A DNA stretch of 64,000 nucleotides, from NCBI RefSeq assembly GCF_000025545.1, contig NC_013889.1:613501-677500 (forward strand). Direction: 5' to 3'. The notes below the pieces were generated by a model. It was not told the DNA's origin. It saw only the letters and a list, made by a program, of their open reading frames with translations, and made no database searches. This DNA is from Thioalkalivibrio sp. K90mix. GTDB lineage: Bacteria > Pseudomonadota > Gammaproteobacteria > Ectothiorhodospirales > Ectothiorhodospiraceae. This document shows, in pieces, positions 1-64,000 of this stretch; positions within the stretch are counted from its first letter, which is position 1, and every line of letters starts with the position of its first letter. The position numbers and the translations under genes were made by a program.

Positions 1-1010
1 GTGGAATTGCGTCTCTGGCGCTGACCTCCGGCATCCGGAAGGCCGTGAATCGGGCCCGCGAGCAGTTCGACAACCCGGTGATGGAGGCGATCTACACAGG
101 ACGTCGTGACGACAGCGCCTCGCTGGAACTGGTCCAGCACTTCAACGAGGCGAAGCTGCGCACGGTGCTCGGCCGCATCGAGGACAAGGCAGATGCCGTG
201 GCCGGTGACGCACAGACAATGGCGAGCAGTGTCGAGCAGACGGCCTTGGGCGTGGAACGCCAGCAAAACGAGATCGATCAGGTCGCCACGGCGATGAACG
301 AGATGACCTCGACCATCCAGGAGATGGCGAGCAATTCGTCGCGCGCGGCCGAGGCCGCCAACAACGCCGAGAACGAGACCGGTGCTGGCCAGGAGGTGGT
401 GAACGACACGGTGTCCGTGATCAACCGCATGGCGGCCGAGGTCGAGTCCACCGCCGAGAAGCTGGGCAAGCTGGAGGCGAGCACCGAGGAGATCGACAAG
501 ATCCTGGGTGTGATCCGCGAGATTGCCGAACAGACCAATCTGCTGGCGCTGAACGCCGCGATCGAGGCGGCCCGCGCGGGCGAACACGGCCGCGGCTTTG
601 CGGTGGTGGCCGACGAGGTGCGCTCGCTGTCGCAGCGTACGGACGAATCCACCGTGACCATCCGCAATATGATCGAGAGCCTGCAAAACGGTGCGCGCGA
701 GGCGATGTCCGCGATGCGCGCCAGTCAGGAGCAGGCCGCCGATGGCGTGGAAAAGGCCCGGGCGGCAGGCGATTCGCTGTCCACCATCCGTCAGGCCGTC
801 GCCCAGATCACCGAGATGAACACCCAGATCGCCACGGCGGTGGAGGAACAAAGCGCGGTCTCCGAGGAGATCAACCGCAACGTGACGTCCATCCGCGATG
901 TCGCCAGTGAAACCGGTTCGGTCTCGGTGCACGCCCGTGACGCCAGCGCGCGCATGCAGACCGAGGCCGCGGAACTCAAGGCATTGATCCAGCGTTTCGA
1001 GCAGCGGTAG
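1..1010 (+). CDS. Methyl-accepting chemotaxis protein, C-terminal part (5' truncated)
   Basis: The frame is open to the left edge (codons from base 3), so the GTG at 45 is not the real start; the gene begins outside the window. The visible part opens with the end of a membrane helix, then the phrase [13 protein letters not shown], typical of the region after the membrane anchor in Aer-like PAS/HAMP receptors, and then a long signalling coiled coil. The conserved hairpin tip, [20 protein letters not shown], lies about 160 residues after base 45. The protein should dimerise, cluster at the inner membrane and control CheA through CheW. The sensing domain is not visible, so the ligand (energy/redox for true Aer) cannot be assigned. 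No C-terminal CheR-docking pentapeptide is seen. Confidence 0.93.
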
Positions 1011-1148
1011 ACTCCCCGCGGTTTGCCCGGCGCGCGGGCTCCGGAGGGGCGCGACAGCGCACCATAATACGCAGCGGAAAGACTTGTACGACCGCTCGGC
1101 CAGGGATCGGTATCGGGTGACACAAGCAGGATCGAGCCAGCGAATTCT

Positions 1149-1799
1149 ATGAACACGAGTTCCTTGCAGCCTCGGGTGATGGGCCTTTTCTTCACGCTGG
1201 GGTGTGTGTCGGGTGCCGCGCAGGGGGTGGAGGCCGAATACAACCTTGGCGTGTTTACCGACTACATCGACGACGGTGCCTCCAAGTCCGACAACGATCC
1301 GATCGTGCAGGGTGGCTTCGAGCTGGGCTTCCCCACCGGCGTGTTCACCGGTGTGCAGGCCTCCAGTCTCGGCAGCGGCCGTGGCAGCGAGATTGTGCCG
1401 TTTGTCGGCTACGGCTTCGATGCCGGGCCGGTCGGGGTCGAGTTTGGTTACGAGCACTTCCACTACACCGATCTCGACGAGCGCTACGAGGGCGAGACCT
1501 TTGTGGTGGTGGACTGGGGACCGGTGTACGCAGGAGCGAATTACCTGGCCCATGCCCATGATCGTGACGCCCGGGGCAGCCGGGAATTCTTCGCGGGTAC
1601 TGCATTCGAGGTGGCCCCGCGTACCGACGTGTTCGCCGAGGTGGGCCACGACCGTCCCGCCGATGACGACAACGCGGCATTCTGGGAACTGGGTGCGGCG
1701 CACGCGACGGACTTTGGCACCTTCTCGCTGACCTACGCCTCGCGTGACGAGAGTGGTGCGCAGCACCTGCTGGTCGGCGGCTACAGCGTTCACTTCTGA
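1149..1799 (+). CDS. TorF-family putative outer-membrane porin
   Basis: A 216-residue protein with an N-terminal hydrophobic signal ending near ...GAAQGVEA, followed by alternating beta-strand-like segments rich in Gly, Tyr and acidic residues, and a terminal aromatic (…YSVHF), the usual outer-membrane beta-barrel signature. The opening of the mature part (NLGVFTDYIDDGAS) resembles the TorF/Gcw_chp family of small putative porins. The family has no well-defined substrate. ATG 1149 was taken as start, but no good Shine-Dalgarno is seen; ATG 1179 would still leave a signal peptide. It stands alone, convergent with ispG. The barrel call is firm; the family name rests on pattern recognition. Confidence 0.75.
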   Translation: MNTSSLQPRVMGLFFTLGCVSGAAQGVEAEYNLGVFTDYIDDGASKSDNDPIVQGGFELGFPTGVFTGVQASSLGSGRGSEIVPFVGYGFDAGPVGVEFGYEHFHYTDLDERYEGETFVVVDWGPVYAGANYLAHAHDRDARGSREFFAGTAFEVAPRTDVFAEVGHDRPADDDNAAFWELGAAHATDFGTFSLTYASRDESGAQHLLVGGYSVHF

Positions 1800-1886
1800 C
1801 GCTCGCGTTGGGGATGGGCTACGCGGTCATCTCGGGCACCGCGCGGCAGTGATTCGGGATCTTGCGGCCGAGGTGAAACGCCGGGG

Positions 1887-1918
1887 ATCCCGGCCCTTCG
1901 CTTCGCTGCGGCCGGGAT
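1887..1918. repeat. GC-rich inverted repeat between convergent genes
   Basis: ATCCCGGCC (1887-1895) pairs with GGCCGGGAT (1910-1918), a 9-bp perfect stem with a 14-base loop. It lies between the ends of the porin gene and ispG and has no T tract on either side. It could end transcription in a GC-rich genome or be one copy of a dispersed palindromic repeat. No second copy was noticed in this window. Confidence 0.5.
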
Positions 1919-1938
1919 GGCGCCGTACGGGGGATGCG

Positions 1939-3165
<1,227 letters not shown>

Positions 3166-3259
3166 GTCGAGGCTGCGGGCGCGTCAATTCGGTGCGCCGA
3201 GTGTAACGCAGGCCCCGCCCCCTGCCGAGACGCCGCAGGCACGCAGGGGTTGCCGCGGT

Positions 3260-4354
3260 TCACGGATTCAGGGCCGCCTTCCACGGCTGGAAGGTCCGGT
3301 CGATCGCCTCGCGGCTGGCCGCGTGGCGTGCCTCGACATGCTCGGCGATGGCCTGCTGCCAGGTCAGTCGGATCTCGGCGTGCAGGGCGTTAAGGGCCTC
3401 GTGCAGGGCGGCCTCGAGGTCCTCGCGGTGGCGCGCCTCGTCGATCCGCAGCAGTATCCAGTCGGTCCCAACCCAGGCCGCGCCGGCGGCCGCGAGGCCG
3501 CAGCCGAGCGAGACCGGGCCGCTCCAGGCACAGACCCCCGCGCCCAGGGCCCCTGCGCGCCCGGCCCGGGTCAATGCTGCGCCGCCACTGCGCGCCGCCT
3601 GCGCCGCCAGCCGGGCCTGTACCGCACGGGCGATCAGCGGGGTCGCCAGTCCCGTCCCGGCGGCGGCCGTGGCCGCCAGGCCCGCGCGTTGTTCCAGCCG
3701 CGCGAGATCCGCATCCATCGCACTGGCCAGTTGCTGGGCCCGTTCGATGCGTGCGTGCTGCTCGGTTGGAGACTGCAGGGCCGCCGGCGTGGCGGGTACG
3801 CGGGCGTCGGCCATCTCGCGCGTCAGGGCGATGCGCCAGGCATCCCGGACCTTGCGCTGATCCTCGTCCAGACCCCATTGCGCCCGTTCGGCCAGCGCCT
3901 GCAGGGGGGCGTCCCACAGCTCATCCGGCAGGAGCCGGTCGCGCAGGGCCCGTGTGGCCGCGTCGTCTTCCGCGGTGCCCAGCCACTGGGCACCGCGGAG
4001 CAACAGGCGCTGATACTCGGCACCCAGCGAGAAGTACCAGTCCGCGACCTCGGGCACGCGGTCATGCAGGGTCTGGAAGTGCTGGTCCAGTTCGTGATCG
4101 ATCCGGGTCTGCCACTGGCTGCGGACCTGCTCGTCACCGGCCTCCAGCCACTCCAGCGAAAAGCGCTCCAGGCGGCTCAGCCGGTCGCGGTCGAGCCGAT
4201 AGCGCTCGCCCTCGAACTCGAGTTCGACATGCGCCTGGTCATCCCATTGGCGCGGTTCGTGGCGATCGACCTGGGCCAGGAACGCGGCCGCCGCAAGGGC
4301 GGTCAGCGCGAACCAGACCAGGGTCCGCAGGAGTCTACGGTTGCGCGGGGTCAT
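3260..4354 (-). CDS. Membrane-anchored protein of unknown function
   Basis: A 364-residue protein. Residues about 8-27 form one hydrophobic anchor. Then comes a long, highly charged, probably helical region rich in Asp, Glu, Arg and Gln (30-240). Around 255-320 there is an Ala/Gly-rich hydrophobic stretch able to form one or two membrane helices, and a helical charged tail follows. Its start overlaps the end of the preceding gene (4335-5165) by 20 bases, so the pair is very likely translationally coupled and works together. No catalytic motif is recognised and no function is proposed. Codon use matches the neighbours, so it looks like a native gene. Confidence 0.8.
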   Translation of the reverse strand: MTPRNRRLLRTLVWFALTALAAAAFLAQVDRHEPRQWDDQAHVELEFEGERYRLDRDRLSRLERFSLEWLEAGDEQVRSQWQTRIDHELDQHFQTLHDRVPEVADWYFSLGAEYQRLLLRGAQWLGTAEDDAATRALRDRLLPDELWDAPLQALAERAQWGLDEDQRKVRDAWRIALTREMADARVPATPAALQSPTEQHARIERAQQLASAMDADLARLEQRAGLAATAAAGTGLATPLIARAVQARLAAQAARSGGAALTRAGRAGALGAGVCAWSGPVSLGCGLAAAGAAWVGTDWILLRIDEARHREDLEAALHEALNALHAEIRLTWQQAIAEHVEARHAASREAIDRTFQPWKAALNP

Positions 4355-5165
4355 CGCCGGGATCGCGGGGCGGGAACAGCCCGTTGGCCAGCAGCAGGAA
4401 GCCGGCGGCCAGGAATGCCTGTTCGATCAATAGCAGCGACCAGGCCACCAGCACCGGCAGGGGCTGGGCACCGGGCGGCAGCCACTGCTGGCCAAGCCAC
4501 AGGCGCAGCCCGTCCTGGGCCGCGGCCAGCTGCAGCCCGATCTCCAGCACGGCGCTGCGGGCGCCCTCGTGCTCCACCATGAACCAGATCACCTGTTCCA
4601 GCGAGGTCCCGGACAGATCCGGATACCAGCCGCGCAGGGCGAGCACCAGCAGGGCCAGCGTCAGCCCGCCGCCGGTGATCCACAAGGCGCCGCGCCGGGC
4701 CAGTTCCGGGGCCAGCCGCGGGTGCGCATGACCGGCGATCAGACGGGCAAAGACGGCCTCCAGCGCGACCAGTGCCAGCGCGCCCGCGACCAGGACCGCC
4801 CACACCGCCGGGGTCTGGATGCGGGCCAGCGCCAGCACCAGCAGCCCGCCCAGCAGGGCCCCCACGATCAGGTGACGCAATGCCATCAGCGGGCCACCGC
4901 GCAGGCGTTCGCTCCACGGACTGGCCGCATCCAGATAGCCGCGCAGGAACGCCGCCCGGCGCAGACGGTGGCGGCGAAAGCCTCCATAGCCGATCAGCAG
5001 GGTCGCGCCGATCCACAGGGCCAGGATCACCGCCTCGGGCGCCACGCGCAGGTTCAGGTGAAGCAGCCACAGCCCCATCAGCAGGAGCACCAGCGTGAAC
5101 AGCTGGCGGGCGGCAGTGGCCGGCGCCCGGGTGGGCACCGCGGCGGCGGGGGCAGTGGCGGACAT
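4335..5165 (-). CDS. Multi-pass inner-membrane protein of unknown function
   Basis: A 276-residue protein with about six hydrophobic segments (roughly 20-60, 95-145, 155-180 and 232-262) and short Arg-rich connections, consistent with an inner-membrane protein. A soluble-looking stretch near 180-230 contains a Trp/Gln-rich patch. It is the first gene of a two-gene unit with the downstream anchored protein (20-base overlap). The start ATG 5165 diverges from the retropepsin-like gene on the other strand. No family was recognised; a role as membrane partner for the helical downstream protein is only an inference from the coupling. Confidence 0.8.
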   Translation of the reverse strand: MSATAPAAAVPTRAPATAARQLFTLVLLLMGLWLLHLNLRVAPEAVILALWIGATLLIGYGGFRRHRLRRAAFLRGYLDAASPWSERLRGGPLMALRHLIVGALLGGLLVLALARIQTPAVWAVLVAGALALVALEAVFARLIAGHAHPRLAPELARRGALWITGGGLTLALLVLALRGWYPDLSGTSLEQVIWFMVEHEGARSAVLEIGLQLAAAQDGLRLWLGQQWLPPGAQPLPVLVAWSLLLIEQAFLAAGFLLLANGLFPPRDPGDDPAQP

Positions 5166-5272
5166 GCGTGACTCCGCAAGGGATGTCTCCCGATGGTAGC
5201 AAGCGCAGGCGTCGCGTGATGCAGGGACAAGCCGTTCTGGTTCAGTTCAGGCGGTCAGGGTATAACCGAGGC

Positions 5273-5911
5273 ATGCTACGCATCGCCGTCATCATTCTGC
5301 TTTGCCTGTTCGCCGCGCCGGTAGCGGCGGAGGACTGGCAGCTGCATGCCGTGTTCGGCAATCAGGTCGTGTTGTCGGTCGACGGCGAGCGCGCGCTGGT
5401 CGGCGAGGGCGAGACCGGGCCGGGCGGGGTGCGGGTGTTGCGTATCTCCGGCAGTGGCGCGGTGGTCGAGCGCGACGGCGAGCGCCGCGAACTTCAGGTG
5501 GAAAGACGCCCCCGCGGTGCCGGTACCCCTCGGGCCGATCGACGCGGGGCCGGGATTACCGTACATCGGGATTCGGCGGGCGAGCACGCGGTTACCGGTG
5601 GGGCCAATGGCCAGGCGGTGACTTTCGTGATTGATCCGGGTACCGAGGCGGTGCTGCTGCGCGAGCGCGATGCACGGCGTGCGGGCCTCGACCCCGACCG
5701 TGGGGAATCGGTGCGTGTCGAGCGTGCGCAGGGCACAGTGGAGGGGCGTTCGCTACGCATTGACCGACTGCAGCTGGGTCATCTGGCGCGCGATGATGTC
5801 CCGGCTATCGTGCTGGCCGACCATGACCTTCCGCGCTCGCGGCTGGGCCAGGCGTTTCTGGACGCCTTCGAGATCGAGTTCGACGGTGGGGCCTACACCA
5901 TCCGGCCGTAA
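5273..5911 (+). CDS. Degenerate retropepsin-like (clan AA aspartic protease fold) periplasmic protein
   Basis: A 212-residue protein with a clear signal peptide (MLRIAVIILLCLFAAPVAA). The C-terminal 110 residues have the layout of bacterial retropepsin-like proteases: an FVIDPG catalytic-loop position, then LLRERDARRAGL, an LQLGHL strand, and LGQAFLDAFEIE near the end, matching the LGMSFL element. The active triad D-T/S-G is replaced here by D-P-G, so proteolysis is doubtful although the Asp remains. The N-terminal half carries a short beta domain. ATG 5273 was chosen because it starts the signal peptide. A -10-like TATAAC (5261-5266) ends only 6 bases before it, so the message may be nearly leaderless. 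Confidence 0.72.
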   Translation: MLRIAVIILLCLFAAPVAAEDWQLHAVFGNQVVLSVDGERALVGEGETGPGGVRVLRISGSGAVVERDGERRELQVERRPRGAGTPRADRRGAGITVHRDSAGEHAVTGGANGQAVTFVIDPGTEAVLLRERDARRAGLDPDRGESVRVERAQGTVEGRSLRIDRLQLGHLARDDVPAIVLADHDLPRSRLGQAFLDAFEIEFDGGAYTIRP

Positions 5912-5979
5912 TCTCACCTTCGAAGCCTGCGGGGTGGATTCGCGTTAGGATGCCGCAAGTCCACCACTGCTGATTCCCT

Positions 5980-7314
5980 ATGCCGCTGATTCGGCGCCAC
6001 CCCGTCGATGCCCCTGCCCCGCGCCGCGAGATCTTCGGCTGGGCGATGTTCGACTTCGCCAACCAGGCCTACACGCTGCTGATCATCACGGTGATCTTCG
6101 GCGATCTGTTCACCCGCATCATTGTCGGTGACGGGCCGGACTATCGGCTGGGCAATCTGCTGTGGAGCCTGAGCCTGGCAATCAGCTACGGGATGGTGGT
6201 GATCGCCGCCCCGTTCGCCGGTGCGATCATGGATGCCACGGCCTCGCGCAAGCGCTTCCTGATGGCCTCCTGGATGCTGACCGTGATCGCCACGGCGATG
6301 CTCTACTTCGTCGAGCCAGGGCTGGTGGTCTTCGGCATGGCGCTGATCATCGCCTCCAACTTCGGCTATGCGATTGGCGAATCCTTTATCGCCAGCTTTC
6401 TGCCGAGCCTCGGGCCGCCGGAGAAGCTTGGCTGGATCTCCGGGCTCGGGTGGGGCATGGGCTATGTCGGCGGGCTGATTGCCACCGCCTTTGCCCTGGG
6501 TCTGCTGGGTGACGTCAGCGAGGAGAACTTCGAGCGCATCCGCTGGGTGGGCCCGTTCGCCGCGGCCTTCTTCCTGATTTCCGCGATCCCGACCTTCCTG
6601 TTCCTGAGAGAGCGCGGCACGCGCCGGCGGATGCATCGGCGGTTGCAACTGGGGCTGGGCTGGCGCCGCGTGTGCGAGGCACTGGTCACCCTGGCTCAGC
6701 GCCGCGAGCTGCGTGCACTGTATGTGTCCATCTTCTTCATGATGGCCGGGATCTACATCATCATCGCCTTCACTTTCATCTACGGCTCGCAGGTGATCCA
6801 GTGGGAGGAGTCGGTGCGCATCGCGATGTTCGTGATCACCCAGGTCACGGCCATCATCGGGGCGATCGGGTTTGGCTTCCTGATGGACCGCGTCGGGCCG
6901 GTACGCATCTACCGCATCACCCTGGCGCTGTGGGCGCTGGCGGTGCTGGCGATCTTCGGTACCTCGGCCATTGCCCAGTGGCTGAGCGCGTTGCTGGGCC
7001 AGCCGGTCGAGGCGCAGATGGTGTTTCTCGGGGTCGGGATCATCGCCGGGCTGTGTCTAGGGGCTGCACAGTCGGCCGGGCGCGCGCTGGTGGGCATGAT
7101 GGTGCCGGTCCGCGAGGCGGGGCGCTGGTTTGGCTTCTGGGCGCTGTCGGCACGGGCGGCGGCGATCTTTGGCCTGGTCGGGATTGGCCTGCTGCAGGCC
7201 TGGCTGGGGCTGGCCAACGCGATCCTGTTCTGCCTGTTCCTGTTCGTGGCCGCACTGCTGGCGTCGATTCCGGTGCATCTCGCTCGGCGCAACCGTGAGC
7301 CCGATACGGCCTGA
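5980..7314 (+). CDS. UMF1-family MFS transporter
   Basis: A 444-residue polytopic protein with about 12 hydrophobic segments. The N-terminal FGWAMFDFANQAYTLLI is the hallmark of the UMF1 (Atg22-like) branch of the major facilitator superfamily, and GAIMDATASRKRFL matches the MFS loop 2-3 motif. Members sit in the inner membrane; substrates of bacterial UMF1 proteins are mostly unknown. The start ATG 5980 lacks a clear Shine-Dalgarno. It is monocistronic and convergent with marC-like. The family is confident, the substrate is not assignable. Confidence 0.9.
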   Translation: MPLIRRHPVDAPAPRREIFGWAMFDFANQAYTLLIITVIFGDLFTRIIVGDGPDYRLGNLLWSLSLAISYGMVVIAAPFAGAIMDATASRKRFLMASWMLTVIATAMLYFVEPGLVVFGMALIIASNFGYAIGESFIASFLPSLGPPEKLGWISGLGWGMGYVGGLIATAFALGLLGDVSEENFERIRWVGPFAAAFFLISAIPTFLFLRERGTRRRMHRRLQLGLGWRRVCEALVTLAQRRELRALYVSIFFMMAGIYIIIAFTFIYGSQVIQWEESVRIAMFVITQVTAIIGAIGFGFLMDRVGPVRIYRITLALWALAVLAIFGTSAIAQWLSALLGQPVEAQMVFLGVGIIAGLCLGAAQSAGRALVGMMVPVREAGRWFGFWALSARAAAIFGLVGIGLLQAWLGLANAILFCLFLFVAALLASIPVHLARRNREPDTA

Positions 7315-7336
7315 CCCGGAGGGCCGTTGCGCTGTC

Positions 7337-8044
7337 CTAATCGTGATCGCGCGCCGGCACGCGCGGGTCCTCCACCTCGTTCTCGTCCAGCATCTGCGTA
7401 TCCAGCATGAAGCCGATCGCCGCGTCGCTGATGCCGTTGATCACGAACTGTACGGCCAGCACGGCGAGGATCAGGCCGAAGACCTTGGTCAGGATGTCCT
7501 TCCCGGTATCGCCCAGGTACTGAACGATGTAGCGCGAATAGATCATCGCGAAGTAGCAGGCCACCATGCAGGCCAGCACGCCGAGGAATACGAGCCCCGT
7601 GTGATAAACAGTCGGCGCCTCGCTGGTCAGGATCATCACCGTGGCGATCGCGCCCGGGCCGCTCATGAACGGGATGGCCAGCGGGATCACCGAGATGTCC
7701 TCGGTCACCTGCCCCTTGTCGGCCTTGACCTCCTCGGCGGTCTCCTTCTCGGTCGCGCCCTTTTGCCGGATCATGCCGATTGCAATGCCGAACAGGATGA
7801 TCCCGCCGGCGATACGAAACGCCGCCAGGGTGATCCCGAACAGCTGGAAGATCACCCCGCCCAGCAGGGCGAACGCGAACAGCAGCGAGGTGGCCACCTT
7901 CACCGAACGCAGCGCGATCGCCCGGCGCTTCTCCTCCGAGGCACGCGGCAGCATCGCCATGAAGATGAAGGCGGTGGTCAGCGGGTTCACGATCACGAAC
8001 ACCGCCAGGAAGGTGACGACCAGGTATTCCAGCAATACAAGCAT
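7337..8044 (-). CDS. MarC-family integral membrane protein
   Basis: A 235-residue protein with six hydrophobic segments in two groups of three, separated by a charged loop near residues 95-120. Conserved family phrases are visible: VNPLTTAFIFMAMLP near residue 20, and IPLAIPFMSGPGAIATVM around 125-142. The E. coli founder was once linked to multiple antibiotic resistance but that role is not supported; the biochemical function is unknown. The C-terminus is short and acidic. It is convergent with the UMF1 gene (22 bases between stops) and divergent from cysM. Confidence 0.92.
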   Translation of the reverse strand: MLVLLEYLVVTFLAVFVIVNPLTTAFIFMAMLPRASEEKRRAIALRSVKVATSLLFAFALLGGVIFQLFGITLAAFRIAGGIILFGIAIGMIRQKGATEKETAEEVKADKGQVTEDISVIPLAIPFMSGPGAIATVMILTSEAPTVYHTGLVFLGVLACMVACYFAMIYSRYIVQYLGDTGKDILTKVFGLILAVLAVQFVINGISDAAIGFMLDTQMLDENEVEDPRVPARDHD

Positions 8045-8162
8045 GACAGGAGCTTAGGCCGGAATCGCGGAGCTTTCGAGAGGAAAAGGCGTGGTGGCGG
8101 CTCCGGAGCCTGCAGCGGCATGCGTGGGCAGGGACGGGGCCCGGTCGTTATACTCTGCGCGC

Positions 8163-9074
8163 ATGAAGAAACGCCTGCATCCTGAATCCTTCCCGACCCT
8201 CGAGCACTTTGTCGGCAACACGCCGCTGGTGCGCCTGCAGCGCATGTCGGCGGACCTGCCGTCCACCGTGCTGGTCAAGCTCGAGGGCAACAATCCCGCC
8301 GGCTCGGTCAAGGACCGGCCCGCGCTGAACATGATCCAGGCGGCCGAGCGCCGCGGCGACATCCAGCCGGGCGATACCCTGATCGAGGCGACCAGCGGCA
8401 ATACCGGCATCGCGCTGGCGATGGTCGCGGCGATGAAGGGCTATCGCATGATCCTGGTGATGCCGGACAACATGTCGGCCGAGCGCCGCGCCTCGATGAA
8501 GGCCTTTGGCGCCGAGCTGGTGCTGGTCTCGCGCGAGGAGAGCATGGAGGGCGCGCGCGATTTGGCCGATCGCATGGAGGCCGAGGGCAAGGGTCGGGTG
8601 CTGAACCAGTTCGGCAATCCGGACAACCCGGATGCGCACTACATTGGCACCGGGCCGGAGATCTGGCGCGACACCGAGGGCACGGTGACCCACTTCGTCT
8701 CGGCGATGGGCACCACCGGCACCATCATGGGCGTGTCGCGCTATCTGAAGGAGCGCGACCCCAGCGTGCAGATCGTCGGCGTGCAGCCCACCGAAGGATC
8801 GTCCATCCCCGGTATCCGCCGCTGGCCGGAGGCGTACCTGCCGACCATCTTCGAGGCCTCGCGGGTCGATCAGACCGTGGACGTGACCCAGGAGGAGGCC
8901 GAGGACACCATGCGCCGGCTGGCGAGCGAGGAGGGCATCTTCGCCGGGGTCTCGTCCGGTGGGTCCGTGGCCGCGGCCCTGAAGCTCGCGGCCGCGACCG
9001 AGGGCGGCACCTTCGTCGCGATCATCTGCGACCGCGGCGACCGTTACATCTCCACCGGCGTGTTCCCCGCATGA
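8163..9074 (+). CDS. cysM: Cysteine synthase B (O-acetylserine sulfhydrylase)
   Basis: A 303-residue PLP enzyme that makes cysteine from O-acetylserine and sulfide or thiosulfate. The PLP lysine lies in NPAGSVKDRPALNMI, the substrate loop is TSGNTGIA, and the phosphate loop GTTGT is near residue 180. The absence of a longer C-terminal region and the tail ICDRGDRYISTGVF favour CysM over CysK. ATG 8163 gives the expected N-terminus. A -10-like TATACT (8149-8154) ends 8 bases upstream and no Shine-Dalgarno is visible, suggesting a very short or absent leader. The stop overlaps the next start (ATGA), so translation is coupled to the exonuclease gene. Thiosulfate use would fit a sulfur oxidiser. 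Confidence 0.95.
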   Translation: MKKRLHPESFPTLEHFVGNTPLVRLQRMSADLPSTVLVKLEGNNPAGSVKDRPALNMIQAAERRGDIQPGDTLIEATSGNTGIALAMVAAMKGYRMILVMPDNMSAERRASMKAFGAELVLVSREESMEGARDLADRMEAEGKGRVLNQFGNPDNPDAHYIGTGPEIWRDTEGTVTHFVSAMGTTGTIMGVSRYLKERDPSVQIVGVQPTEGSSIPGIRRWPEAYLPTIFEASRVDQTVDVTQEEAEDTMRRLASEEGIFAGVSSGGSVAAALKLAAATEGGTFVAIICDRGDRYISTGVFPA

Positions 9075-9877
9075 GCGCCCCGATCCTGATCTTCGATCTC
9101 GAGACCGTCCCCGACATCGACGGCGCCCGGCGCCTGCACGACTTCGAGGGCCTGAGCGATCACGAGGTGGCGGAGGCGCTGTTCGCCCTGCGCCGCGCAC
9201 AGGCCGGCACGGAGTTCCTGAAGCACCCGCTGCACCGCATCGTCTCCATCGGCGTGCTCTACCAGGGCGGCGACGCGCTGAAGCTCTCCGCCTTCGGGCG
9301 CGAGGGCGAGGACAGCCCGGCGCCGACCGAGGCCGAGCTGCTGCGCCAGTTCTTCGACGTGATCGACAAGCGCACGCCGCAGTTGGTCAGCTGGAACGGC
9401 GGCGGCTTTGACCTGCCGGTGCTGCATTATCGTGCGCTGGTCAACGGCGTGCAGGCCCCGCGCTACTGGGAGCAGGGTGACGACGACCGCGAGTTTCGCT
9501 ACAACAACTACCTGTCGCGGTTTCACTGGCGGCATGTGGACCTGATGGACGTGCTGGCCGGCTTCCAGGGCCGCGCGGTCACCAGCCTCGACATGATGGC
9601 CAGCCTGCTCGGCTTCCCCGGCAAGCTGGGCATGGACGGCTCCAAGGTCTGGCCGGCCTGGCGCGACGGGCGTCAGGCCGAGATCCACGACTATGTGGAG
9701 CACGACGTGCTGAACACCTATCTGGTCTGGCTGCGCTTCGAATACATGCGCGGCAATCTGACCGACGCGGCCCTGGCCAGCCGGCAGCAGCAGCTGGCCG
9801 AATACCTGAAGGCCAGCGGCGCGGCTCACCACCGGGAATTTCTCGACGCCTGGCAGGCGGCCGGACGCACGGGCTGA
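9071..9877 (+). CDS. DEDDy-type predicted 3'-5' exonuclease (PolB-associated family)
   Basis: A 268-residue protein with the DEDD exonuclease motifs: IFDLETVPD (Exo I), SWNGGGFDLPVL near 117 (Exo II), and a C-terminal DYVEHDVLNTYLVW (Exo III, Y-x3-D form). This matches the family of stand-alone 3'-5' exonucleases resembling the proofreading domain of family B polymerases. The full set of acidic residues suggests activity on single-stranded DNA or RNA ends; the substrate is unknown. It overlaps cysM by four bases and rlmD by one, so the three genes form one tight transcription unit with no obvious functional link. Confidence 0.9.
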   Translation: MSAPILIFDLETVPDIDGARRLHDFEGLSDHEVAEALFALRRAQAGTEFLKHPLHRIVSIGVLYQGGDALKLSAFGREGEDSPAPTEAELLRQFFDVIDKRTPQLVSWNGGGFDLPVLHYRALVNGVQAPRYWEQGDDDREFRYNNYLSRFHWRHVDLMDVLAGFQGRAVTSLDMMASLLGFPGKLGMDGSKVWPAWRDGRQAEIHDYVEHDVLNTYLVWLRFEYMRGNLTDAALASRQQQLAEYLKASGAAHHREFLDAWQAAGRTG

Positions 9878-11235
9878 TGGCACGCATCGACAAGACCCCG
9901 TTCGAGGCTTTGATCGAAGAGGTCACGCTGGACGGTCAGGGCGTGGTCCGGCGCGATGGCAAGGCCTGCTTCATCCACGGGGCGCTGAAGGGCGAGCGGG
10001 TGATGGCAGTGCAGACTGGGCGCAAGCGTCGCTTCGACAGCGCCGAGGTGGTCGAGGTGCTGGAGTCGGCTCCGGGCCGGGTCGAACCACCCTGCGAGTT
10101 CTTCGGCCTCTGCGGCGGCTGCAAGCTGCAGCATGCCTCCATCGAGACCCAGCGTGCGATCAAGGAGCAGGCCCTGTTCGATGCCCTGGAGCGCATCGGC
10201 CACGTGACCCCCGAGGCCCGCTTCGAGCCGCTGACCGACACGACCCTCGGCTACCGGCGCACTGCGCGGCTGGGGGCGAAGTACGTGCCCAAGAAGGGCG
10301 GGGTGCTCGTCGGCTTTCGCGAGCGCGGCAGCCCGTATCTGGCCGAAATGACCCATTGCGAGGTGCTGCACCCGGCGGTGGGGCATCGCATCCGGGCCCT
10401 GCGCGAGCTGATCGGCGGCCTCGAGGCGCGTGACCGCCTGCCGCAGATCGAGGTGGCGGTGGATGATGACGAGCGCGTGGCGCTGATCTTTCGCAACCTG
10501 GATCCGCTGTCTGCGGCGGACAGCGCGCGGCTGTCCGCCTGGGCGGAGGCCGAGGGCATTCAGGTGTATCTGCAGCCTGGCGGCCCGGAGACGGTGGAAG
10601 CGCTGGCCGGGCCGATCGAGCCGCTGGTCTATCGCCATCCGGACTACGGCGTGTCAGTACCATTCATGCCGACGGACTTCATCCAGGTGCATGCCGGCAT
10701 CAACCGCAAGATGGTCCCGCAGGCCCTGGAGGCACTGGATCTGCAGCCGGGCCAGCGGGTGCTGGATCTGTTCTGTGGGCTGGGCAACTTCACCCTGCCT
10801 CTGGCGCGCAGCGTGTCGGATGGCGAGGTGCCCGGCGAAGTGGTCGGCGTCGAGGTGGACGACGCGATGCTGGCACGGGCGCGCGCCAATGCCCGCGACC
10901 AGGGCATTGCCAACACCCGCTACGAACGCGCCGACCTGGACGACGTCGAGGCCCTGAAGAACGCCGGCTGGCTGGTCGAACGCTACGACCGCGTACTGCT
11001 GGATCCACCGCGCACCGGAGCGGCCGCGGTGATCGAGGCGCTGGCGCCGCAGCGCATCGAGCGCATGGTCTATGTTTCCTGCAACCCGGCCACGCTCGCC
11101 CGTGACGCCGAGCGCCTGGTGCATCATCATGGCTATCGCCTGGAGCGGGCCGGGATCATGGACATGTTCCCGCATACCGCCCATGTGGAATCCATGGCCG
11201 TGTTCCGGCGCGACGAGCCAAGAGGGAGAGACTGA
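9877..11235 (+). CDS. rlmD: 23S rRNA (uracil(1939)-C(5))-methyltransferase
   Basis: A 452-residue SAM-dependent enzyme that methylates U1939 of 23S rRNA. An N-terminal TRAM domain (about residues 5-60) is followed by the [4Fe-4S] cysteine set in CEFFGLCGGCKLQH. The C-terminal methyltransferase has VLDLFCGLGNFTLPLA (SAM loop), LLDPPRTGA, and the catalytic-cysteine motif YVSCNPATLARD. All features needed for activity are present, and length matches E. coli RlmD (433). The start shares a base with the exonuclease stop (TGATG); exbB starts immediately after the stop. Confidence 0.96.
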   Translation: MARIDKTPFEALIEEVTLDGQGVVRRDGKACFIHGALKGERVMAVQTGRKRRFDSAEVVEVLESAPGRVEPPCEFFGLCGGCKLQHASIETQRAIKEQALFDALERIGHVTPEARFEPLTDTTLGYRRTARLGAKYVPKKGGVLVGFRERGSPYLAEMTHCEVLHPAVGHRIRALRELIGGLEARDRLPQIEVAVDDDERVALIFRNLDPLSAADSARLSAWAEAEGIQVYLQPGGPETVEALAGPIEPLVYRHPDYGVSVPFMPTDFIQVHAGINRKMVPQALEALDLQPGQRVLDLFCGLGNFTLPLARSVSDGEVPGEVVGVEVDDAMLARARANARDQGIANTRYERADLDDVEALKNAGWLVERYDRVLLDPPRTGAAAVIEALAPQRIERMVYVSCNPATLARDAERLVHHHGYRLERAGIMDMFPHTAHVESMAVFRRDEPRGRD

Positions 11236-11880
11236 ATGCTGGAGATCGTACAGGCGGGCGGCTGGCTGATGCTGCCGATCCTGCTGTGTTCCGTACTCGC
11301 GGTGGCCATCGTGCTGGAACGCCTGTGGACGCTGCGGCGGTCGCGCGTGGTCCCGCCGCGCCTGCTCAGCACGATCTGGGAACAGATGCGCATGAAGGGG
11401 CTGACCCTGGAGGACATCCAGCGCATCCGGGCCGGTTCGCCCCTGGGTGCTGTGCTGGCCGCCGGCCTGGCGACCCATGACCGCGCGCGCCAGATCACCC
11501 AGGAGAGCATCGAGGAAGCGGGCCGTCGGGTGGCCCACGAACTCGAGCGCTACATGAATACGCTCGGCACCATCGCGATGATCACCCCGCTGCTGGGCCT
11601 GCTCGGCACCGTGGTCGGGATGATCGAGGTGTTCACCGTGATCACCGAGATCGGTGTCGGCAGCCCGCGCGATCTGGCCGGGGGCATCTCCCAGGCCCTG
11701 ATCACCACCGCCGCCGGCATCGGTGTGGCGATTCCGGCGCTGGCCTTCCACCGCTACTTCCGGGGCCGCATCGACGAGCTGGTGCTGGAGATGGAGCAGG
11801 AGGCGACCAAGCTGGTCGAGGTGATCCACGGCGAGCGGGACGCAACCGCCGCCACGCCGGAAGGCGGAGTCACCGCGTGA
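11236..11880 (+). CDS. exbB: MotA/TolQ/ExbB proton-channel family protein
   Basis: A 214-residue protein with three membrane helices (about 10-30, 108-130 and 153-178). The pore segments carry the family pattern MITPLLGLLGTVVGMIEVF and GISQALITTAAGIGVAIPAL. With the ExbD-like partner it should form an inner-membrane proton-driven motor that energises outer-membrane work. Its place just before exbD and lpxK is a common gammaproteobacterial order; no tonB is near, so the client receptor is unknown. It starts right after the rlmD stop with GAGGGAG as ribosome site. It could equally be called TolQ-like; the lpxK context favours ExbB. Confidence 0.92.
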   Translation: MLEIVQAGGWLMLPILLCSVLAVAIVLERLWTLRRSRVVPPRLLSTIWEQMRMKGLTLEDIQRIRAGSPLGAVLAAGLATHDRARQITQESIEEAGRRVAHELERYMNTLGTIAMITPLLGLLGTVVGMIEVFTVITEIGVGSPRDLAGGISQALITTAAGIGVAIPALAFHRYFRGRIDELVLEMEQEATKLVEVIHGERDATAATPEGGVTA

Positions 11881-12302
11881 ACTTTCGCAGGCCGCACCAT
11901 GACGAGCCGGGCGTCAATCTGACGCCGCTGATCGATGTGGTGTTTCTGCTGCTGATCTTCTTCATGGTTTCGACCACCTTCGATCAGCATGCCAACATCG
12001 AGCTGACCCTGCCGTCGGCCGACCGCGAGACGGAGGTGGTTGAACGGGCCTGGCTGGATATCGTGGTGGATGCCGACGGCAACTATTTCGTGGATGGCCA
12101 GGAACTGGTCAACCGTCGCGCCGAGACCCTGGAGCGGGTGATTTCCGAGGCGCGCGAGGGGCGCGAGGATGACCCCGTGCTGATCCGCGCCGATGCCAAT
12201 ACCTCGCACCAGTCGGTGGTGCGCGCGCTGGACGTGGTCGGGCGCCTGGGCATTACCTCTGTCTCGATCGCGACCCTTGGCGAGCGCGACGACGATGATT
12301 GA
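11877..12302 (+). CDS. exbD: ExbD/TolR-family biopolymer transport protein
   Basis: A 141-residue single-pass protein with the family start VNLTPLIDVVFLLLIFFMV (residues about 12-30), where the buried Asp is the proton-carrying residue, and a periplasmic domain of about 100 residues. It partners the upstream ExbB-like channel. It uses a GTG start overlapping the exbB stop by four bases (GTGA), and its own stop overlaps the next gene's ATG by one base, so the whole run is translationally coupled. Confidence 0.93.
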   Translation: MNFRRPHHDEPGVNLTPLIDVVFLLLIFFMVSTTFDQHANIELTLPSADRETEVVERAWLDIVVDADGNYFVDGQELVNRRAETLERVISEAREGREDDPVLIRADANTSHQSVVRALDVVGRLGITSVSIATLGERDDDD

Positions 12303-13477
12303 TGGCGCGCGCGAAGATGCCGCCTTCGGGGCTGCGCATGGGGGATGAGGCGGCGGGCTACGGTGACCGCCCGCTGCCGGTCTGGCGTGCCGTCTGGCGC
12401 GACTATCGCCAGGGCAACGGGGCCCGGGCGCGGGCGCGCCGCGGCTTTCTGAGCCCGCCCGCCGAGCGCGGGCGCCTGGTCTGGATCAAGGCCGGGGGTA
12501 CCCCCGAGGATGTACGCTTGGGCATCGAGCTGCTGGGAGCGGTGCGCGACAAGCGTCAGGACGTGCGCATCGTGCTGACCTTCGAGCAGGATTATCCCGA
12601 GCTGTTCGAACGCCACATGCAGCCGTTCAAGAAGGTTGGCGTGGGCTACGGGCCCTGCGATCGCCCGCGCGTGGTGCGCCGTGTCCTGGATCGCTTTCAG
12701 CCCCACGGCATCCTCCTGGCCGGGGGCAATGCCCCGCGCAGCCTGCTGGCGCAGGCCCAATGCCCGGTGGTTGCGGTCAATGCCCGGCCCCCCACGTGGA
12801 AACCCGTGCGGCCAGTGGAGCAGTGCTGGCCTCTGAACACATCCACGAGCTGGGCCCACGGTGCGGCGGCCGATGTCCTGCCGGTCGCCGACCCCCAGGC
12901 GCGTTTTGTCGAGGCCCAGGCGGACGTGGTCCTGCGCGCCCTGGTGGGCGGGGAGGTGCAGCGGCTGTGGTGGTGGCATGGACGTGACGACCAGTGGTCG
13001 GCATGGCGCGCGGCCTGGGAAACATCCGGCTTGGGGGCGACCGATATCCTGCTGGCCAGTCGCCGGGGCGGAGCGGCGGCGACTGCGCGCGATCTTCCGG
13101 GGACCGGGCTGCGGGTATCGGAGTGGGATCGCTCGTCACTGGCGGCCGGGACCATCCTGCATCTGGATGACCGGCGCTGGTTTGCGGCCGCGGCCAGTGC
13201 CGCGCATGCGGTACACCTGGCCGCGCCCGACCGTCAGGCCCTCTGGCAGGGGCTGGCGGGGGGCGCGGCCGTGAGTCTGGGAGAGACGCCGGCCACCGAG
13301 GTGCCATGCCTGGTGCTGGAAGATGCCTCCGCCGTGCTGGCGGCCTGGGCGCGACTGCGGGACGACCCCGCTGCCCGGCGCCAGCAGGGCGACGCGGCCC
13401 GGCGGCGCTTCTGGGACGAGCGCCGGCAGGTGGATGCCAACTTCGATGCCGTGCTGCGGCGGGTCTGGGACTGGTAG
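12302..13477 (+). CDS. Divergent Kdo-transferase-like (WaaA/KdtA, GT30-type) protein
   Basis: A 391-residue protein. The N-terminal part aligns by eye with Kdo transferase: a WI-A strand-turn (LVWIKAGGTPEDV) at the place of HSVSVGE, a TFEQDYP segment, a PCDRPRVVRRVLDRF element like the PYDLP…RFL region, and CPVVAVNARPP like the IPLVIANAR strand. The C-terminal half has a matching weak GT-B pattern ending in a helical tail. The VSVGE motif with the catalytic Glu is not conserved, and the ETELWPN equivalent is AGGNAPR. It may therefore be a non-catalytic or repurposed paralogue in lipid A/LPS assembly, as its place between exbD and lpxK suggests. No Walker motifs: it is not MsbA. The identification is moderate. 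Confidence 0.6.
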   Translation: MARAKMPPSGLRMGDEAAGYGDRPLPVWRAVWRDYRQGNGARARARRGFLSPPAERGRLVWIKAGGTPEDVRLGIELLGAVRDKRQDVRIVLTFEQDYPELFERHMQPFKKVGVGYGPCDRPRVVRRVLDRFQPHGILLAGGNAPRSLLAQAQCPVVAVNARPPTWKPVRPVEQCWPLNTSTSWAHGAAADVLPVADPQARFVEAQADVVLRALVGGEVQRLWWWHGRDDQWSAWRAAWETSGLGATDILLASRRGGAAATARDLPGTGLRVSEWDRSSLAAGTILHLDDRRWFAAAASAAHAVHLAAPDRQALWQGLAGGAAVSLGETPATEVPCLVLEDASAVLAAWARLRDDPAARRQQGDAARRRFWDERRQVDANFDAVLRRVWDW

Positions 13478-13479
13478 CC

Positions 13480-14505
13480 ATGGGCCGGTTCAAGGCGTGG
13501 CTGGGCGCCCGAATCTGGGATCAGTGGTGTCAGCGCGGGCCGTTCGCGGCGGCGATGTACCCGCTGTCGCTGGCCTATGCCGGGGCGGTGGAGTGGAATC
13601 GCCATCGGCTGGAGCAGGCCCGGCGGGGCATCACGATCCCGGCCAAGGCGGTGATCGTGGTCGGCAACCTGACGGTGGGTGGCAGCGGCAAGACCCCGAT
13701 GACCATCTGGCTGGCGAAGCGCCTGGCGGATGCCGGGTATCGTCCGGGGATCGTCAGCCGGGGCTACGGCGGGCGCGGGGATGCCGCGGGGATTCGAGTG
13801 ACCCCGCTGTCGGACCCCGTGGTGGTCGGGGACGAACCCCTGCTGATTGCACAGCGCACCGGGGTCCCGGTGCAGGTCGACCGCGATCGTGTGCGCGGGG
13901 CGCGGGCGCTGACGGACCAGGGCGTGGATGTGGTGATCGCCGACGACGGGATGCAGCATCACCGTCTGCCGCGTGACATCACCATCCTGATGATCGACGG
14001 CAAGCGCCGGCTGGGCAACGGCCTGTGTCTGCCGTCCGGGCCGTTGCGCGAGCCGAAGACCGCGCGGGAGCGGGCGGACTTCGTGCTGGTGACCGGGGGC
14101 GAGCCCGGCCCCGGCGAGTTCGCGATGGAGCTGGTGCCGTCCAGCCGTCTGCAGCGCGTGGATGGGCATGGCGAGGGCTACAAGCCACACCGCTTTGCTC
14201 GCCGTGATGCCCATGCGGTGGCCGGCATCGCCGACCCGGAGCGCTTCTTCCGCATGCTCGAGGCGGCGGACATTGACATCATCCGGCATCCGTTCCCGGA
14301 TCATCACCGCTTTCGTCCGCACCAAATTCGCTTCGATGACGGTCTGCCGGTTCTGATGACCGAGAAGGATGCCGTAAAATGCCGGACGTTCGCGCAGGAG
14401 AATCACTGGTACTGGCCGATTGCGGCCCGCGTGCCGTCTGCCTTCGAGTCGGCTTTGCTGGCCCGTCTGGAAACGGTCGCCCGAATCAAGAAGGCGCTGA
14501 TCTGA
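13480..14505 (+). CDS. lpxK: Tetraacyldisaccharide 4'-kinase
   Basis: LpxK phosphorylates the 4' position of the lipid A disaccharide at the inner face of the inner membrane. The 341-residue protein has an N-terminal membrane-associating helix, the P-loop VGNLTVGGSGKTP near residues 60-72, the SRGYGG motif, and the DDGMQHHRL signature around residue 150. Length fits E. coli LpxK (328). ATG 13480 starts two bases after the preceding stop and gives the standard N-terminus; an in-frame upstream extension lies inside the KdtA-like gene and was not used. It is followed by trm112 and kdsB, a standard LPS gene order. Confidence 0.96.
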   Translation: MGRFKAWLGARIWDQWCQRGPFAAAMYPLSLAYAGAVEWNRHRLEQARRGITIPAKAVIVVGNLTVGGSGKTPMTIWLAKRLADAGYRPGIVSRGYGGRGDAAGIRVTPLSDPVVVGDEPLLIAQRTGVPVQVDRDRVRGARALTDQGVDVVIADDGMQHHRLPRDITILMIDGKRRLGNGLCLPSGPLREPKTARERADFVLVTGGEPGPGEFAMELVPSSRLQRVDGHGEGYKPHRFARRDAHAVAGIADPERFFRMLEAADIDIIRHPFPDHHRFRPHQIRFDDGLPVLMTEKDAVKCRTFAQENHWYWPIAARVPSAFESALLARLETVARIKKALI

Positions 14506-14534
14506 CCGCGTCGCAACTACTGTTGGGGTATTAA

Positions 14535-14729
14535 ATGGACAAGCGTCTGCTCGACATTCTCGTCTGCCCGGTGACCAAGGGCCCGCTCAAGTACGATCGC
14601 GAGAACCAGGAACTGATCTCCGTTTCCGCCGGTCTTGCCTATCCGATCCGCGACGAAATCCCGGTGATGCTGGAGGACGAGGCCCGCGCCCTGTCGGACG
14701 AGGAAAAGGAACGCTGGCGCGACGCCTGA
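14535..14729 (+). CDS. Trm112-family (YcaR-like) small protein
   Basis: A 64-residue protein with the family opening [14 protein letters not shown] and the middle motif [13 protein letters not shown]. In eukaryotes and archaea Trm112 activates methyltransferases; the bacterial YcaR-type members are of unknown role and almost always lie between lpxK and kdsB, as here. Only one Cys of the usual zinc-knuckle pairs is kept (CPVTKGPL), typical of this bacterial group. It lies 29 bases after lpxK and 7 before kdsB. Confidence 0.9.
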
Positions 14730-14736
14730 GCGTTCC

Positions 14737-15504
14737 ATGGCCGCCTTCCATGTCGTGATCCCGGCACGGATGGCCTCCAGTCGGCTCCCGGGCAAGCCGC
14801 TGGCGGCCGTCGCCGGGCGCCCGCTGATCGCGCATGTGATCGCCCGGGCGAAGGAGAGCCGGGCCTCGCGGGTGATCGTCGCGGCGGACGACGAGCGCAT
14901 CCTCGATGTCGCGCGCCAGTGCGGGGTCGAGGCCTTTGCTACCGATGCTGACCTGCCCTCCGGTACCGACCGCATCGCGGCGGTGGCGGCCGCCGAGGGC
15001 TGGGGCGACGAGTCCATCGTGGTCAATCTGCAGGGTGACGAGCCGCTGACGCCAGGATCACTGCTGGATGACCTGGCTCGCCTGCTGGCCGATACGCCGG
15101 AAGCGGATATGGCGACCTTCGGTGTCCCTATCCGCCGCCCCGAAGACCTGGCCGACCCGAACCAGGTGAAGCTGGTCACCGATGCGTCGGGGCGCGCGCT
15201 GTATTTCTCGCGTGCCCCGATCCCCTGGGATCGCGAGGCCCATCGGGCAGGCCGCGCCCCGGCGCTGGATCAGGCGAACCGGCATCTGGGCGTCTACGCC
15301 TATCGTGCCGGGTTCCTGCGCCGCATGAGTGCCGAACCACCCGCCGCGCTGGAGCAGCTGGAGCAGCTCGAGCAGCTGCGGGCCCTGGCCATGGGCGCCT
15401 GGATCCAGGTCGGGCGTCGCGGCGAGGCGCATCCGCCGGGTGTCGATACCCCGGAGGATCTCGACCGGGTGGATGCCTTGCTCTCAGGGCGTGTCCGCGT
15501 TTGA
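14737..15504 (+). CDS. kdsB: 3-deoxy-manno-octulosonate cytidylyltransferase
   Basis: KdsB makes CMP-Kdo for lipopolysaccharide inner core. The 255-residue protein shows the nucleotide-binding start VVIPARMASSRLPGKPL, the VVNLQGDEPL motif near residue 95, and the C-terminal GVDTPEDLDRV signature. All family landmarks are present. It closes the lpxK-trm112-kdsB run. The following 151 bases up to ppiD hold no gene. Confidence 0.97.
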   Translation: MAAFHVVIPARMASSRLPGKPLAAVAGRPLIAHVIARAKESRASRVIVAADDERILDVARQCGVEAFATDADLPSGTDRIAAVAAAEGWGDESIVVNLQGDEPLTPGSLLDDLARLLADTPEADMATFGVPIRRPEDLADPNQVKLVTDASGRALYFSRAPIPWDREAHRAGRAPALDQANRHLGVYAYRAGFLRRMSAEPPAALEQLEQLEQLRALAMGAWIQVGRRGEAHPPGVDTPEDLDRVDALLSGRVRV

Positions 15505-15655
15505 TGGTGATACGGATTAGCACTGCCTGACGGATTCCCTACTCGACCTGGGCGTGGCGCAGACTTGGCGCTCCGCTCCTGCTACCATCGGCGGTTGATT
15601 CTGAAACCCCCGGGCCCCAGGTTCCGGGGCGACCCCGGAGCACGCAGAGACCACC

Positions 15656-17557
15656 ATGCTGCAAGCAATTCGCGACCGGGCGAGCGGCTGGCTCGCCTAT
15701 GTGATTATTGGCCTGATTACCATCCCCTTCGCTGTCTGGGGGCTCGGGGAATATTTCGGTGGTTCCGGTCCGCTGGTCGCGGCCGAGGTCAACGGGACCG
15801 ATATCCAGGTGCGCGACGTGCACAACGAGGCGCGCGCACAGCGGGACCAGATGGCCCGCATGTTCGGTGGCCAGATCCCGGATGACCTGCTCGACGAGGA
15901 GGGCATCCGCATGCAGGCGCTGGAGACCCTGATTCGCCAGGAACTGCTGCGCCAGGCAGCCGACTCGGCGGGCTTCAAGGCCGCAGGAGACAGCATCCTG
16001 CGGGAGATTCGCGGCATGCCGGTGTTCCAGGAGGGTGGCCAGTTCAGTCGCGAGCGCTATGCGCAGTTGCTCAATGCGCAGCGTCTGAGCCCGTCGGACT
16101 TCGAGCGCGACATCGGCCGATCGATCATCCTGTCGCAGCTCCAAGGCGGCATCCAGGCCACGGGCTTCCCGGCGGACGCGCTGGTGGACGACTTCAGTCG
16201 CCTGCGCAACCAGACGCGTGTGGCCAGCTGGCGCATCTTCCCGGTCGATGATTTCGACCAGCCGGACGTGGTCGACGACAAGGCGATCGAGGCCTATTAC
16301 GAGGCCAATCAGGACGATTTCACCACCGAAGAGCGGGTACGTATCGCCTACCTGCAGCTCGACCCCGAGGCGCTGGAAGACGCAGTGGATGTGTCCGAGG
16401 ACGATGTTCGCCAGCACTACGAGGTGAACCGCAGCCGCTATGAAGAGCCGGAGTTGCGCGAGGTGCGCCAGATCCGGATTCAGGACACCGGCGAGGAAGG
16501 CGAGGCAAAGATCAACGAACTGCGCGATCGCCTGGACGACGGCGAGGACTTTGCCGAGCTGGCCGAAGCGTATTCCGAGGACAGCCTCAGTGCCGACCGT
16601 GGCGGCAGCCTTGGCGAGATCGCCCGCGGCGACCTGGATCGCACGCTCGAGACCATCATCTTCACGCTGCCGGAGGGGCTGATCAGCCGCCCGGTGCGTA
16701 CTGACCGGGGCTGGTTCATCCTCGAGGTGACGTCCATCCAGGAGGCCCGACCGCAACCGTTCGAGGATGTGCGGGACGAGGTTGAACGCGATCTTCGCGA
16801 CCGCAGCGCCGAACAGATGCAGATCGACGCCCTGGATGACCTGATGGGGCAGGCCGCCGAATACCCGGACAGCCTGGAGCCGGCCGCCGAGGCGACCCGT
16901 CTGGAGATCCAGACCAGCGACTGGTTTACCCGCGGCTCCGGCGACGGCATCGCCCAGCACCGTTCGATCCGCAATGCGGCCTTCGATCCACGTGTGCTGG
17001 AGGATGGTCACAACAGCGAGGCGATCGACCTGCAGGATGGCTCGACTGTCGTGCTGCGAATCGAGGAGCACGAGCCGTCCGAGGTCCGTCCGCTGGCCGA
17101 GGTCGAGGACGAGATCCGCGAGCGTCTGCGGCGCGAGGCGGCCGCCGATGCCGCGCGCGAAGCGGGTGAGGAACTGATCGCACGGCTGCGTGACGCCGAC
17201 GACTGGGCGGATGCTATCGAGGATGATGACGCCTGGCAGATGGAGCGCGAGGTGCGCCGGGATTCGCCGGTAGATGGCGATAACGGCGTGCCCGGTGGCT
17301 TGCAGCAGCACCTGTTCCGCCTGTCGGCCCCGGGAGAGGACGCCGTCGAGATCAGCGGCACTCGTCTGGGGACTGGCGACTTCGCCGTCGCGATCCTGCA
17401 TGAAGTGCGGCTCGACGAGCAGGAGGCGGATGCGGCGATGCGCCAGCAGGCCCGCGAACTGATGCGCAATGCCTATGCCAGCGCCGAGTTCCGCGCCTAT
17501 CTGGCCTGGCTGGAATCCGAGGCGGATATCACGCGTTATCCGGAAAACCTCGACTAG
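15656..17557 (+). CDS. ppiD: PpiD-type periplasmic peptidyl-prolyl isomerase/chaperone
   Basis: A 633-residue protein with one N-terminal inner-membrane helix (about 12-33, cytoplasmic start MLQAIRDRASGW), a SurA-N-like chaperone region (40-190), a central PpiC-type parvulin domain (about 265-360, with EDFAELAEAYSEDS and GGSLG…I) and a long charged C-terminal part. PpiD sits by the SecYEG exit and helps newly exported proteins fold; the parvulin domain of E. coli PpiD is nearly inactive. The many Asp/Glu residues fit a halophilic or alkaliphilic lifestyle. It is monocistronic and closed by a strong terminator. Confidence 0.92.
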   Translation: MLQAIRDRASGWLAYVIIGLITIPFAVWGLGEYFGGSGPLVAAEVNGTDIQVRDVHNEARAQRDQMARMFGGQIPDDLLDEEGIRMQALETLIRQELLRQAADSAGFKAAGDSILREIRGMPVFQEGGQFSRERYAQLLNAQRLSPSDFERDIGRSIILSQLQGGIQATGFPADALVDDFSRLRNQTRVASWRIFPVDDFDQPDVVDDKAIEAYYEANQDDFTTEERVRIAYLQLDPEALEDAVDVSEDDVRQHYEVNRSRYEEPELREVRQIRIQDTGEEGEAKINELRDRLDDGEDFAELAEAYSEDSLSADRGGSLGEIARGDLDRTLETIIFTLPEGLISRPVRTDRGWFILEVTSIQEARPQPFEDVRDEVERDLRDRSAEQMQIDALDDLMGQAAEYPDSLEPAAEATRLEIQTSDWFTRGSGDGIAQHRSIRNAAFDPRVLEDGHNSEAIDLQDGSTVVLRIEEHEPSEVRPLAEVEDEIRERLRREAAADAAREAGEELIARLRDADDWADAIEDDDAWQMEREVRRDSPVDGDNGVPGGLQQHLFRLSAPGEDAVEISGTRLGTGDFAVAILHEVRLDEQEADAAMRQQARELMRNAYASAEFRAYLAWLESEADITRYPENLD

Positions 17558-17597
17558 TCGCGCCCCCAACGGGCGGTTCACCGGAACCGCCGAACGT

Positions 17598-17635
17598 AAA
17601 AAGGCCCGGTCCGCGAAAGCGGGCCGGGCCTTTTT
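17598..17635. terminator. Bidirectional rho-independent terminator between ppiD and fabI
   Basis: A 17-bp stem (17598-17614 with 17619-17635, one G-T pair) closed by a GAAA tetraloop. The stem ends in five A on the left and five T on the right, so it works for ppiD (+) and for fabI (-), whose stops lie on either side. Confidence 0.95.
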
Positions 17636-17675
17636 CGTGGGTCGCGCACCCCGCCCAGGTGGCCGGGGCAGGAGC

Positions 17676-18482
17676 TTAACTATCCTTGTCGAGCCCGATC
17701 TCGGCGGCGCCCAGGCCGACGGTGTTGTAGCCCGAGTCGACGTACATCACCTCGCCGGTGATGCCGGAGGCCAGATCGGAGCAGAGGAAGGCCCCGGCAT
17801 TGCCGACCTGTTCGGTCGTCACGTTGCGGCGCAGCGGTGCGTTGGCCTCGACATGGTCGAGGATGCGCTTGAACTCGCCGATGCCCGAGGCGGCCAGTGT
17901 GCGGATCGGGCCGGCGGAGATCGCATTCACACGCGTGGTCTCCGGGCCCAGGGTGTAGGCGAGATAGCGGACGTTGGCCTCGAGGCTGGCCTTGGCCAGG
18001 CCCATCACATTGTAGTTGGGCATGGAGCGTTCCGCCCCGAGGTAGCTCAGGGTCAGGATGGAGGCTTCGCGATCTTTCATCATGCCGCGCCCGGCCTTGG
18101 CCAGCGCCGCCAGGCTGTAGGAGCTGACATCATGGGCGATGCGGAAGCCGTCGCGGGTCATGTTGTCGAGGAAGTCACCGTCGAGCTGTTCCTTGGGGGC
18201 AAAGGCCACCGAGTGGACCAGGATATCGATCCCGTCCCAGTAGTCGTCCAGACGCTCGAAGACCTGTTCGATCTCGCGGTCGTCCTCGACGTTGCAGGGC
18301 ACGAGGATGTCGGAGTCGAAATCGGCGACCAGTTTCTCCACGCGGTCGCGCAGCCGCTCGTTCTGATAGGTGAACGCGAGCTCGGCGCCCTCGCGATGCA
18401 TGGCCGAGGCAATGCCATAGGCGATGGAGCGGTTACTGGCCACGCCGACAATCAGCGCGCGCTTGCCCTTCAGAAAACCCAT
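17676..18482 (-). CDS. fabI: Enoyl-[acyl-carrier-protein] reductase (NADH), FabI
   Basis: FabI reduces trans-2-enoyl-ACP in the last step of each fatty-acid elongation cycle. The 268-residue SDR-fold protein starts [21 protein letters not shown] (dinucleotide loop G-x5-S-x2-YG type) and has the Y-x6-K catalytic pair in YNVMGLAK near residue 155, followed by the substrate loop [12 protein letters not shown] textbook AAGGAG site lies just before ATG 18482. It is divergent from the peptide ABC transporter operon, and a 29-bp inverted repeat lies in the shared upstream region. Confidence 0.97.
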
Positions 18483-18583
18483 GTAAATCTCCTTGAATCT
18501 GGTTCGTGCCGGCGCCCTTGAAAAGGACCGCCCCGTGGCGGCCGGACCGGGCGGGAACCCAGTGCCGACGCGACTGTCTCGGG

Positions 18584-18589
18584 ATCATA
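18584..18589 (-). promoter_or_regulatory. Candidate -10 element of the fabI promoter
   Basis: On the minus strand TATGAT (18589 down to 18584) is a good -10 hexamer about 100 bases before the fabI start. The -35 position is weak (TGGCCG at 17-bp spacing), which would suit an activator bound at the left arm of the nearby inverted repeat (18617-18645). Confidence 0.4.
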
Positions 18590-18616
18590 CCGATGTGCCG
18601 CGGGTCCGGCCAGCTA

Positions 18617-18775
18617 GGGGAACACTGGCCAATGTACACGCTCGCTGCTTCGTCGCTTATTCGTGCGAACAAGGCACGGTGCGCAGCCGGTAGTGGTTTT
18701 ACCGGCAAGGGCCGCAACGCCGGATCGGAAAACCTGGGGTGCCAACGCGAGTGTGTACATTGGCCAGTGTTCCCC
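18617..18775. repeat. 29-bp inverted repeat (28/29 identical) spanning the fabI/yej intergenic region
   Basis: The left arm 18617-18645 and right arm 18747-18775 are reverse complements with one mismatch; the core of each is GGGGAACACTGGCCAATGTA followed by CAC. Each arm also holds an imperfect 14-bp palindrome, ACACTGGCCAATGT (12 of 14 positions symmetric). The spacer of 101 bases has no convincing gene and contains a small hairpin CCGGTAGTGGTTTTACCGG. A shorter pair, GGGTCC/GGACCC, flanks the arms on the outside (18602-18607 and 18777-18782). It may be a paired operator for divergent promoters or a REPIN/MITE-like element. Confidence 0.9.
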
Positions 18776-18803
18776 TGGACCCGGTGAGAGCGGCCGGCGG
18801 GAT

Positions 18804-18812
18804 TGCTATAGT
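18804..18812 (+). promoter_or_regulatory. Extended -10 promoter candidate for the peptide ABC operon
   Basis: TGCTATAGT matches the extended -10 pattern TGnTATAAT. It lies 74 bases before the GTG start of the binding-protein gene and 28 bases downstream of the right arm of the inverted repeat, with no good -35 box, as expected for an extended -10 or activator-dependent promoter. Confidence 0.45.
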
Positions 18813-18885
18813 GCGCGAAGTGCGGTCTGCATCGGTTGTCCCTGGGGGAGCGCGGACGTCGGTGCCACTCGAGAGCGGAGGCCTT

Positions 18886-20745
18886 GTGAGTCGTCATTTT
18901 GGTTGGATTGTCACCTTGATCGTGCTGGGCATCCTGCTGTTGCTGGTCATGGTGCAGGTAGACCGCCAGTGGCAGCGCATGGCCGCCATGCAGAACATGA
19001 TGAGCGAGCAGGCGCGCGACCTGCGGGCACTGCGCCGCAGTCTGCAGAGTCTCGAGTCCGATCTGGCCTCGGGGCGTTTCACCACTGGGGACGGCGAGCG
19101 CGCACCCCGGGTCGCGGAGGTCCCCTCGGCATTCGAGCGGGCGGCCGAGGCGGCGGGGCGCGAGGACTACGCGGAGGGCGACTGGCTGGTTCAGGCCTTC
19201 GGCACGGGGCTGGCGACGATCACGCCCTATGTCTCCAGCGATGCCTATGCCGCCGATGTGCAGAACTATGTGCTGGAGTCGCTGGTGCAGCGCCACCCGG
19301 AGACCCTGGAGTGGCAGGGCCTGCTGGCGGCCTCCTGGGACTTCGACGACTCTGGCCAGGAGCTGAGCTTCCAGCTGCGCCCGGGCCTGCAGTTCTCCGA
19401 CGGCGAGCCGCTGACCGCGGAGGACGTGGAGTTCACCTTCAACTTCCTGATGACCGATGCGATTGCGGTGCCGCGCGCGCGGGCCTTCCTGGAGAAGGTC
19501 GAGAAGGTGGAGGCAGCGGACGAGCGCACCGTCGTGTTTACCTTCGAGGAGCCGTATTTTGACGCCCTGCGGGTTGCCGGTGGGCTGAACGTCTTGCCGA
19601 AGCATTTCTACGAGCGCTACCTCGACGAGCCCGAGACCTTCAACGAGTCGCGCGGGATCCTGCTCGGATCCGGCCCCTACCGGCTCGAGGACCCGACCGG
19701 CTGGACGCCGGATGCCGGGCGGATCGAACTGGAGCGCAATCCGCGCTACTGGGGCCCGGTGGAGCCCTCGTTCGACCGGCTCGTCTGGCGCGTGATCCAG
19801 AATGACAGTGCGCGCCTGACGACCTTTCGCAACCGCGATATCGATGTCTACGGCGCCCGGCCGCGCGAGTACGCGCGGCTGCGTGACGACGAGGCCCTGC
19901 GCGAACGCGCGGATACGCACGAGTACATGAGCCCCACCGCGGGTTATTCCTACATCGGCTGGAACCAGAAGCGCGATGGCGAGCCGACGCGCTTTGCCGA
20001 TCCCCGTGTGCGCCGGGCGATGAGCTATCTGACGGATGTCGATCGTCTGATCGAGCAGGTGATGCTGGGGTATGCTGAACGCGCGATCAGCCCGTTCAGC
20101 CCGCGCAGCGACCAGCACAACCCCGACCTCGATTACATCCCGTTCGATGTCGAGCGTGCGCTTGAACTGCTGGCCGAGGCCGGCTACTCCGAGAAAAACC
20201 GGGACGGGGTGCTGGTCAACGAGGAGGGCGAGCCGTTCTCCTTCGACCTGGTGTATTTCCAGGACAATGAGGACACCCGTCGCATCGCGCTGTTCCTGCG
20301 CGATCTGTACGCGCGTGCCGGGGTTCATATGCGGCCGCAGCCAACCGAGTGGTCGGTGATGCTGGAGAAGATCAGCCGCCAGGACTTCGATGCCATTACC
20401 CTGGGCTGGACCAGTGGCGTGGAGGTGGACATCTACCAGATGTTCCACTCCAGCCAGACGGTCTCTGGTGGTGACAATTTCATCAACTACGAAAACCCCG
20501 AGCTGGATGCCGTGATCGAGGCCGCGCGCGGCGAGGTGGACGAGGACAAGCGCATGGAACACTGGCGCGAGGCCGAGCGGATCCTGGTGGAGGATCAGCC
20601 GTATACCTTCCTGATGCGGCGCCAGACCCTTGCCTTCATCGACCGCCGTATCCAGAACCTGGAACAGACGGCACTCGGCCTGAACCTCGGGTTCGTGCCG
20701 GTGGAGATCTACGTCCCGTTTGACCAGCAGCGGTACGGGCAGTAG
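18886..20745 (+). CDS. Membrane-tethered peptide ABC transporter substrate-binding protein (family 5, YejA position)
   Basis: A 619-residue protein. Residues about 5-25 are an uncleaved-looking hydrophobic anchor (WIVTLIVLGILLLLVMVQV). A coiled-coil stalk follows (about 28-62), then a family 5 oligopeptide/nickel-binding domain: QFSDGEPLTAEDVEFTF near residue 175, GSGPYRL, RNPRYWG, and the C-terminal FINYENPELDAVI. GTG 18886 is preceded by GCGGAG; longer in-frame starts would run into the inverted repeat and add no signal. It is first in an operon with two permeases and a double ATPase, the YejA-B-E-F order. Binding proteins of Gram-negative bacteria are usually free in the periplasm, so the anchor and stalk are odd. 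The ligand is unknown. Confidence 0.85.
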   Translation: MSRHFGWIVTLIVLGILLLLVMVQVDRQWQRMAAMQNMMSEQARDLRALRRSLQSLESDLASGRFTTGDGERAPRVAEVPSAFERAAEAAGREDYAEGDWLVQAFGTGLATITPYVSSDAYAADVQNYVLESLVQRHPETLEWQGLLAASWDFDDSGQELSFQLRPGLQFSDGEPLTAEDVEFTFNFLMTDAIAVPRARAFLEKVEKVEAADERTVVFTFEEPYFDALRVAGGLNVLPKHFYERYLDEPETFNESRGILLGSGPYRLEDPTGWTPDAGRIELERNPRYWGPVEPSFDRLVWRVIQNDSARLTTFRNRDIDVYGARPREYARLRDDEALRERADTHEYMSPTAGYSYIGWNQKRDGEPTRFADPRVRRAMSYLTDVDRLIEQVMLGYAERAISPFSPRSDQHNPDLDYIPFDVERALELLAEAGYSEKNRDGVLVNEEGEPFSFDLVYFQDNEDTRRIALFLRDLYARAGVHMRPQPTEWSVMLEKISRQDFDAITLGWTSGVEVDIYQMFHSSQTVSGGDNFINYENPELDAVIEAARGEVDEDKRMEHWREAERILVEDQPYTFLMRRQTLAFIDRRIQNLEQTALGLNLGFVPVEIYVPFDQQRYGQ

Positions 20746-20790
20746 CCGCATGCCAGCCGGGGCCGGAGTGCCAGAGAACCCGCGCACGCC

Positions 20791-22170
20791 ATGCTGACCT
20801 ACATCCTGCGCCGCCTGATCTTGATGGTGCCGACCCTGTTCGGCATCACGGTCGTGGTCTTCGCCGTGATGGCGGCCGCGCCGGGCGGGATCAGCGCGCT
20901 GACCCTGATCGAGGGACAGGGCCTGGAGCCGCAGGCGCAAAAGGCGATGGAGGAGTACTACAACCGCCTCTATGGCCTGGACCAGCCGCCGCCGGTGCAG
21001 TACGGGCGCTGGCTGAACAACATCTCGCCGGTGGGCTTTGCCCAGGACGAGGACGGCTCGCTGACCGGCTGGCCGAAGCTGAAGGCCCCCAATCTCGGGA
21101 CCAGCTTCCGTTTTGGCCGTCCGGTGGCGGATCTGGTCGCCGAACGATTGCCGATCACCCTGCTGCTGAATGTGCTCTCCATACCACTGATCTACATCGT
21201 GGCGGTGGCCGTCGGGGTACGCGCGGCCACCCAGCAGGGGCAGGCCTTCGATTCCCAGTCCGGGGTGGTGCTGCTGGCCTTGTGGTCGGTGCCCACAATG
21301 CTGGCGGGCGTCCTTCTGATCGGTTTCTTTGCCTCCGATCAGTTCTGGCAATGGTTTCCGACCGGGGGCTTGAGCCAGCGGGCGGCGCTGGACATGACCT
21401 TCCTGCCAACCGTGGAGGTGGCCTGGGCCATACCGCTGCTGCTGGTGCTGCCGTTTCTGGGGGCGGCGCTGGGTATTTACCTGGCGCGCTACCTGCCCGA
21501 TCTGATCCGGGGCGGGCTTGGTGCGGCCATCGGGGCCTTCTGCGGCTGGCTGATGTTCAGTGACCTGGCCCCGGCGGGCTGGATCAGCACGACGGTCGCC
21601 ATGGGGGTTGGTCTGGTGCTGGGCTGGCTGATGGCACACAGCGACTGGGGCGTGCTACGTGGCTTCTACCTCGGCACGGTGGGCCTGGCCGCGGGGTTCG
21701 CGATAGCGCTGGGCCTGGCGCCCGGCAGCATGGTGCCGGGCTTCCTGCTGGATCGCGCATGGCACCTGGTGCTGCCGGTACTGTGCCTGTCCTACGGCGG
21801 GCTCGCCTTTCTGGCGAAGCTCTCGCGTTCGTCCGTGCTGGAGAACCTGAACTCGGACTACGCCCGCACCGCGCGTGCCAAGGGCGTACCCGAACACGAG
21901 GTGCTGTGGCGGCATGTATTCCGCAACAGCCTGTTGCCGCTGATTACGGTCTCGGCCACGCTGCTGCCGTCGCTGCTGGCCGGGTCGGTGATCGTGGAGG
22001 CGATCTTCTCGATCGACGGGATGGGCAAACTCGCGGTGGAGGCGGTGCAGACCCGCGACCGCGAGCTGGTGCTGTCGATCACGCTGATCTCCGGCGTGCT
22101 GACCCTGGTTGGCTATCTGCTGGCGGATCTGGCCTATGCCATTGTCGACCCGCGGGTGAGTTATGACTGA
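20791..22170 (+). CDS. Peptide ABC transporter permease (DppB/YejB type), enlarged
   Basis: A 459-residue inner-membrane protein, about 100 longer than usual DppB/YejB. The N-terminus (MLTYILRRLILMVPTLFGIT) and the C-terminal EAA region (YARTARAKGVPEHEVLWRHVFRNSLLPL, about 360-388) are typical. Between residues about 200 and 325 there is an extra hydrophobic block with roughly four additional helices, absent from standard members. It pairs with the downstream DppC-type permease, which overlaps its stop by eight bases. Transport of peptides or peptide-like compounds is inferred from family. Confidence 0.9.
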   Translation: MLTYILRRLILMVPTLFGITVVVFAVMAAAPGGISALTLIEGQGLEPQAQKAMEEYYNRLYGLDQPPPVQYGRWLNNISPVGFAQDEDGSLTGWPKLKAPNLGTSFRFGRPVADLVAERLPITLLLNVLSIPLIYIVAVAVGVRAATQQGQAFDSQSGVVLLALWSVPTMLAGVLLIGFFASDQFWQWFPTGGLSQRAALDMTFLPTVEVAWAIPLLLVLPFLGAALGIYLARYLPDLIRGGLGAAIGAFCGWLMFSDLAPAGWISTTVAMGVGLVLGWLMAHSDWGVLRGFYLGTVGLAAGFAIALGLAPGSMVPGFLLDRAWHLVLPVLCLSYGGLAFLAKLSRSSVLENLNSDYARTARAKGVPEHEVLWRHVFRNSLLPLITVSATLLPSLLAGSVIVEAIFSIDGMGKLAVEAVQTRDRELVLSITLISGVLTLVGYLLADLAYAIVDPRVSYD

Positions 22171-23416
22171 GTCGGTGCAGCAGGGCGAGGGCCGTCGCAG
22201 CCGTTCCTGGGCACGCCGGGTGGTCGGCGAGGTCTTGCTGCGCTGGGGTGCGCGGCTGGGGATCGGGTGGATTGCGCTGCTGACGCTGGTTGCGATCCTG
22301 GCCCCCGTGCTGGCCAGCTCGCATCCGCTGCTGGTGCAGACGGCGGACGGCTGGTCCATGCCGTTCCTGCGCTACCTGACCGCGGCGGATGTCACGTTGT
22401 TCGGGATGCTGGTGCTGGCGGGCGTGTTCTGGCTGCTGCCGGGCCGCCCCTGGCGGCGCTTTGTGCTCTGGGGAGTGCTGAGTGCGATCCTGGGGGCGGT
22501 CGCCTGGCAGACGGTCTCGCCCCCCTCGCTGGTGATCTACGAGCAGTACCGCGAGGCCGAGGCGCAGGGCGAATACCAGACCGTGATCCGCGCGCCGATC
22601 CCGTATTCGCCGCGCGACTACCTGCGGGATTACGCGGACACCGGGCTCGAGGCCCCGCGCGAGTCCCCCGATCGCGTGCACTGGTTCGGTACCGACGACA
22701 ATGGGGCGGACGCGCTTTCGCGCATGATCCACGCCTCGCGCATCGCCCTGTCCATCGGCTTCATCGCCACCGGGATCGCGCTCGGGATCGGCGTGATCCT
22801 GGGCGGGTTGATGGGTTACTTCTCGGGCATCGTGGACATCATCGGCATGCGTCTGGTGGAGATCTTCGAGGCCATCCCGACCCTGTTCCTGTTGCTGACC
22901 TTTGTCGCCTTCTTCGGGCGATCGCTGTATCTGATGATGCTGATCATCGGCCTGACGTCCTGGTCCGGTTATGCGCGCTATGTGCGCGCGGAGTTCCTGC
23001 GCCTGCGGCAGCAGGACTTCGTGCAGGGTGCGATCGCGTCGGGGTTGTCGCTGCCCTCGATCCTGTTCCGCCATATGCTGCCGAACGGGATCGCACCGAT
23101 CCTGGTGGCGGCCAGCTTTGGCGTCGCCTCCGCGATCCTCGCCGAGGCCACACTGTCGTTCCTGGGTCTGGGGCTGGTGGACGAGCCCTCCTGGGGACAG
23201 ATGCTGAACCAGGCGGTGCAGAGCTCGACCTTCAACTGGTGGATGGCGGCCTTCCCGGGCGGGGCGATCTTCCTGACCGTGTTCGCCTACAACCTAATCG
23301 GCGAGGCCCTGCGCGATGCGGTGGACCCGCACTCGCGCTCGGCCGCCAAGGCCGCCAGCCATGCCGCGCCCACCCGCCCGGCAGCCGCGGGCGCCACCAG
23401 CGGGGGGGTGCGCTAG
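22163..23416 (+). CDS. Peptide ABC transporter permease (DppC/YejE type), enlarged
   Basis: A 417-residue inner-membrane protein, some 80-100 residues longer than typical. After a first helix (about 33-52) it carries two extra hydrophobic segments (about 70-125) and a soluble stretch before the conserved [21 protein letters not shown] at about 174-193. The five-helix core and EAA loop ([20 protein letters not shown], about 290-310) follow. The insertion may match the enlarged partner permease. Start ATG 22163 overlaps the preceding stop; the tail after residue 395 is Ala/Pro-rich and unstructured. Confidence 0.9.
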
Positions 23417-23419
23417 GCC

Positions 23420-25039
<1,620 letters not shown>

Positions 25040-25064
25040 ACCCAGCGACACTTCCGACGTATCG

Positions 25065-25928
25065 CTAGCTGGCCTCGTGGGTGCCGAAGGCGCGGGCGCG
25101 CAGGGTGTTGTCCAGCAGCATCGCCACCGTCATCGGGCCGACACCGCCGGGCACCGGCGTAATCCAGGCGGCCTTCTCCGCCGCCGCGTCGAATTCCACG
25201 TCACCGCACAGGGTGCCGTCTTCGCGGCGGTTGATGCCGATGTCGATCACCGTGGCCCCGGGCTTGACCCAGTCGCCCTTGACCAGGCCCGGTTTGCCGG
25301 CCGCTGCGATCAGGATGTCGGACTGGCGCGCGATGCCCGCGGTATCCGGCGTGAAGCGGTGGCAGATGGTCGGGGTGGCGCCAGCCAGCAGGAGTTCCAG
25401 CGCCATCGGGCGGCCCACGATATTGGAGGCGCCAATCACACAGGCGGTGCGGCCCTTGAACGGCTCCTCCAGGTGGCGCAGCAGCTGGATGACACCCCAG
25501 GGCGTGCAGGGACGCAGACGCGGGATCCGGGCGACGAGCCGACCCACGTTATAGGGGTGAAAGCCGTCGACGTCCTTGGCGGGCGAGATGCGCTCGATCA
25601 CGGTCTCGGGGTCAATATGGCTGGGCAGCGGCAGCTGCACCAGAATGCCGTCGATGGTGCGGTCGGCATTGAGCTGGTCGATCAGGGCCAGCAGATCGGT
25701 CTGCGGCGTGCCCGAGGGCAGATCATAGGAGTGCGAGACCACGCCGACCTGCTCGCAGGCCTTGCGCTTGTTGCGCACGTAGACCTGGGAGGCGGGATCG
25801 GAACCGACCAGCACCACAGCCAGGCCCGGCGGGCGCAGGTCGCGGGCGGTCATGGATTCGATCTCGGTGGCGATGCGGGCGCGATGGGTCTGGGCAATCG
25901 CGCGGCCGTCGATGAGCTGGGCAGTCAT
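25065..25928 (-). CDS. folD: Bifunctional methylenetetrahydrofolate dehydrogenase/cyclohydrolase
   Basis: FolD interconverts 5,10-methylene-, methenyl- and 10-formyl-tetrahydrofolate in one-carbon metabolism. The 287-residue protein shows the first signature [14 protein letters not shown] near residue 50 with the catalytic Lys, the active-site region [13 protein letters not shown], and the NADP-binding [16 protein letters not shown] near 165. The closing [16 protein letters not shown] is complete. It appears monocistronic and convergent with the ABC operon. Confidence 0.97.
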
Positions 25929-26007
25929 GGGAGGCTCTGTCTCGGAAACTGGCCGCGATCATCCCACGCGCGCGGGAGCGCCTCAAGCCGGCTCGTTCGC
26001 GGGTGCG

Positions 26008-26883
26008 TCAGCTCGCCGCGACCAGGCTGGCGCGACTGGGTCCGGACTCGCAGCGATTGCGCCCGCCGGCCTTGGCCCGATAGAGGGCGTCGTCCGCCCG
26101 CTGGAGCAGAAAATCCGCGTTGTCGCGGGAGTCGGGCTCGATATTGAGGCTGGCGACCCCCACCGAGACTGTTACGTACAGTTCATCCGGGGCGCAGGGC
26201 GGCACATGTTCGTGGCCCTTGAGTATGATCGGCGTCTGGGCGATCTCGCTGCGCAGTTTCTCGGCCAGTTGCAGTGCGGCGTCCTGGTCGGTGTGCGGGG
26301 CGATGACCACGAACTCCTCGCCACCAAAGCGTGCCGCCAGGTCCACGCGGCGCAGGTTCTGCCGCAGGCGCTGGGCGATCGATTCGAGGATATAGTCACC
26401 CGCCAGGTGTCCCAGGCGATCGTTGATCCCCTTGAACTCGTCGATGTCCAGCATGACCACCGACAGCGGCTGGCCATAGCGCCGCGAGCGGGCGACTTCT
26501 TCGTCCAGGCGGCGGTCCATGTGGCGGCGGTTGAACAGGCCGGTCAGAGGATCGGTGATCGATTCGTGTTCCAGTCGGGTGATGCGGCGGATGCTTTCCA
26601 CCGAGCTATAGGTCAGAAGCACGACGCTGCAGACGAAACTTCCCCCCAGGAGGAATATGATTGGCACCAGCAGGTCAGGGATGGAGTGGTACAGGCCCCA
26701 GTTCAGGGGGATGAAACCGAGATACCCCAACGTGAAGATCGGGATCAGCACGAACATCAGCAGCCAGCCCGTACGAACGCGGCTCTCCGGCAGCTCGCGC
26801 AACAGGCGGGCCAGGTTCCACTGTGCATAGATCAGGCCCGCTGCACCCAGCACGATGGCGCCGTTGGCGACCCAGTTGAGCAT
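26008..26883 (-). CDS. Membrane-bound GGDEF diguanylate cyclase
   Basis: A 291-residue protein with three hydrophobic segments in the first 90 residues, short loops and no recognisable sensor domain, then a C-terminal GGDEF domain (about 115-275) making c-di-GMP from GTP. The active-site motif is GGEEF (ARFGGEEFVV) and the inhibitory RxxD site is present five residues earlier (RRVD), so it should be an active, product-inhibited cyclase. Upstream landmarks DPLTGLFNRRHMD and VVMLDIDEFKGIND are intact. It could feed c-di-GMP signals to the exopolysaccharide locus nearby, but no linkage is visible. Confidence 0.94.
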   Translation of the reverse strand: MLNWVANGAIVLGAAGLIYAQWNLARLLRELPESRVRTGWLLMFVLIPIFTLGYLGFIPLNWGLYHSIPDLLVPIIFLLGGSFVCSVVLLTYSSVESIRRITRLEHESITDPLTGLFNRRHMDRRLDEEVARSRRYGQPLSVVMLDIDEFKGINDRLGHLAGDYILESIAQRLRQNLRRVDLAARFGGEEFVVIAPHTDQDAALQLAEKLRSEIAQTPIILKGHEHVPPCAPDELYVTVSVGVASLNIEPDSRDNADFLLQRADDALYRAKAGGRNRCESGPSRASLVAAS

Positions 26884-26977
26884 GTCCCTGTCTCCCCCGC
26901 CCGCAAGCTCGACTTGCGTACCTGCAACGTATCACGGAAACGTGCATGAAAGAACAACCTTTGCAACCCTTTGTACC

Positions 26978-27006
26978 TTGACCGCTGGCGGTGGCGGCGC
27001 TACCAT
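26978..27006 (+). promoter_or_regulatory. Sigma70 promoter of the tRNA cluster
   Basis: TTGACC (26978-26983), a 17-base spacer and TACCAT (27001-27006), followed by a GC-rich discriminator (CCTGCGC). The layout, about 40 bases before the first tRNA, is typical of stringently controlled stable-RNA promoters. Confidence 0.7.
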
Positions 27007-27047
27007 CCTGCGCTCGCTGTGTAGGCCCTTTTGCGGGGACGGCTCGA

Positions 27048-27124
27048 CGGGGTATAGCGCAGTCTGGTAGCGCGCCTGCTTTGGGAGCAGGATGTCGGGG
27101 GTTCGAATCCCTCTACCCCGACCA
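27048..27124 (+). tRNA. tRNA-Pro (TGG)
   Basis: A 77-nt cloverleaf with CGGGGTA/TACCCCG acceptor arms, anticodon loop CTTTGGG flanked by CCTGC/GCAGG, T-loop GGTTCGAATCC and encoded CCA. First of a four-tRNA cluster. Confidence 0.97.
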
Positions 27125-27192
27125 TTTCTCCCGGCCGAAGGCTTGCAGGCAGGCTCGATATCAGGCGTGGCACCTCGACGTTCGGCGGTAAC

Positions 27193-27269
27193 GCGCTCGT
27201 AGCTCAACCGGATAGAGCATCGGCCTTCTAAGCCGACGGTTGCAGGTTCGAGTCCTGCCGGGCGCGCCA
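27193..27269 (+). tRNA. tRNA-Arg (TCT)
   Basis: A 77-nt cloverleaf with GCGCTCG/CGGGCGC acceptor (one T-G pair), anticodon arm CGGCC-TTCTAAG-CCG reading TCT, T-loop GGTTCGAGTCC and encoded CCA. Confidence 0.96.
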
Positions 27270-27308
27270 GAGCCGCCCTTTGTGCCAGTGGTTGTGCAGT
27301 GACACGGT

Positions 27309-27385
27309 GGTGACCGTAGCTCAGTTGGTAGAGTCCCGGATTGTGACTCCGGTTGTCGTGGGTTCGAGTCCCATCGGTCACCCCA
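27309..27385 (+). tRNA. tRNA-His (GTG)
   Basis: Acceptor GTGACCG/CGGTCAC, anticodon GTG in the loop ATTGTGA, T-loop GGTTCGAGTCC, discriminator C and encoded CCA. The extra G-1 typical of tRNA-His is encoded at 27309. Confidence 0.97.
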
Positions 27386-27400
27386 TCCCCTTTTTCTCGG

Positions 27401-27476
27401 GGGCCGTTAGCTCAATTGGTAGAGCAGTGGACTCTTAATCCATTGGTTGTAGGTTCGATTCCTACACGGCCCACCA
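27401..27476 (+). tRNA. tRNA-Lys (CTT)
   Basis: A 76-nt cloverleaf with GGGCCGT/ACGGCCC acceptor, anticodon loop CTCTTAA reading CTT, T-loop GGTTCGATTCC and encoded CCA. The CTT isoacceptor, rather than TTT, suits a GC-rich genome rich in AAG codons. Confidence 0.95.
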
Positions 27477-27789
27477 TTCCCTTGCCTGACCTCTCACGGT
27501 TTTTGCCTGTCTCTGGTTGGTTGGCCCGTTGGCCATGCCTGGTCGCGCCGATGTGCTTCTGGTGTACCGGGTGGATGTGGCGGTACTCGATCAACCTTTT
27601 TCTCCTGATCTCGCAGCGATCTACCGACAGCGTGATGGCGCCCTCAGTCGTTCGTCTGACAGCGTGATTTCCCCCCCAATTAGTCTGCCATTCAGGTGCT
27701 AGCCTCCCCACACGTTTGTGGTGCAAGGCAAGCCGACAGGTTCGGCAAGCACACCGCGCCCGGTTGCTGAAACATGGGAGGCCCTAATC
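27477..27789. other. Intergenic region between tRNA-Lys and the polysaccharide locus
   Basis: No coding region is supported in these 313 bases. Base composition is less GC-rich than the flanks in 27590-27700, and a C-run (TTTCCCCCCCAATTAG) is near 27667-27682. No T-tract terminator for the tRNA cluster and no clear promoter could be fixed, although the promoter of the dehydratase gene must lie here. GGGAGG at 27776-27781 is its ribosome site. Confidence 0.5.
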
Positions 27790-29790
27790 ATGGCGGTACT
27801 GGATCGTAGTCTGGAGAACTTGCTGCGACTGCCGCGCGGCAAAAAACAGGGATTGATGGTGCTGGCGGACATCGTAATGCTGCCGCTGGCACTGTGGCTG
27901 GCCTTCGTGATTCGTACTGGCCAGACGGTCCCGCCGATGATGGTCGAGGCCTGGTGGCTGTTTGCGCTGGTCCCGGCGGTCGGCGCGCTGGTGTTCGCGC
28001 GGCTCGGTTTGTATCGAACGGTCGTGCGGTTCATGGGGGCCCGCGCGGTGCGTGCGGTGATCGTCGGCGTCTCCGCGCTGGCGCTGATGATCTGGGCCTC
28101 GGCCGAACTGACACAGACACCTGGATTCTTCGGGGCGGTGGCGGTGAATTTTGCGCTGCTGGCCTTTGCCCTGGTCGCGGCGGGCCGATTTGTGGTGCGC
28201 AGCTGGTACCAGGCCGTGTCCGATGCGCGTACTGGCAGCGAGCGCGTGGTCATCTTTGGCGCCGGTGAGGCAGGGGTTCAGCTGGCCTCCGGCCTGCAGT
28301 CCAGCGGCCGCTTCCGGGTGATGGCCTTCATCGACGAGGACCCGGCGGTCCAGGGGCGTTCGATTGACGATATCCCGGTCTGTGGCCGCGAGGCCCTGGG
28401 CACGCTGGTGGAGCAGTGTGGCGTGCGCCGGGTATTGCTGGCGGTGCCGTCGGCGAGCCGGGCCGATCGCCGGCGCATCCTCGAATGGCTGGAGCCCTAT
28501 CCGCTGCATGTGCAGTCGGTGCCCTCGCTGGAGGCGGTCGTCTCGGGCCGGGCCCCCCTGGATCAGCTGGAGGACCTGGATGTCGCCGACCTGCTGGGCC
28601 GCGATCCGGTGCCGCCCAACGAGGCCCTGCTGGCTCGGAGCATCCGCGGACGCGTGGTGATGGTCACCGGCGCCGGGGGCTCTATCGGTTCGGAGCTTTG
28701 CCGCCGCATCCTCAGTCTGGAGCCGGCCGCCCTGGTGCTGTTCGAGCGTAACGAGTTCGCGCTCTACCGGATCGAACAGGAGATCATGCAGCGGCGGTTG
28801 TCCATGCAGCCGGGCGTCGAGGTGCACGCGGTGCTGGGCTCGGTCGCCAACCAGGCGCGCGTCGAAGAGGTCCTCCACCAGTATGGCGTGCAGACGCTCT
28901 ACCACGCGGCCGCCTACAAGCATGTGCCGCTGGTCGAGGGCAATCTGCTGGAAGGCCTGCGCAACAACAGCCTGGGCACCGCCGTGGTGGCCGATGCGGC
29001 GATCGCCGCCGGCGTCGAGCGTTTTATCCTGGTGAGCACGGACAAGGCCGTGCGGCCCACGAACGTGATGGGCGCGAGCAAGCGCCTGGCCGAGATGGTG
29101 CTGCAGGACCGCGCACGCCGTCAGAATGCAACGGTGTTCAGCATGGTGCGGTTCGGCAACGTCCTGGGTTCTTCCGGGTCCGTCGTACCCCTGTTCCACC
29201 GCCAGATTCGCGAAGGTGGGCCGGTCACGGTGACTCACCCGGAGATTACCCGCTACTTCATGTCGATCCCGGAGGCCGCCGAGCTGGTGATTCAGGCCGG
29301 GGCGATGGCGCAGGGGGGCGAGGTCTATGTGCTCGACATGGGCGAACCGGTGCGCATCATCGACCTGGCCCGGCGCATGATCCGTCTGCACGGCCATCAG
29401 GTCCGGGAGGACGAGGCCGAAGGGGAAGGTATTGCCATCACCTGTACCGGCCTGCGTCCCGGCGAGAAGCTCTACGAGGAATTGCTGATCGGGGATAACG
29501 TGGAAGAGACCCCGCACAGCAAGATCATGCGTGCACGCGAAACCTGTGCGGAGCCGGCGGTTCTCGCCCGCGCCCTGCGCACGCTGGAGAAGGCCGACCG
29601 CGAACGCAATGCCCAGGCCGCGTTCGAGGTGCTGCGCGAGGTCGTCGATGGTTACGAGCCGGGCCGCGATGAAGAGGCCGCTCACAGTGCCTCTGCACCG
29701 GTCGGACGGCCCCGCCCGGCTCCGGCCCCGACCGTGCGTCCGGCGGCAGTCGCCTATGCACGGGTGGCCGATCCGGTGGTTCCGCGCTAG
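27790..29790 (+). CDS. WbpM/FlaA1-type membrane nucleoside-diphosphate-sugar 4,6-dehydratase
   Basis: A 666-residue protein: four N-terminal membrane helices (about 20-125), a CoA-binding-like Rossmann region (about 145-270) and a C-terminal SDR domain. The SDR part has TGAGGSIGSELCRR (about 293-306), YHAAAYKHVPLVE, STDKAVRPTN, and the N-V-M-G-A-S-K-R segment in which Met replaces the usual catalytic Tyr, a known trait of the large WbpM class. Such enzymes convert UDP-GlcNAc to a 4-keto-6-deoxy sugar for O-antigen or exopolysaccharide. ATG 27790 follows GGGAGG; a GTG start 72 bases upstream is less likely. The extra tail after about residue 620 is Ala/Pro-rich. It is convergent with the WecA-like gene. 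Confidence 0.92.
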   Translation: MAVLDRSLENLLRLPRGKKQGLMVLADIVMLPLALWLAFVIRTGQTVPPMMVEAWWLFALVPAVGALVFARLGLYRTVVRFMGARAVRAVIVGVSALALMIWASAELTQTPGFFGAVAVNFALLAFALVAAGRFVVRSWYQAVSDARTGSERVVIFGAGEAGVQLASGLQSSGRFRVMAFIDEDPAVQGRSIDDIPVCGREALGTLVEQCGVRRVLLAVPSASRADRRRILEWLEPYPLHVQSVPSLEAVVSGRAPLDQLEDLDVADLLGRDPVPPNEALLARSIRGRVVMVTGAGGSIGSELCRRILSLEPAALVLFERNEFALYRIEQEIMQRRLSMQPGVEVHAVLGSVANQARVEEVLHQYGVQTLYHAAAYKHVPLVEGNLLEGLRNNSLGTAVVADAAIAAGVERFILVSTDKAVRPTNVMGASKRLAEMVLQDRARRQNATVFSMVRFGNVLGSSGSVVPLFHRQIREGGPVTVTHPEITRYFMSIPEAAELVIQAGAMAQGGEVYVLDMGEPVRIIDLARRMIRLHGHQVREDEAEGEGIAITCTGLRPGEKLYEELLIGDNVEETPHSKIMRARETCAEPAVLARALRTLEKADRERNAQAAFEVLREVVDGYEPGRDEEAAHSASAPVGRPRPAPAPTVRPAAVAYARVADPVVPR

Positions 29791-29844
29791 AGCGGACTCG
29801 CTCGAGCGTGCGTGGTGATCCGGGTTTCCCTGGTGAGACCCGGG

Positions 29845-30861
29845 TCAGTCGCGTCCGGCGCGCAGGGCGATGGCCAGCAGGAGCAGGGGCAGGTAGCCGA
29901 TTACGACACCGGCGGCACCCGGTAAATGATTGGCAACGACCAGGACTGCAATGGGGAGTAACCAGAGCAGGTTGATCGTGGCGACACCCAGGGCCACCGG
30001 GATATGCGACCCGAACCGGTGGGCGGCATGCTGGTAGGCATGGCTGCGATGGGCCTCGTAGACCCGCATTCCCCGAAACAGGCGTACCGCCAGCGTTGTG
30101 GTGGCGTCAACAATGAACACGCCCAGCAGGATCAGCCAGGCGGCCAGGAAGTTCGTGTCCAGCCCCGCTGCGTGCATCGACAGCAGACCCAGCAGCAATC
30201 CTAGCGTGCCACTCCCGACATCCCCCATGAAGATCCGCGCCTGTGGAAAATTCCAGATGAGGAACCCCGCGCTTGCCGCGGCCAGCAGCGCCGGCAGCCA
30301 CCACGCGTGCGCATCCCCCCAGCCAAAGAGCAGGCCGGCCATGGCCAGACAGGCCGTGACCGCCTGAATGCCGGCCAGACCGTCGATGCCGTCCATAAAG
30401 TTGTAGAGGTTCAGTAGCCAGACGACATAGAACAGCGCGATTACATGGCCGATCCATCCGGCATCGATCTGGACGCCGACAATCGCTACGGGTGGCAGCC
30501 CGCCCAGCCAGGCCAGTCCCCAGGCGGCCGCAAGAAAATGCACCAGCAATCGCCAGCGCGCGGCCAGGTGGCCGTGGTCGTCCAGCCAGCCGACCCAGGC
30601 GACGGCGCCGGCCGCCCCGATCAGGGCGGCGGCGGTCGGCAGGTCGACCCAGCCGATCCCGGCGGAGAGCAGGGTTCCGAGCAGAAAAACCAGCACCAGT
30701 GCCAGGCCGGCACCGCGTGGTGTGGGGGCTTGGTGCGAGCTGCGTGCGACGGGGATGTCGACCAGCTGCCGCGCCAGGGCGTACTGGCGAATCCAGCCCG
30801 TGATCACCACCACCAGCACGAAGGCGGTCAGCAATCCGATGGTCTCGATCACGTAAGGCAT
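29845..30861 (-). CDS. Polytopic polyprenyl-phosphate sugar-1-phosphate transferase (WecA/WbpL, GT4 MraY-like)
   Basis: A 338-residue inner-membrane protein with about 10-11 helices. Landmarks of the MraY/WecA superfamily are LYNFMDGIDGLAG (about 156-168), the FMGDVGSGTLG motif (about 211-221) and a HRSHAYQH loop (about 278) that binds substrate in WecA/WbpL proteins. It should start glycan synthesis by moving a HexNAc-1-phosphate to undecaprenyl phosphate. WbpL-like enzymes are often beside a WbpM-type dehydratase, as here. It is the last gene of the minus-strand locus, 123 bases after the dehydrogenase gene. Confidence 0.9.
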   Translation of the reverse strand: MPYVIETIGLLTAFVLVVVITGWIRQYALARQLVDIPVARSSHQAPTPRGAGLALVLVFLLGTLLSAGIGWVDLPTAAALIGAAGAVAWVGWLDDHGHLAARWRLLVHFLAAAWGLAWLGGLPPVAIVGVQIDAGWIGHVIALFYVVWLLNLYNFMDGIDGLAGIQAVTACLAMAGLLFGWGDAHAWWLPALLAAASAGFLIWNFPQARIFMGDVGSGTLGLLLGLLSMHAAGLDTNFLAAWLILLGVFIVDATTTLAVRLFRGMRVYEAHRSHAYQHAAHRFGSHIPVALGVATINLLWLLPIAVLVVANHLPGAAGVVIGYLPLLLLAIALRAGRD

Positions 30862-30984
30862 CCCCCATGGGTCCCGGCTGGCGGCCCCGGGCAGGCAATC
30901 GGATCGATGCCGCCCCGGGCCGGATGCCGCGCATTGTGGGGGAAGGAGAGGCGGGACTCCAGCGCTTGCCTGGTAACCGCCGAT

Positions 30985-31953
30985 CTAGTAACCGGCGATC
31001 GGGTCGACCGGGGTCACCGCGGGCTCGCCCTGCGCCATCGCGCGGGCATTGCGGGTAAAAATCTCGAGCGCGCGTTCCATATAGTGCGGCGAGGTGCCCG
31101 AGACATGAGGTGTGACGAGGACGTTCTCCCGGTTCCACAGCGGTGACTGGGCGGGAAGGGGTTGTTGCTCGAAGACATCCACCGCCGCGCCGCGCAGGCG
31201 TCCGGCATCCAGCGCCCGGGTCAGCGCCTGCTGATCCACAACCCCGCCGCGCGAGATGTCCACCAGCACGGCGCCCGGCTGCAGCCGCTGGAACTGGGCT
31301 TCGCCGATCCGGTGCCGGGTGTCCCGGGTGAGCGGCAGGCATACGATCAGGTCGTCCACCTCCGGCAGGCGGTCCTCCACGCTATCCAGGGCAATGACCT
31401 CGTCGGCGCAGTCATGGGGGCGCGGGTTGCGCTGGACACCGATCACGCGCATGTCGAACGCCCGGGCCCGGCGCGCCACCTGGGTACCGATATGCCCCAT
31501 GCCGAGTACCATGGCGGTGCGCCCGGTCAGCTCCCCGAGCCAGCAGCGCTCCCAACGCTTCTCGCGGCTTTGTGCGTTGAAGCGGTCGAAGTGCTTGGCG
31601 AAATAGAGCATGGCCCCGATCGCATACTCGCTCATCGGGGCGCCGTGGACGCCACTGCTCTTGGTCATCAGCAGACCATCCTTGGGGAATGGCATGTCCC
31701 AAATCTTCTCGACCCCGGCGGACAGAAAGTGCACCCAGTCATAGCGCGACAGGCGGTCCAGGGCGTCGGGCAGCCAGGGCAGGGTGGGGGCGATCACCGC
31801 ATCGACCTCAAGCCCGTCGGGTATGGCCTCGGGCTGGCCGGCGAAGGTCAGCGTGGTGCCGGGTAATGCCTGCTGCAGATGGGCCTCGATCGTATCCTGC
31901 TGGTTCTCCAGAACCTCCGGTTTCTGCAGGAACAGTGTGTGGCTCAGGCGCAT
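30985..31953 (-). CDS. D-2-hydroxyacid dehydrogenase (NAD-dependent)
   Basis: A 322-residue D-isomer-specific 2-hydroxyacid dehydrogenase. The NAD-binding fold shows VLGMGHIGTQVARRA (about 137-151), and the C-terminal catalytic part has LVDISRGGVVDQQAL, followed by VTPHVSGTS with the catalytic His. Start ATG 31953 overlaps the end of the aldolase-like gene by ten bases, so the two are coupled and may act in sequence on a 2-oxo/2-hydroxy acid. The substrate is unknown; a glyoxylate/hydroxypyruvate reductase-like activity is possible. Location inside a glycan locus suggests making a non-sugar building block. Confidence 0.88.
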   Translation of the reverse strand: MRLSHTLFLQKPEVLENQQDTIEAHLQQALPGTTLTFAGQPEAIPDGLEVDAVIAPTLPWLPDALDRLSRYDWVHFLSAGVEKIWDMPFPKDGLLMTKSSGVHGAPMSEYAIGAMLYFAKHFDRFNAQSREKRWERCWLGELTGRTAMVLGMGHIGTQVARRARAFDMRVIGVQRNPRPHDCADEVIALDSVEDRLPEVDDLIVCLPLTRDTRHRIGEAQFQRLQPGAVLVDISRGGVVDQQALTRALDAGRLRGAAVDVFEQQPLPAQSPLWNRENVLVTPHVSGTSPHYMERALEIFTRNARAMAQGEPAVTPVDPIAGY

Positions 31954-32795
31954 GCACGGCTCCGGTTGTGCATGCGGGCCGCCAGCCGGAAAGTACGGGT
32001 GCGGATCTCGTCGCGGTTCTCCAGCAGTGCTTCCGGGGGGGCCGCGCGAAACTGCTGTTCCGCGGCCTGCAGCCGCTCCAGTTCGCCGCGCAGGCGCGCC
32101 GTCCCGGTGGCCGGGTCTTCCTGACTGACGACCTCGCGGAAGGCGCGCGAAAGGATCACCCATTCGGACCCAAGGCGGACATGTTCGCCCAGGATGGATT
32201 CGGCCGGGACCTCGCCCTTGCCCACCGCGCCGACGCCCCCGAACCCGAACGCGACGCCCGCCTCGCGGCACAGGGCGGCCGGCGCCTCCAGCATGCCGCC
32301 GGCCAGCGGTTCGAACAGGAAATCGAGCCCGGATGCCAGGCTGAGATCATTCAGGCCGATATGAATCTGGTCCTGTGGCCCGAGCAGGGGCAGGTAGGAC
32401 GGCAGTCGGATCAGGGCCTGCGGGGTCTCGACCAGCAGGGTCACCGGCACCTGTCCGCCGACGGCGTCGAGAAAGTGCTGTACCTCGTCGATACGGGTGA
32501 ACATCGGCAGCATCAGCCGGTCGGCGCCGGCGTCGATCGCCTGACGGACCTCGGAGGGCGTCTGCGGAGCCGGCGGATTGATGCGCACCATCAGCTCTGC
32601 GCTCGTGAGCACGCTGGAGATGCGTCGGACATCGTCGAGCGTGTGCCGCGCCTTGTGGGTGTCCAGATGACCCTGGCGTTCGGCCTTTCCCCGGGTCTCC
32701 ATGTCGACGAAGATACGCGCGATTTCCGCTGCCTCGGCCTGCCGGGCGACGTCGGCGGAGGCCGTGATGAACATGTGTTTCAGGGTCGAAGTCAT
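31944..32795 (-). CDS. HpcH/HpaI-family aldolase / citrate-lyase-like protein
   Basis: A 283-residue TIM-barrel protein. The metal-site and substrate elements can be seen: an Arg-Ile-Asn strand (LMVRINPP, about 68-75), MLPMFTRIDEV, LLVETPQALIRLPS with a metal-ligand Glu (about 121), and IHIGLNDLSLASG with the second acidic ligand. Family members join or split 2-oxo acids by aldol chemistry. Coupled to the downstream 2-hydroxyacid dehydrogenase and the upstream sugar transferase by overlaps (4 and 10 bases), it must be expressed as part of the polysaccharide locus, where such a gene is unusual. Confidence 0.85.
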   Translation of the reverse strand: MTSTLKHMFITASADVARQAEAAEIARIFVDMETRGKAERQGHLDTHKARHTLDDVRRISSVLTSAELMVRINPPAPQTPSEVRQAIDAGADRLMLPMFTRIDEVQHFLDAVGGQVPVTLLVETPQALIRLPSYLPLLGPQDQIHIGLNDLSLASGLDFLFEPLAGGMLEAPAALCREAGVAFGFGGVGAVGKGEVPAESILGEHVRLGSEWVILSRAFREVVSQEDPATGTARLRGELERLQAAEQQFRAAPPEALLENRDEIRTRTFRLAARMHNRSRACA

Positions 32796-33442
32796 TCCAT
32801 GTCCCCTTGCTGTCGGTTACGCAGTGAATCGCGATAGGTACGCCAGTTGATCCCGGCCTCGCCGTAGACCCCCTGGCCGGTCAGGACGACGTAGACCGTC
32901 TTCAGAATCAGCCCCAGGTCGTACAGCAGGTTGTGCTGCGCGGCATATTCGGTGTCGGCCTCGAGCTGCTGGATCCAGCCCAGCGTGCGGCGACCACGGA
33001 CCTGGGCCAGTCCGGTCAGGCCGGGACGCACCGAAAACCGGGAGGCGTAGGAGGGGGGCACGACCTCTACCTGTTCCGGCAGGATCGGGCGGGGACCGAC
33101 CACGCTCATGTCGCCGCGCAGGATGTTCCACAGCTGCGGCAGCTCGTCGAGACTGGTCGCACGCAGCCAGCGACCCACGCGGGTAATGCGCGGGTCGACC
33201 CCGGTGCTGACCACCTGTTCCTGGTGCTGGTCGATCGCGTCCGGGTCGCGATCCACCATGGTGCGGAACTTCAGTACCCGGAACGGCTGGCCGTTGAAGC
33301 CAATGCGTCGCTGGCGGAAGAGGATCGACCCGGGGCTGTCGAGGCGAATCGCAATGGCGATCAGCAGCAGCAACGGGGCCAGCACGAGCAGCGCCGCCAT
33401 GCTGGACAGGATGTCGAACAGGCGTTTGAGGATGGCGTTCAT
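32792..33442 (-). CDS. Monotopic undecaprenyl-phosphate sugar phosphotransferase (bacterial sugar transferase)
   Basis: A 216-residue small-type phosphoglycosyl transferase. It has one re-entrant hydrophobic helix (about 12-33) after KRLFDI, then LFRQRRIGFNGQPFRVLKFRTM, the family signature, with the catalytic Asp-Glu pair in SLDELPQLWNILRGDMSVVGPRP (split here at residues about 100-125). It moves a sugar-1-phosphate to undecaprenyl phosphate at the cytoplasmic face and so starts a repeat unit. A second, unrelated initiating enzyme is at 29845-30861. Overlaps by four bases with both neighbours. Confidence 0.94.
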   Translation of the reverse strand: MNAILKRLFDILSSMAALLVLAPLLLLIAIAIRLDSPGSILFRQRRIGFNGQPFRVLKFRTMVDRDPDAIDQHQEQVVSTGVDPRITRVGRWLRATSLDELPQLWNILRGDMSVVGPRPILPEQVEVVPPSYASRFSVRPGLTGLAQVRGRRTLGWIQQLEADTEYAAQHNLLYDLGLILKTVYVVLTGQGVYGEAGINWRTYRDSLRNRQQGDME

Positions 33443-34653
33443 GCGAGCTCCATCGTGCGCAGAATGACGCGGTTGACCTGCCCCACCTCGTACTTCGCCT
33501 CCACCCGATCGCGCGAGGCCCTGGCCATGCGCGGCAGCAGTTCCGGGTGCTCGAGGAGCCGCTGCATGGCCTCGGCCAGTGGCGCGGAGGTCCGGGGCGG
33601 GACGAGGAGGCCGTTCTCGCCGTCGACGACGGTCTCGCGGCAGCCCGGGGCGTCTGTGGTGATGATCGGGCGGCCCACGCTCATCGCCTCCAGCACCGAA
33701 CGCGGGGTGCCTTCGCGGTAGGAGGGCAGGACGAATACGGAGGCCTTATGCAGCCAGGGCCGAACATCGGCCACGCCACCGACGAACTCGACAATGCCCT
33801 CGCGCTTCCAGGCCTCTACCTGCTCCGCCGAGATCGTGTGCGGCAGGTCCGGGTTATGGGGGCCGACCACCACGAAGCGGGCATTGGGGTGTTGCGCGTG
33901 AACCTGGCGCGCGGCCTCCACGAACTCGAGGATGCCCTTCTCGGTGAGCAGACGGCCGACAAACAGGAACAGCGGGTCGCCCTCGGGAAGGGGATGCTGG
34001 GCGAAGCGGTCCACGTCCACCCCGGAGCCGTTAATGCGAACGACCCGCTCGGTATCCGGCAGCACACCCCGATCGAGAAAATCCTGGAGGTCATCCGGAT
34101 TCTGGAAGAACACGCGATCGCAGCGGGCCAGGGCTTGGCGATACAGGCCGGAACTGATCGTGCGCAGGATGCGCGTGCGCCAGGACTCGGTGGTAAAGGC
34201 ATGCCCGAGACCGGTAATCATCGCGTATACCCGCGGGACCCCGGCCCAGCGGGCGGCCAGAGAACCGTACACCACGGGCTTCACGGTATAGCTGAACACG
34301 GCCTCCGGTCGCAGGCGCCGCATCAGCTGGGTCAGGGCGAAGGTCGTGCGCAGGTCTTCAATCGGGTTGACACCGGTACGGCCCAGGTCGAACGGGTAGA
34401 TCGGGATGCCCAGCTCCTCGACCTCGGGCAGGTAGTCCTTGCGCGGGACGGCGGCGGCCACCGTTTGGCCGCGGCGGCGGATCTCGCGGATCAGGTCACC
34501 GCGGTTGGCGATCAGCGACCGGGCATTGGCCGCCACGATCAGGAGATCGATCCCGCTGTGTTCCCGCGACTCGCTTTCCCGGTCGGCCCGTGCCGTGCTG
34601 GTGGCATCCCCACGCAGGGTGGTGGCCACCCTGCGGTGCTCGGTGTTCTGCAT
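33439..34653 (-). CDS. Glycosyltransferase family 4 protein
   Basis: A 404-residue GT-B retaining transferase. The N-terminal acceptor half has the GLGHAF motif around 170 as in capsule/O-antigen GT4 enzymes. The C-terminal donor half shows FVGRLLTEKGILEFV, FVVVGPH, VLPSYREGTPRSVLEAMSVGRPII (the E-x7-E region) and TDAPGCRE. ATG 34653 is preceded by CAGGAG; an ATG 21 bases upstream is less likely. The first 40 residues are charged and probably disordered. It transfers a sugar to a lipid-linked intermediate; donor unknown. Confidence 0.9.
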   Translation of the reverse strand: MQNTEHRRVATTLRGDATSTARADRESESREHSGIDLLIVAANARSLIANRGDLIREIRRRGQTVAAAVPRKDYLPEVEELGIPIYPFDLGRTGVNPIEDLRTTFALTQLMRRLRPEAVFSYTVKPVVYGSLAARWAGVPRVYAMITGLGHAFTTESWRTRILRTISSGLYRQALARCDRVFFQNPDDLQDFLDRGVLPDTERVVRINGSGVDVDRFAQHPLPEGDPLFLFVGRLLTEKGILEFVEAARQVHAQHPNARFVVVGPHNPDLPHTISAEQVEAWKREGIVEFVGGVADVRPWLHKASVFVLPSYREGTPRSVLEAMSVGRPIITTDAPGCRETVVDGENGLLVPPRTSAPLAEAMQRLLEHPELLPRMARASRDRVEAKYEVGQVNRVILRTMELA

Positions 34654-34770
34654 GTCTGTTGCTCCTGTTCCCAAGAGGTGCCGGGTGGTCTCCGCCTACG
34701 CTGGAGAGGCCTCTCGGAAGTCCTTGTGCATGGGTACAAAAGGTAAACAGGACAATGATTTATCGCCATG

Positions 34771-34806
34771 TTTCGGGGTGCTCAAAGTGTGCGAGACACC
34801 CCGAAA
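34771..34806. repeat. 10-bp inverted repeat in the intergenic gap of the minus-strand locus
   Basis: TTTCGGGGTG (34771-34780) and CACCCCGAAA (34797-34806) form a perfect 10-bp stem with a 16-base loop, 30 bases past the stop of the UDP-sugar dehydrogenase gene. No T-rich tail follows on the minus strand, so it may be an attenuator, mRNA end stabiliser or weak terminator splitting the 13-gene locus. Confidence 0.45.
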
Positions 34807-34836
34807 AGGCAGACCGGCTCAAGGGGGATGGCCGGT

Positions 34837-36126
34837 TTATAGACGCAGGTCACTCGCCTCGGGCGGGAGTACCGATTTCACGTCGAAGATCACCGCGCGT
34901 TCGCGCCCGAATTTCTGCAGGCCCTGGGCGCCGAGTTCGACGAACTCGTGGTGCGGAACCGCAAGGATGATGGCGTCGTACTGGCCCTGTTTCGGCGCCT
35001 CGGTCAGCAGGTCCAGGCCATACTCGTGACGGGCCTCGGCGGTATCCACCCAGGGGTCCCAGACATCGACTTCGGCGTTGTAGCCGTGCAGGTCATGGAT
35101 GATGTCCACCACGCGCGTATTGCGCAGATCCGGGCAGTTTTCCTTGAACGCGAGCCCCATCACCAGGACACGCGAGGCCACGACCGGGAACCCTTTGCGG
35201 ATCATCGACTTGATCGTGCGATCCGCGATGTAGCCGCCCATGCCGTCGTTGGTGCGGCGGCCGGCGAGGATCATCTCCGGGTGGTAGTTAGCGGCCTGTG
35301 CCTTGTGCGTCAGGTAGTACGGGTCGACGCCAATGCAGTGCCCGCCCACCAGGCCGGGTCGGAATGGCAGAAAGTTCCACTTGGTCCCGGCCGCGGCCAG
35401 CACGGCCTCGGTATCCAGGTCCAGGCGTTCGAACAGCATCGCGAGTTCGTTGATCAGGGCGATGTTCACGTCGCGCTGGGTGTTCTCGATCACCTTGGCC
35501 GCCTCGGCTACGCGAATACTGGCAGCCGGGTGGGTGCCGGCGCGGATGATGCGGGCATAGAGCGCGTTGACGAATTCTGCGACCTCGGGGGTGGAGCCGG
35601 AGGTGACCTTGACGATATCGGGAATGCGGTGTTCCTTGTCGCCGGGGTTCACCCGCTCGGGGCTGTAGCCGAGGAAAAAATCGCGGTTGAGCTCGAGGCC
35701 GGATTCCGTGGCCAGCACAGGGGCACAGTCTTCCTCGGTCGCGCCGGGGTAGACGGTGGACTCGTAGATCACCACGTCCCCTGGCTTCAGGGCGCGACCC
35801 ACCGTGCGGCTGGCCGCCAGCAGCGGGCCCAGGTCCGGCCGCCGGTGGGCATCGATCGGGGTGGGCACCGTCACGATGAACACGTTGCAGTCCTGCAGTC
35901 GCCCCGGATCCGCGGTCAGTTCCAGATGCTCGGCGGCGGCGAGTTCCTCGCGGGAGACCTCGCGTGTGCGGTCGTGTCCGCCGCGCAGTTCCTCGACGCG
36001 GCCCGTATCGATATCGAAGCCCAGCGTGGGAAGGACCCGTCCGAACTCGGCTGCCAGGGGCAGGCCGACATAACCCAGACCAATTATGGCCAGACGCGGG
36101 GCGTCCGGTGCCGCAAATTCCGCCAT
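34837..36126 (-). CDS. UDP-N-acetyl-hexosamine 6-dehydrogenase (TviB/WbpA family)
   Basis: A 429-residue nucleotide-sugar dehydrogenase that oxidises C6 of UDP-GlcNAc or UDP-GalNAc to the uronic acid with 2 NAD. It has an N-terminal NAD loop [16 protein letters not shown] (about 14-29), an [12 protein letters not shown] segment, and the catalytic Cys in [15 protein letters not shown]. The overall pattern (long N-terminal half, [12 protein letters not shown]) fits TviB/WbpA rather than UDP-glucose dehydrogenase. ATG 36126 follows CAGGAG; longer in-frame starts are not supported. It supplies an acidic sugar to the glycan. Confidence 0.93.
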
Positions 36127-36200
36127 CTTCCAATCTCCTGTGTGAATGTTGGTAATGGCCCCGGGAGCGGGGCAGGTGCGCGCGAGTCGCGCGCGGCCGA

Positions 36201-37547
36201 TCAGGGCGCGGCACGCCGCGGTTGCGGCAGTTCCGCGCCGGAAGTCTCCGGTAGGTCCGTCGTGCTGTTCGGGGCTGTCGAGCGAGTGGCGCCGAGGCGT
36301 CGCAGTCGTTCCCAGCGCCACAGGCGGCGCCCGGCCAGGCCCGCCGCCAGGGCGATCAGGATCCCGAGGAACTTGGCGCGATGGCGGGCGGCGGTCCCGA
36401 AGTTGCTGGTGCCCCAGGCGAAGATGATCGCCAGGACGATGAACACTACGACCAGCAGCCGGAAGTCCGAGCGATGCCACCAGTGGCGGCGATACACCGC
36501 CAGCAGCAGGACCAGTGTCAGATAGAACAGACCCTCTGCCATGCCGATCAGGTGGACAGGCGAGCGCACCTCCCACAGCGGGGGACCGAACAGCAAATAG
36601 CCCACCCGGACCGGGGTCAGGGCTAGTGCCTGGAGGTCATTGGACGGGATCAGGAAGGACGGGTAGGCGGCCCCGCCGCGGGCGCTGCGCTCGGCCCGCT
36701 GGTCCAGCGTCTCGGTCTGTTCCATCACATCGCCCAACTGCCCGATCGACGAGAAGCGCATCTCGTCCATCACCACGAATCCAAGGACCCCGGCCGTGCC
36801 TAGCAGCATGCCGCCCAGCAGCAGGCCCGGGCGCAAATGCCCCAGATCCGAGGCCCGCAGGAATTCCTTGATCGACCAGCCGACCAGTACGACCGCGATG
36901 CCCGCGATCGCAAACACCGCCGCGCCATGCACGACCGCCGCACCCAGCAGCACTCCGACGGCGGCCACCAGGAAACCGGTGCGCTGACTCTGAACCCAGC
37001 GCACCAGCCAGAGCACGCCCAGCAGGAAGAAGGCCGTGAACCACACCTCGCGCAGTGGCACGGCCGCATTCACGATCAGGATCGGGAACAATGCGGCGAT
37101 CCAGGCCGCACGCACGGCGGCCTGGCGGTCCCAGAGCTGCTCGGCGATGCGCGCAATCAGATAGACCGTCAGCATGCCCAGGGCGATGTTCACGGCCTGG
37201 AAGGCCAGGGGGGCGCGGTCGGAACAGGCATAGATGTTGGCAATCAGCCAGCTGTGCAGGTACGAGCTGCCCATGCTGAAGTGGTCGCCGAGATTGCCGC
37301 AGCCGTTCTGGGCCCAGAACCAGGCCCGGCGCTCGAAGCTGATCGCATCGGCGCCACCCTGAGGGAGGGGAAACAGGAAGCGCTGCACCAGCGCCGCCCC
37401 GATGCGCGCCAGCAGGGCCGCCAGCAGGGGCCACAGATAGCCCTCGCGTCTGGCCCCGGTCCACAGTACGGCGACCAGCACCACCATCAGGAAGCTGGCC
37501 GACAGCAGTAGCTCCATGGTCGTGAACGGGATCGAGGTATAGCTCAT
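36201..37547 (-). CDS. Polytopic membrane protein of the polysaccharide locus (GT39-like or polymerase candidate)
   Basis: A 448-residue protein with 10 or more hydrophobic segments and a Pro/Thr-rich cytoplasmic tail after about 420. A first extracytoplasmic loop ([18 protein letters not shown], residues about 63-80) with conserved-looking Asp/Glu and aromatic residues, followed by [20 protein letters not shown] and an ALFPIL…PLREVWF segment, resembles dolichyl-mannosyltransferase-like (GT39/ArnT-type) membrane enzymes. In this locus it is the only candidate for a Wzy-like polymerase. Which role it has cannot be settled by eye. It overlaps the downstream GT4 gene region by four bases at its start. 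Confidence 0.75.
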
Positions 37548-38680
37548 GGCGAGACGGGCGCGGTATGGGCCATCGCATCCCGGAACAGGGTCTGGTAGCG
37601 CGCGGCCACGGCCTCGAGGGCGTAATGCGATTCCATGCGTGCACGGGCCTCGCCCCCCAGCGCGTGCAGGCGCTCACGGCCCTGGCCGATGGCCCGGACA
37701 ATGGCGTCGGCCAGATCCTGCGGCTCGGGGCTTGCGGCGACAAAGCCGGTGGACCCGACCACGCGGGCGGCATCGCCGATATCGGTGACCACGGCCGGTC
37801 TGCCGCAGGCCATGGCCTCGCCCACGACATTGGGGAAGCCCTCGCCCCAGCGCGAGGGCAGCACCAGCAGGTCCAGGCCCGGGTAGAGGGCCTCGGGTTC
37901 GGGGGTGGGCGGCAGCAGCGTGACATGCCGGTCCATCCCGTGTTCGCGGATGGCCTGGGCCAGCGGGTTGTCATCCGCGGACACCCCGGTGCCCACCATG
38001 ACGCAGTGCACGTCGACTCCACCCCGGACCAGGTGCGCCAGGGCGGCCACCAGTCCGGCATGGTTCTTCATGGGGTGGGCGCGTCCGACCATGCCCAGCA
38101 GCCAGGTGTCCGCCCCGATACCCAGTTGGGCGCGCAGCCCGGGGGTGGCGTCCGGCGCCGGATGGAAACGCGCGAGGTCAAAGCCGTTGGGCAGGACCAC
38201 GCGGCGATCCGCGGCGAATCCCAGCGCCTCGTGCTGCGCGGCGGCGGTGGCGCTGTTGTAGACGATGCGGGCCGGATACCGCGACAGCCAGGCGCCGGTG
38301 CGGATCACCCAGCGGGTCCCGCGTTTCTCGTGCGCCAGGTCATGCACCGAGTGGCGCACGTTCCAGAACACCGGGCCCTGATACCCGAGGCGTCGGGTCA
38401 GCGAGGCCGCCAGGTTGCCGTGGTACATCCAGCCCATCACGCCATCGGGCTGATAGGCGGCCAGCGCGCGGCGCAGGGCGGCGATCCATCCCGTGGAGAG
38501 CGGGTTGCGCAGTCGCCCGGTATAGACCGGGATACCCTGCGCCCGGATGTCGCCGGCCATCACCCCGGGTTCCTTGAGCGCGAACACGGCGCCGGCGTCC
38601 GGTGCCGCGCGCAGCAGGTTGCCCAGCTGGCGCTCCGCGCCGCCCTGGCCGAGCCCGTTGATCACGTGCAGGATCTTCAC
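37544..38680 (-). CDS. Glycosyltransferase family 4 protein
   Basis: A 378-residue GT-B transferase starting VKILHVINGLGQGGAERQL, the classical N-terminal motif of GT4 enzymes. The C-terminal donor domain has LLGMVGRAHPMKNHAGLV, CVMVGTG and a VLPSRWGEGFPNVVGEAMACG segment with the conserved E-x7-E. GTG 38680 was taken as start: it overlaps the upstream ligase stop (GTGA), follows AGGAG and gives the canonical N-terminus. Adds a sugar to the repeat unit; donor unknown. Confidence 0.9.
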   Translation of the reverse strand: MKILHVINGLGQGGAERQLGNLLRAAPDAGAVFALKEPGVMAGDIRAQGIPVYTGRLRNPLSTGWIAALRRALAAYQPDGVMGWMYHGNLAASLTRRLGYQGPVFWNVRHSVHDLAHEKRGTRWVIRTGAWLSRYPARIVYNSATAAAQHEALGFAADRRVVLPNGFDLARFHPAPDATPGLRAQLGIGADTWLLGMVGRAHPMKNHAGLVAALAHLVRGGVDVHCVMVGTGVSADDNPLAQAIREHGMDRHVTLLPPTPEPEALYPGLDLLVLPSRWGEGFPNVVGEAMACGRPAVVTDIGDAARVVGSTGFVAASPEPQDLADAIVRAIGQGRERLHALGGEARARMESHYALEAVAARYQTLFRDAMAHTAPVSP

Positions 38681-40014
38681 CGTCGGCTCTCCTGCAACTC
38701 GCTGATCACATGCAGGTGCTTGCCGCTGGGCGACGGCGGGATCGCGTTCACGCGATCGATATCCAGGCGTGTGCCCGCGCCGAGTTGTTCGCGGATCTCG
38801 GGCTCCAGGCGCGCCTGCAGACGCCGTTCTCGCTCGCCTTGCGGGGCACGATCGATGGGGATCAGGCGCAGGCGGATATGATCTTCCGCGTGCTGGACCC
38901 ACTGGTACTGTCCGATCCAGTCTTCCGGGTACAGCAACTGGCGCAGCCACCCGCCGAATACCACGGCACCGCTGGTGCCGCGGATATGGTCGGTCACGCG
39001 TCCCCATACCCCCTCCAGCAGCGGCCATTCCCGCCCGCAGTCGCAGGCCTCGCCGGACCAGCTGGCCAGGTCGCCGATCGCATAGCGCAGCAGGGGCATG
39101 CTGTAGTTCGTCAGCGAGGTGACCACGACCCGCCCGGGGGTGCCGGGTGGCGTCGGACGGCCGTCGTCGTCGAGGATCTCCAGGTACTGGGTCAGCGGGT
39201 TCACGTGCAGCCCGCGGTGGTGCTCGCATTCGCAGGCGATGTCACCCACCTCGCGCGAGCCGTAGCGGTTGAACACGGGGGCATCGAAGGCCTTCTCGAT
39301 GGTCTCGCGCATGTCGGGAAAGAGCGTTCCGGCCGAACTCAGCACACTGCCGATACCCGGCACACGGACTCCCCGGCGCAGGGCATGCCGGGCGAGTTCG
39401 TGGCCACTCTCCGCGTAGATCTGCAACTGACTGGGCGGCGCGGCGCGCAACTGCTCGAGGTGCGCATCCATCGTCTCCGGGTCCATGCGGTAGGCGTTCA
39501 GCAGGGTGCGATTCTTCAGCCGTTCGGCGAGGCGGCGGGTGCCCCGGGGTGCGGTGAGGTCGCGCGAAGCCGCCCACAGCACGGCCTTGGGCTGACCCGG
39601 GCGGTAGCCGGTCCAGCCGTCGAACAGGGCCTTGGTGGCGCGGCCCCAGCGGCGATAGGCGGTGTCCTGGTAGAACGTGGCCGGCTCGCCGGTGGATCCC
39701 CCCGAGGTGTTGCGCCGCAGCCCGGGTCGAGGTCGCTGTGCGCACAGGCGCTCGCCCTCGCGACGGATGGTGTCCTTGTCGAGGATGGGCAGCGACAGCA
39801 GGGTGGCCAGCGGATCGGCGGCGATGGTGTCCGCATCGGGCAGGATTTCGCGGTAGTACGGCACATCGTCGCGTGCGTGTACCAGCAGGCGCGCGAGCCG
39901 CTCGGCCTGCAGGCGCTGCAGGGCGGGCAGGGGGAGCCGCTCCGCCCGGCGCAGCGCGGCATATTCGCGCGGGCCGGAGAGCCAGGGGAGGAGGGCACCA
40001 AAGGCCAGGGACAT
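38677..40014 (-). CDS. CapK / phenylacetate-CoA-ligase-like adenylating enzyme
   Basis: A 445-residue AMP-forming ligase-fold protein of the CapK type found in capsule loci. The P-loop-like NTSGGSTGEPATFYQD (about 103-118) is intact, and a later FNRYGSREVGDIACECEHH segment (about 250-268) corresponds to the adenylate-binding Y-G-x-x-E motif. A Cys/His patch is present (CECEHH, CDCGREW). Such enzymes may activate a carboxylic acid that is then attached to the polysaccharide, but no CapK product is well established. The neighbours are an ATP-grasp and a PP-loop protein, also ATP-dependent ligating enzymes. Confidence 0.87.
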   Translation of the reverse strand: MSLAFGALLPWLSGPREYAALRRAERLPLPALQRLQAERLARLLVHARDDVPYYREILPDADTIAADPLATLLSLPILDKDTIRREGERLCAQRPRPGLRRNTSGGSTGEPATFYQDTAYRRWGRATKALFDGWTGYRPGQPKAVLWAASRDLTAPRGTRRLAERLKNRTLLNAYRMDPETMDAHLEQLRAAPPSQLQIYAESGHELARHALRRGVRVPGIGSVLSSAGTLFPDMRETIEKAFDAPVFNRYGSREVGDIACECEHHRGLHVNPLTQYLEILDDDGRPTPPGTPGRVVVTSLTNYSMPLLRYAIGDLASWSGEACDCGREWPLLEGVWGRVTDHIRGTSGAVVFGGWLRQLLYPEDWIGQYQWVQHAEDHIRLRLIPIDRAPQGERERRLQARLEPEIREQLGAGTRLDIDRVNAIPPSPSGKHLHVISELQESRR

Positions 40015-40026
40015 GACGCTTGTGCC

Positions 40027-40746
40027 TCAGGCGCTGGCGGTGCGCATCGAGCGCAGGCTGGAGCGCGCCCGACGGGCCAGCTCGAGCAGCGGCCCCAGAC
40101 GCGAATACTGGATCGTGCGTCGCGACTCGCGCGAGAAGCGGCAGGGCTGGCAGTGACCACAGGGCTGGCCGAGGATCGGCGAATGACAGAACCACGACTG
40201 TTCGAGCAGCGGCAGGAAGCCTTTGGCCTCGGCGTCGTACTTCATCGCCTCCTTCGTCACCGACAGCAACGGGAAGCGGTAGTACTGGAACAGCTCCCAG
40301 GCGAAGTCGTCCTCGCGGAAGCGGAAGTCCCCGTACTGCGGGTTGCGGAAAAGACGTTCCTGCAACTCGGTGCCGGCCTCGTGGCCGGTGAGCGACAGTT
40401 CCAGGTCGCGCAGGCCTTCCTGTTCGCACAGGCGGGCGAGCCAGTCGTACTGGGTACCCACATGCACCTCGCTCGCCAGGCGCTGGTAGAGCTCGGTGAT
40501 GTTCGGGTCCTCGAGGATGTCGCTGCGCAGATAGACACGAACCGGCGCCACGCGCCCGCGGGCCTCCGCCCGCGCCTCGATGCCCGCACGGATGTTGGCC
40601 ATGGCCCGCAGCTCGTACACATAGGATTTCCGGCGCGGGTCCAGCACGTAGATCGGCTGTACCTTGCGGTTGCGATAAAGCGCCAGGTCAAGCAGGCGGT
40701 AGCTGGAGTCCCAGCCACCGGTCCACAGCAGTTTGATGGTGTGCAT
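40027..40746 (-). CDS. QueC-like PP-loop ATPase in a polysaccharide locus
   Basis: A 239-residue N-type ATP pyrophosphatase. The PP-loop is LLWTGGWDSSYRLL (residues 6-19; consensus SGGxDS). Near residues 190-210 it keeps the zinc ligands of 7-cyano-7-deazaguanine synthase in the exact QueC spacing C-x8-C-x2-C-x2-C (CHSPILGQPCGHCQPC). In QueC the enzyme turns a carboxylate into a nitrile through adenylation. Here the rest of the sequence is divergent and no queuosine gene is near; it lies between CapK-like and ATP-grasp genes, suggesting amide or nitrile formation on a sugar acid. ATG 40746 follows AGGAG; a much longer in-frame start is rejected. Confidence 0.82.
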   Translation of the reverse strand: MHTIKLLWTGGWDSSYRLLDLALYRNRKVQPIYVLDPRRKSYVYELRAMANIRAGIEARAEARGRVAPVRVYLRSDILEDPNITELYQRLASEVHVGTQYDWLARLCEQEGLRDLELSLTGHEAGTELQERLFRNPQYGDFRFREDDFAWELFQYYRFPLLSVTKEAMKYDAEAKGFLPLLEQSWFCHSPILGQPCGHCQPCRFSRESRRTIQYSRLGPLLELARRARSSLRSMRTASA

Positions 40747-40772
40747 GTCGTTCTCCTGATGGCAGTGGCGGA

Positions 40773-41858
40773 TCAGCGCGGATAGCCACGCGGGACCGAG
40801 GGCAGCAAGGGTCCGAAGCAGGACTCGTTGCGCGACCAGGCCACCTGCTCCGCATTCCACTCGAGGATGACGGGCTCGCCGCTGGCCTGAATGCAGACGT
40901 CCCAGCCAATGAAGCGCAGATAGGGGATGCGGCGATGGGCGTTCAGGCACAGCTCGCGTACCGCGCCGAAGTTGGGGATCCGGCAGTCCTTTACGTCCAC
41001 GCCGCTGTCGGGGTGGACCGAGCCGATGCTGACGCAGACCGGGTCGCGCAGATGGCCGTCCAGCCAGCCCTCGCCATCGACACCGACGAAGTAGCCACCG
41101 GTGGAGACGTTGTCGGTGCGCTGCCCCTCGCGGCCCAGGCGGAGGAAATGGTTCAGGATGCGCAGTTCCCCGGATTCCGGATCGAGGAAGGTCAGAACCC
41201 GCAGCGTATTGACCGAGCTGGCGTTGATCCGCGCGATATCCGGATGCTGCTCGATCAGGGGCTGCACGATGCAGTTTCCGGGGACCTTGCCGAGCTCTTC
41301 GGCCACCTGCTCGGTGGTCGTGAAAGTCACGCCGAGGCCCTGGCGTCCCTCGTCGGGCTTGATCACATAGGTCTTGCCGGCCTCGAGCCGGGAGAGGGCG
41401 GTTTCCAGCGGCTCCGGCGTCCCCTGGGCATCCAGGTACTGGCCACCCACGCGCACGAAGACCGGAGGCACGACGCTGTCCGGGAACAGGCGCGAATCCA
41501 TGGTCTTGAGTCCGCTCAGGCGGCGGATGTCCTGCCGGTTCCAGAGCGGGTTCAGGTGTTCGGTGTAGTAATCGTCGCCGATCCACCCCTCGACGAACTC
41601 GCGCCGCACCTCGGTGTAGGCGGCCAGCCATGGCCACCAGGACTCGCTCCCGTAGGTATCGGTCGCATAGCGCTTGATCCGCTGCAGGACCGGGCGCGTG
41701 ACCGCGGATTCGCCGTGGGCGCGGATGAGTTTCTCGCGCCACTGGATGGCAATCTTGCGCGACTTTTGCAGATGGCGCAGATGGACCGCGCGCGCAATGG
41801 TGCGGGCGATGCGGCCGCTGTTCTTGATCTGCAGCGGCTGGGATTGAACGTGCGTCAC
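40773..41858 (-). CDS. Sugar-transfer-associated ATP-grasp protein
   Basis: A 361-residue protein. The N-terminal helical part (about 1-140) is followed by an ATP-grasp fold: KTYVIKPDEGRQGLGV (glycine-rich, Lys binds ATP), CIVQPLIEQHPDIARI, RINASSVNTLRVLTF, and the metal-binding IGWDVCI…EPVILEWNAE at the end. The W-N-A-E close and S-x-N-T-L-R segment match the sugar-transfer-associated ATP-grasp family of capsule loci. It likely joins an amino acid or similar group to a carboxylate. GTG 41858 is preceded by GAGGAG at ideal spacing; ATG 41900 would add 14 residues. Confidence 0.85.
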   Translation of the reverse strand: MTHVQSQPLQIKNSGRIARTIARAVHLRHLQKSRKIAIQWREKLIRAHGESAVTRPVLQRIKRYATDTYGSESWWPWLAAYTEVRREFVEGWIGDDYYTEHLNPLWNRQDIRRLSGLKTMDSRLFPDSVVPPVFVRVGGQYLDAQGTPEPLETALSRLEAGKTYVIKPDEGRQGLGVTFTTTEQVAEELGKVPGNCIVQPLIEQHPDIARINASSVNTLRVLTFLDPESGELRILNHFLRLGREGQRTDNVSTGGYFVGVDGEGWLDGHLRDPVCVSIGSVHPDSGVDVKDCRIPNFGAVRELCLNAHRRIPYLRFIGWDVCIQASGEPVILEWNAEQVAWSRNESCFGPLLPSVPRGYPR

Positions 41859-41892
41859 GGGCAACTCCTCGTGTGGTGTCGACACGGCGGGT

Positions 41893-43728
41893 TCAGCCAT
41901 GGGTGCCGGAGGCCGCAGGGCCGGGGACGGACTGGACCTGGGGGGCATCGGCCTCGGTGTGAGTGACCAGCTCGTCGAAGCGGCCAACGGAGGCGAACGA
42001 TCCCCGTTCCAGGTGGGCGACCTGATCGCAGGCGCGCACGGTACTCAGGCGGTGCGCGATCAGGATGATGGTCTTGCTGCGTGACAGGGACTCGATCGCC
42101 TCCATCACGGCGCGCTCGGTTGCGGTGTCCAGGGCACTGGTGGCCTCGTCGAACACCAGGACGTCGGGGTCGTGGTAGAGGGCGCGGGCGATCCCGATGC
42201 GCTGGCGCTGGCCCCCGGACAGGCGCACACCACGCTCGCCCACCATCGTGGCGTACTGCTCCGGCATGTCCTGAACGATGAAGTCATGCACCTGTGCCAT
42301 GCGCGCGCAGCGCTCGACACGATCGTGGTCGATCTGCGCGGCGGGAATCCCCAGTGCGATGTTTTCGGCCACGGTCGAGTCGGTCAGGAAGATGTCCTGG
42401 GGGACGTAGCCCAGGGACTGTTGCCAGGCGCGCAGGTTGGCATCGGTGACCGGCTGGCCATCCACCAGTATGGCGCCCTCGGTCGGGCGCAACAGACCCA
42501 GCAGAACGTCGACCAGCGTGGTCTTGCCGGAGCCGGTGGTCCCGATGATCCCGACCGATGTGCCGACCGGGATCTCCAGGTTGATGGCCTGCAGCGCGGG
42601 ACGGTGTCCGCCTGGATAGGTGAACTCGATGCCCTCGAGCGCGATGATCTTCTGCGGGACCAGCGGCTGGGGGGCCTGGCGATGCAGTTCCGCCAGGGCC
42701 TCGCGTTCGCGCAGGTCCTCGGTCACGCTCTCCACGGCGGCGGCGCCGAAGCGAAGCTTCGCAAGGCCCGCGTAGATGTGCTGCGCGGCGGGCAGCAGGC
42801 GGTAGCCGGCAAAGGCGTACAGCCCGAGGATCGGCAGGATCTCGCCCAGCGCATCCGTACCGGTGCCGCCCTGGGTATGCAGCAGGATCAGGGTGAGCCC
42901 GATGATGCCGCCGAAGCCGATCGCCTCGATCAGAAATTTGGGTACCTGAGAGATGGTCTGGTTGGTCGCCTGGTGCCGGGCCTGGCGCTTGGAGGGGGCA
43001 TCGAAGCGCGACAGGTACGCATGCTCGCGACCCAGCAGCTTGATGTCCTTGATGCCGCCGAGGGCCTCGCCGGCGGCGGTGAAGCGTTCCTTGTTGGCGA
43101 GCGAGCGATCACGGCCGATGCTCCCGAGCAGGCCGCGCACGAACACGAAGATCGTGCCATATACCCCGCCAATTACGACCGCGACCCCCAGCGCGAGCCA
43201 CGGATCGACAAAGATCAGCAGTGCCACGATGGCGATGGTTACGACCAGGTAGGCGATCATCGTGATCCCGGGACGGAAGACATTCAGCACCAGCTGGTCG
43301 ACCTCGGACAGGATGCTCTTCGCCATGTCGCCGCTATGACGGTTCAGGAAGAACGCATACGGCTGGCGCAGGTAGGTCTCCAGCAGGCGCTTGCCGAGGC
43401 TGTGGCGGCGCATCTCGATGAAGCGGTTCATCGCGTAGTGCGTGAGCGTGCGAAATACCGCCGAGAACAGGATCAGCGCGAAGGCCGCCGCACCCAGGGC
43501 AAAGATGAACTGATCCACCGAGTTGAAGCCGAGCCCCGTGTAGAGCTGGTTCAGTACCGGGTTGGTGTTGACCAGCTCCGGGTTACCCAGCACGGACAGG
43601 AACGGCATGATCGATGCGACCCCGGCGGTCTCCAGTACCGCCATGATCATCATCATCCCCAGCACGAGCGCACCCCGGCGCTTCTCCGCCGGGGTGAGCA
43701 ACTGCAGCGTTTTGCGGTAGACCCCCAT
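41893..43728 (-). CDS. ABC transporter, fused permease-ATPase (MsbA/PglK-like flippase candidate)
   Basis: A 611-residue half-transporter: six membrane helices (about 20-330) and a C-terminal ATPase with GTTGSGKTTLVDVLLG (about 388), SLGYVPQDIFL, VRLSGGQRQRIGIARAL and DVLVFDEATSALD. It resembles exporter-type proteins such as PglK that flip lipid-linked oligosaccharides. No Wzx-type flippase is seen in the locus, so it is the best flippase candidate. The start ATG 43728 shares a base with the epimerase stop (TGATG). Extra acidic C-terminal tail of about 20 residues. Confidence 0.9.
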   Translation of the reverse strand: MGVYRKTLQLLTPAEKRRGALVLGMMMIMAVLETAGVASIMPFLSVLGNPELVNTNPVLNQLYTGLGFNSVDQFIFALGAAAFALILFSAVFRTLTHYAMNRFIEMRRHSLGKRLLETYLRQPYAFFLNRHSGDMAKSILSEVDQLVLNVFRPGITMIAYLVVTIAIVALLIFVDPWLALGVAVVIGGVYGTIFVFVRGLLGSIGRDRSLANKERFTAAGEALGGIKDIKLLGREHAYLSRFDAPSKRQARHQATNQTISQVPKFLIEAIGFGGIIGLTLILLHTQGGTGTDALGEILPILGLYAFAGYRLLPAAQHIYAGLAKLRFGAAAVESVTEDLREREALAELHRQAPQPLVPQKIIALEGIEFTYPGGHRPALQAINLEIPVGTSVGIIGTTGSGKTTLVDVLLGLLRPTEGAILVDGQPVTDANLRAWQQSLGYVPQDIFLTDSTVAENIALGIPAAQIDHDRVERCARMAQVHDFIVQDMPEQYATMVGERGVRLSGGQRQRIGIARALYHDPDVLVFDEATSALDTATERAVMEAIESLSRSKTIILIAHRLSTVRACDQVAHLERGSFASVGRFDELVTHTEADAPQVQSVPGPAASGTHG

Positions 43729-44753
43729 CAGGCGGCCGCCCGGTAATACCCCAGATACCAATCGACGAAGCGGGCGACGCCCTCCTCGACCGATGTGGTC
43801 GGTTCGTAGCCGGTGTCGGTGCGCAGCGCCTCGACGTCGGCGTAGGTGTCCGGCACATCCCCCGGCTGCAGCGGCAGCAGGTTCTTCTCCGCCTTGCAGC
43901 CCAGGCAGTCTTCCAGCACCTCGATGTAGTGCATCAACTCCACCGGACGATGGGCCCCGATGTTGTACAGCCGGTAGGGCGCTGCACTCGTCGCCGAGTC
44001 GGGCTCGGCGCCGGTCCAGTCGAGGTTGGGCTGGGCCGGACGGTCCAGCGTGCGAATCACGCCCTCGACGATGTCGTCGATGTAGGTGAAGTCGCGCCGA
44101 TGGTGGCCATAGTTGAAGACGTCGATCGGCTCGCCCGCCAGGATCTTCTTCGTGAACAGGAACAGCGCCATGTCCGGGCGGCCCCAGGGGCCGTAGACGG
44201 TAAAGAAGCGCAGGCCCGTCACCGGGAGCTGGTACAGGTGCGCATAGGTATGCGCCATCAGCTCGTTGGCCTTCTTGCTCGCGGCGTAGAGGGAGAGCGG
44301 ATGGTCGACGTTGTCGTGCACCGAGAACGGCATCGTGGTGTTGGCGCCGTAGACGGAGCTGGAGCTGGCGTAGACCAGGTGCTCCACACCAAAGTGCCGG
44401 CAGCCCTCCAGGATGTTGCCGAAGCCGACCAGGTTGGTGTCGACATAGGCCGCCGGGTTCTCCAGCGAGTAGCGCACCCCGGCCTGGGCCGCCAGGTTCA
44501 CCACCCGCTCCGGGCGATGCTCGCGAAACACCCGCTCCATCTCGGCGCGGTCGGCGATGTCTTCGTGTTCGAACACGAAGCGCTGGCGGGACGCCGGCAA
44601 GGCGCGGATGCGGTCCAGTCGGGCCCGCTTCAGGCTCGGGTCGTAGTAGTCGTTCATGTCGTCGACACCGATCACGGTGTCGCCACGCTCCAGCAGGCGC
44701 AGGGCCAGATGGGAGCCGATAAAACCTGCCGCGCCGGTGATCAAGACTTTCAT
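43728..44753 (-). CDS. NAD-dependent UDP-sugar epimerase (UDP-glucuronate 4-epimerase-like)
   Basis: A 341-residue extended SDR enzyme. The start [20 protein letters not shown] holds the NAD loop, [14 protein letters not shown] the substrate region and Y-A-A-S-K-K the catalytic Tyr-Lys pair. Residues [20 protein letters not shown] and [10 protein letters not shown] are typical of the group containing UDP-glucuronate 4-epimerases (CapI-like). It would interconvert UDP-uronic acids or related sugars for the glycan. First gene of the 13-gene minus-strand set, divergent from wza. Confidence 0.9.
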
Positions 44754-45143
44754 GTCGCCTCTTCCTTGTCGGATGGATGGGACTGACGTGTCCGGACGTT
44801 TCGCTTGCCCAGGGGCGTTGTGACGAGGGTCCGGGTCACTCGTTCATGGGGTGAACGCGATGGATTCAAGCATCGGCCGGAATGGCCCCGCAACGCCGGT
44901 TCCGGGAAACGTGAGGTCGATCCGTCGAAGCTGTGACTCGCCCCGTAAGTTTCGGATCGCGGCATTGCCCGCAGGGGGTTGGCTGCCGATATTTTGCGCC
45001 AGTTCGACGACGATCCGGCCTATTCGTGACATGGTCGGCCCGCTTGAGGCGGACCCGGTGGGGCTCGCCAGGATGAATCGCAAGGTGACGACGCGGCCGT
45101 GGGCGCCAGGGGCGCTGCGGCCATGCGCAAAAGAGGAAGATCC
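44754..45143. other. Divergent control region between the epimerase and wza genes
   Basis: These 390 bases hold no supported gene. They must contain the promoters of the minus-strand glycan genes and of wza-wzb-wzc. A less GC-rich patch is near 44935-45000 (around GATATTTTGCGCC). A sigma54-like match there has wrong GG-GC spacing and was rejected. No JUMPstart/ops element was found. GAGGAAG before 45144 is the wza ribosome site. Confidence 0.5.
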
Positions 45144-46274
45144 ATGAACGTGATCCCCCCCGTACGCTGGGTCCTGTTGCTGAGCCTGCTGGTGATATTG
45201 GGTGGGTGTGCCTGGGCCCCTGGCGGGCACATTGCCGAACGCACCTCCAGTGCCCCGGTCGAGGACCTGGTCGATATCGAGCCCATAACCTTTGGCCTGA
45301 TCCGGGCCCAGGAGACCCGCTCGGTACCGCCAGACTTGCGCCGTGTAAGCGACGAGATGGCACAGGACGTCGATGAATACGATTACCGCATCGGTCGCGG
45401 CGACGTGCTGGCGGTCATCGTGTACGAACACCCCGAGCTGACCATTCCGGCCGGCAGCGAGCGGTCCGCTGTGGAATCGGGGAATACCGTGCACCCCGAC
45501 GGGACCATCTTTTATCCCTATATCGGGCGCGTCGAAGTCGAGGGGTACACCGTGTCGCAGGTGCGTGACCGGATCGCGCGCGATCTCGCGACCTTCGTGA
45601 ACGAGCCCCAGGTCGAGGTGCGCGTGGCGGCCTTCAACTCGCAGAAGGTCCAGGTGACAGGCTCGGTACGCGAACCCGGCGTGCAGCCAGTGACCAATGT
45701 GCCGCTGACCGTGCTCGATGCGATCCACCACGCGGGCGGGCTGTCCGACGATGCCAACTGGCACGAGGTGATCCTGACACGGGAAGGCGAAGAGGTCGTG
45801 ATCTCGCTCTACGACATGTTGCGCTACGGCGACATGTCGCAGAACCGGCTCCTGCGCGATGGCGACGTGCTGCACGTCCCGGATACTGCCGGCCAGCAGA
45901 TCTACGTGATGGGCGAAGTGGGCGACCCGCAACGGCTGCCCCTGGGCCGCGGTCAGCTCACGCTGATGGATGCGCTCAGCCAGGCCGGAGGGTTTAACGA
46001 GACTCGGGCGGACGCCAGCGGCATCTTCGTGATCCGCCGTGCACCACCGGACAGCGACAAGCTCGCGACCGTCTACCAGCTGGATGCGCGCAATTCCGCA
46101 GCGCTGATGCTGGGGGCCGAGTTCGAGCTGGAGCCGCTGGACATCGTGTATGTGACGACGACGTCGCTGGGCCGCTGGAACCGCGTGATCAGTCAGCTGC
46201 TGCCCACGGTCAGCGCGGTTTACCAATCCTCCCGTACCACGCGCGACGTGCGCCGCCTGTCGGATGACTTCTAG
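45144..46274 (+). CDS. wza: Wza/GfcE-type polysaccharide export lipoprotein
   Basis: A 376-residue outer-membrane translocon protein. The signal peptide ends in the lipobox LGGC (Cys at about residue 23). A poly-export domain (RIGRGDVLAVIVYEHPELTI, about 78-170) and two SLBB-type beta-grasp repeats (QVTGSVREPGVQPV… and YVMGEVGDPQRLPL…) follow, then an amphipathic C-terminal stretch that could form the outer-membrane helix ring. Length matches E. coli Wza (379). ATG 45144 with GAGGAAG upstream starts the signal peptide. It is the first gene of wza-wzb-wzc. Confidence 0.94.
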   Translation: MNVIPPVRWVLLLSLLVILGGCAWAPGGHIAERTSSAPVEDLVDIEPITFGLIRAQETRSVPPDLRRVSDEMAQDVDEYDYRIGRGDVLAVIVYEHPELTIPAGSERSAVESGNTVHPDGTIFYPYIGRVEVEGYTVSQVRDRIARDLATFVNEPQVEVRVAAFNSQKVQVTGSVREPGVQPVTNVPLTVLDAIHHAGGLSDDANWHEVILTREGEEVVISLYDMLRYGDMSQNRLLRDGDVLHVPDTAGQQIYVMGEVGDPQRLPLGRGQLTLMDALSQAGGFNETRADASGIFVIRRAPPDSDKLATVYQLDARNSAALMLGAEFELEPLDIVYVTTTSLGRWNRVISQLLPTVSAVYQSSRTTRDVRRLSDDF

Positions 46275-46276
46275 CC

Positions 46277-46720
46277 ATGTTTAACCGGATTCTGGTCGTT
46301 TGTACCGGCAATATCTGCCGCAGTCCCGTGGGCGAGGCACTGCTGCGCGAGCGCCTGCCTGATCGCTCCGTGGAATCCGCGGGCCTTGGGGCTGTGGTCG
46401 GGGAGGGCGTCCACCCCGAGGCGCGGCGTCTGGCCGAGGCCGATGGTCTGGATGTCTCGGCACACAAGGCCCGGCAGATCGAGGCGGACTGGCTGCATCA
46501 CGCCGATCTGGTGCTGGTCATGAGCGAGGGCCAGCGCCAGGCCGTCGGCGGGCGCCACCCCGAGGTGCTCGGCAAGACGATGCGATTTGGCCACTGGCTG
46601 GAAGGTGGCCGTGGCCGAGACATCCCCGATCCCTATGGCAAGAGCCCCGAGGTCTTCGTGCAGGCTCATGCCCTACTTGTGGAGGCTGCCGATGCCTGGG
46701 CACGGCGGCTGAACCGATGA
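46277..46720 (+). CDS. wzb: Low-molecular-weight protein-tyrosine phosphatase (Wzb/Etp)
   Basis: A 147-residue cytoplasmic phosphatase that removes phosphate from the Wzc tyrosine tail. The P-loop VVCTGNICRSPVGEA (C-x5-R at residues 9-15) and the general-acid loop DIPDPYGKS are intact. Length equals E. coli Wzb. It starts two bases after the wza stop. Confidence 0.95.
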   Translation: MFNRILVVCTGNICRSPVGEALLRERLPDRSVESAGLGAVVGEGVHPEARRLAEADGLDVSAHKARQIEADWLHHADLVLVMSEGQRQAVGGRHPEVLGKTMRFGHWLEGGRGRDIPDPYGKSPEVFVQAHALLVEAADAWARRLNR

Positions 46721-46742
46721 TCTCCGACACAGGTAAATCCCG

Positions 46743-48923
46743 ATGACAAAGAACCATTCCCCCGGGGTGCCGGAAGGCGAACTGGATATTGGCCGACTGC
46801 TTGGCCAGTTGCTGGACCACAAGTGGCTGATCATTTTTATCACGGCGCTGTTTGCTATTGCGGGCGCGGTATACGCGACGCTGTCCACCCCGATCTACCG
46901 GGCGGATGCGCTGGTGCAGGTGGAGGACATGGGACGCTTCAGCAGCCCGTTGTCCAGTGTGCGCGAGATGCTGGGGCAGGAGCCGCGCGTCGAGGCCGAG
47001 CTGCAGATCCTGCGTTCACGCATGGTCCTCGGCCGCACGGTCGATCAGGAGGCGCTGGATCTGGTGGTACGCCCGCACCGTATGCCGGTGGTGGGCGATT
47101 ACCTCGTTCGCCGGGGCGTGGAGCGCCCCGCCTTTGCTCAGTCCAGTGTCTGGGCGGGCGAATCGATCAACGTGGGCGAGTTCCAGGTGGCCCGAGCCTA
47201 CGAGGGGCGCACCTTTACGCTGGAGGTTCTGGATGACGATCGTTATCGCCTGATCAACGGGGATCATGAACTGGGCGAGGGGCGTATTGGCGAGGACGTG
47301 GAGTTCTTTGAGGGTGATGTACGCCTGCGTGTGGCCGAAATGGATGCGGGGCCGGGGGCGCGTTTTGATATCCAGCGGCGCTCGCGCCTGGCGGCGATCA
47401 ACAGCTTGCGTGGTCAGTTCGAGGCGGGGCAGCAGGGCCGCGAGAGTGGCGTGTTCAGCCTGACCCTGACCGATCCGGACCCGCAGCAAGCCCAGCGCAT
47501 CCTGAACACCATCAGCCAGATCTATCTGACCCAGAACGTCCAGCGCAAGGCCGCCGAAGCCGAGAAGAGCCTCGAATTCCTGGAGGAGAAGGTGCCGGAT
47601 GTGCGCGATCAGCTGCAAACGGCCGAGGATGCGCTGAACGAGTACCGCACAGAGCGCGACAGCGTGGACCTCTCGCAGGAGACCCGTGCCGTGCTGGACC
47701 GCCTGGTCAACCTGGAACGTCAGCTCAACGAGCTGGAGTTCGAGGAGGCCGAGATCTCCCGGCGGTACACGCCCAGCCATCCGACCTATGCGGCCCTGAT
47801 CGACAAGCGCCAGAAGCTGCAGGAGGAGCGCAACCGGCTGAACCAGGAGGTCAGCGCGCTGCCGGAGACCCAGCAGCAGATCCTGCGTCTCAACCGGGAT
47901 GTGGAGGTCAACCAGGACATCTACGTGCAGCTGCTCAATCGCATGCAGGAGATGGATATTGCCCGCGCCAGTACGGTGGGCAACGTCCGTATCCTGGACG
48001 ATGCCCAGGCGGGGCTGTCCCCGGTCGAACCGCAGCGCAACATGATCGTGATGCTGTCCACGGTATTTGGCGGTGGCCTGGCGATTGCGCTGGTGCTGGT
48101 GCGCGGGATGTTCAACCGCGGGGTGGAATCACAGGAGGAGATCGAGGGGATCGACCTCCCGGTGTATGCCAGCGTGCCGCGTTCCAGGGCGCAGGAGAAT
48201 CTGCTGCGCCGGGTGAAACGGCGCCACCAGTCGCGGGGGCATGACGTTCCAGGGGATGTACTGGCCTCGATCGACCCGGCCGACGACGCCATCGAGGCCC
48301 TGCGTGGCCTGCGCAGCAGCCTGCATTTCGCGATGCTGGAGGCCGAGGACAACCGGCTGGTGATTACCGGTCCGAGCCCGGATGTGGGCAAGAGTTTTGT
48401 TTCGGTTAACCTGGCGACCGTTTGTGCGCAGGCGGGACAGCGCGTGCTGATCATTGACGCCGACCTGCGCAAGGGGCATGTCCACCACGCCTTCGGTCAG
48501 CGCAGCGACGGGGGACTCTCGGAGTTTCTGGCGGGCCAGGAATCCCTGGAAGGGGTGCTGCGCCGCACGGATATCCAGGGGCTGGACTACATCGCCCGTG
48601 GCAGCGCGCCGCCGAACCCGTCGGAGTTGCTGATGAGCGACCGTTTCAGCCGCATGCTGGAGCAGCTCAGCCGCGACTACGATCTGGTGCTGATCGACAC
48701 GCCGCCGATCCTGGCGGTGACCGATGCCGCCGTGGTCGCACGCCAGTGCTCGACCACCTTGATGGTGGTGCGCTTCCAGCTGAACCCGCTGCGCGAGATC
48801 GAGTCGGCACGGCGCCGTCTCGATGCGGCGGGAGTCGACGTGCGTGGCTGTATCCTGAACTCGATCGAGTACAAGGCCTCGACCAGCTACGGCTACGGTT
48901 ATTATCACTACTCCTACAAGTAG
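46743..48923 (+). CDS. wzc: Wzc/Etk-type polysaccharide co-polymerase and tyrosine autokinase
   Basis: A 726-residue inner-membrane protein: a Wzz-type N-terminal helix (about 30-50), a long periplasmic region with coiled coils (about 270-400), a second helix near 435 and a cytoplasmic BY-kinase domain. Walker A is GPSPDVGKSF (about 542), A' VLIIDADLRKG, B DLVLIDTPP. It ends in a tyrosine cluster (SYGYGYYHYSYK) that is phosphorylated in turn and controls chain length and export. All parts are on one chain, as in proteobacteria. A strong terminator follows. Confidence 0.96.
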   Translation: MTKNHSPGVPEGELDIGRLLGQLLDHKWLIIFITALFAIAGAVYATLSTPIYRADALVQVEDMGRFSSPLSSVREMLGQEPRVEAELQILRSRMVLGRTVDQEALDLVVRPHRMPVVGDYLVRRGVERPAFAQSSVWAGESINVGEFQVARAYEGRTFTLEVLDDDRYRLINGDHELGEGRIGEDVEFFEGDVRLRVAEMDAGPGARFDIQRRSRLAAINSLRGQFEAGQQGRESGVFSLTLTDPDPQQAQRILNTISQIYLTQNVQRKAAEAEKSLEFLEEKVPDVRDQLQTAEDALNEYRTERDSVDLSQETRAVLDRLVNLERQLNELEFEEAEISRRYTPSHPTYAALIDKRQKLQEERNRLNQEVSALPETQQQILRLNRDVEVNQDIYVQLLNRMQEMDIARASTVGNVRILDDAQAGLSPVEPQRNMIVMLSTVFGGGLAIALVLVRGMFNRGVESQEEIEGIDLPVYASVPRSRAQENLLRRVKRRHQSRGHDVPGDVLASIDPADDAIEALRGLRSSLHFAMLEAEDNRLVITGPSPDVGKSFVSVNLATVCAQAGQRVLIIDADLRKGHVHHAFGQRSDGGLSEFLAGQESLEGVLRRTDIQGLDYIARGSAPPNPSELLMSDRFSRMLEQLSRDYDLVLIDTPPILAVTDAAVVARQCSTTLMVVRFQLNPLREIESARRRLDAAGVDVRGCILNSIEYKASTSYGYGYYHYSYK

Positions 48924-48970
48924 CGGATCGCGGGGCCGCGAAGCGGCGGCCCCGATGGATTACCCCGTGG

Positions 48971-48994
48971 CCCCGGCGATTGCCGGGGTTTTTT
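48971..48994 (+). terminator. Rho-independent terminator after wzc
   Basis: CCCCGGC (48971-48977), loop GATT, GCCGGGG (48982-48988), then six T. It lies 48 bases after the wzc stop. Confidence 0.93.
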
Positions 48995-49138
48995 GTTTGT
49001 CGAACATCGCCCACCGGGGAATGCGGCGCGGATCGCGAGCCTTGGGTGTTCGTGGTCGCGATGGCCGCAGGCGCGGCGGAGCTAGTACAGCGAACGTGGT
49101 GGTGCCGGTTGCCGGTTGCCGGTCCGGTTTGGGGCAGG

Positions 49139-49166
49139 CAACGCCGTGCCCCCGGGCACGGCGTTG
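49139..49166. repeat. 13-bp near-perfect palindrome
   Basis: CAACGCCGTGCCC (49139-49151) and GGGCACGGCGTTG (49154-49166) are exact reverse complements separated by two bases. No T tract follows on either strand, so it is not a classical terminator. It could be a protein-binding site, a small-RNA hairpin or a dispersed palindrome. Confidence 0.8.
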
Positions 49167-49583
49167 CGGCTCCCTTGTGCAGAATGACTGCACGGCCGTC
49201 ACCACGGCTTGTTCGCACGCAAACGCGAGTCGAGCGCAGACTCGCGATTCAATTAGCGCCTCGCCTGGCAGGAGACCGAACAGGCGGGTGTGACTGAGGG
49301 TCGTCGGACGATCAGAACACACGCGTCTGCCTGCGGAGGGTGGTGGGGCGCCGAGGCGAGAGAGCGTAACGAATAAGTCGCCATCGACAGTCCTGGTGTT
49401 CCCTGGAAGGAGCGGCTGGTGCCGGGCTGCCCTGTCATGGATTCGCGACCAGCGCGTATGCGCCGGTGTGCCGGGATTTTCCCGACTGCGTCGGAGGTGG
49501 CAAGGGGGAGGGAAGCCTGGGGCGCGAGTGCGAACGCGAACGCACACGCGCCTGACTCGGCGTCTTGTCAACCGGAGGGAAGG

Positions 49584-49610
49584 GTGTCCGGGACGCGATG
49601 CCCCGGACAC
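49584..49610 (-). terminator. Probable terminator hairpin after gfcD/yjbH
   Basis: GTGTCCGGG (49584-49592) pairs with CCCGGACAC (49602-49610), a 9-bp perfect stem with a 9-base loop, eight bases beyond the stop of the minus-strand gene. The following minus-strand bases are pyrimidine-rich (CCTTCCCTCC) rather than T-rich, so termination may be moderate. Confidence 0.55.
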
Positions 49611-49617
49611 CGGGGGA

Positions 49618-51732
49618 TTAACGCCAGGTGGCGTCGGGCTCGTCCCAGTAGCGGCCGACCTGACGTTCTTCGGTGATGTCGAACAGCTGATGACGCCGGT
49701 TCAGGCGGGCACCACCGTCGCGGGTCAGCGGCTGCCAGGCGATGTTGGCCCGGTTGCGGCTGGAGGTGGAGAAGAAGGAGTCGTAGGGGACCGACAGGTA
49801 CAGGCCCTTGTCGAAGCTGCCTTCGCCGAAATCGTCACCGGCGTCGGTGAAGGTCGACCAGGCGCCGACCCGCACGCCATTGGCGAACTCGCGCGAGAAG
49901 TCGAGGGTGGTCCCGAGGTCGCCGGCCAGATAGCGGCCCACGCTTACCCGTGCATGGATGTCCTGTACACCGGTGTCGATGTAAGTGGTCACATGCCCGG
50001 TCACCTGCTCGTAGTCCCGCAGGCCGAACTGCTGGTTGAACTCGCGCTGACGTACCCAGTTGGCATCCACGCCGATGGCCCAGCGGCTGTTGAACGGGCG
50101 GTACAAGACCTCGGCACCGACACCTGCGTACATTGTTTCAAGAATGCCGCCATAGCCCATCGCATACCAGTTCTTGCCCAGGCGCTTGGTATGGGTGGCC
50201 TGCAGGTTGGTGATGCCGACGCTGGTCTCGGCGAGGTAGTCGCCAATGTGCGTGCGCACGCGAGGAAGGTCGGAATCGGCGATGTATTCGTAGTTCTCGA
50301 GGTTGTCCGCCAGGGTCGTCGATAGCATCGACGAGATCCAGGTGCCCTGGGCGAGGTGATAGCTGGCGTCAAGATAGGCGGACAGCCGGTACAGATAGCC
50401 GTCGGGGCCACCAAAGTTCTGTTCCAGCGAAGGACCCGCGCCCCACTCGAAGCGCCGGGGTTCGGCCTCGTAGAGGACCTCGCCACGATCATGGTTGGTC
50501 GTGGGTTCGATATCGCGCACCCGCACACTGTGCCGGTAGTCGGTCTCGTGATCCGCGGAGGCCAGGGCGCGGCCGAAGGCCTCGCGATCATGCAGGCTCT
50601 CACGCAGATCGAGGCCCAGTGTCTGCCAGCGGTACTGGAAGGTGTGGATGCCGGCATCGGCCTGTGCCTCGAGCAGACGGTTGGCCCGCCCTTCGGACTG
50701 CTTCAGGTTGCGGTAGCGAGCCGGTTCGCCCGTGACCTCGATGGTGTCGCCGACCTGGCGGATCTCGGTCACGTAGATCCCGGCATTGGTGTTGAGGTCC
50801 GTGGCCACCGCATCCCAGTCGCGGCGCTCTACATGGGCGGGGTCTACCGGAGGCGGGTCGTCGGCCTTGGGCTGCGAGAGCCGTGCCAGGTTGGTCGTGA
50901 AATGCAGGCCCACCATCGCGGTATTGCCGCGCTGCCAGCCGGTATGCAGTTCGATGCTGTTGGTCAGTTTCAGGCGCGCCCCGAAATTGAAGCGGGAATC
51001 CTGTTCCTGGGCGTTGTCCTGCGGCTCGTGCTGATAGGTGTTGCCCTCGTACTCGACCTGCAGCAGCAGGCGGTCCCAGGGCGTCTGGTACTCGACCCCA
51101 CCGAACAGGGCCGCCGGGCCACGAAACATCTGGTGCGTCGCGATTTCGCCGCCCTGACCGCCGCCGGCGGAACGTGGCCGTTCGTCAAAACTGTCGTCAA
51201 TCCAGCCAAGCGGCGATTCGATATCGCCATGGTTGCCGAGATAACCCCAGCCCAGCCCCAGGGAAAAGTCGAAGTTGTTCCAGCGCTTGCTGGCAACCAG
51301 ATACTCGCCCCCGAACAGGGTAGTGCCGCCCAGGTCCTGGAACCCGACGGCCACTTCCGGGATATAGCGGCTCTCCTCGACCAGACGGAGTTTGATGTCC
51401 GCGCCTTTGTCGATGTTGTAACGGTCGTCATCGCCGGCGGCCAGGTAGGGCCGGTTCTCGACCTGTACATAGCGAAAGCCGAGCTCCATCCAGTCGAGCG
51501 GCTGTACGAAGACGCTCCAGCGGCGGTAGGGGTAGGTGCGATTCCAGCCCGCGGCGAAGTGACCGGCATCACCGGTGCGGGCCGTGGGGGTCTGCATCAG
51601 ACCAATACCGCCGGTATCCCGCTGGCCCTGGCCGAGTCCGAACTCCTCGGCCTGTGCCGTGGGCAGGCCCAGGCCGAGGAGCACGGCGACCACCAGGCTG
51701 CGGCGGCGCATGCGCAAAGGTGTAGCGTTCAT
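49618..51732 (-). CDS. gfcD: YjbH/GfcD-family outer-membrane protein of exopolysaccharide secretion
   Basis: A 704-residue protein with a signal peptide (about 1-29, ending TAQA) and a beta-barrel-like body rich in aromatic and acidic residues, typical of YjbH proteins. Early phrases GGIGLMQTPTARTGDAG and the repeated strands RWSVFVQPLDWMELGFRY, together with operon partners GfcC, GfcB and GfcA, support the name. The group 4 capsule GfcD and its paralogue YjbH are thought to form outer-membrane barrels needed for capsule or exopolysaccharide assembly. Its ATG lies next to the GfcC stop (overlap of four bases). Confidence 0.9.
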   Translation of the reverse strand: MNATPLRMRRRSLVVAVLLGLGLPTAQAEEFGLGQGQRDTGGIGLMQTPTARTGDAGHFAAGWNRTYPYRRWSVFVQPLDWMELGFRYVQVENRPYLAAGDDDRYNIDKGADIKLRLVEESRYIPEVAVGFQDLGGTTLFGGEYLVASKRWNNFDFSLGLGWGYLGNHGDIESPLGWIDDSFDERPRSAGGGQGGEIATHQMFRGPAALFGGVEYQTPWDRLLLQVEYEGNTYQHEPQDNAQEQDSRFNFGARLKLTNSIELHTGWQRGNTAMVGLHFTTNLARLSQPKADDPPPVDPAHVERRDWDAVATDLNTNAGIYVTEIRQVGDTIEVTGEPARYRNLKQSEGRANRLLEAQADAGIHTFQYRWQTLGLDLRESLHDREAFGRALASADHETDYRHSVRVRDIEPTTNHDRGEVLYEAEPRRFEWGAGPSLEQNFGGPDGYLYRLSAYLDASYHLAQGTWISSMLSTTLADNLENYEYIADSDLPRVRTHIGDYLAETSVGITNLQATHTKRLGKNWYAMGYGGILETMYAGVGAEVLYRPFNSRWAIGVDANWVRQREFNQQFGLRDYEQVTGHVTTYIDTGVQDIHARVSVGRYLAGDLGTTLDFSREFANGVRVGAWSTFTDAGDDFGEGSFDKGLYLSVPYDSFFSTSSRNRANIAWQPLTRDGGARLNRRHQLFDITEERQVGRYWDEPDATWR

Positions 51733-52493
51733 GGCAGTTTCCGAAGTGTGCAGTTGTCGCCCGGCAAGCGGGTCGCAAGAAAACGGGGCAGGCGCTGGTT
51801 GAGCAGATCGCCCTCTACCGATCCCCCCAGGTCACGGACATGGAGGTGGGTCATCACCCGGGTTCCGGGCGCGATCGCGGTGTCCTCGCGGTTCCAGGGC
51901 GCGGCGCCGAATACGTGGACCTCGCCGATCGGCGAAACCACGGCAGCCGTGTCGGTCCCGCGCAACGCGGCGCGCGAGGGCTTGGCCAGCAGGTCCTGCA
52001 GGGTCATCCCCGGGGTCCATTCATGGCGGTCCACGCCATCCAGGGACCACAGTTCCACCCAGTCAGGCGGGGTGCAGTAGCCGATGTGCTCCATGCCGGT
52101 CGGGTCGGGCGCTTGGCGCAGATTGGCCAGAAGCCAGGGCAGGTCGAGGCGCTCGGCGCTGCGTACATTGGGCGCCTTCTCCATCGCGTCGACGGTCTCG
52201 CTCCAGACACCGAGTGCCCGGGCTACCTCGGGGCGTCCGCCGATGTCCATCGTCTGTCCGATCAGTTCGATCTCGGCCAGGAGCCGTCTGCGCTCGTGGT
52301 CGATGGGCCGTACATCGCGGCTGCGCAGGGCGAAGCTGTAGGCCCAGTCGATGGGTTCGGACAGTTCTTCCTGCCAGGCCACCCAGGTCTCGGCGAGCGA
52401 GGGTTCGACCGGCGTGTCGTCGGTCGAGCCCACCGCAGGGGCGAGGGCCAGCAAGCCCAGGGCCAGCCACATGGGACGAAAATGGTTTTGCAT
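51729..52493 (-). CDS. gfcC: GfcC/YjbG-family capsule biosynthesis protein
   Basis: A 254-residue periplasmic protein with a signal peptide (MQNHFRPMWLALGLLALAPAVG). The SLBB-like/GfcC pattern is seen in the C-terminal half: EWTPGMTLQDLLAKPSRAA, VVSPIGEVHVFGAAPWNRED, and MTHLHVRDLG. ATG 52493 is preceded by AGGAGG; 30 upstream in-frame codons are not used. Its stop overlaps the GfcD start. In E. coli GfcC is needed for group 4 capsule export. Confidence 0.88.
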   Translation of the reverse strand: MQNHFRPMWLALGLLALAPAVGSTDDTPVEPSLAETWVAWQEELSEPIDWAYSFALRSRDVRPIDHERRRLLAEIELIGQTMDIGGRPEVARALGVWSETVDAMEKAPNVRSAERLDLPWLLANLRQAPDPTGMEHIGYCTPPDWVELWSLDGVDRHEWTPGMTLQDLLAKPSRAALRGTDTAAVVSPIGEVHVFGAAPWNREDTAIAPGTRVMTHLHVRDLGGSVEGDLLNQRLPRFLATRLPGDNCTLRKLP

Positions 52494-52510
52494 CAGGCCT
52501 CCTGCGAGGG

Positions 52511-53188
52511 CTACCACCAGGGGCGAGCCACCTGCCAGGCGATCGAGGGACCATCCGGCCAGGCCTGGCCGTCGTATGCCCATAGATCGCGGGTTTCGGG
52601 GTCGCGCCAGAGGTCGGCGCGAGTCGTTCCGGCACCTTCCCAGTCGATACGCTCGCGGCAGCGCTCGAGTTCCAGGGTCGCGAGTGGGAGGTCCCGCGAT
52701 GTGCTTGTCCCGCAGTCCAGGGTGCCCTCGCCGACATGGCGGACGATGGCGCCGGAGGGTGCGCGGACATGGCGTTCGACCCGGTAGGTGTCGGGGCTTG
52801 CCTGGCGCCAGGGGGGTGCATCGGTTTCGGGATGGTGTGTTCCCAGCAGGTCCTGTTCGAGACCGGACGTGGCAAACAGCCCCCCGTCACGCAGTTGCAG
52901 CGAAAGGCCCTCGGCGCTCGGCCAGAAGGTGTGTTCATCGGAGATGGCTCCGAGGATCAGTAACCCCTGATGGTGCTCGGTGCGAACCGCGAGCGAGGCA
53001 TAGGGAATCTCTTCTGCCCGGGAACTCACCTCCGGCCCGCCCGTGACCATGCTTTGCAGGGATGCCCCCAGCGGCGTGGGACCCCCGCTACCGCAGCCCG
53101 TGACCAGGCTCACGAAAACCCCAAGGCCCAGACATGCGAAAGCCGCCCGGAGGCGGCCTTCGCGAAGGAAGTGCGAATTGGTTCGCAT
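52511..53188 (-). CDS. gfcB: GfcB/YjbF-family outer-membrane lipoprotein
   Basis: A 225-residue lipoprotein. After a basic N-terminus and hydrophobic stretch the lipobox VTGC places Cys near residue 32. The mature domain has the YjbF layout: YASLAVRTEHHQGLLILGAI near the start, FWPSAEGLSLQLRDGGLFATSGL in the middle and ERIDWEGAGTTRADLWRD…LWAYDGQAWPDG towards the end. It is the second gene of the gfcABCD/yjbEFGH-like operon, 17 bases before gfcC. Confidence 0.87.
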   Translation of the reverse strand: MRTNSHFLREGRLRAAFACLGLGVFVSLVTGCGSGGPTPLGASLQSMVTGGPEVSSRAEEIPYASLAVRTEHHQGLLILGAISDEHTFWPSAEGLSLQLRDGGLFATSGLEQDLLGTHHPETDAPPWRQASPDTYRVERHVRAPSGAIVRHVGEGTLDCGTSTSRDLPLATLELERCRERIDWEGAGTTRADLWRDPETRDLWAYDGQAWPDGPSIAWQVARPWW

Positions 53189-53197
53189 GGGTGCTCG

Positions 53198-53506
53198 TTA
53201 CCGCGTGCCCGTAGCGGGGGTGGTACCCGTGCCCGGGGTCGTCCCGGTGGAAGCAATCAGGCCCACCAGGCGACCGGAGCGGGTCGCAATACGCGACACC
53301 GCGCCCGGTTCCGAACGCGCGGCGGCGGAGATGCCACCGGAGGGGGTGCCGCCGGCGACCGGCGAGCTGGGATTCCCCTGCGGGGCACTGGCGCTGGCGC
53401 CTGCGCTGGCACCACCGGTGGCGCCCGCGCCGGCGGACTGCGCCATTACCGGGCCGGTTACGAACACACTGGCAACAATGGCTGTGGCGAATATCTTCTT
53501 GATCAT
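53198..53506 (-). CDS. gfcA: Small Gly/Ala/Ser/Thr-rich secreted protein (GfcA/YjbE position)
   Basis: A 102-residue protein with a signal peptide (MIKKIFATAIVASVFVTGPVMA) and a mature part of low complexity made almost entirely of Gly, Ala, Ser, Thr and Pro, ending with TGTTPGTGTTPATGTR. The E. coli YjbE and GfcA proteins are likewise short, Ser/Thr/Gly-rich and lead their operons. ATG 53506 has AGGA at good spacing; a GTG 15 bases upstream is possible. The family link rests on position and composition, not on conserved motifs. Confidence 0.72.
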   Translation of the reverse strand: MIKKIFATAIVASVFVTGPVMAQSAGAGATGGASAGASASAPQGNPSSPVAGGTPSGGISAAARSEPGAVSRIATRSGRLVGLIASTGTTPGTGTTPATGTR

Positions 53507-53608
53507 GGTCACGTTCCTCACTTCACCGGGGGGTGTCTTTTACCGGAGGCCAGTCTAGGAAGTGATGTCCGAAGGTGACAGTGGAGGGGAGCAATTCTGA
53601 GACATGAA

Positions 53609-53624
53609 TACGAGGTTTCTCGTA
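53609..53624. promoter_or_regulatory. Perfect inverted repeat upstream of gfcA
   Basis: TACGAG-GTTT-CTCGTA, a perfect 6-bp inverted repeat with a 4-base spacer, 103 bases before the gfcA start. Its symmetry fits a dimeric regulator site or a small hairpin; no regulator can be named. Confidence 0.35.
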
Positions 53625-53781
53625 CGTGTTTTGAACGGCTTGGAAGTTTTGCGGCCTGGAGGTCACATTCAGCCGCGCAACCTTGCGCCCCCGGATTTTC
53701 ACGCAACGTTCAGGTCTTCGCCGCTAACTTGAATGATGCAGTTGTGCAGTGCGGTCCCGTGGCCGCGCAACGGAGGCAGAG

Positions 53782-54237
53782 ATGAAGAAGACAGTGTTGT
53801 TAGCGGCGGTGGCGAGCGTGGCCTTTCTGCTCGCCGGTTGCCAGACGCCGCCCACCAAACAGCAGACCGGAGCGGTGATTGGCGGTGCGGCCGGTGGGGT
53901 CATCGGTTCCCAGATCGGCGGTGGCCGGGGGCGGACCGCGGCGATCATCGCCGGTACGCTGGCCGGCGCAGCGATCGGCGGCTCCGTTGGGCGCACTATG
54001 GACCAGGTCGATCGCCAGCAGGTTTCGCATACCCTGGAGCACAACCCGGATCACCGGGCATCCACCTGGCAGAACCCCAATACCGGATACCAGTATCAGG
54101 CTACCCCCACGCGTACCTATCAGGCGCACGGGCAGGACTGCCGCGAGTACCAGGTGCAGACGACGATGAACGGCCAGCCGGAAACAGTAAACGGTACGGC
54201 CTGCAGGGATGCGCAGGGACGCTGGGTCAATCAGTAG
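53782..54237 (+). CDS. Glycine-zipper 2TM-domain lipoprotein
   Basis: A 151-residue lipoprotein: signal peptide with lipobox LAGC (Cys at about 21), then a glycine-zipper hairpin (GAVIGGAAGGVIGSQIGGG and AAIIAGTLAGAAIGGSVG, about 29-70) as in SlyB/Rickettsia 17-kDa-antigen proteins. The C-terminal domain (about 75-150) has the pair of cysteines CREYQVQ… and ACRDAQGRW that closes many such proteins. It likely sits in the outer membrane and supports envelope integrity. ATG 53782 follows CGGAGG; monocistronic with a terminator. Confidence 0.9.
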   Translation: MKKTVLLAAVASVAFLLAGCQTPPTKQQTGAVIGGAAGGVIGSQIGGGRGRTAAIIAGTLAGAAIGGSVGRTMDQVDRQQVSHTLEHNPDHRASTWQNPNTGYQYQATPTRTYQAHGQDCREYQVQTTMNGQPETVNGTACRDAQGRWVNQ

Positions 54238-54257
54238 GAACGGTCATCTCCTACAAA

Positions 54258-54281
54258 AAAGCCCCGCAATCGCGGGGCTTT
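54258..54281. terminator. Bidirectional terminator between lipoprotein gene and soxB
   Basis: AAAGCCCCGC (54258-54267), loop AATC, GCGGGGCTTT (54272-54281). The A run upstream and T run downstream allow use by both convergent genes. Confidence 0.93.
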
Positions 54282-54305
54282 CTCGTTCCTGGACCTGCGG
54301 CAGGA

Positions 54306-56117
54306 TCAGGAGGGTCGGTACATGTCCTCGGTTGTCGGGACATAGCCGAGGTTGTCCTCGCCAATACCCTTGACCTTGGGCTCGTTGAGTTCGCTGATGC
54401 GAACACCATTGGACTGGTTGCGCAGGTACTCGGCGACGTTGTCCCAGATCATCGTGCCGGTACCGCCCGCCGGCTCCTGCTGGACGCTGGCCCAGCCGGC
54501 GACGACGTATTCCTTGTCCGGGTCGACCTTCTCGCCGCCCAGTTCCATCTCGGAGATTCGGTTGCCGATCTCGGCTTCCGGATCGATCGCATACCGAAGG
54601 CCGCCCACGCGGACCATGTCGCCACCCTGCTGGTAGAACGGGTCGGCATTGAACAGGTTGTCGGCGACGTCTTCCAGGATGTCCTTGATCTGCGCACCGG
54701 TCATGGCGTTGCGGGTGGTCTCCGGATAGGTCAGGCCGGTCTGGTCCATGATGTGCTCGAAGGTGATCGGCATGCCCGGGAGTACGGTCGTGCCCCAGCG
54801 GAAGCCCGGCGAGAACGCGATCTGGGCATCGTGGACCTCCATCAGCGCATCACAGATTAGCTGGTCGAAAGTGCCGTTGAAGTTGCCACGGCGGAACAGC
54901 AGGTCCTCGGCGACGGCCAGCTCTTCGGAGAGCTTCTCCTCCATGTTGAAGGTGTCGCCGTCATAGGTGACGTCCTGGCTGCGCATGTTGTCGACGAACT
55001 CGGCCATCTCGGGATCTTCGTCCAAGAGGTTGGCGAACACCGGGACCAGGCGGTATTCCCAGTCCTTGATCTCGCCGTCGCGGAAATCGAAATCCAGGAC
55101 ACCGACGAACTTGGCGTTAGAGCCCGCGTTGGTGACCAGGCAGGTGCCGCCATCGGGGCGCTCCACCGGCAGCGGCTGCGGGACGGCATCGTGCGTGTGA
55201 CCGCCCATGATCGCGTCGAGACCCTCGACCATGCCGGCCATCTTGATGTCCACGTCCATGCCGTTATGCGACAGCGCGACCACGATCTCCGCGCCCTCTT
55301 CGCGCGCGGCGTTGACCTGCTGCTGCATGTCGTCCGGGCGAATGCCAAACGACCACTGCTCGATCATCCAGCGCGGGTTGGCGATCGGGGTGTAGGGGAA
55401 GGCCTGGCCGATCACGGCAACGTTGACACCATTCAACTCGCGGATCACGTACGGCTTGAAGATCAGGTCGCCCCAGTCCACGTCGCGCACGTTCTGGGCG
55501 ACGAAGTCGATCCCGGCATCGGCGAAATCGCCGTTGACGACCTCTTCCACGCGGTCGGCGCCGTAGGTGAATTCCCAGTGGCCGGTCATGATGTCGATGC
55601 CCAGCAGCTTCTGTGCATCGACCATGTCCTGGGCATTGGTCCACAGCGCGGTACCCGAGCCACCACCCCAGGTGTCGCCACCGTCCAGCAGCAGCGAGTT
55701 GGGGCGCGAGTCGCGCAGCTTCTTGACCAGCGTCTTCAGCTGCGGGAAGCCGCCGACGCGACCGTACTGTTCGGCCGCCTCCATGAAGTTCAGGTTGGTG
55801 TAGGCGTGGGCAAAGATGCTGTCGCGTTCGATGTCATAGTGCTTGAGGAAGTGCTCGCCAACGATGTGCGGCGGGCGGTTGCGCATATCGGCTACGCCCA
55901 GGTTCACGTTGGGCTCGCGGAAATAGATCGGCTTGAGCTGCGCATGGCAGTCGGTGTAGTGCAGCAGGTGCACATTGCCGAAACGATCCAGCATGTCGTA
56001 CGGGTCTCCCGAGGTGCCGTACTTGCCATTGGTGGCCTTGGCGCAGCCCGCCAGAGGGAAGCCGGCCACGCTGGCGGCGGCCAGCAGCTGCATGAATTCG
56101 CGGCGTGAGATATGCAT
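54306..56117 (-). CDS. soxB: Thiosulfohydrolase SoxB
   Basis: SoxB removes sulfate from the thiosulfonate bound to the SoxYZ carrier in periplasmic thiosulfate oxidation. The 603-residue protein has a Tat signal (ISRREFMQLL) and a metallophosphatase-like catalytic domain. The di-manganese ligands lie in LLHYTDCHAQLKP (about 51-63), LLLDGGDTWGGG, ALSHNGMD and IMGGHTHDAVP. The C-terminal 5'-nucleotidase-type domain is complete. No soxXYZA is nearby, and lone soxB genes are usual in Thioalkalivibrio-type genomes. It is transcribed alone; an inverted repeat lies about 50 bases upstream. Confidence 0.97.
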   Translation of the reverse strand: MHISRREFMQLLAAASVAGFPLAGCAKATNGKYGTSGDPYDMLDRFGNVHLLHYTDCHAQLKPIYFREPNVNLGVADMRNRPPHIVGEHFLKHYDIERDSIFAHAYTNLNFMEAAEQYGRVGGFPQLKTLVKKLRDSRPNSLLLDGGDTWGGGSGTALWTNAQDMVDAQKLLGIDIMTGHWEFTYGADRVEEVVNGDFADAGIDFVAQNVRDVDWGDLIFKPYVIRELNGVNVAVIGQAFPYTPIANPRWMIEQWSFGIRPDDMQQQVNAAREEGAEIVVALSHNGMDVDIKMAGMVEGLDAIMGGHTHDAVPQPLPVERPDGGTCLVTNAGSNAKFVGVLDFDFRDGEIKDWEYRLVPVFANLLDEDPEMAEFVDNMRSQDVTYDGDTFNMEEKLSEELAVAEDLLFRRGNFNGTFDQLICDALMEVHDAQIAFSPGFRWGTTVLPGMPITFEHIMDQTGLTYPETTRNAMTGAQIKDILEDVADNLFNADPFYQQGGDMVRVGGLRYAIDPEAEIGNRISEMELGGEKVDPDKEYVVAGWASVQQEPAGGTGTMIWDNVAEYLRNQSNGVRISELNEPKVKGIGEDNLGYVPTTEDMYRPS

Positions 56118-56167
56118 GAGGGTCCTACCTCTCTCTACTGTCGTTTATTGTGATTTTTTGGTTTCTC

Positions 56168-56192
56168 GAAGCAGCAATCTAGACGCTGCTTC
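56168..56192. promoter_or_regulatory. 8-bp inverted repeat upstream of soxB
   Basis: GAAGCAGC (56168-56175) and GCTGCTTC (56185-56192) are perfect reverse complements with a 9-base spacer, 51 bases before the soxB start. It may be an operator for a sulfur-responsive repressor or a leader hairpin. Confidence 0.45.
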
Positions 56193-56370
56193 TTTGTGGA
56201 ACATTCCCTGGGTGCGGAGCTTCCTTGCCGACTGGCGCGACGCCTGGCTGGTCTGAAGCCGTATTCAGCCCGCAGTGCCTCCAGAACCGGATTCCCCGGG
56301 TTCTGGCTTTGACGGATGCTGATGTCTGCCCTTGGACGTGCCCCGAGTCTTCGTGGGGCGCGGCGTCTCC

Positions 56371-57813
56371 CTAGCGACGCTGTTCGCGCGCCTGCCGCGC
56401 GGTTTCCTTGGCCGTGTCTCGCTTGTCTTCGATCCGCTGGATATCGCGTTCGCTGGCATCGCGTGCGTCGATGGCGGCCTCGAACTGGCGTACCGATTCT
56501 TCGTACTGCGCGCGGTGGAAAAAATACTCCGCCATGGCCTCGCGGCTGATCGCAATATAGCCGGCCCCGTCCGCGATGTCTGCCTTCAGTCGCAGCAACT
56601 CGGGGTTGGGTGCGCGTTCATTGCGGATCATTTCGTTCACGATGCGGATGGCGCGGTCGGGGTTGTCGAGATCGCGGTGCGCACGGGCCAGCACTTCGCG
56701 GATGACCGGGTGTCCGGGGTAGACCGCGTCCAGGTCATTCAGGATCTCGAGGGCCGCTTCGTGGTTGCCACGTTCCCGCTCCAGTGCGCCGCGCGCAAGT
56801 TCCAGCGTCATCCCGGGGGCCTCCTCGACCGGGATTTCCTCCAGCCGCTCGGCGGCGCGGTCCAGTTCGCCGCGCTCCAGGTGTGCGACCATGGCGCCGT
56901 AGATCTGGTGCGGCGCTGGGTCCGAGGCCCCGCGATGGATCTCGATCGCACGGCGCGGATCCTTCAGGGCCCGGGTGCGGGCCTGCATCCACTGGAACTC
57001 GGGGCCCCGGTTGCGCGTATCCACCGCCGGCATGCCGGCCGCGCGATTGCGGGCGTCGGTGATGCGGTCGAGCGTGACCGGGTGGGTGCGCAAATACTCG
57101 GGTACCGCGTCGCCAACGCCGCGCGAGAGCTCCTGCAGACGTTCGAAAAAATCCGCCATCGCATTCGGGTCAAAGTCCGCGCTGGCCAGGATACGCATGC
57201 CGGCGCGGTCGGCTTCGGCCTCGTTGGCGCGGGTAAAGTTGATCTGCTGCTGGATGCCGCCCGCGACACCGCCCGTGATGATGGCCGAGCCCAGGGTGGG
57301 ATCCGCCATCGATGCCAGGACCCCGGCGAGAATGGCGAGCCCGGTGGTGAAGTTGACCTCGCGCCCGCGCGCGAACATCCGGGCCAGGTGGCGTTGGGTG
57401 ACGTGCGCGATTTCGTGGGCCATGACGGCGGCCAGTTCGGCCTCGTCGCGGACCTCGAGTATCAATCCCGAGTGTACCCCGATGATGCCGCCGGGCATCG
57501 CAAAGGCGTTGACCTGGCCGTTGTCGATGGTCAGGAAATAGAACGGGCCATCCGCGTCGGGGGCGTTGGCGAGCAGCTGCCGACCGAGGGAGTCGACATA
57601 AAAGGAGACCTCCGGGTCGGTGACCAGTGGCAGGGACCGCCGGATCTCTCGAAGCAGGGAGCGACCGAGCTCGCGCTCTTCCGCAGGGGTCAGTACGCCA
57701 CCCGAGGCCTCGCCCAGGTCGGGCAGGGCGGTCCCGGAGGCCGAAACCGTTGGCGCCCCCAGCGTGAGTACCAGGAGCAGGGTTGAAAGTAGCGTGAGAA
57801 GCCGTGTCTTCAT
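56371..57813 (-). CDS. bepA: BepA/YfgC-like periplasmic M48 metalloprotease with TPR domain
   Basis: A 480-residue protein with a signal peptide (about 1-26), an M48 zinc protease domain (about 55-260) with the motif HEIAHVTQRH and the third ligand in NEAEADRAGMRIL, and a C-terminal TPR solenoid (about 300-475). BepA degrades stalled LptD and BAM substrates and acts as a chaperone at the outer membrane. Length matches E. coli BepA (487). ATG 57813 starts the signal peptide but lacks a Shine-Dalgarno; a GGAGG is buried in the hairpin just upstream. Confidence 0.93.
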   Translation of the reverse strand: MKTRLLTLLSTLLLVLTLGAPTVSASGTALPDLGEASGGVLTPAEERELGRSLLREIRRSLPLVTDPEVSFYVDSLGRQLLANAPDADGPFYFLTIDNGQVNAFAMPGGIIGVHSGLILEVRDEAELAAVMAHEIAHVTQRHLARMFARGREVNFTTGLAILAGVLASMADPTLGSAIITGGVAGGIQQQINFTRANEAEADRAGMRILASADFDPNAMADFFERLQELSRGVGDAVPEYLRTHPVTLDRITDARNRAAGMPAVDTRNRGPEFQWMQARTRALKDPRRAIEIHRGASDPAPHQIYGAMVAHLERGELDRAAERLEEIPVEEAPGMTLELARGALERERGNHEAALEILNDLDAVYPGHPVIREVLARAHRDLDNPDRAIRIVNEMIRNERAPNPELLRLKADIADGAGYIAISREAMAEYFFHRAQYEESVRQFEAAIDARDASERDIQRIEDKRDTAKETARQAREQRR

Positions 57814-57818
57814 ACGAC

Positions 57819-57845
57819 GGAGGCCGGCCGTTGGGGCCGGCCTCC
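57819..57845. repeat. 11-bp perfect hairpin just upstream of bepA
   Basis: GGAGGCCGGCC (57819-57829) pairs with GGCCGGCCTCC (57835-57845) around a 5-base loop. It ends five bases before the bepA ATG and starts 26 bases past the stop of the next upstream gene on this strand. It could be a U-less terminator for that gene or block ribosome access to bepA. Confidence 0.75.
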
Positions 57846-57871
57846 GAAGGGTCTTGGCATCGTGGGGTCGG

Positions 57872-58183
57872 TTACTTGCCGAGGCCCGGAGCCGAAGAGT
57901 AGGTGCGCATGCTGTCACGGGTTTCCCAGAGCTTCGGCTTGAGCATCGCTTCCGGGATCATGAACTTCTTGCGGTCCAGCACCTTGTGGGTGCGCACGAT
58001 CTTGACCACGTCGTCGTACTTCAGCTTGAACAGGAGACCCACGTCACCACCGGAGGTGCGGCGCACGATCATGTACTCGTCTTCCATGCTGTGCACGTAG
58101 ATGTTGGCCGGGCGCAGCTTGCCGTTTTCGTCCTTCATGGTCACGGCGTAGTGGCCGTTGACCTGGAATTCGCTCTTGTCCAC
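57872..58183 (-). CDS. Small conserved-looking protein of unknown function beside the sulfur genes
   Basis: A 103-residue soluble protein without signal or membrane segment. It starts MDKSEFQVNGHYAVTMKDE and has a compact beta-rich look (IYVHSMEDEYMIVRR, GLLFKLKYDDVVKIVRT), as in Sm-like or small ligand-binding folds, then a Lys-rich helix and a Ser/Pro tail. Codon use is strongly biased to the major codons, suggesting high expression. It is divergent from rhodanese-tusA-shdr over a 268-base gap, so shared regulation is possible. No family was recognised and no function is proposed. Confidence 0.85.
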   Translation of the reverse strand: MDKSEFQVNGHYAVTMKDENGKLRPANIYVHSMEDEYMIVRRTSGGDVGLLFKLKYDDVVKIVRTHKVLDRKKFMIPEAMLKPKLWETRDSMRTYSSAPGLGK

Positions 58184-58335
58184 CGCAAAGTCCTCCGCGA
58201 ATGAATCAGGGGGTTGATCGTCCGGACGCGCCCGCCCGAGAGCCGGTTGCGTCCATCAGTATTTCCTTCAACTCGGAACGATAGCACGACTTCTGTCCGC
58301 GAGAGAACAAACCAACCGTTCACGGGCGGACAAGT

Positions 58336-58363
58336 TTGCATTTGCGGCCTGTTTCGCTATCCT
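58336..58363 (+). promoter_or_regulatory. Candidate sigma70 promoter for the rhodanese gene
   Basis: TTGCAT (58336-58341), 16-base spacer, TATCCT (58358-58363), about 90 bases before the start. Reasonable but not strong. Confidence 0.4.
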
Positions 58364-58451
58364 CCGCGCCCATCCTTCGCGACCGGGGCATGTTTCGGAG
58401 TCTCGCGAGCGAGGCAGGCAGGTGCGGTTCGGCACACTTGGAGTGGAGCGC

Positions 58452-58781
58452 ATGTACGGATTCTCGGAGATCACCGCCGACGAGCTCGAACAGTGGCGAA
58501 CGGAAGGCAAGGCCTTTCGGCTTGTCGATGTACGCTCCCCCGGCGAGACGTCCCGCGGCGTCATTCCCGGTGCAGAGCTGGTGCCGCTGACGGTCCTGCC
58601 ATTGCGCAAGGACGAGTTCCTGGGAGGCGATATACCGCTGGTCTTGTATTGCCAGAGTGGCGCGCGTTCCGCCCAGGCCTGCGCGTTCCTTGCGCAACAA
58701 GGGCTGGAGACCGCGAACAGCCTGCGCGGCGGTATCGTGGGCTGGGCTCAGGCCGGCAAATCGGTCGTCACCCCGGATTAG
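58452..58781 (+). CDS. Single-domain rhodanese-like sulfurtransferase
   Basis: A 109-residue single rhodanese domain. The catalytic loop is C67-QSGAR-S (C-x4-R), preceded by VLY and followed by the helix AQACAFLAQQG; LVDVRSPGET supplies the conserved Asp-Arg. It should take sulfane sulfur (from persulfides or thiosulfate) and pass it to the TusA encoded 140 bases downstream; rhodanese-TusA relays feeding sHdr or Dsr are established in sulfur oxidisers. ATG 58452 follows GGAG; a GTG at 58422 would add ten residues without a family match. Confidence 0.9.
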   Translation: MYGFSEITADELEQWRTEGKAFRLVDVRSPGETSRGVIPGAELVPLTVLPLRKDEFLGGDIPLVLYCQSGARSAQACAFLAQQGLETANSLRGGIVGWAQAGKSVVTPD

Positions 58782-58788
58782 AATTCGG

Positions 58789-58817
58789 TTGTATTCCGAT
58801 CCCGTTTCCCCTATAAG
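58789..58817 (+). promoter_or_regulatory. Sigma70 promoter of tusA
   Basis: TTGTAT (58789-58794), 17-base spacer, TATAAG (58812-58817). Only 8 bases after the rhodanese stop and 105 before the tusA ATG, giving tusA its own strong promoter and a leader of about 100 bases. Confidence 0.65.
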
Positions 58818-58921
58818 GGTGAATTCGGCTGGCAAGGGTTCGATCGTTGTGGTCCCCAAACCGCCCCGATTGGTACCTCAGCACCCAACTGATTTTGGTA
58901 ACGCACTAAAGGAGACACACC

Positions 58922-59152
58922 ATGGCCAACTTTGACCAAGAACTCGACGCTTCCGGCCTGAACTGCCCGCTGCCGATCCTGCGCGCCAAGAAGGCCCTGG
59001 CGGCCATGGAATCCGGTCAGGTTCTGCACATCATCGCCACCGATCCGGGTGCCGTGAAGGACTTCCAGGCCTTCGCCAAGCAGACCGGCAACGAGCTGAT
59101 GGAGCACAAGGAAGAAGGCGGCAAGTTCTACTTCCTCGTGAAGAAGTCCTAA
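58922..59152 (+). CDS. tusA: TusA sulfur carrier protein
   Basis: A 76-residue cytoplasmic sulfur carrier. The persulfide cysteine is C15 in LNCPLPILRAKKAL, the universal TusA motif, and the rest fits the alpha/beta fold (GQVLHIIATDPGAVKDF, KFYFLVKK). In sulfur oxidisers TusA is abundant and brings sulfur to the sHdr or Dsr system; its place before shdrC1 and after a rhodanese supports this over a tRNA thiolation role. AGGAGA lies before the ATG. It has its own promoter and is followed by a hairpin, so it is probably transcribed more than the shdr genes. Confidence 0.96.
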   Translation: MANFDQELDASGLNCPLPILRAKKALAAMESGQVLHIIATDPGAVKDFQAFAKQTGNELMEHKEEGGKFYFLVKKS

Positions 59153-59173
59153 GGCGTCTCTAAGTGCCTGAAA

Positions 59174-59206
59174 CGGGGCGGCGATCCGCAAGGATCGACC
59201 GCCCCG
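59174..59206. terminator. Hairpin between tusA and shdrC1
   Basis: CGGGGCGG then CGATCC (59174-59187) pairs with GGATCG and CCGCCCCG (59192-59206), 14 bp with one bulged A and a GCAA loop. It follows the tusA stop by 21 bases and has no T run; probably a partial terminator or 3'-end protector that lets some transcripts continue into shdrC1. Confidence 0.6.
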
Positions 59207-59321
59207 ATTCCTGAAAAACGACGGTTGCCATGCGGTAACTGGATAGGTGCCTGGACGAGGTCTAGGCTGGCTGAGCAAGGTTCTCAAGAAACCTGCATCG
59301 CCAACAGCGAAGAGGTGACAT

Positions 59322-60014
59322 ATGGCGACATACGCTGAGATGCAGCAAATCTTCGACGACATCCGCGGAGATTTTCGCTACGACCACGAACTCAACGGCT
59401 GTCTGAACTGCGGCATCTGCACGGCAACGTGCCCCTCTGCTCAGTTCTACGACTACTCCCCGCGCGAGATCGTCCAGCTGCTGTGGACCGAAAACGTCGA
59501 GCAGATCTACGACGCGATGCAGGAAAAGATCTGGGCCTGCGCTCAGTGCATGACCTGTGCCGCTCGCTGCCCGTTCAAGAATTCCCCTGGTGGCCTGGTC
59601 GCGATCATGCGCGAAGTGGCCATCAAGCACGAAATGCAATCCGCGAAGGACGTGCTCCGCCCGTTCGGTCGCGTGATGCTGAAGCTGATCACCACGGGTA
59701 ACCAGCTGTCGCCCGACATGATCCAGCCCGACCACTTCCCCGACTGGGGCCCGAACATCCAGAAGGTGGAAGGTGACCTGCGCATCCTGCGCAAGGCGAT
59801 TCCGGTGAAGACGCTGCAGACGGTCGAGACCGCCTGGGAAGTGTCCCTGAAGACCTCGGTCGAGATGTACACCATCTGGGAAATGACCGGGGTGCTCAAG
59901 TCCCTCGAGCTGATGGACGAGAACCTCTTCGACGTGATCGAAGACTTCATCGACGAGAAGCGCGAGGACTACGAAGACTGGCTCGAGGAGCAGGAAGAGG
60001 AAGACGACGAGTAA
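59322..60014 (+). CDS. shdrC1: sHdr complex subunit C1 (iron-sulfur protein)
   Basis: A 230-residue HdrC-like protein with two [4Fe-4S] sites: C27-x2-C30-x2-C33-x3-C37 followed by Pro and C73-x2-C76-x2-C79-x3-C83 followed by Pro. The rest is helical and ends in a very acidic tail (EEQEEEDDE). In the sulfur-oxidising heterodisulfide-reductase-like system it carries electrons for the cytoplasmic oxidation of carrier-bound sulfur to sulfite. It opens the run C1-B1-A-hyp-C2 typical of the bacterial sHdr operon, about 45 bases before B1. AAGAGGTG precedes ATG 59322. Confidence 0.95.
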   Translation: MATYAEMQQIFDDIRGDFRYDHELNGCLNCGICTATCPSAQFYDYSPREIVQLLWTENVEQIYDAMQEKIWACAQCMTCAARCPFKNSPGGLVAIMREVAIKHEMQSAKDVLRPFGRVMLKLITTGNQLSPDMIQPDHFPDWGPNIQKVEGDLRILRKAIPVKTLQTVETAWEVSLKTSVEMYTIWEMTGVLKSLELMDENLFDVIEDFIDEKREDYEDWLEEQEEEDDE

Positions 60015-60059
60015 GTCGTCCCGTTTCCGACTCCACTCCAGGACATCAGGAGAAGCGTT

Positions 60060-61466
60060 ATGAGTGAACAGACCCCAGGCAATCACAACCAGAACGGCGA
60101 AGGTGCCGGTGCCGGCACCATGAAGCCCGGCTACCACAATACCGACGGTCAGGGCATCGCCGGTCACGGTTCCTTCTTCCAGGCGACCGACCTGTCCAAG
60201 GAAGACGCGATCAAGGCGACCGACTGGGTGCGCAAGCACGTCGACCGCCGTACGGTCGACCTTGGTGACCGTATGGACGACGTCCGCGAGCACATGTACG
60301 AGCTCGAAAAAGACGGTCAGATCATCATCCACCGCATCGAGGACCAGCACGAGCCGATGTCGGTGAAAACCCTGTTCGGCTGGGACAAGAAGGTCCCGAC
60401 CAAGCAGCTCTGGCACCACAAGTCCTGTGGCCAGTGCGGGAACATCCCGGGCTACCCGACCTCGCTGCTGTGGTTCATGAACAAGTTCGGCTTCGAGCCG
60501 GGCAAGGACTACCTCGACGAGACCGACCAGACCTCCTGCACCGCGTGGAACTACCACGGTTCCGGTATCGGGAACGTCGAGTCGCTGGCCGCGGTGTTCC
60601 TGCGCAACTTCCACCAGGCCTACGTCTCCGGCAAGCAGCACGGCCATGAGCTGGGTCACTTCTACCCGCTGGTCCATTGCGGCACCTCCTTCGGGAACTA
60701 CAAGGAGATCCGCAAGTATCTGGTCGAGTCCGCCGAGCTGCGCGAGAAGGTCACCAAGATCCTCGGCAAGCTGGGTCGCCTGGTCGACGGCAAGCTGGTC
60801 ATCCCGGAAGAGGTCATCCACTACTCCGAGTGGGTGCACGTGATGCGCAACCGCATCGCCTCCGAGCTGCAGACCATCGACGTCTCCAATATCCGTACCA
60901 CTGCCCACGTGGCCTGCCATTACTACAAGATGGTGCACGAGGACGCGGTGTACGACCCGTCCGTGCTGGGTGGCAACCGTACCGCGATCATCACCTCCAC
61001 CGCCCAGGCCCTGGGTGCGCAGGTGATCGACTACTCCACGTGGTACGACTGCTGCGGCTTCGGCTTCCGCCACATCATCTCCGAGCGCGAGTTCACCCGC
61101 TCGTTCACGATGGATCGCAAGATCCGCGTGGCCCGCGAGGAAGCCAACGCCGACGTGATGCTGGCCAACGACACCGGCTGCGTCACGACCATGGACAAGA
61201 ACCAGTGGATCGGTAAGGCCCACAACCAGAACTTCCAGATTCCGATCATGGCGGAAGTCCAGTTCGCGGCCCTGGCCTGCGGCGCGGATCCGTTCAAGAT
61301 CGTCCAGCTGCAGTGGCACGCATCGCCCTGCGAAGACCTGGTCGAGAAGATGGGGATCTCCTGGGACGAGGCCAAGAAGACCTTCCAGGAATACCTGAAG
61401 GAAGTCGAGGCCGGCAATATCGAATACCTCTACAATCCTGAGCTCGCTTACGGGGGCAAAGTCTGA
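60060..61466 (+). CDS. shdrB1: sHdr complex subunit B1 (CCG-domain protein)
   Basis: A 468-residue HdrB-like subunit, much longer than methanogen HdrB (around 300). About 100 N-terminal residues are extra and begin with an Asn/Gly-rich stretch. The C-terminal CCG-type motif keeps C286 (HVACHYY), the C331-C332 pair (YDCCGFGFR) and C374, which in HdrB proteins bind a noncubane Fe-S cluster. The first motif is reduced: CGQCGN, then single cysteines in TSCTAW and VHCGTSF instead of C-C pairs. It likely forms part of the sulfur-oxidising active site with HdrA. The stop overlaps the shdrA ATG by one base. Confidence 0.93.
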   Translation: MSEQTPGNHNQNGEGAGAGTMKPGYHNTDGQGIAGHGSFFQATDLSKEDAIKATDWVRKHVDRRTVDLGDRMDDVREHMYELEKDGQIIIHRIEDQHEPMSVKTLFGWDKKVPTKQLWHHKSCGQCGNIPGYPTSLLWFMNKFGFEPGKDYLDETDQTSCTAWNYHGSGIGNVESLAAVFLRNFHQAYVSGKQHGHELGHFYPLVHCGTSFGNYKEIRKYLVESAELREKVTKILGKLGRLVDGKLVIPEEVIHYSEWVHVMRNRIASELQTIDVSNIRTTAHVACHYYKMVHEDAVYDPSVLGGNRTAIITSTAQALGAQVIDYSTWYDCCGFGFRHIISEREFTRSFTMDRKIRVAREEANADVMLANDTGCVTTMDKNQWIGKAHNQNFQIPIMAEVQFAALACGADPFKIVQLQWHASPCEDLVEKMGISWDEAKKTFQEYLKEVEAGNIEYLYNPELAYGGKV

Positions 61467-62518
61467 TGCAGCAAGATACTGTTCTAGTAGTGGGTGGGGG
61501 CCCGGCTGGGCTGGCCGCCGCCGCGAATGTCACCTCGGCCGGTTTCAAGGCCGTGATGGTCGAGAAGGAAGACGTCCTGGGTGGCGCCCCGATCCTGTCG
61601 GGTTACGCCAAGCTGGTCCCCTCCGGCGAGTGGGCAAAGGACGCCATTGGCCGCATGGTCAAGCGCGTAGAAGACGATTCCAACTCGACGGTGCACAAGG
61701 GTGCGAAGGTCGAGAAGCTGGAAGGCGAGGCCGGTAACTTCACTGCCACGCTGACCAACGGCGAATCCGTCCAGGCCGGTGCCGTCGTGCTGGCCACGGG
61801 CTTCACCCATTTCGATTCCATCAACAAGCCGGAGTGGGGCTTTGGTACGTACGAAGACGTGCTGACCACCACCCAGATGGAACAGATGGTCGCCTCTGGC
61901 AAGATCGCCTGCCCGTCCGACGGCCGCGTGCCGGAACGGGTCTGCATCCTGCTGTGCGTGGGTTCGCGTGATCGCCAGATCGGTCGTGAGTGGTGCTCCA
62001 AGATCTGCTGCACCGTCTCCGCCAACCTGGCCATGGAGATCAAGGAACTGTCGCCGGAAACGGATGTGTTCATCTACTACATGGACATCCGTACCTTCGG
62101 CCTGTACGAAGACAAGTTCTACTGGAAGTCCCAGGAAGAGTTCAAAACCAAGTTCGTCAAGGCCCGTATCGCGGAAGTGACGGCCTCCGGCGATGGTCGT
62201 CTGCTGGTCAAGGGTGAGGACACCCTGGTCAAGCGCCCGATCGTGATCCCGTTCGATATCGTCGTGCACGCCATCGGCATGGATCCGAACGCCGACAACC
62301 CGGAAATCTCCCAGGTCTTCGGTGTCGGCCTCGAGAAGCACGGCTTCATTGAGAAGGCCGAGCAGTACACCAACACCTGTGGCACCACCCGCAAGGGCAT
62401 CTACTCCTGCGGTGCGGCCTATGGCCCCGAGACGATCGATGACTCGATCGCGCAGGGTGCCGCTGCCGGTGGCCGCGCGGTTGCGGACCTGCATGCGCTG
62501 GTTTCGAAAGCCGGCTGA
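61466..62518 (+). CDS. shdrA: sHdr complex subunit A (FAD-binding)
   Basis: A 350-residue HdrA-like flavoprotein. The FAD loop is VVGGGPAGLAAAANV (G10-x-G12-x2-G15). The central CVGSRD…WCSKICC set supplies the HdrA-type Fe-S cysteines, and a C-terminal NTCGTTRKGIYSCGAAYGP region closes the Rossmann fold. It lacks the C-terminal ferredoxin domains of methanogen HdrA, as expected for the sulfur-oxidising form. It is thought to bind the sulfur substrate and pass electrons to NAD. Coupled to B1 by a one-base overlap. Confidence 0.95.
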   Translation: MQQDTVLVVGGGPAGLAAAANVTSAGFKAVMVEKEDVLGGAPILSGYAKLVPSGEWAKDAIGRMVKRVEDDSNSTVHKGAKVEKLEGEAGNFTATLTNGESVQAGAVVLATGFTHFDSINKPEWGFGTYEDVLTTTQMEQMVASGKIACPSDGRVPERVCILLCVGSRDRQIGREWCSKICCTVSANLAMEIKELSPETDVFIYYMDIRTFGLYEDKFYWKSQEEFKTKFVKARIAEVTASGDGRLLVKGEDTLVKRPIVIPFDIVVHAIGMDPNADNPEISQVFGVGLEKHGFIEKAEQYTNTCGTTRKGIYSCGAAYGPETIDDSIAQGAAAGGRAVADLHALVSKAG

Positions 62519-63329
62519 GGTCGTCAGCGACGAGGCGGCTTCGGGTGTGAACCCGGAGCCGCTACAGGTGACCTTTGATCAGGAGATCCTCGCGACGAAG
62601 CTCAACAGTCTGAACGAGGCCATCGCCGAAGCCGGCGGGGTCGATGGGCTGGAAACCTTCATCGAGGCATTGCGGGCGAAGCATGAAGTCTTCGCCGCGA
62701 CCGTCGCCAAGGGCGACGAGATGGATGCCGAGGATCTGCGCATCCTGGGGGGGTTGGTCTTCGCGGTTCGCCGCAAGCTGGCGGGGGTGATGGCTGAACG
62801 CCAGGGCGCGCTGGTAGACGGGATGCGCGCACTGGTGCGCCCGGATACGGATCTGGCCTCACGGCTGACGGCATTTGCCGATCTGGCCGGGGACGACAAG
62901 AAGCTGCGACGCGGGATCTGGGACTTCGGTGCCGAGATCCTGCATTTCGCCGATCCCGAGACGGTCCCGCTGGCGACGCGCTGGGTCTGGGATACGGGGA
63001 CGACGACTGGGGCGTTGCGCGAGTTTATCCGTGGCAACGACACCCTGCGGTCGATTCCGATTGGCGAGACCGTCGGAGCGATCGAGGGGGCCAGACGCTG
63101 GTTCTATGAGGCGCTGGCCGAGGAAGGCTTTTACCGCGACCTGCCGTTCGTGACGGATCTGGTCTGGGTGCAGGCCTACTCGGATTACGCGCGTTCCCTG
63201 TCGATGAGTCTGGGCATGATCGACAACCAGTTCGGGGCCAAGCAGGACCCGCTGGAGTTGGGGGTGAAGCTTCTGGGGATCGATTCTTCGGAAGGCCGCC
63301 TGAAAGGTCACGATGCGTCGCTGCATTGA
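62493..63329 (+). CDS. sHdr-locus hypothetical protein (hyp)
   Basis: A 278-residue soluble, mainly helical protein without Cys clusters or known motifs. Its place between shdrA and shdrC2 is the conserved place of the hyp gene of sHdr operons, whose role is unknown. Start is uncertain: ATG 62493 overlaps shdrA by 26 bases, GTG 62546 would begin at VNPEPLQVTFDQE. The middle has GGVDGLETFIEALRAKHEVF and LGGLVFAVRRKLAGVM, and the end AYSDYARSLSMSLGMID. Followed after 49 bases by shdrC2. Confidence 0.85.
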   Translation: MRWFRKPAEVVSDEAASGVNPEPLQVTFDQEILATKLNSLNEAIAEAGGVDGLETFIEALRAKHEVFAATVAKGDEMDAEDLRILGGLVFAVRRKLAGVMAERQGALVDGMRALVRPDTDLASRLTAFADLAGDDKKLRRGIWDFGAEILHFADPETVPLATRWVWDTGTTTGALREFIRGNDTLRSIPIGETVGAIEGARRWFYEALAEEGFYRDLPFVTDLVWVQAYSDYARSLSMSLGMIDNQFGAKQDPLELGVKLLGIDSSEGRLKGHDASLH

Positions 63330-63378
63330 ATAACGGAACGAACTTGAGCCTGGCTACACAGGTTTTCGGAGAGACGTC

Positions 63379-64000
63379 ATGGCAATACATGAAAAGGCAC
63401 TGATCGAGGACGAACGACTGCAGCAGCACGACGAGCTGGTGGTCGACGGGGTGGATGTGTCCGGTCACTGGAACACCATGATCGCCCCGCGCACGGTCCG
63501 CGACTACGACGACGATTTCGAAGCGAAGATTCAGAGCTTTGCGGGTGGCGAGTACGTGCACCGCTGCTGGCAGTGCGGGTCCTGCACCAACTCCTGCACC
63601 ATGTACGCGCAGAACGTGCAGTTCAATCCGCGCTACTGGATCTACCTGACCCGGCTCGGCATGAAGGAAGAGCTGGTCAAGGACCAGGACATCATCTGGC
63701 AGTGCGTCTCGTGCAACAAGTGCACCAACATCTGTCCGAAGGACGTGAAGCCGGAAGGCGTGATGAAGGCACTGGCGCACTGGATGGAAGTGGAAGGGAT
63801 TACCGAGAAGTCCCCGTCCACCATCTTCGATGAAGAGTTCGCCGACCAGATCTACAAAACCGGCCGTATCGAAGACGGCAAGGTCGCACAGAACTTTTTC
63901 AAGAAGACCGGCCAGCCGCTGCTGCAGGAGTGGCTGAAGGTGTTCATCTTCCGCATGATGAAGCACCTGCCGGTGAAGCACCTGATGCGGATGGGCATCA
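63379..64000 (+). CDS. shdrC2: sHdr complex subunit C2 (3' truncated by window)
   Basis: The open frame from ATG 63379 runs to the window's right edge (207 complete codons). A 60-residue lead is followed by two [4Fe-4S] sites: C63-x2-C66-x2-C69-x3-C73 (CWQCGSCTNSC) and C109-x2-C112-x2-C115-x3-C119 (CVSCNKCTNICP). These are the HdrC motifs. The visible end (WLKVFIFRMMKHLPVKHL) is a basic helix. shdrB2 and lipoate-binding protein genes would be expected next, outside the window. GGAGAGACG precedes the start. Confidence 0.94.
   Translation, partial: MAIHEKALIEDERLQQHDELVVDGVDVSGHWNTMIAPRTVRDYDDDFEAKIQSFAGGEYVHRCWQCGSCTNSCTMYAQNVQFNPRYWIYLTRLGMKEELVKDQDIIWQCVSCNKCTNICPKDVKPEGVMKALAHWMEVEGITEKSPSTIFDEEFADQIYKTGRIEDGKVAQNFFKKTGQPLLQEWLKVFIFRMMKHLPVKHLMRMGI

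Follow-up and report, generated by a model that had tools for sequence, protein, structure and literature searches.

A divergent QueC-like PP-loop protein in a polysaccharide locus of Thioalkalivibrio and its bacterial and viral relatives

The PP-loop protein QueC (7-cyano-7-deazaguanine synthase, PF06508/TIGR00364) is the namesake of a fold whose use has already been shown by Cap9 and QatC to reach beyond modified-base synthesis. According to the sections of the PF06508 survey drawn on here (PMC13329287), which describe the main clusters of that family, QueC amidates a carboxylate with ammonia, carries YxQxHxxE, VPxRN and YPDC as its substrate and ATP motifs, and has four cysteines spaced C-x8-C-x2-C-x2-C. 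The same sections describe Cap9, of type IV CBASS, as a QueC-like ligase that attaches CDG to the N-terminus of a protein. QatC, of the Qat defence system, indicates that the fold can lose recognition of CDG and yet keep an essential ATP site, as laid out in the part of PMC12424860 used here. Another PP-loop enzyme, the N-acetyl sugar amidotransferase WbpG/WbuX (TIGR03573), belongs to surface-polysaccharide loci, and a phage model of 418 positions, phrog_1550, is called 'QueC-like' by annotation, its QueC-like domain starting at about position 150. Here we describe a QueC-like gene from Thioalkalivibrio sp. K90mix that sits among polysaccharide genes, and compare it with these systems.

A QueC-like gene among polysaccharide genes

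The window is the whole 64,000-nucleotide stretch of DNA that was analysed, and positions are given in its coordinates unless a locus or contig is named. The QueC-like gene runs on the minus strand from an ATG at 40746 to a stop at 40027 and encodes 239 amino acids; the plus-strand reading of 40027..40746 is not the protein. An earlier note on this DNA had given the coordinates 40027-40746 correctly, leaving the strand unstated. An AGGAG lies 6 bases 5' of the ATG. The ATPgrasp_ST gene upstream stops 26 nt before this ATG; downstream, 12 nt separate the QueC-like gene from a PaaK-like ligase gene. The locus contains the following features:

32792..33442, minus strand: undecaprenyl-phosphate sugar-phosphate transferase (PF02397 216.1 bits, over cut-off)
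33439..34674, minus strand: GT4 glycosyltransferase (PF00534 over cut-off)
34837..36120, minus strand: TviB-like UDP-HexNAc 6-dehydrogenase (NF011729 580.2 bits, cut-off 592; TIGR03026 over cut-off; start estimated)
36201..37547, minus strand: membrane protein, possibly a polymerase (PMT_2 25.5 bits, just under the cut-off of 26.1)
37544..38689, minus strand: GT4 glycosyltransferase (PF00534 and PF13692 over cut-off; start estimated)
38677..40014, minus strand: PaaK-like adenylate-forming ligase (best NCBIfam model NF045666 at 132.6 bits, below its cut-off of 300; PF00501 below cut-off)
40027..40746, minus strand: QueC-like PP-loop protein, 239 aa (TGGWDS P-loop, Cys4 motif)
40773..41987, minus strand: ATPgrasp_ST, sugar-transfer associated ATP-grasp (PF14397 132.2 bits, cut-off 31.4; the true start may fall inside the ORF)
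41893..43761, minus strand: ABC transporter, PglK/MsbA-like (PF00005 and PF00664 over cut-off; best NCBIfam model below cut-off)
43728..44753, minus strand: nucleotide-sugar epimerase/dehydratase (PF01370 over cut-off)
45099-48923: Wza/Wzb/Wzc-type genes, recognised by eye only

The order ABC transporter, ATPgrasp_ST, QueC-like protein, PaaK-like ligase, GT4, membrane protein, TviB-like dehydrogenase, GT4, transferase was kept in all five further orthologous loci (L009-L012 and L037). The nearest named loci, four from Thioalkalivibrio, showed 89-99% identity to the QueC-like gene, and dN/dS values of 0.04, 0.04, 0.08 and 0.11 against four orthologues indicated that the gene is under purifying selection. 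A PDB sequence search with the neighbouring ATPgrasp_ST protein gave no match at the limits used. In the same polysaccharide locus, at 30985-32795 on the minus strand, a 2-hydroxyacid dehydrogenase (PF02826 over cut-off) adjoins an HpcH/HpaI-type aldolase (below cut-off); speculatively, these two could yield a hydroxy acid for sugar N-acylation.

As the earlier note had described, this is a sugar locus, and the window genes that we scanned included no recognisable queuosine gene; the QueC-like gene is linked to polysaccharide genes and not to queD or queE. A search for the true queC, which the note had proposed, located it beside queE at C1:599.3-600.7 kb, 13 kb outside the window (C1:613.5-677.5 kb), with queE (TIGR04349, 340.8 bits, cut-off 300) followed directly by queC (TIGR00364, 197.9 bits, cut-off 150.3). 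The genome also holds two QueD-family genes. The window gene is therefore not the sole QueC of a genome with the full queuosine pathway, and the idea that a QueC-fold paralogue was recruited from queuosine synthesis to a polysaccharide locus is upheld. A third QueC-fold gene of this genome lies outside the window (G000:C1:2544189-2544758; L002, L029); its P-loop is SGGIES, it resembles the 'cluster 4' type of PF06508 by motif (YGQ, CxxC tail), and it clusters with seven genes of the class that resemble it.

Homology, motifs and predicted fold

Searched on its own, the window protein lies at the edge of detection: PF06508 matched it at E 0.0082 and 16.1 bits, under the curated cut-off of 22 bits, an NCBIfam scan gave no QueC (TIGR00364) match, and a PDB sequence search returned two chance-level rows only. 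Several of its viral relatives exceed the PF06508 cut-off. A PDB search with a 7-row family profile retrieved QueC 3bl5 at E 0.051, and profile-profile alignment with hhalign of 35 family rows against 21 QueC rows reached E 1.8e-8 across 193 columns. By these alignments, homology to QueC spans most of the protein; the match is marginal by the single sequence and firm by the family profile.

The P-loop reads TGGWDS where QueC has SGGxDS, with the first Ser replaced by Thr in the same loop, so that the PP-loop is retained, as had been noted, in an altered form. The cysteine motif is CHSPILGQPCGHCQPC, that is C-x8-C-x2-C-x2-C; the protein has one other Cys and no more, and the four-cysteine motif is present in 34 of 35 family rows. 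Its spacing had been called exactly that of the QueC zinc site, which holds for the published motif but not for our sample, where the first spacing is C-x9 in 21 of 21 QueC proteins. None of YxQxHxxE, PxRN (VPxRN) and YPDC occurs in any of the 35 family rows, whereas all three are present in all 21 QueC rows (YxQxHxxE was part of the pattern used to extract these rows, and no locus failed it). At the family's equivalent of the QueC PxRN, GxQY is often found (all 16 bacterial rows, of which two are orthologues, and 5 of 19 viral rows). In a tree of 35 family, 12 QueC and 8 further QueC-like rows, which has long branches and an unsure inner order, the family stood alone on one side of a 100/100 branch; the phylogeny called for by the earlier note thus sets it apart from QueC. 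Of 369 genomes of the class, 3 were matched by the 7-row profile at E 1e-8, as were 4 of 398 in the phylum; our own genome is in both counts and one other genome is shared. A PF06508 gene at E 1e-15 was present in 72 of 94 genomes of the class.

An AlphaFold2 model of the window protein built from 25 rows reached a pLDDT of 81.6 and a pTM of 0.77. Its best fold match in VIA was Cap9 (Z 13.3, 163 residues aligned, rmsd 3.0), ahead of QueC 3bl5 (Z 10.6), YcfA (Z 10.5), QatC (Z 9.6) and ArtA (Z 8.2), in a list from which a missing family is no evidence of absence. Foldseek ranked the PDB differently, with YcfA at the top (E 3.2e-4) and neither QueC nor Cap9 among the best 50 rows. Sequence and model together place the protein in the QueC-like branch of the PP-loop ATPase superfamily, with homology to QueC over the domain. 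The profile E value of 1.8e-8, the four cysteines in 34 of 35 rows, the QueC/Cap9-like fold and the dN/dS of 0.04-0.11 place the likeness to QueC beyond chance.

The window protein shares full-domain homology, fold (Z 10.6), P-loop type and Cys4 motif with QueC, but differs from it by TGGWDS for SGGxDS, the missing YxQxHxxE, PxRN and YPDC, its separate clade and its polysaccharide locus. With Cap9 it shares the closest VIA fold, a minimal-size QueC-like domain and the Cys4 motif; we nevertheless rejected a Cap9 identity, as the 7-deazaguanine motifs reported for Cap9 (RN, YxDC; PMC13329287, sections as above) are missing and no CD-NTase was found among the scanned neighbours. QatC has the QueC fold and has likewise lost the 7-deazaguanine Tyr/Asp pair (PMC12424860, part as above), but carries N- and C-terminal extensions, a C-x19-type cysteine spacing and qatABD neighbours. 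WbpG/WbuX was rejected as an identity as well: TIGR03573 gave no match to the window protein at E 1 and none in its genome at E 1e-30, the motif CxxC(x)6CxC listed in the survey sections (PMC13329287) is absent, and the profile-profile alignment covers 13 P-loop columns only. phrog_1550, in turn, matched the window protein at E 6.2e-9, and 6 of 6 viral relatives scanned matched it too.

ATP-grasp neighbours and relatives beyond the genus

Within the genus, 11 of 30 genomes carry a total of 16 family genes, six at 90-100% identity (the window gene included) and ten at 32-40%, with two per locus in G007, G025 and G027. PF14397, the ATP-grasp family of the neighbouring gene, is present in 24 of the 30 genomes. 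In every one of these a single high-scoring copy resembles a housekeeping gene, and some genomes carry extra copies as well. An extra copy lies less than 6 kb from 10 of the 16 family genes. Counting the two genes of G025, which flank a PGA_cap gene and both lie within 2.3 kb of a RimK-like gene (E 1.8e-9), 12 of 16 have an ATP-grasp gene within 6 kb. For the other four, the PF14397 search found no intact ATP-grasp gene within that distance; further ATP-grasp types were sought in G025, while the other four gapped loci were covered by PF14397 alone. The family gene on G013:C15 lies 9.2 kb from a PF14397 copy carrying stops. The 16 genes represent few lineages, neighbour counts rest mostly on one genus, and because polysaccharide loci are a preferred site of ATP-grasp genes and family genes alike, their association is confounded. 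The proximity in 12 of 16 cases supports a partnership and does not prove one.

A PGA_cap (CapA-like) gene (L031:10641-11759, plus strand, E 8.7e-59) lies between the two QueC-like genes of one locus, and ORFs with a similar start occupy a like place in L032 and perhaps L030, as judged by eye. Very divergent asparagine-synthase-like proteins are encoded on the minus strand at L030:6433-8175 and L031:6344-8056 (Asn_synthase E 0.003 and 0.0006, below cut-off), in loci that each have two QueC-like genes.

Outside the genus, the closest relative is L046 (37.5% identity over 224 aa; tree support 100/96), which is found in a polysaccharide-type locus, 200 nt from a GNAT gene. Also present there are two ATP-grasp-like genes and a PgaB-like deacetylase, all three under their cut-offs, as well as an amidotransferase of the asparagine-synthase family that clears its cut-off. 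Other bacterial relatives, namely L044, which adjoins NfeD, L045, and L035/L036, with a GGDEF gene in L036, do not sit in recognisable sugar loci, as judged partly by eye.

In viral contigs, three family alignments detected 9, 5 and 29 loci, in overlapping sets that include near-copies; the window protein alone gave no match there at the limits used. Likewise, tblastn found no match at the limits used in plasmids (window protein and the L030 and L047 relatives) or in named phages (L047, L049, L069 and L087 relatives). Among viral structure predictions QueC folds were common, the best being a 'queuosine biosynthesis protein' of Iridovirus LCIVAC01 (E 1.5e-9).

Several viral relatives join the QueC-like domain to other parts. 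In L053, an ATP-grasp part precedes it (ATP-grasp_3 23.6 bits, cut-off 23.2), for which a PDB search gave no ATP-grasp match. An ATP-grasp-like part also stands ahead of the domain in L049 (RimK 17.9 bits against a cut-off of 21, E 0.0024), with weak matches to RimK structures (E 0.035 and 0.04), and a single-sequence model of this part had too low a quality (pLDDT 45) to be informative; this gene adjoins a terminase-like gene (just below cut-off) and a sugar dehydrogenase with 26.7% identity to TviB. A GNAT domain precedes the QueC-like domain in L069 (46.1 bits, cut-off 20.7), while its relative L068 gave no GNAT match, and a GT2-like part follows it in L051 (21.6 bits, cut-off 23.3). L064 encodes an 844-aa protein whose parts beyond the QueC-like domain matched no model.

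Finally, the QueC-like genes of L047 and L048 stand alone close to virion or lysis genes, and the scan of their surroundings showed no sugar locus. Here the QueC-like gene (L047:4983-5702 and L048:4995-5735, plus strand) comes directly after a large gene with a Laminin_G_3 (lectin-like) domain or with zinc-carboxypeptidase and carbohydrate-binding-like domains, an arrangement that could hint at action on, or together with, a receptor-binding protein. In 14 viral loci (L068-L081) the GNAT-QueC-like ORF is preceded by an ORF with the motif FDW..EINTN; the fifteenth locus of the group, L082, has no upstream sequence. We considered the FDW..EINTN ORF as an ATP-grasp tail; as Pfam gave nothing meaningful and its profile missed the fused proteins, it was not counted as ATP-grasp.

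A candidate glycan amide ligase and its alternatives

With middling confidence, we propose that the window protein is a divergent QueC-fold PP-loop ligase of Cys4 (zinc) type that forms amides on a glycan precursor. Its cysteines would bind zinc, and it would use ATP to adenylate a carboxylate on a surface-polysaccharide building block, which would then be passed to ammonia or an amine to give the amide. The neighbouring ATP-grasp protein and PaaK-like ligase would act in the same pathway. In the window locus, the likeliest carboxylate would be that of the HexNAc uronic acid produced by the TviB-like dehydrogenase, whose presence makes a UDP-uronic acid a possible substrate. As a uronic-acid dehydrogenase is otherwise found near just two family loci (L034 and L049), we do not extend this idea to the whole family. 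O-antigens are known to contain uronamides such as GalNAcAN, and an amide-bearing sugar would therefore be less unusual than the earlier note had thought. Of the two outcomes named there, carboxylate activation followed by amide formation would be the most economical chemistry. A nitrile product, which we also weighed in view of ArtA in the VIA list (Z 8.2; sections of PMC13060819 drawn on here), is favoured by nothing in the sequence: no family row of the 35 retains the QueC motifs of the 7-deazaguanine pocket, and there is no pointer to a second dehydration step.

A glycan amide ligase is consistent with homology and fold, with the Cys4 motif in 34 and the QueC motifs in none of 35 rows, with the gene run kept in five of five loci, and with ATP-grasp genes near 12 of 16 family genes. 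The polysaccharide locus of L046 with its GNAT gene, the viral joins in L053, L049, L069 and L051, and the amide precedents of QueC and Cap9 point the same way. Against a strictly glycan role, the strongest evidence comes from the orphans outside sugar loci (L035/L036, L044, L045 and the viral L047/L048); the four genes without ATP-grasp nearby, the confounded neighbourhood, the few lineages, the Foldseek order and the scarcity of the dehydrogenase also count against it.

These orphans, and the relatives in viral contigs, would suit a protein-modifying enzyme, one that adenylates a small acid and joins it to a protein amine, as described for Cap9 and presumed for QatC, and that settled in a sugar locus by chance. 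Cap9 as the best VIA match (Z 13.3) and the GNAT join in L069 would fit as well. We consider this unlikely, given the tight run with glycan genes in five of five orthologous loci, the absence of Cap9's 7-deazaguanine motifs, and neighbours among which the scan found no recurring partner gene.

Alternatively, the enzyme could activate an amide or another carbonyl instead of a carboxylate, yielding an amidine, thioamide or nitrile on a sugar or acyl group in the manner of WbpG, YcfA or ArtA. No glutaminase or sulfur-donor gene was found among the neighbours scanned, the WbpG/WbuX model was unmatched, and the alignment to it is limited to the 13 P-loop columns; we thus regard carbonyl activation as improbable, although YcfA leads the Foldseek ranking (E 3.2e-4) and scores Z 10.5 in VIA, ArtA appears at Z 8.2, HexNAc sugars offer an acetamido group, and the earlier note had suggested a nitrile. 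That the window protein is a second canonical QueC making preQ0, as PF06508 homology and the cysteine motif might suggest, is scarcely credible and was rejected, with 16.1 bits against a Pfam cut-off of 22, no TIGR00364 match, YxQxHxxE, PxRN and YPDC in 0 of 35 rows, a separate clade at 100/100 and the true QueC beside QueE elsewhere in the genome.

Extending the glycan amide ligase to its relatives, we suggest tentatively, and with some doubt, that they form a new family of QueC-fold ligases acting in tandem with ATP-grasp ligases, as bacterial neighbours or phage fusions, and placing amide-linked groups on surface glycans, with substrates other than 7-deazaguanines. The family was not found among the PF06508 clusters described in the sections of PMC13329287 drawn on here. 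With its score under the Pfam threshold, the window protein would itself fall outside PF06508 as surveyed. The literature titles and abstracts listed, and the portions used of PMC13329287, PMC12424860, PMC13060819 and PMC7824862, contained no description of the branch, its ATP-grasp neighbours or the viral joins. Within these sources, the fold is known, and the branch with its neighbours and joins was not found described. The findings call for caution with the automatic label 'queuosine synthesis' for such QueC-like genes. If the proposal is true, this would be a third, glycan-linked use of the QueC fold, with ATP-grasp partners and viral copies, opening a testable route to new surface-sugar chemistry.
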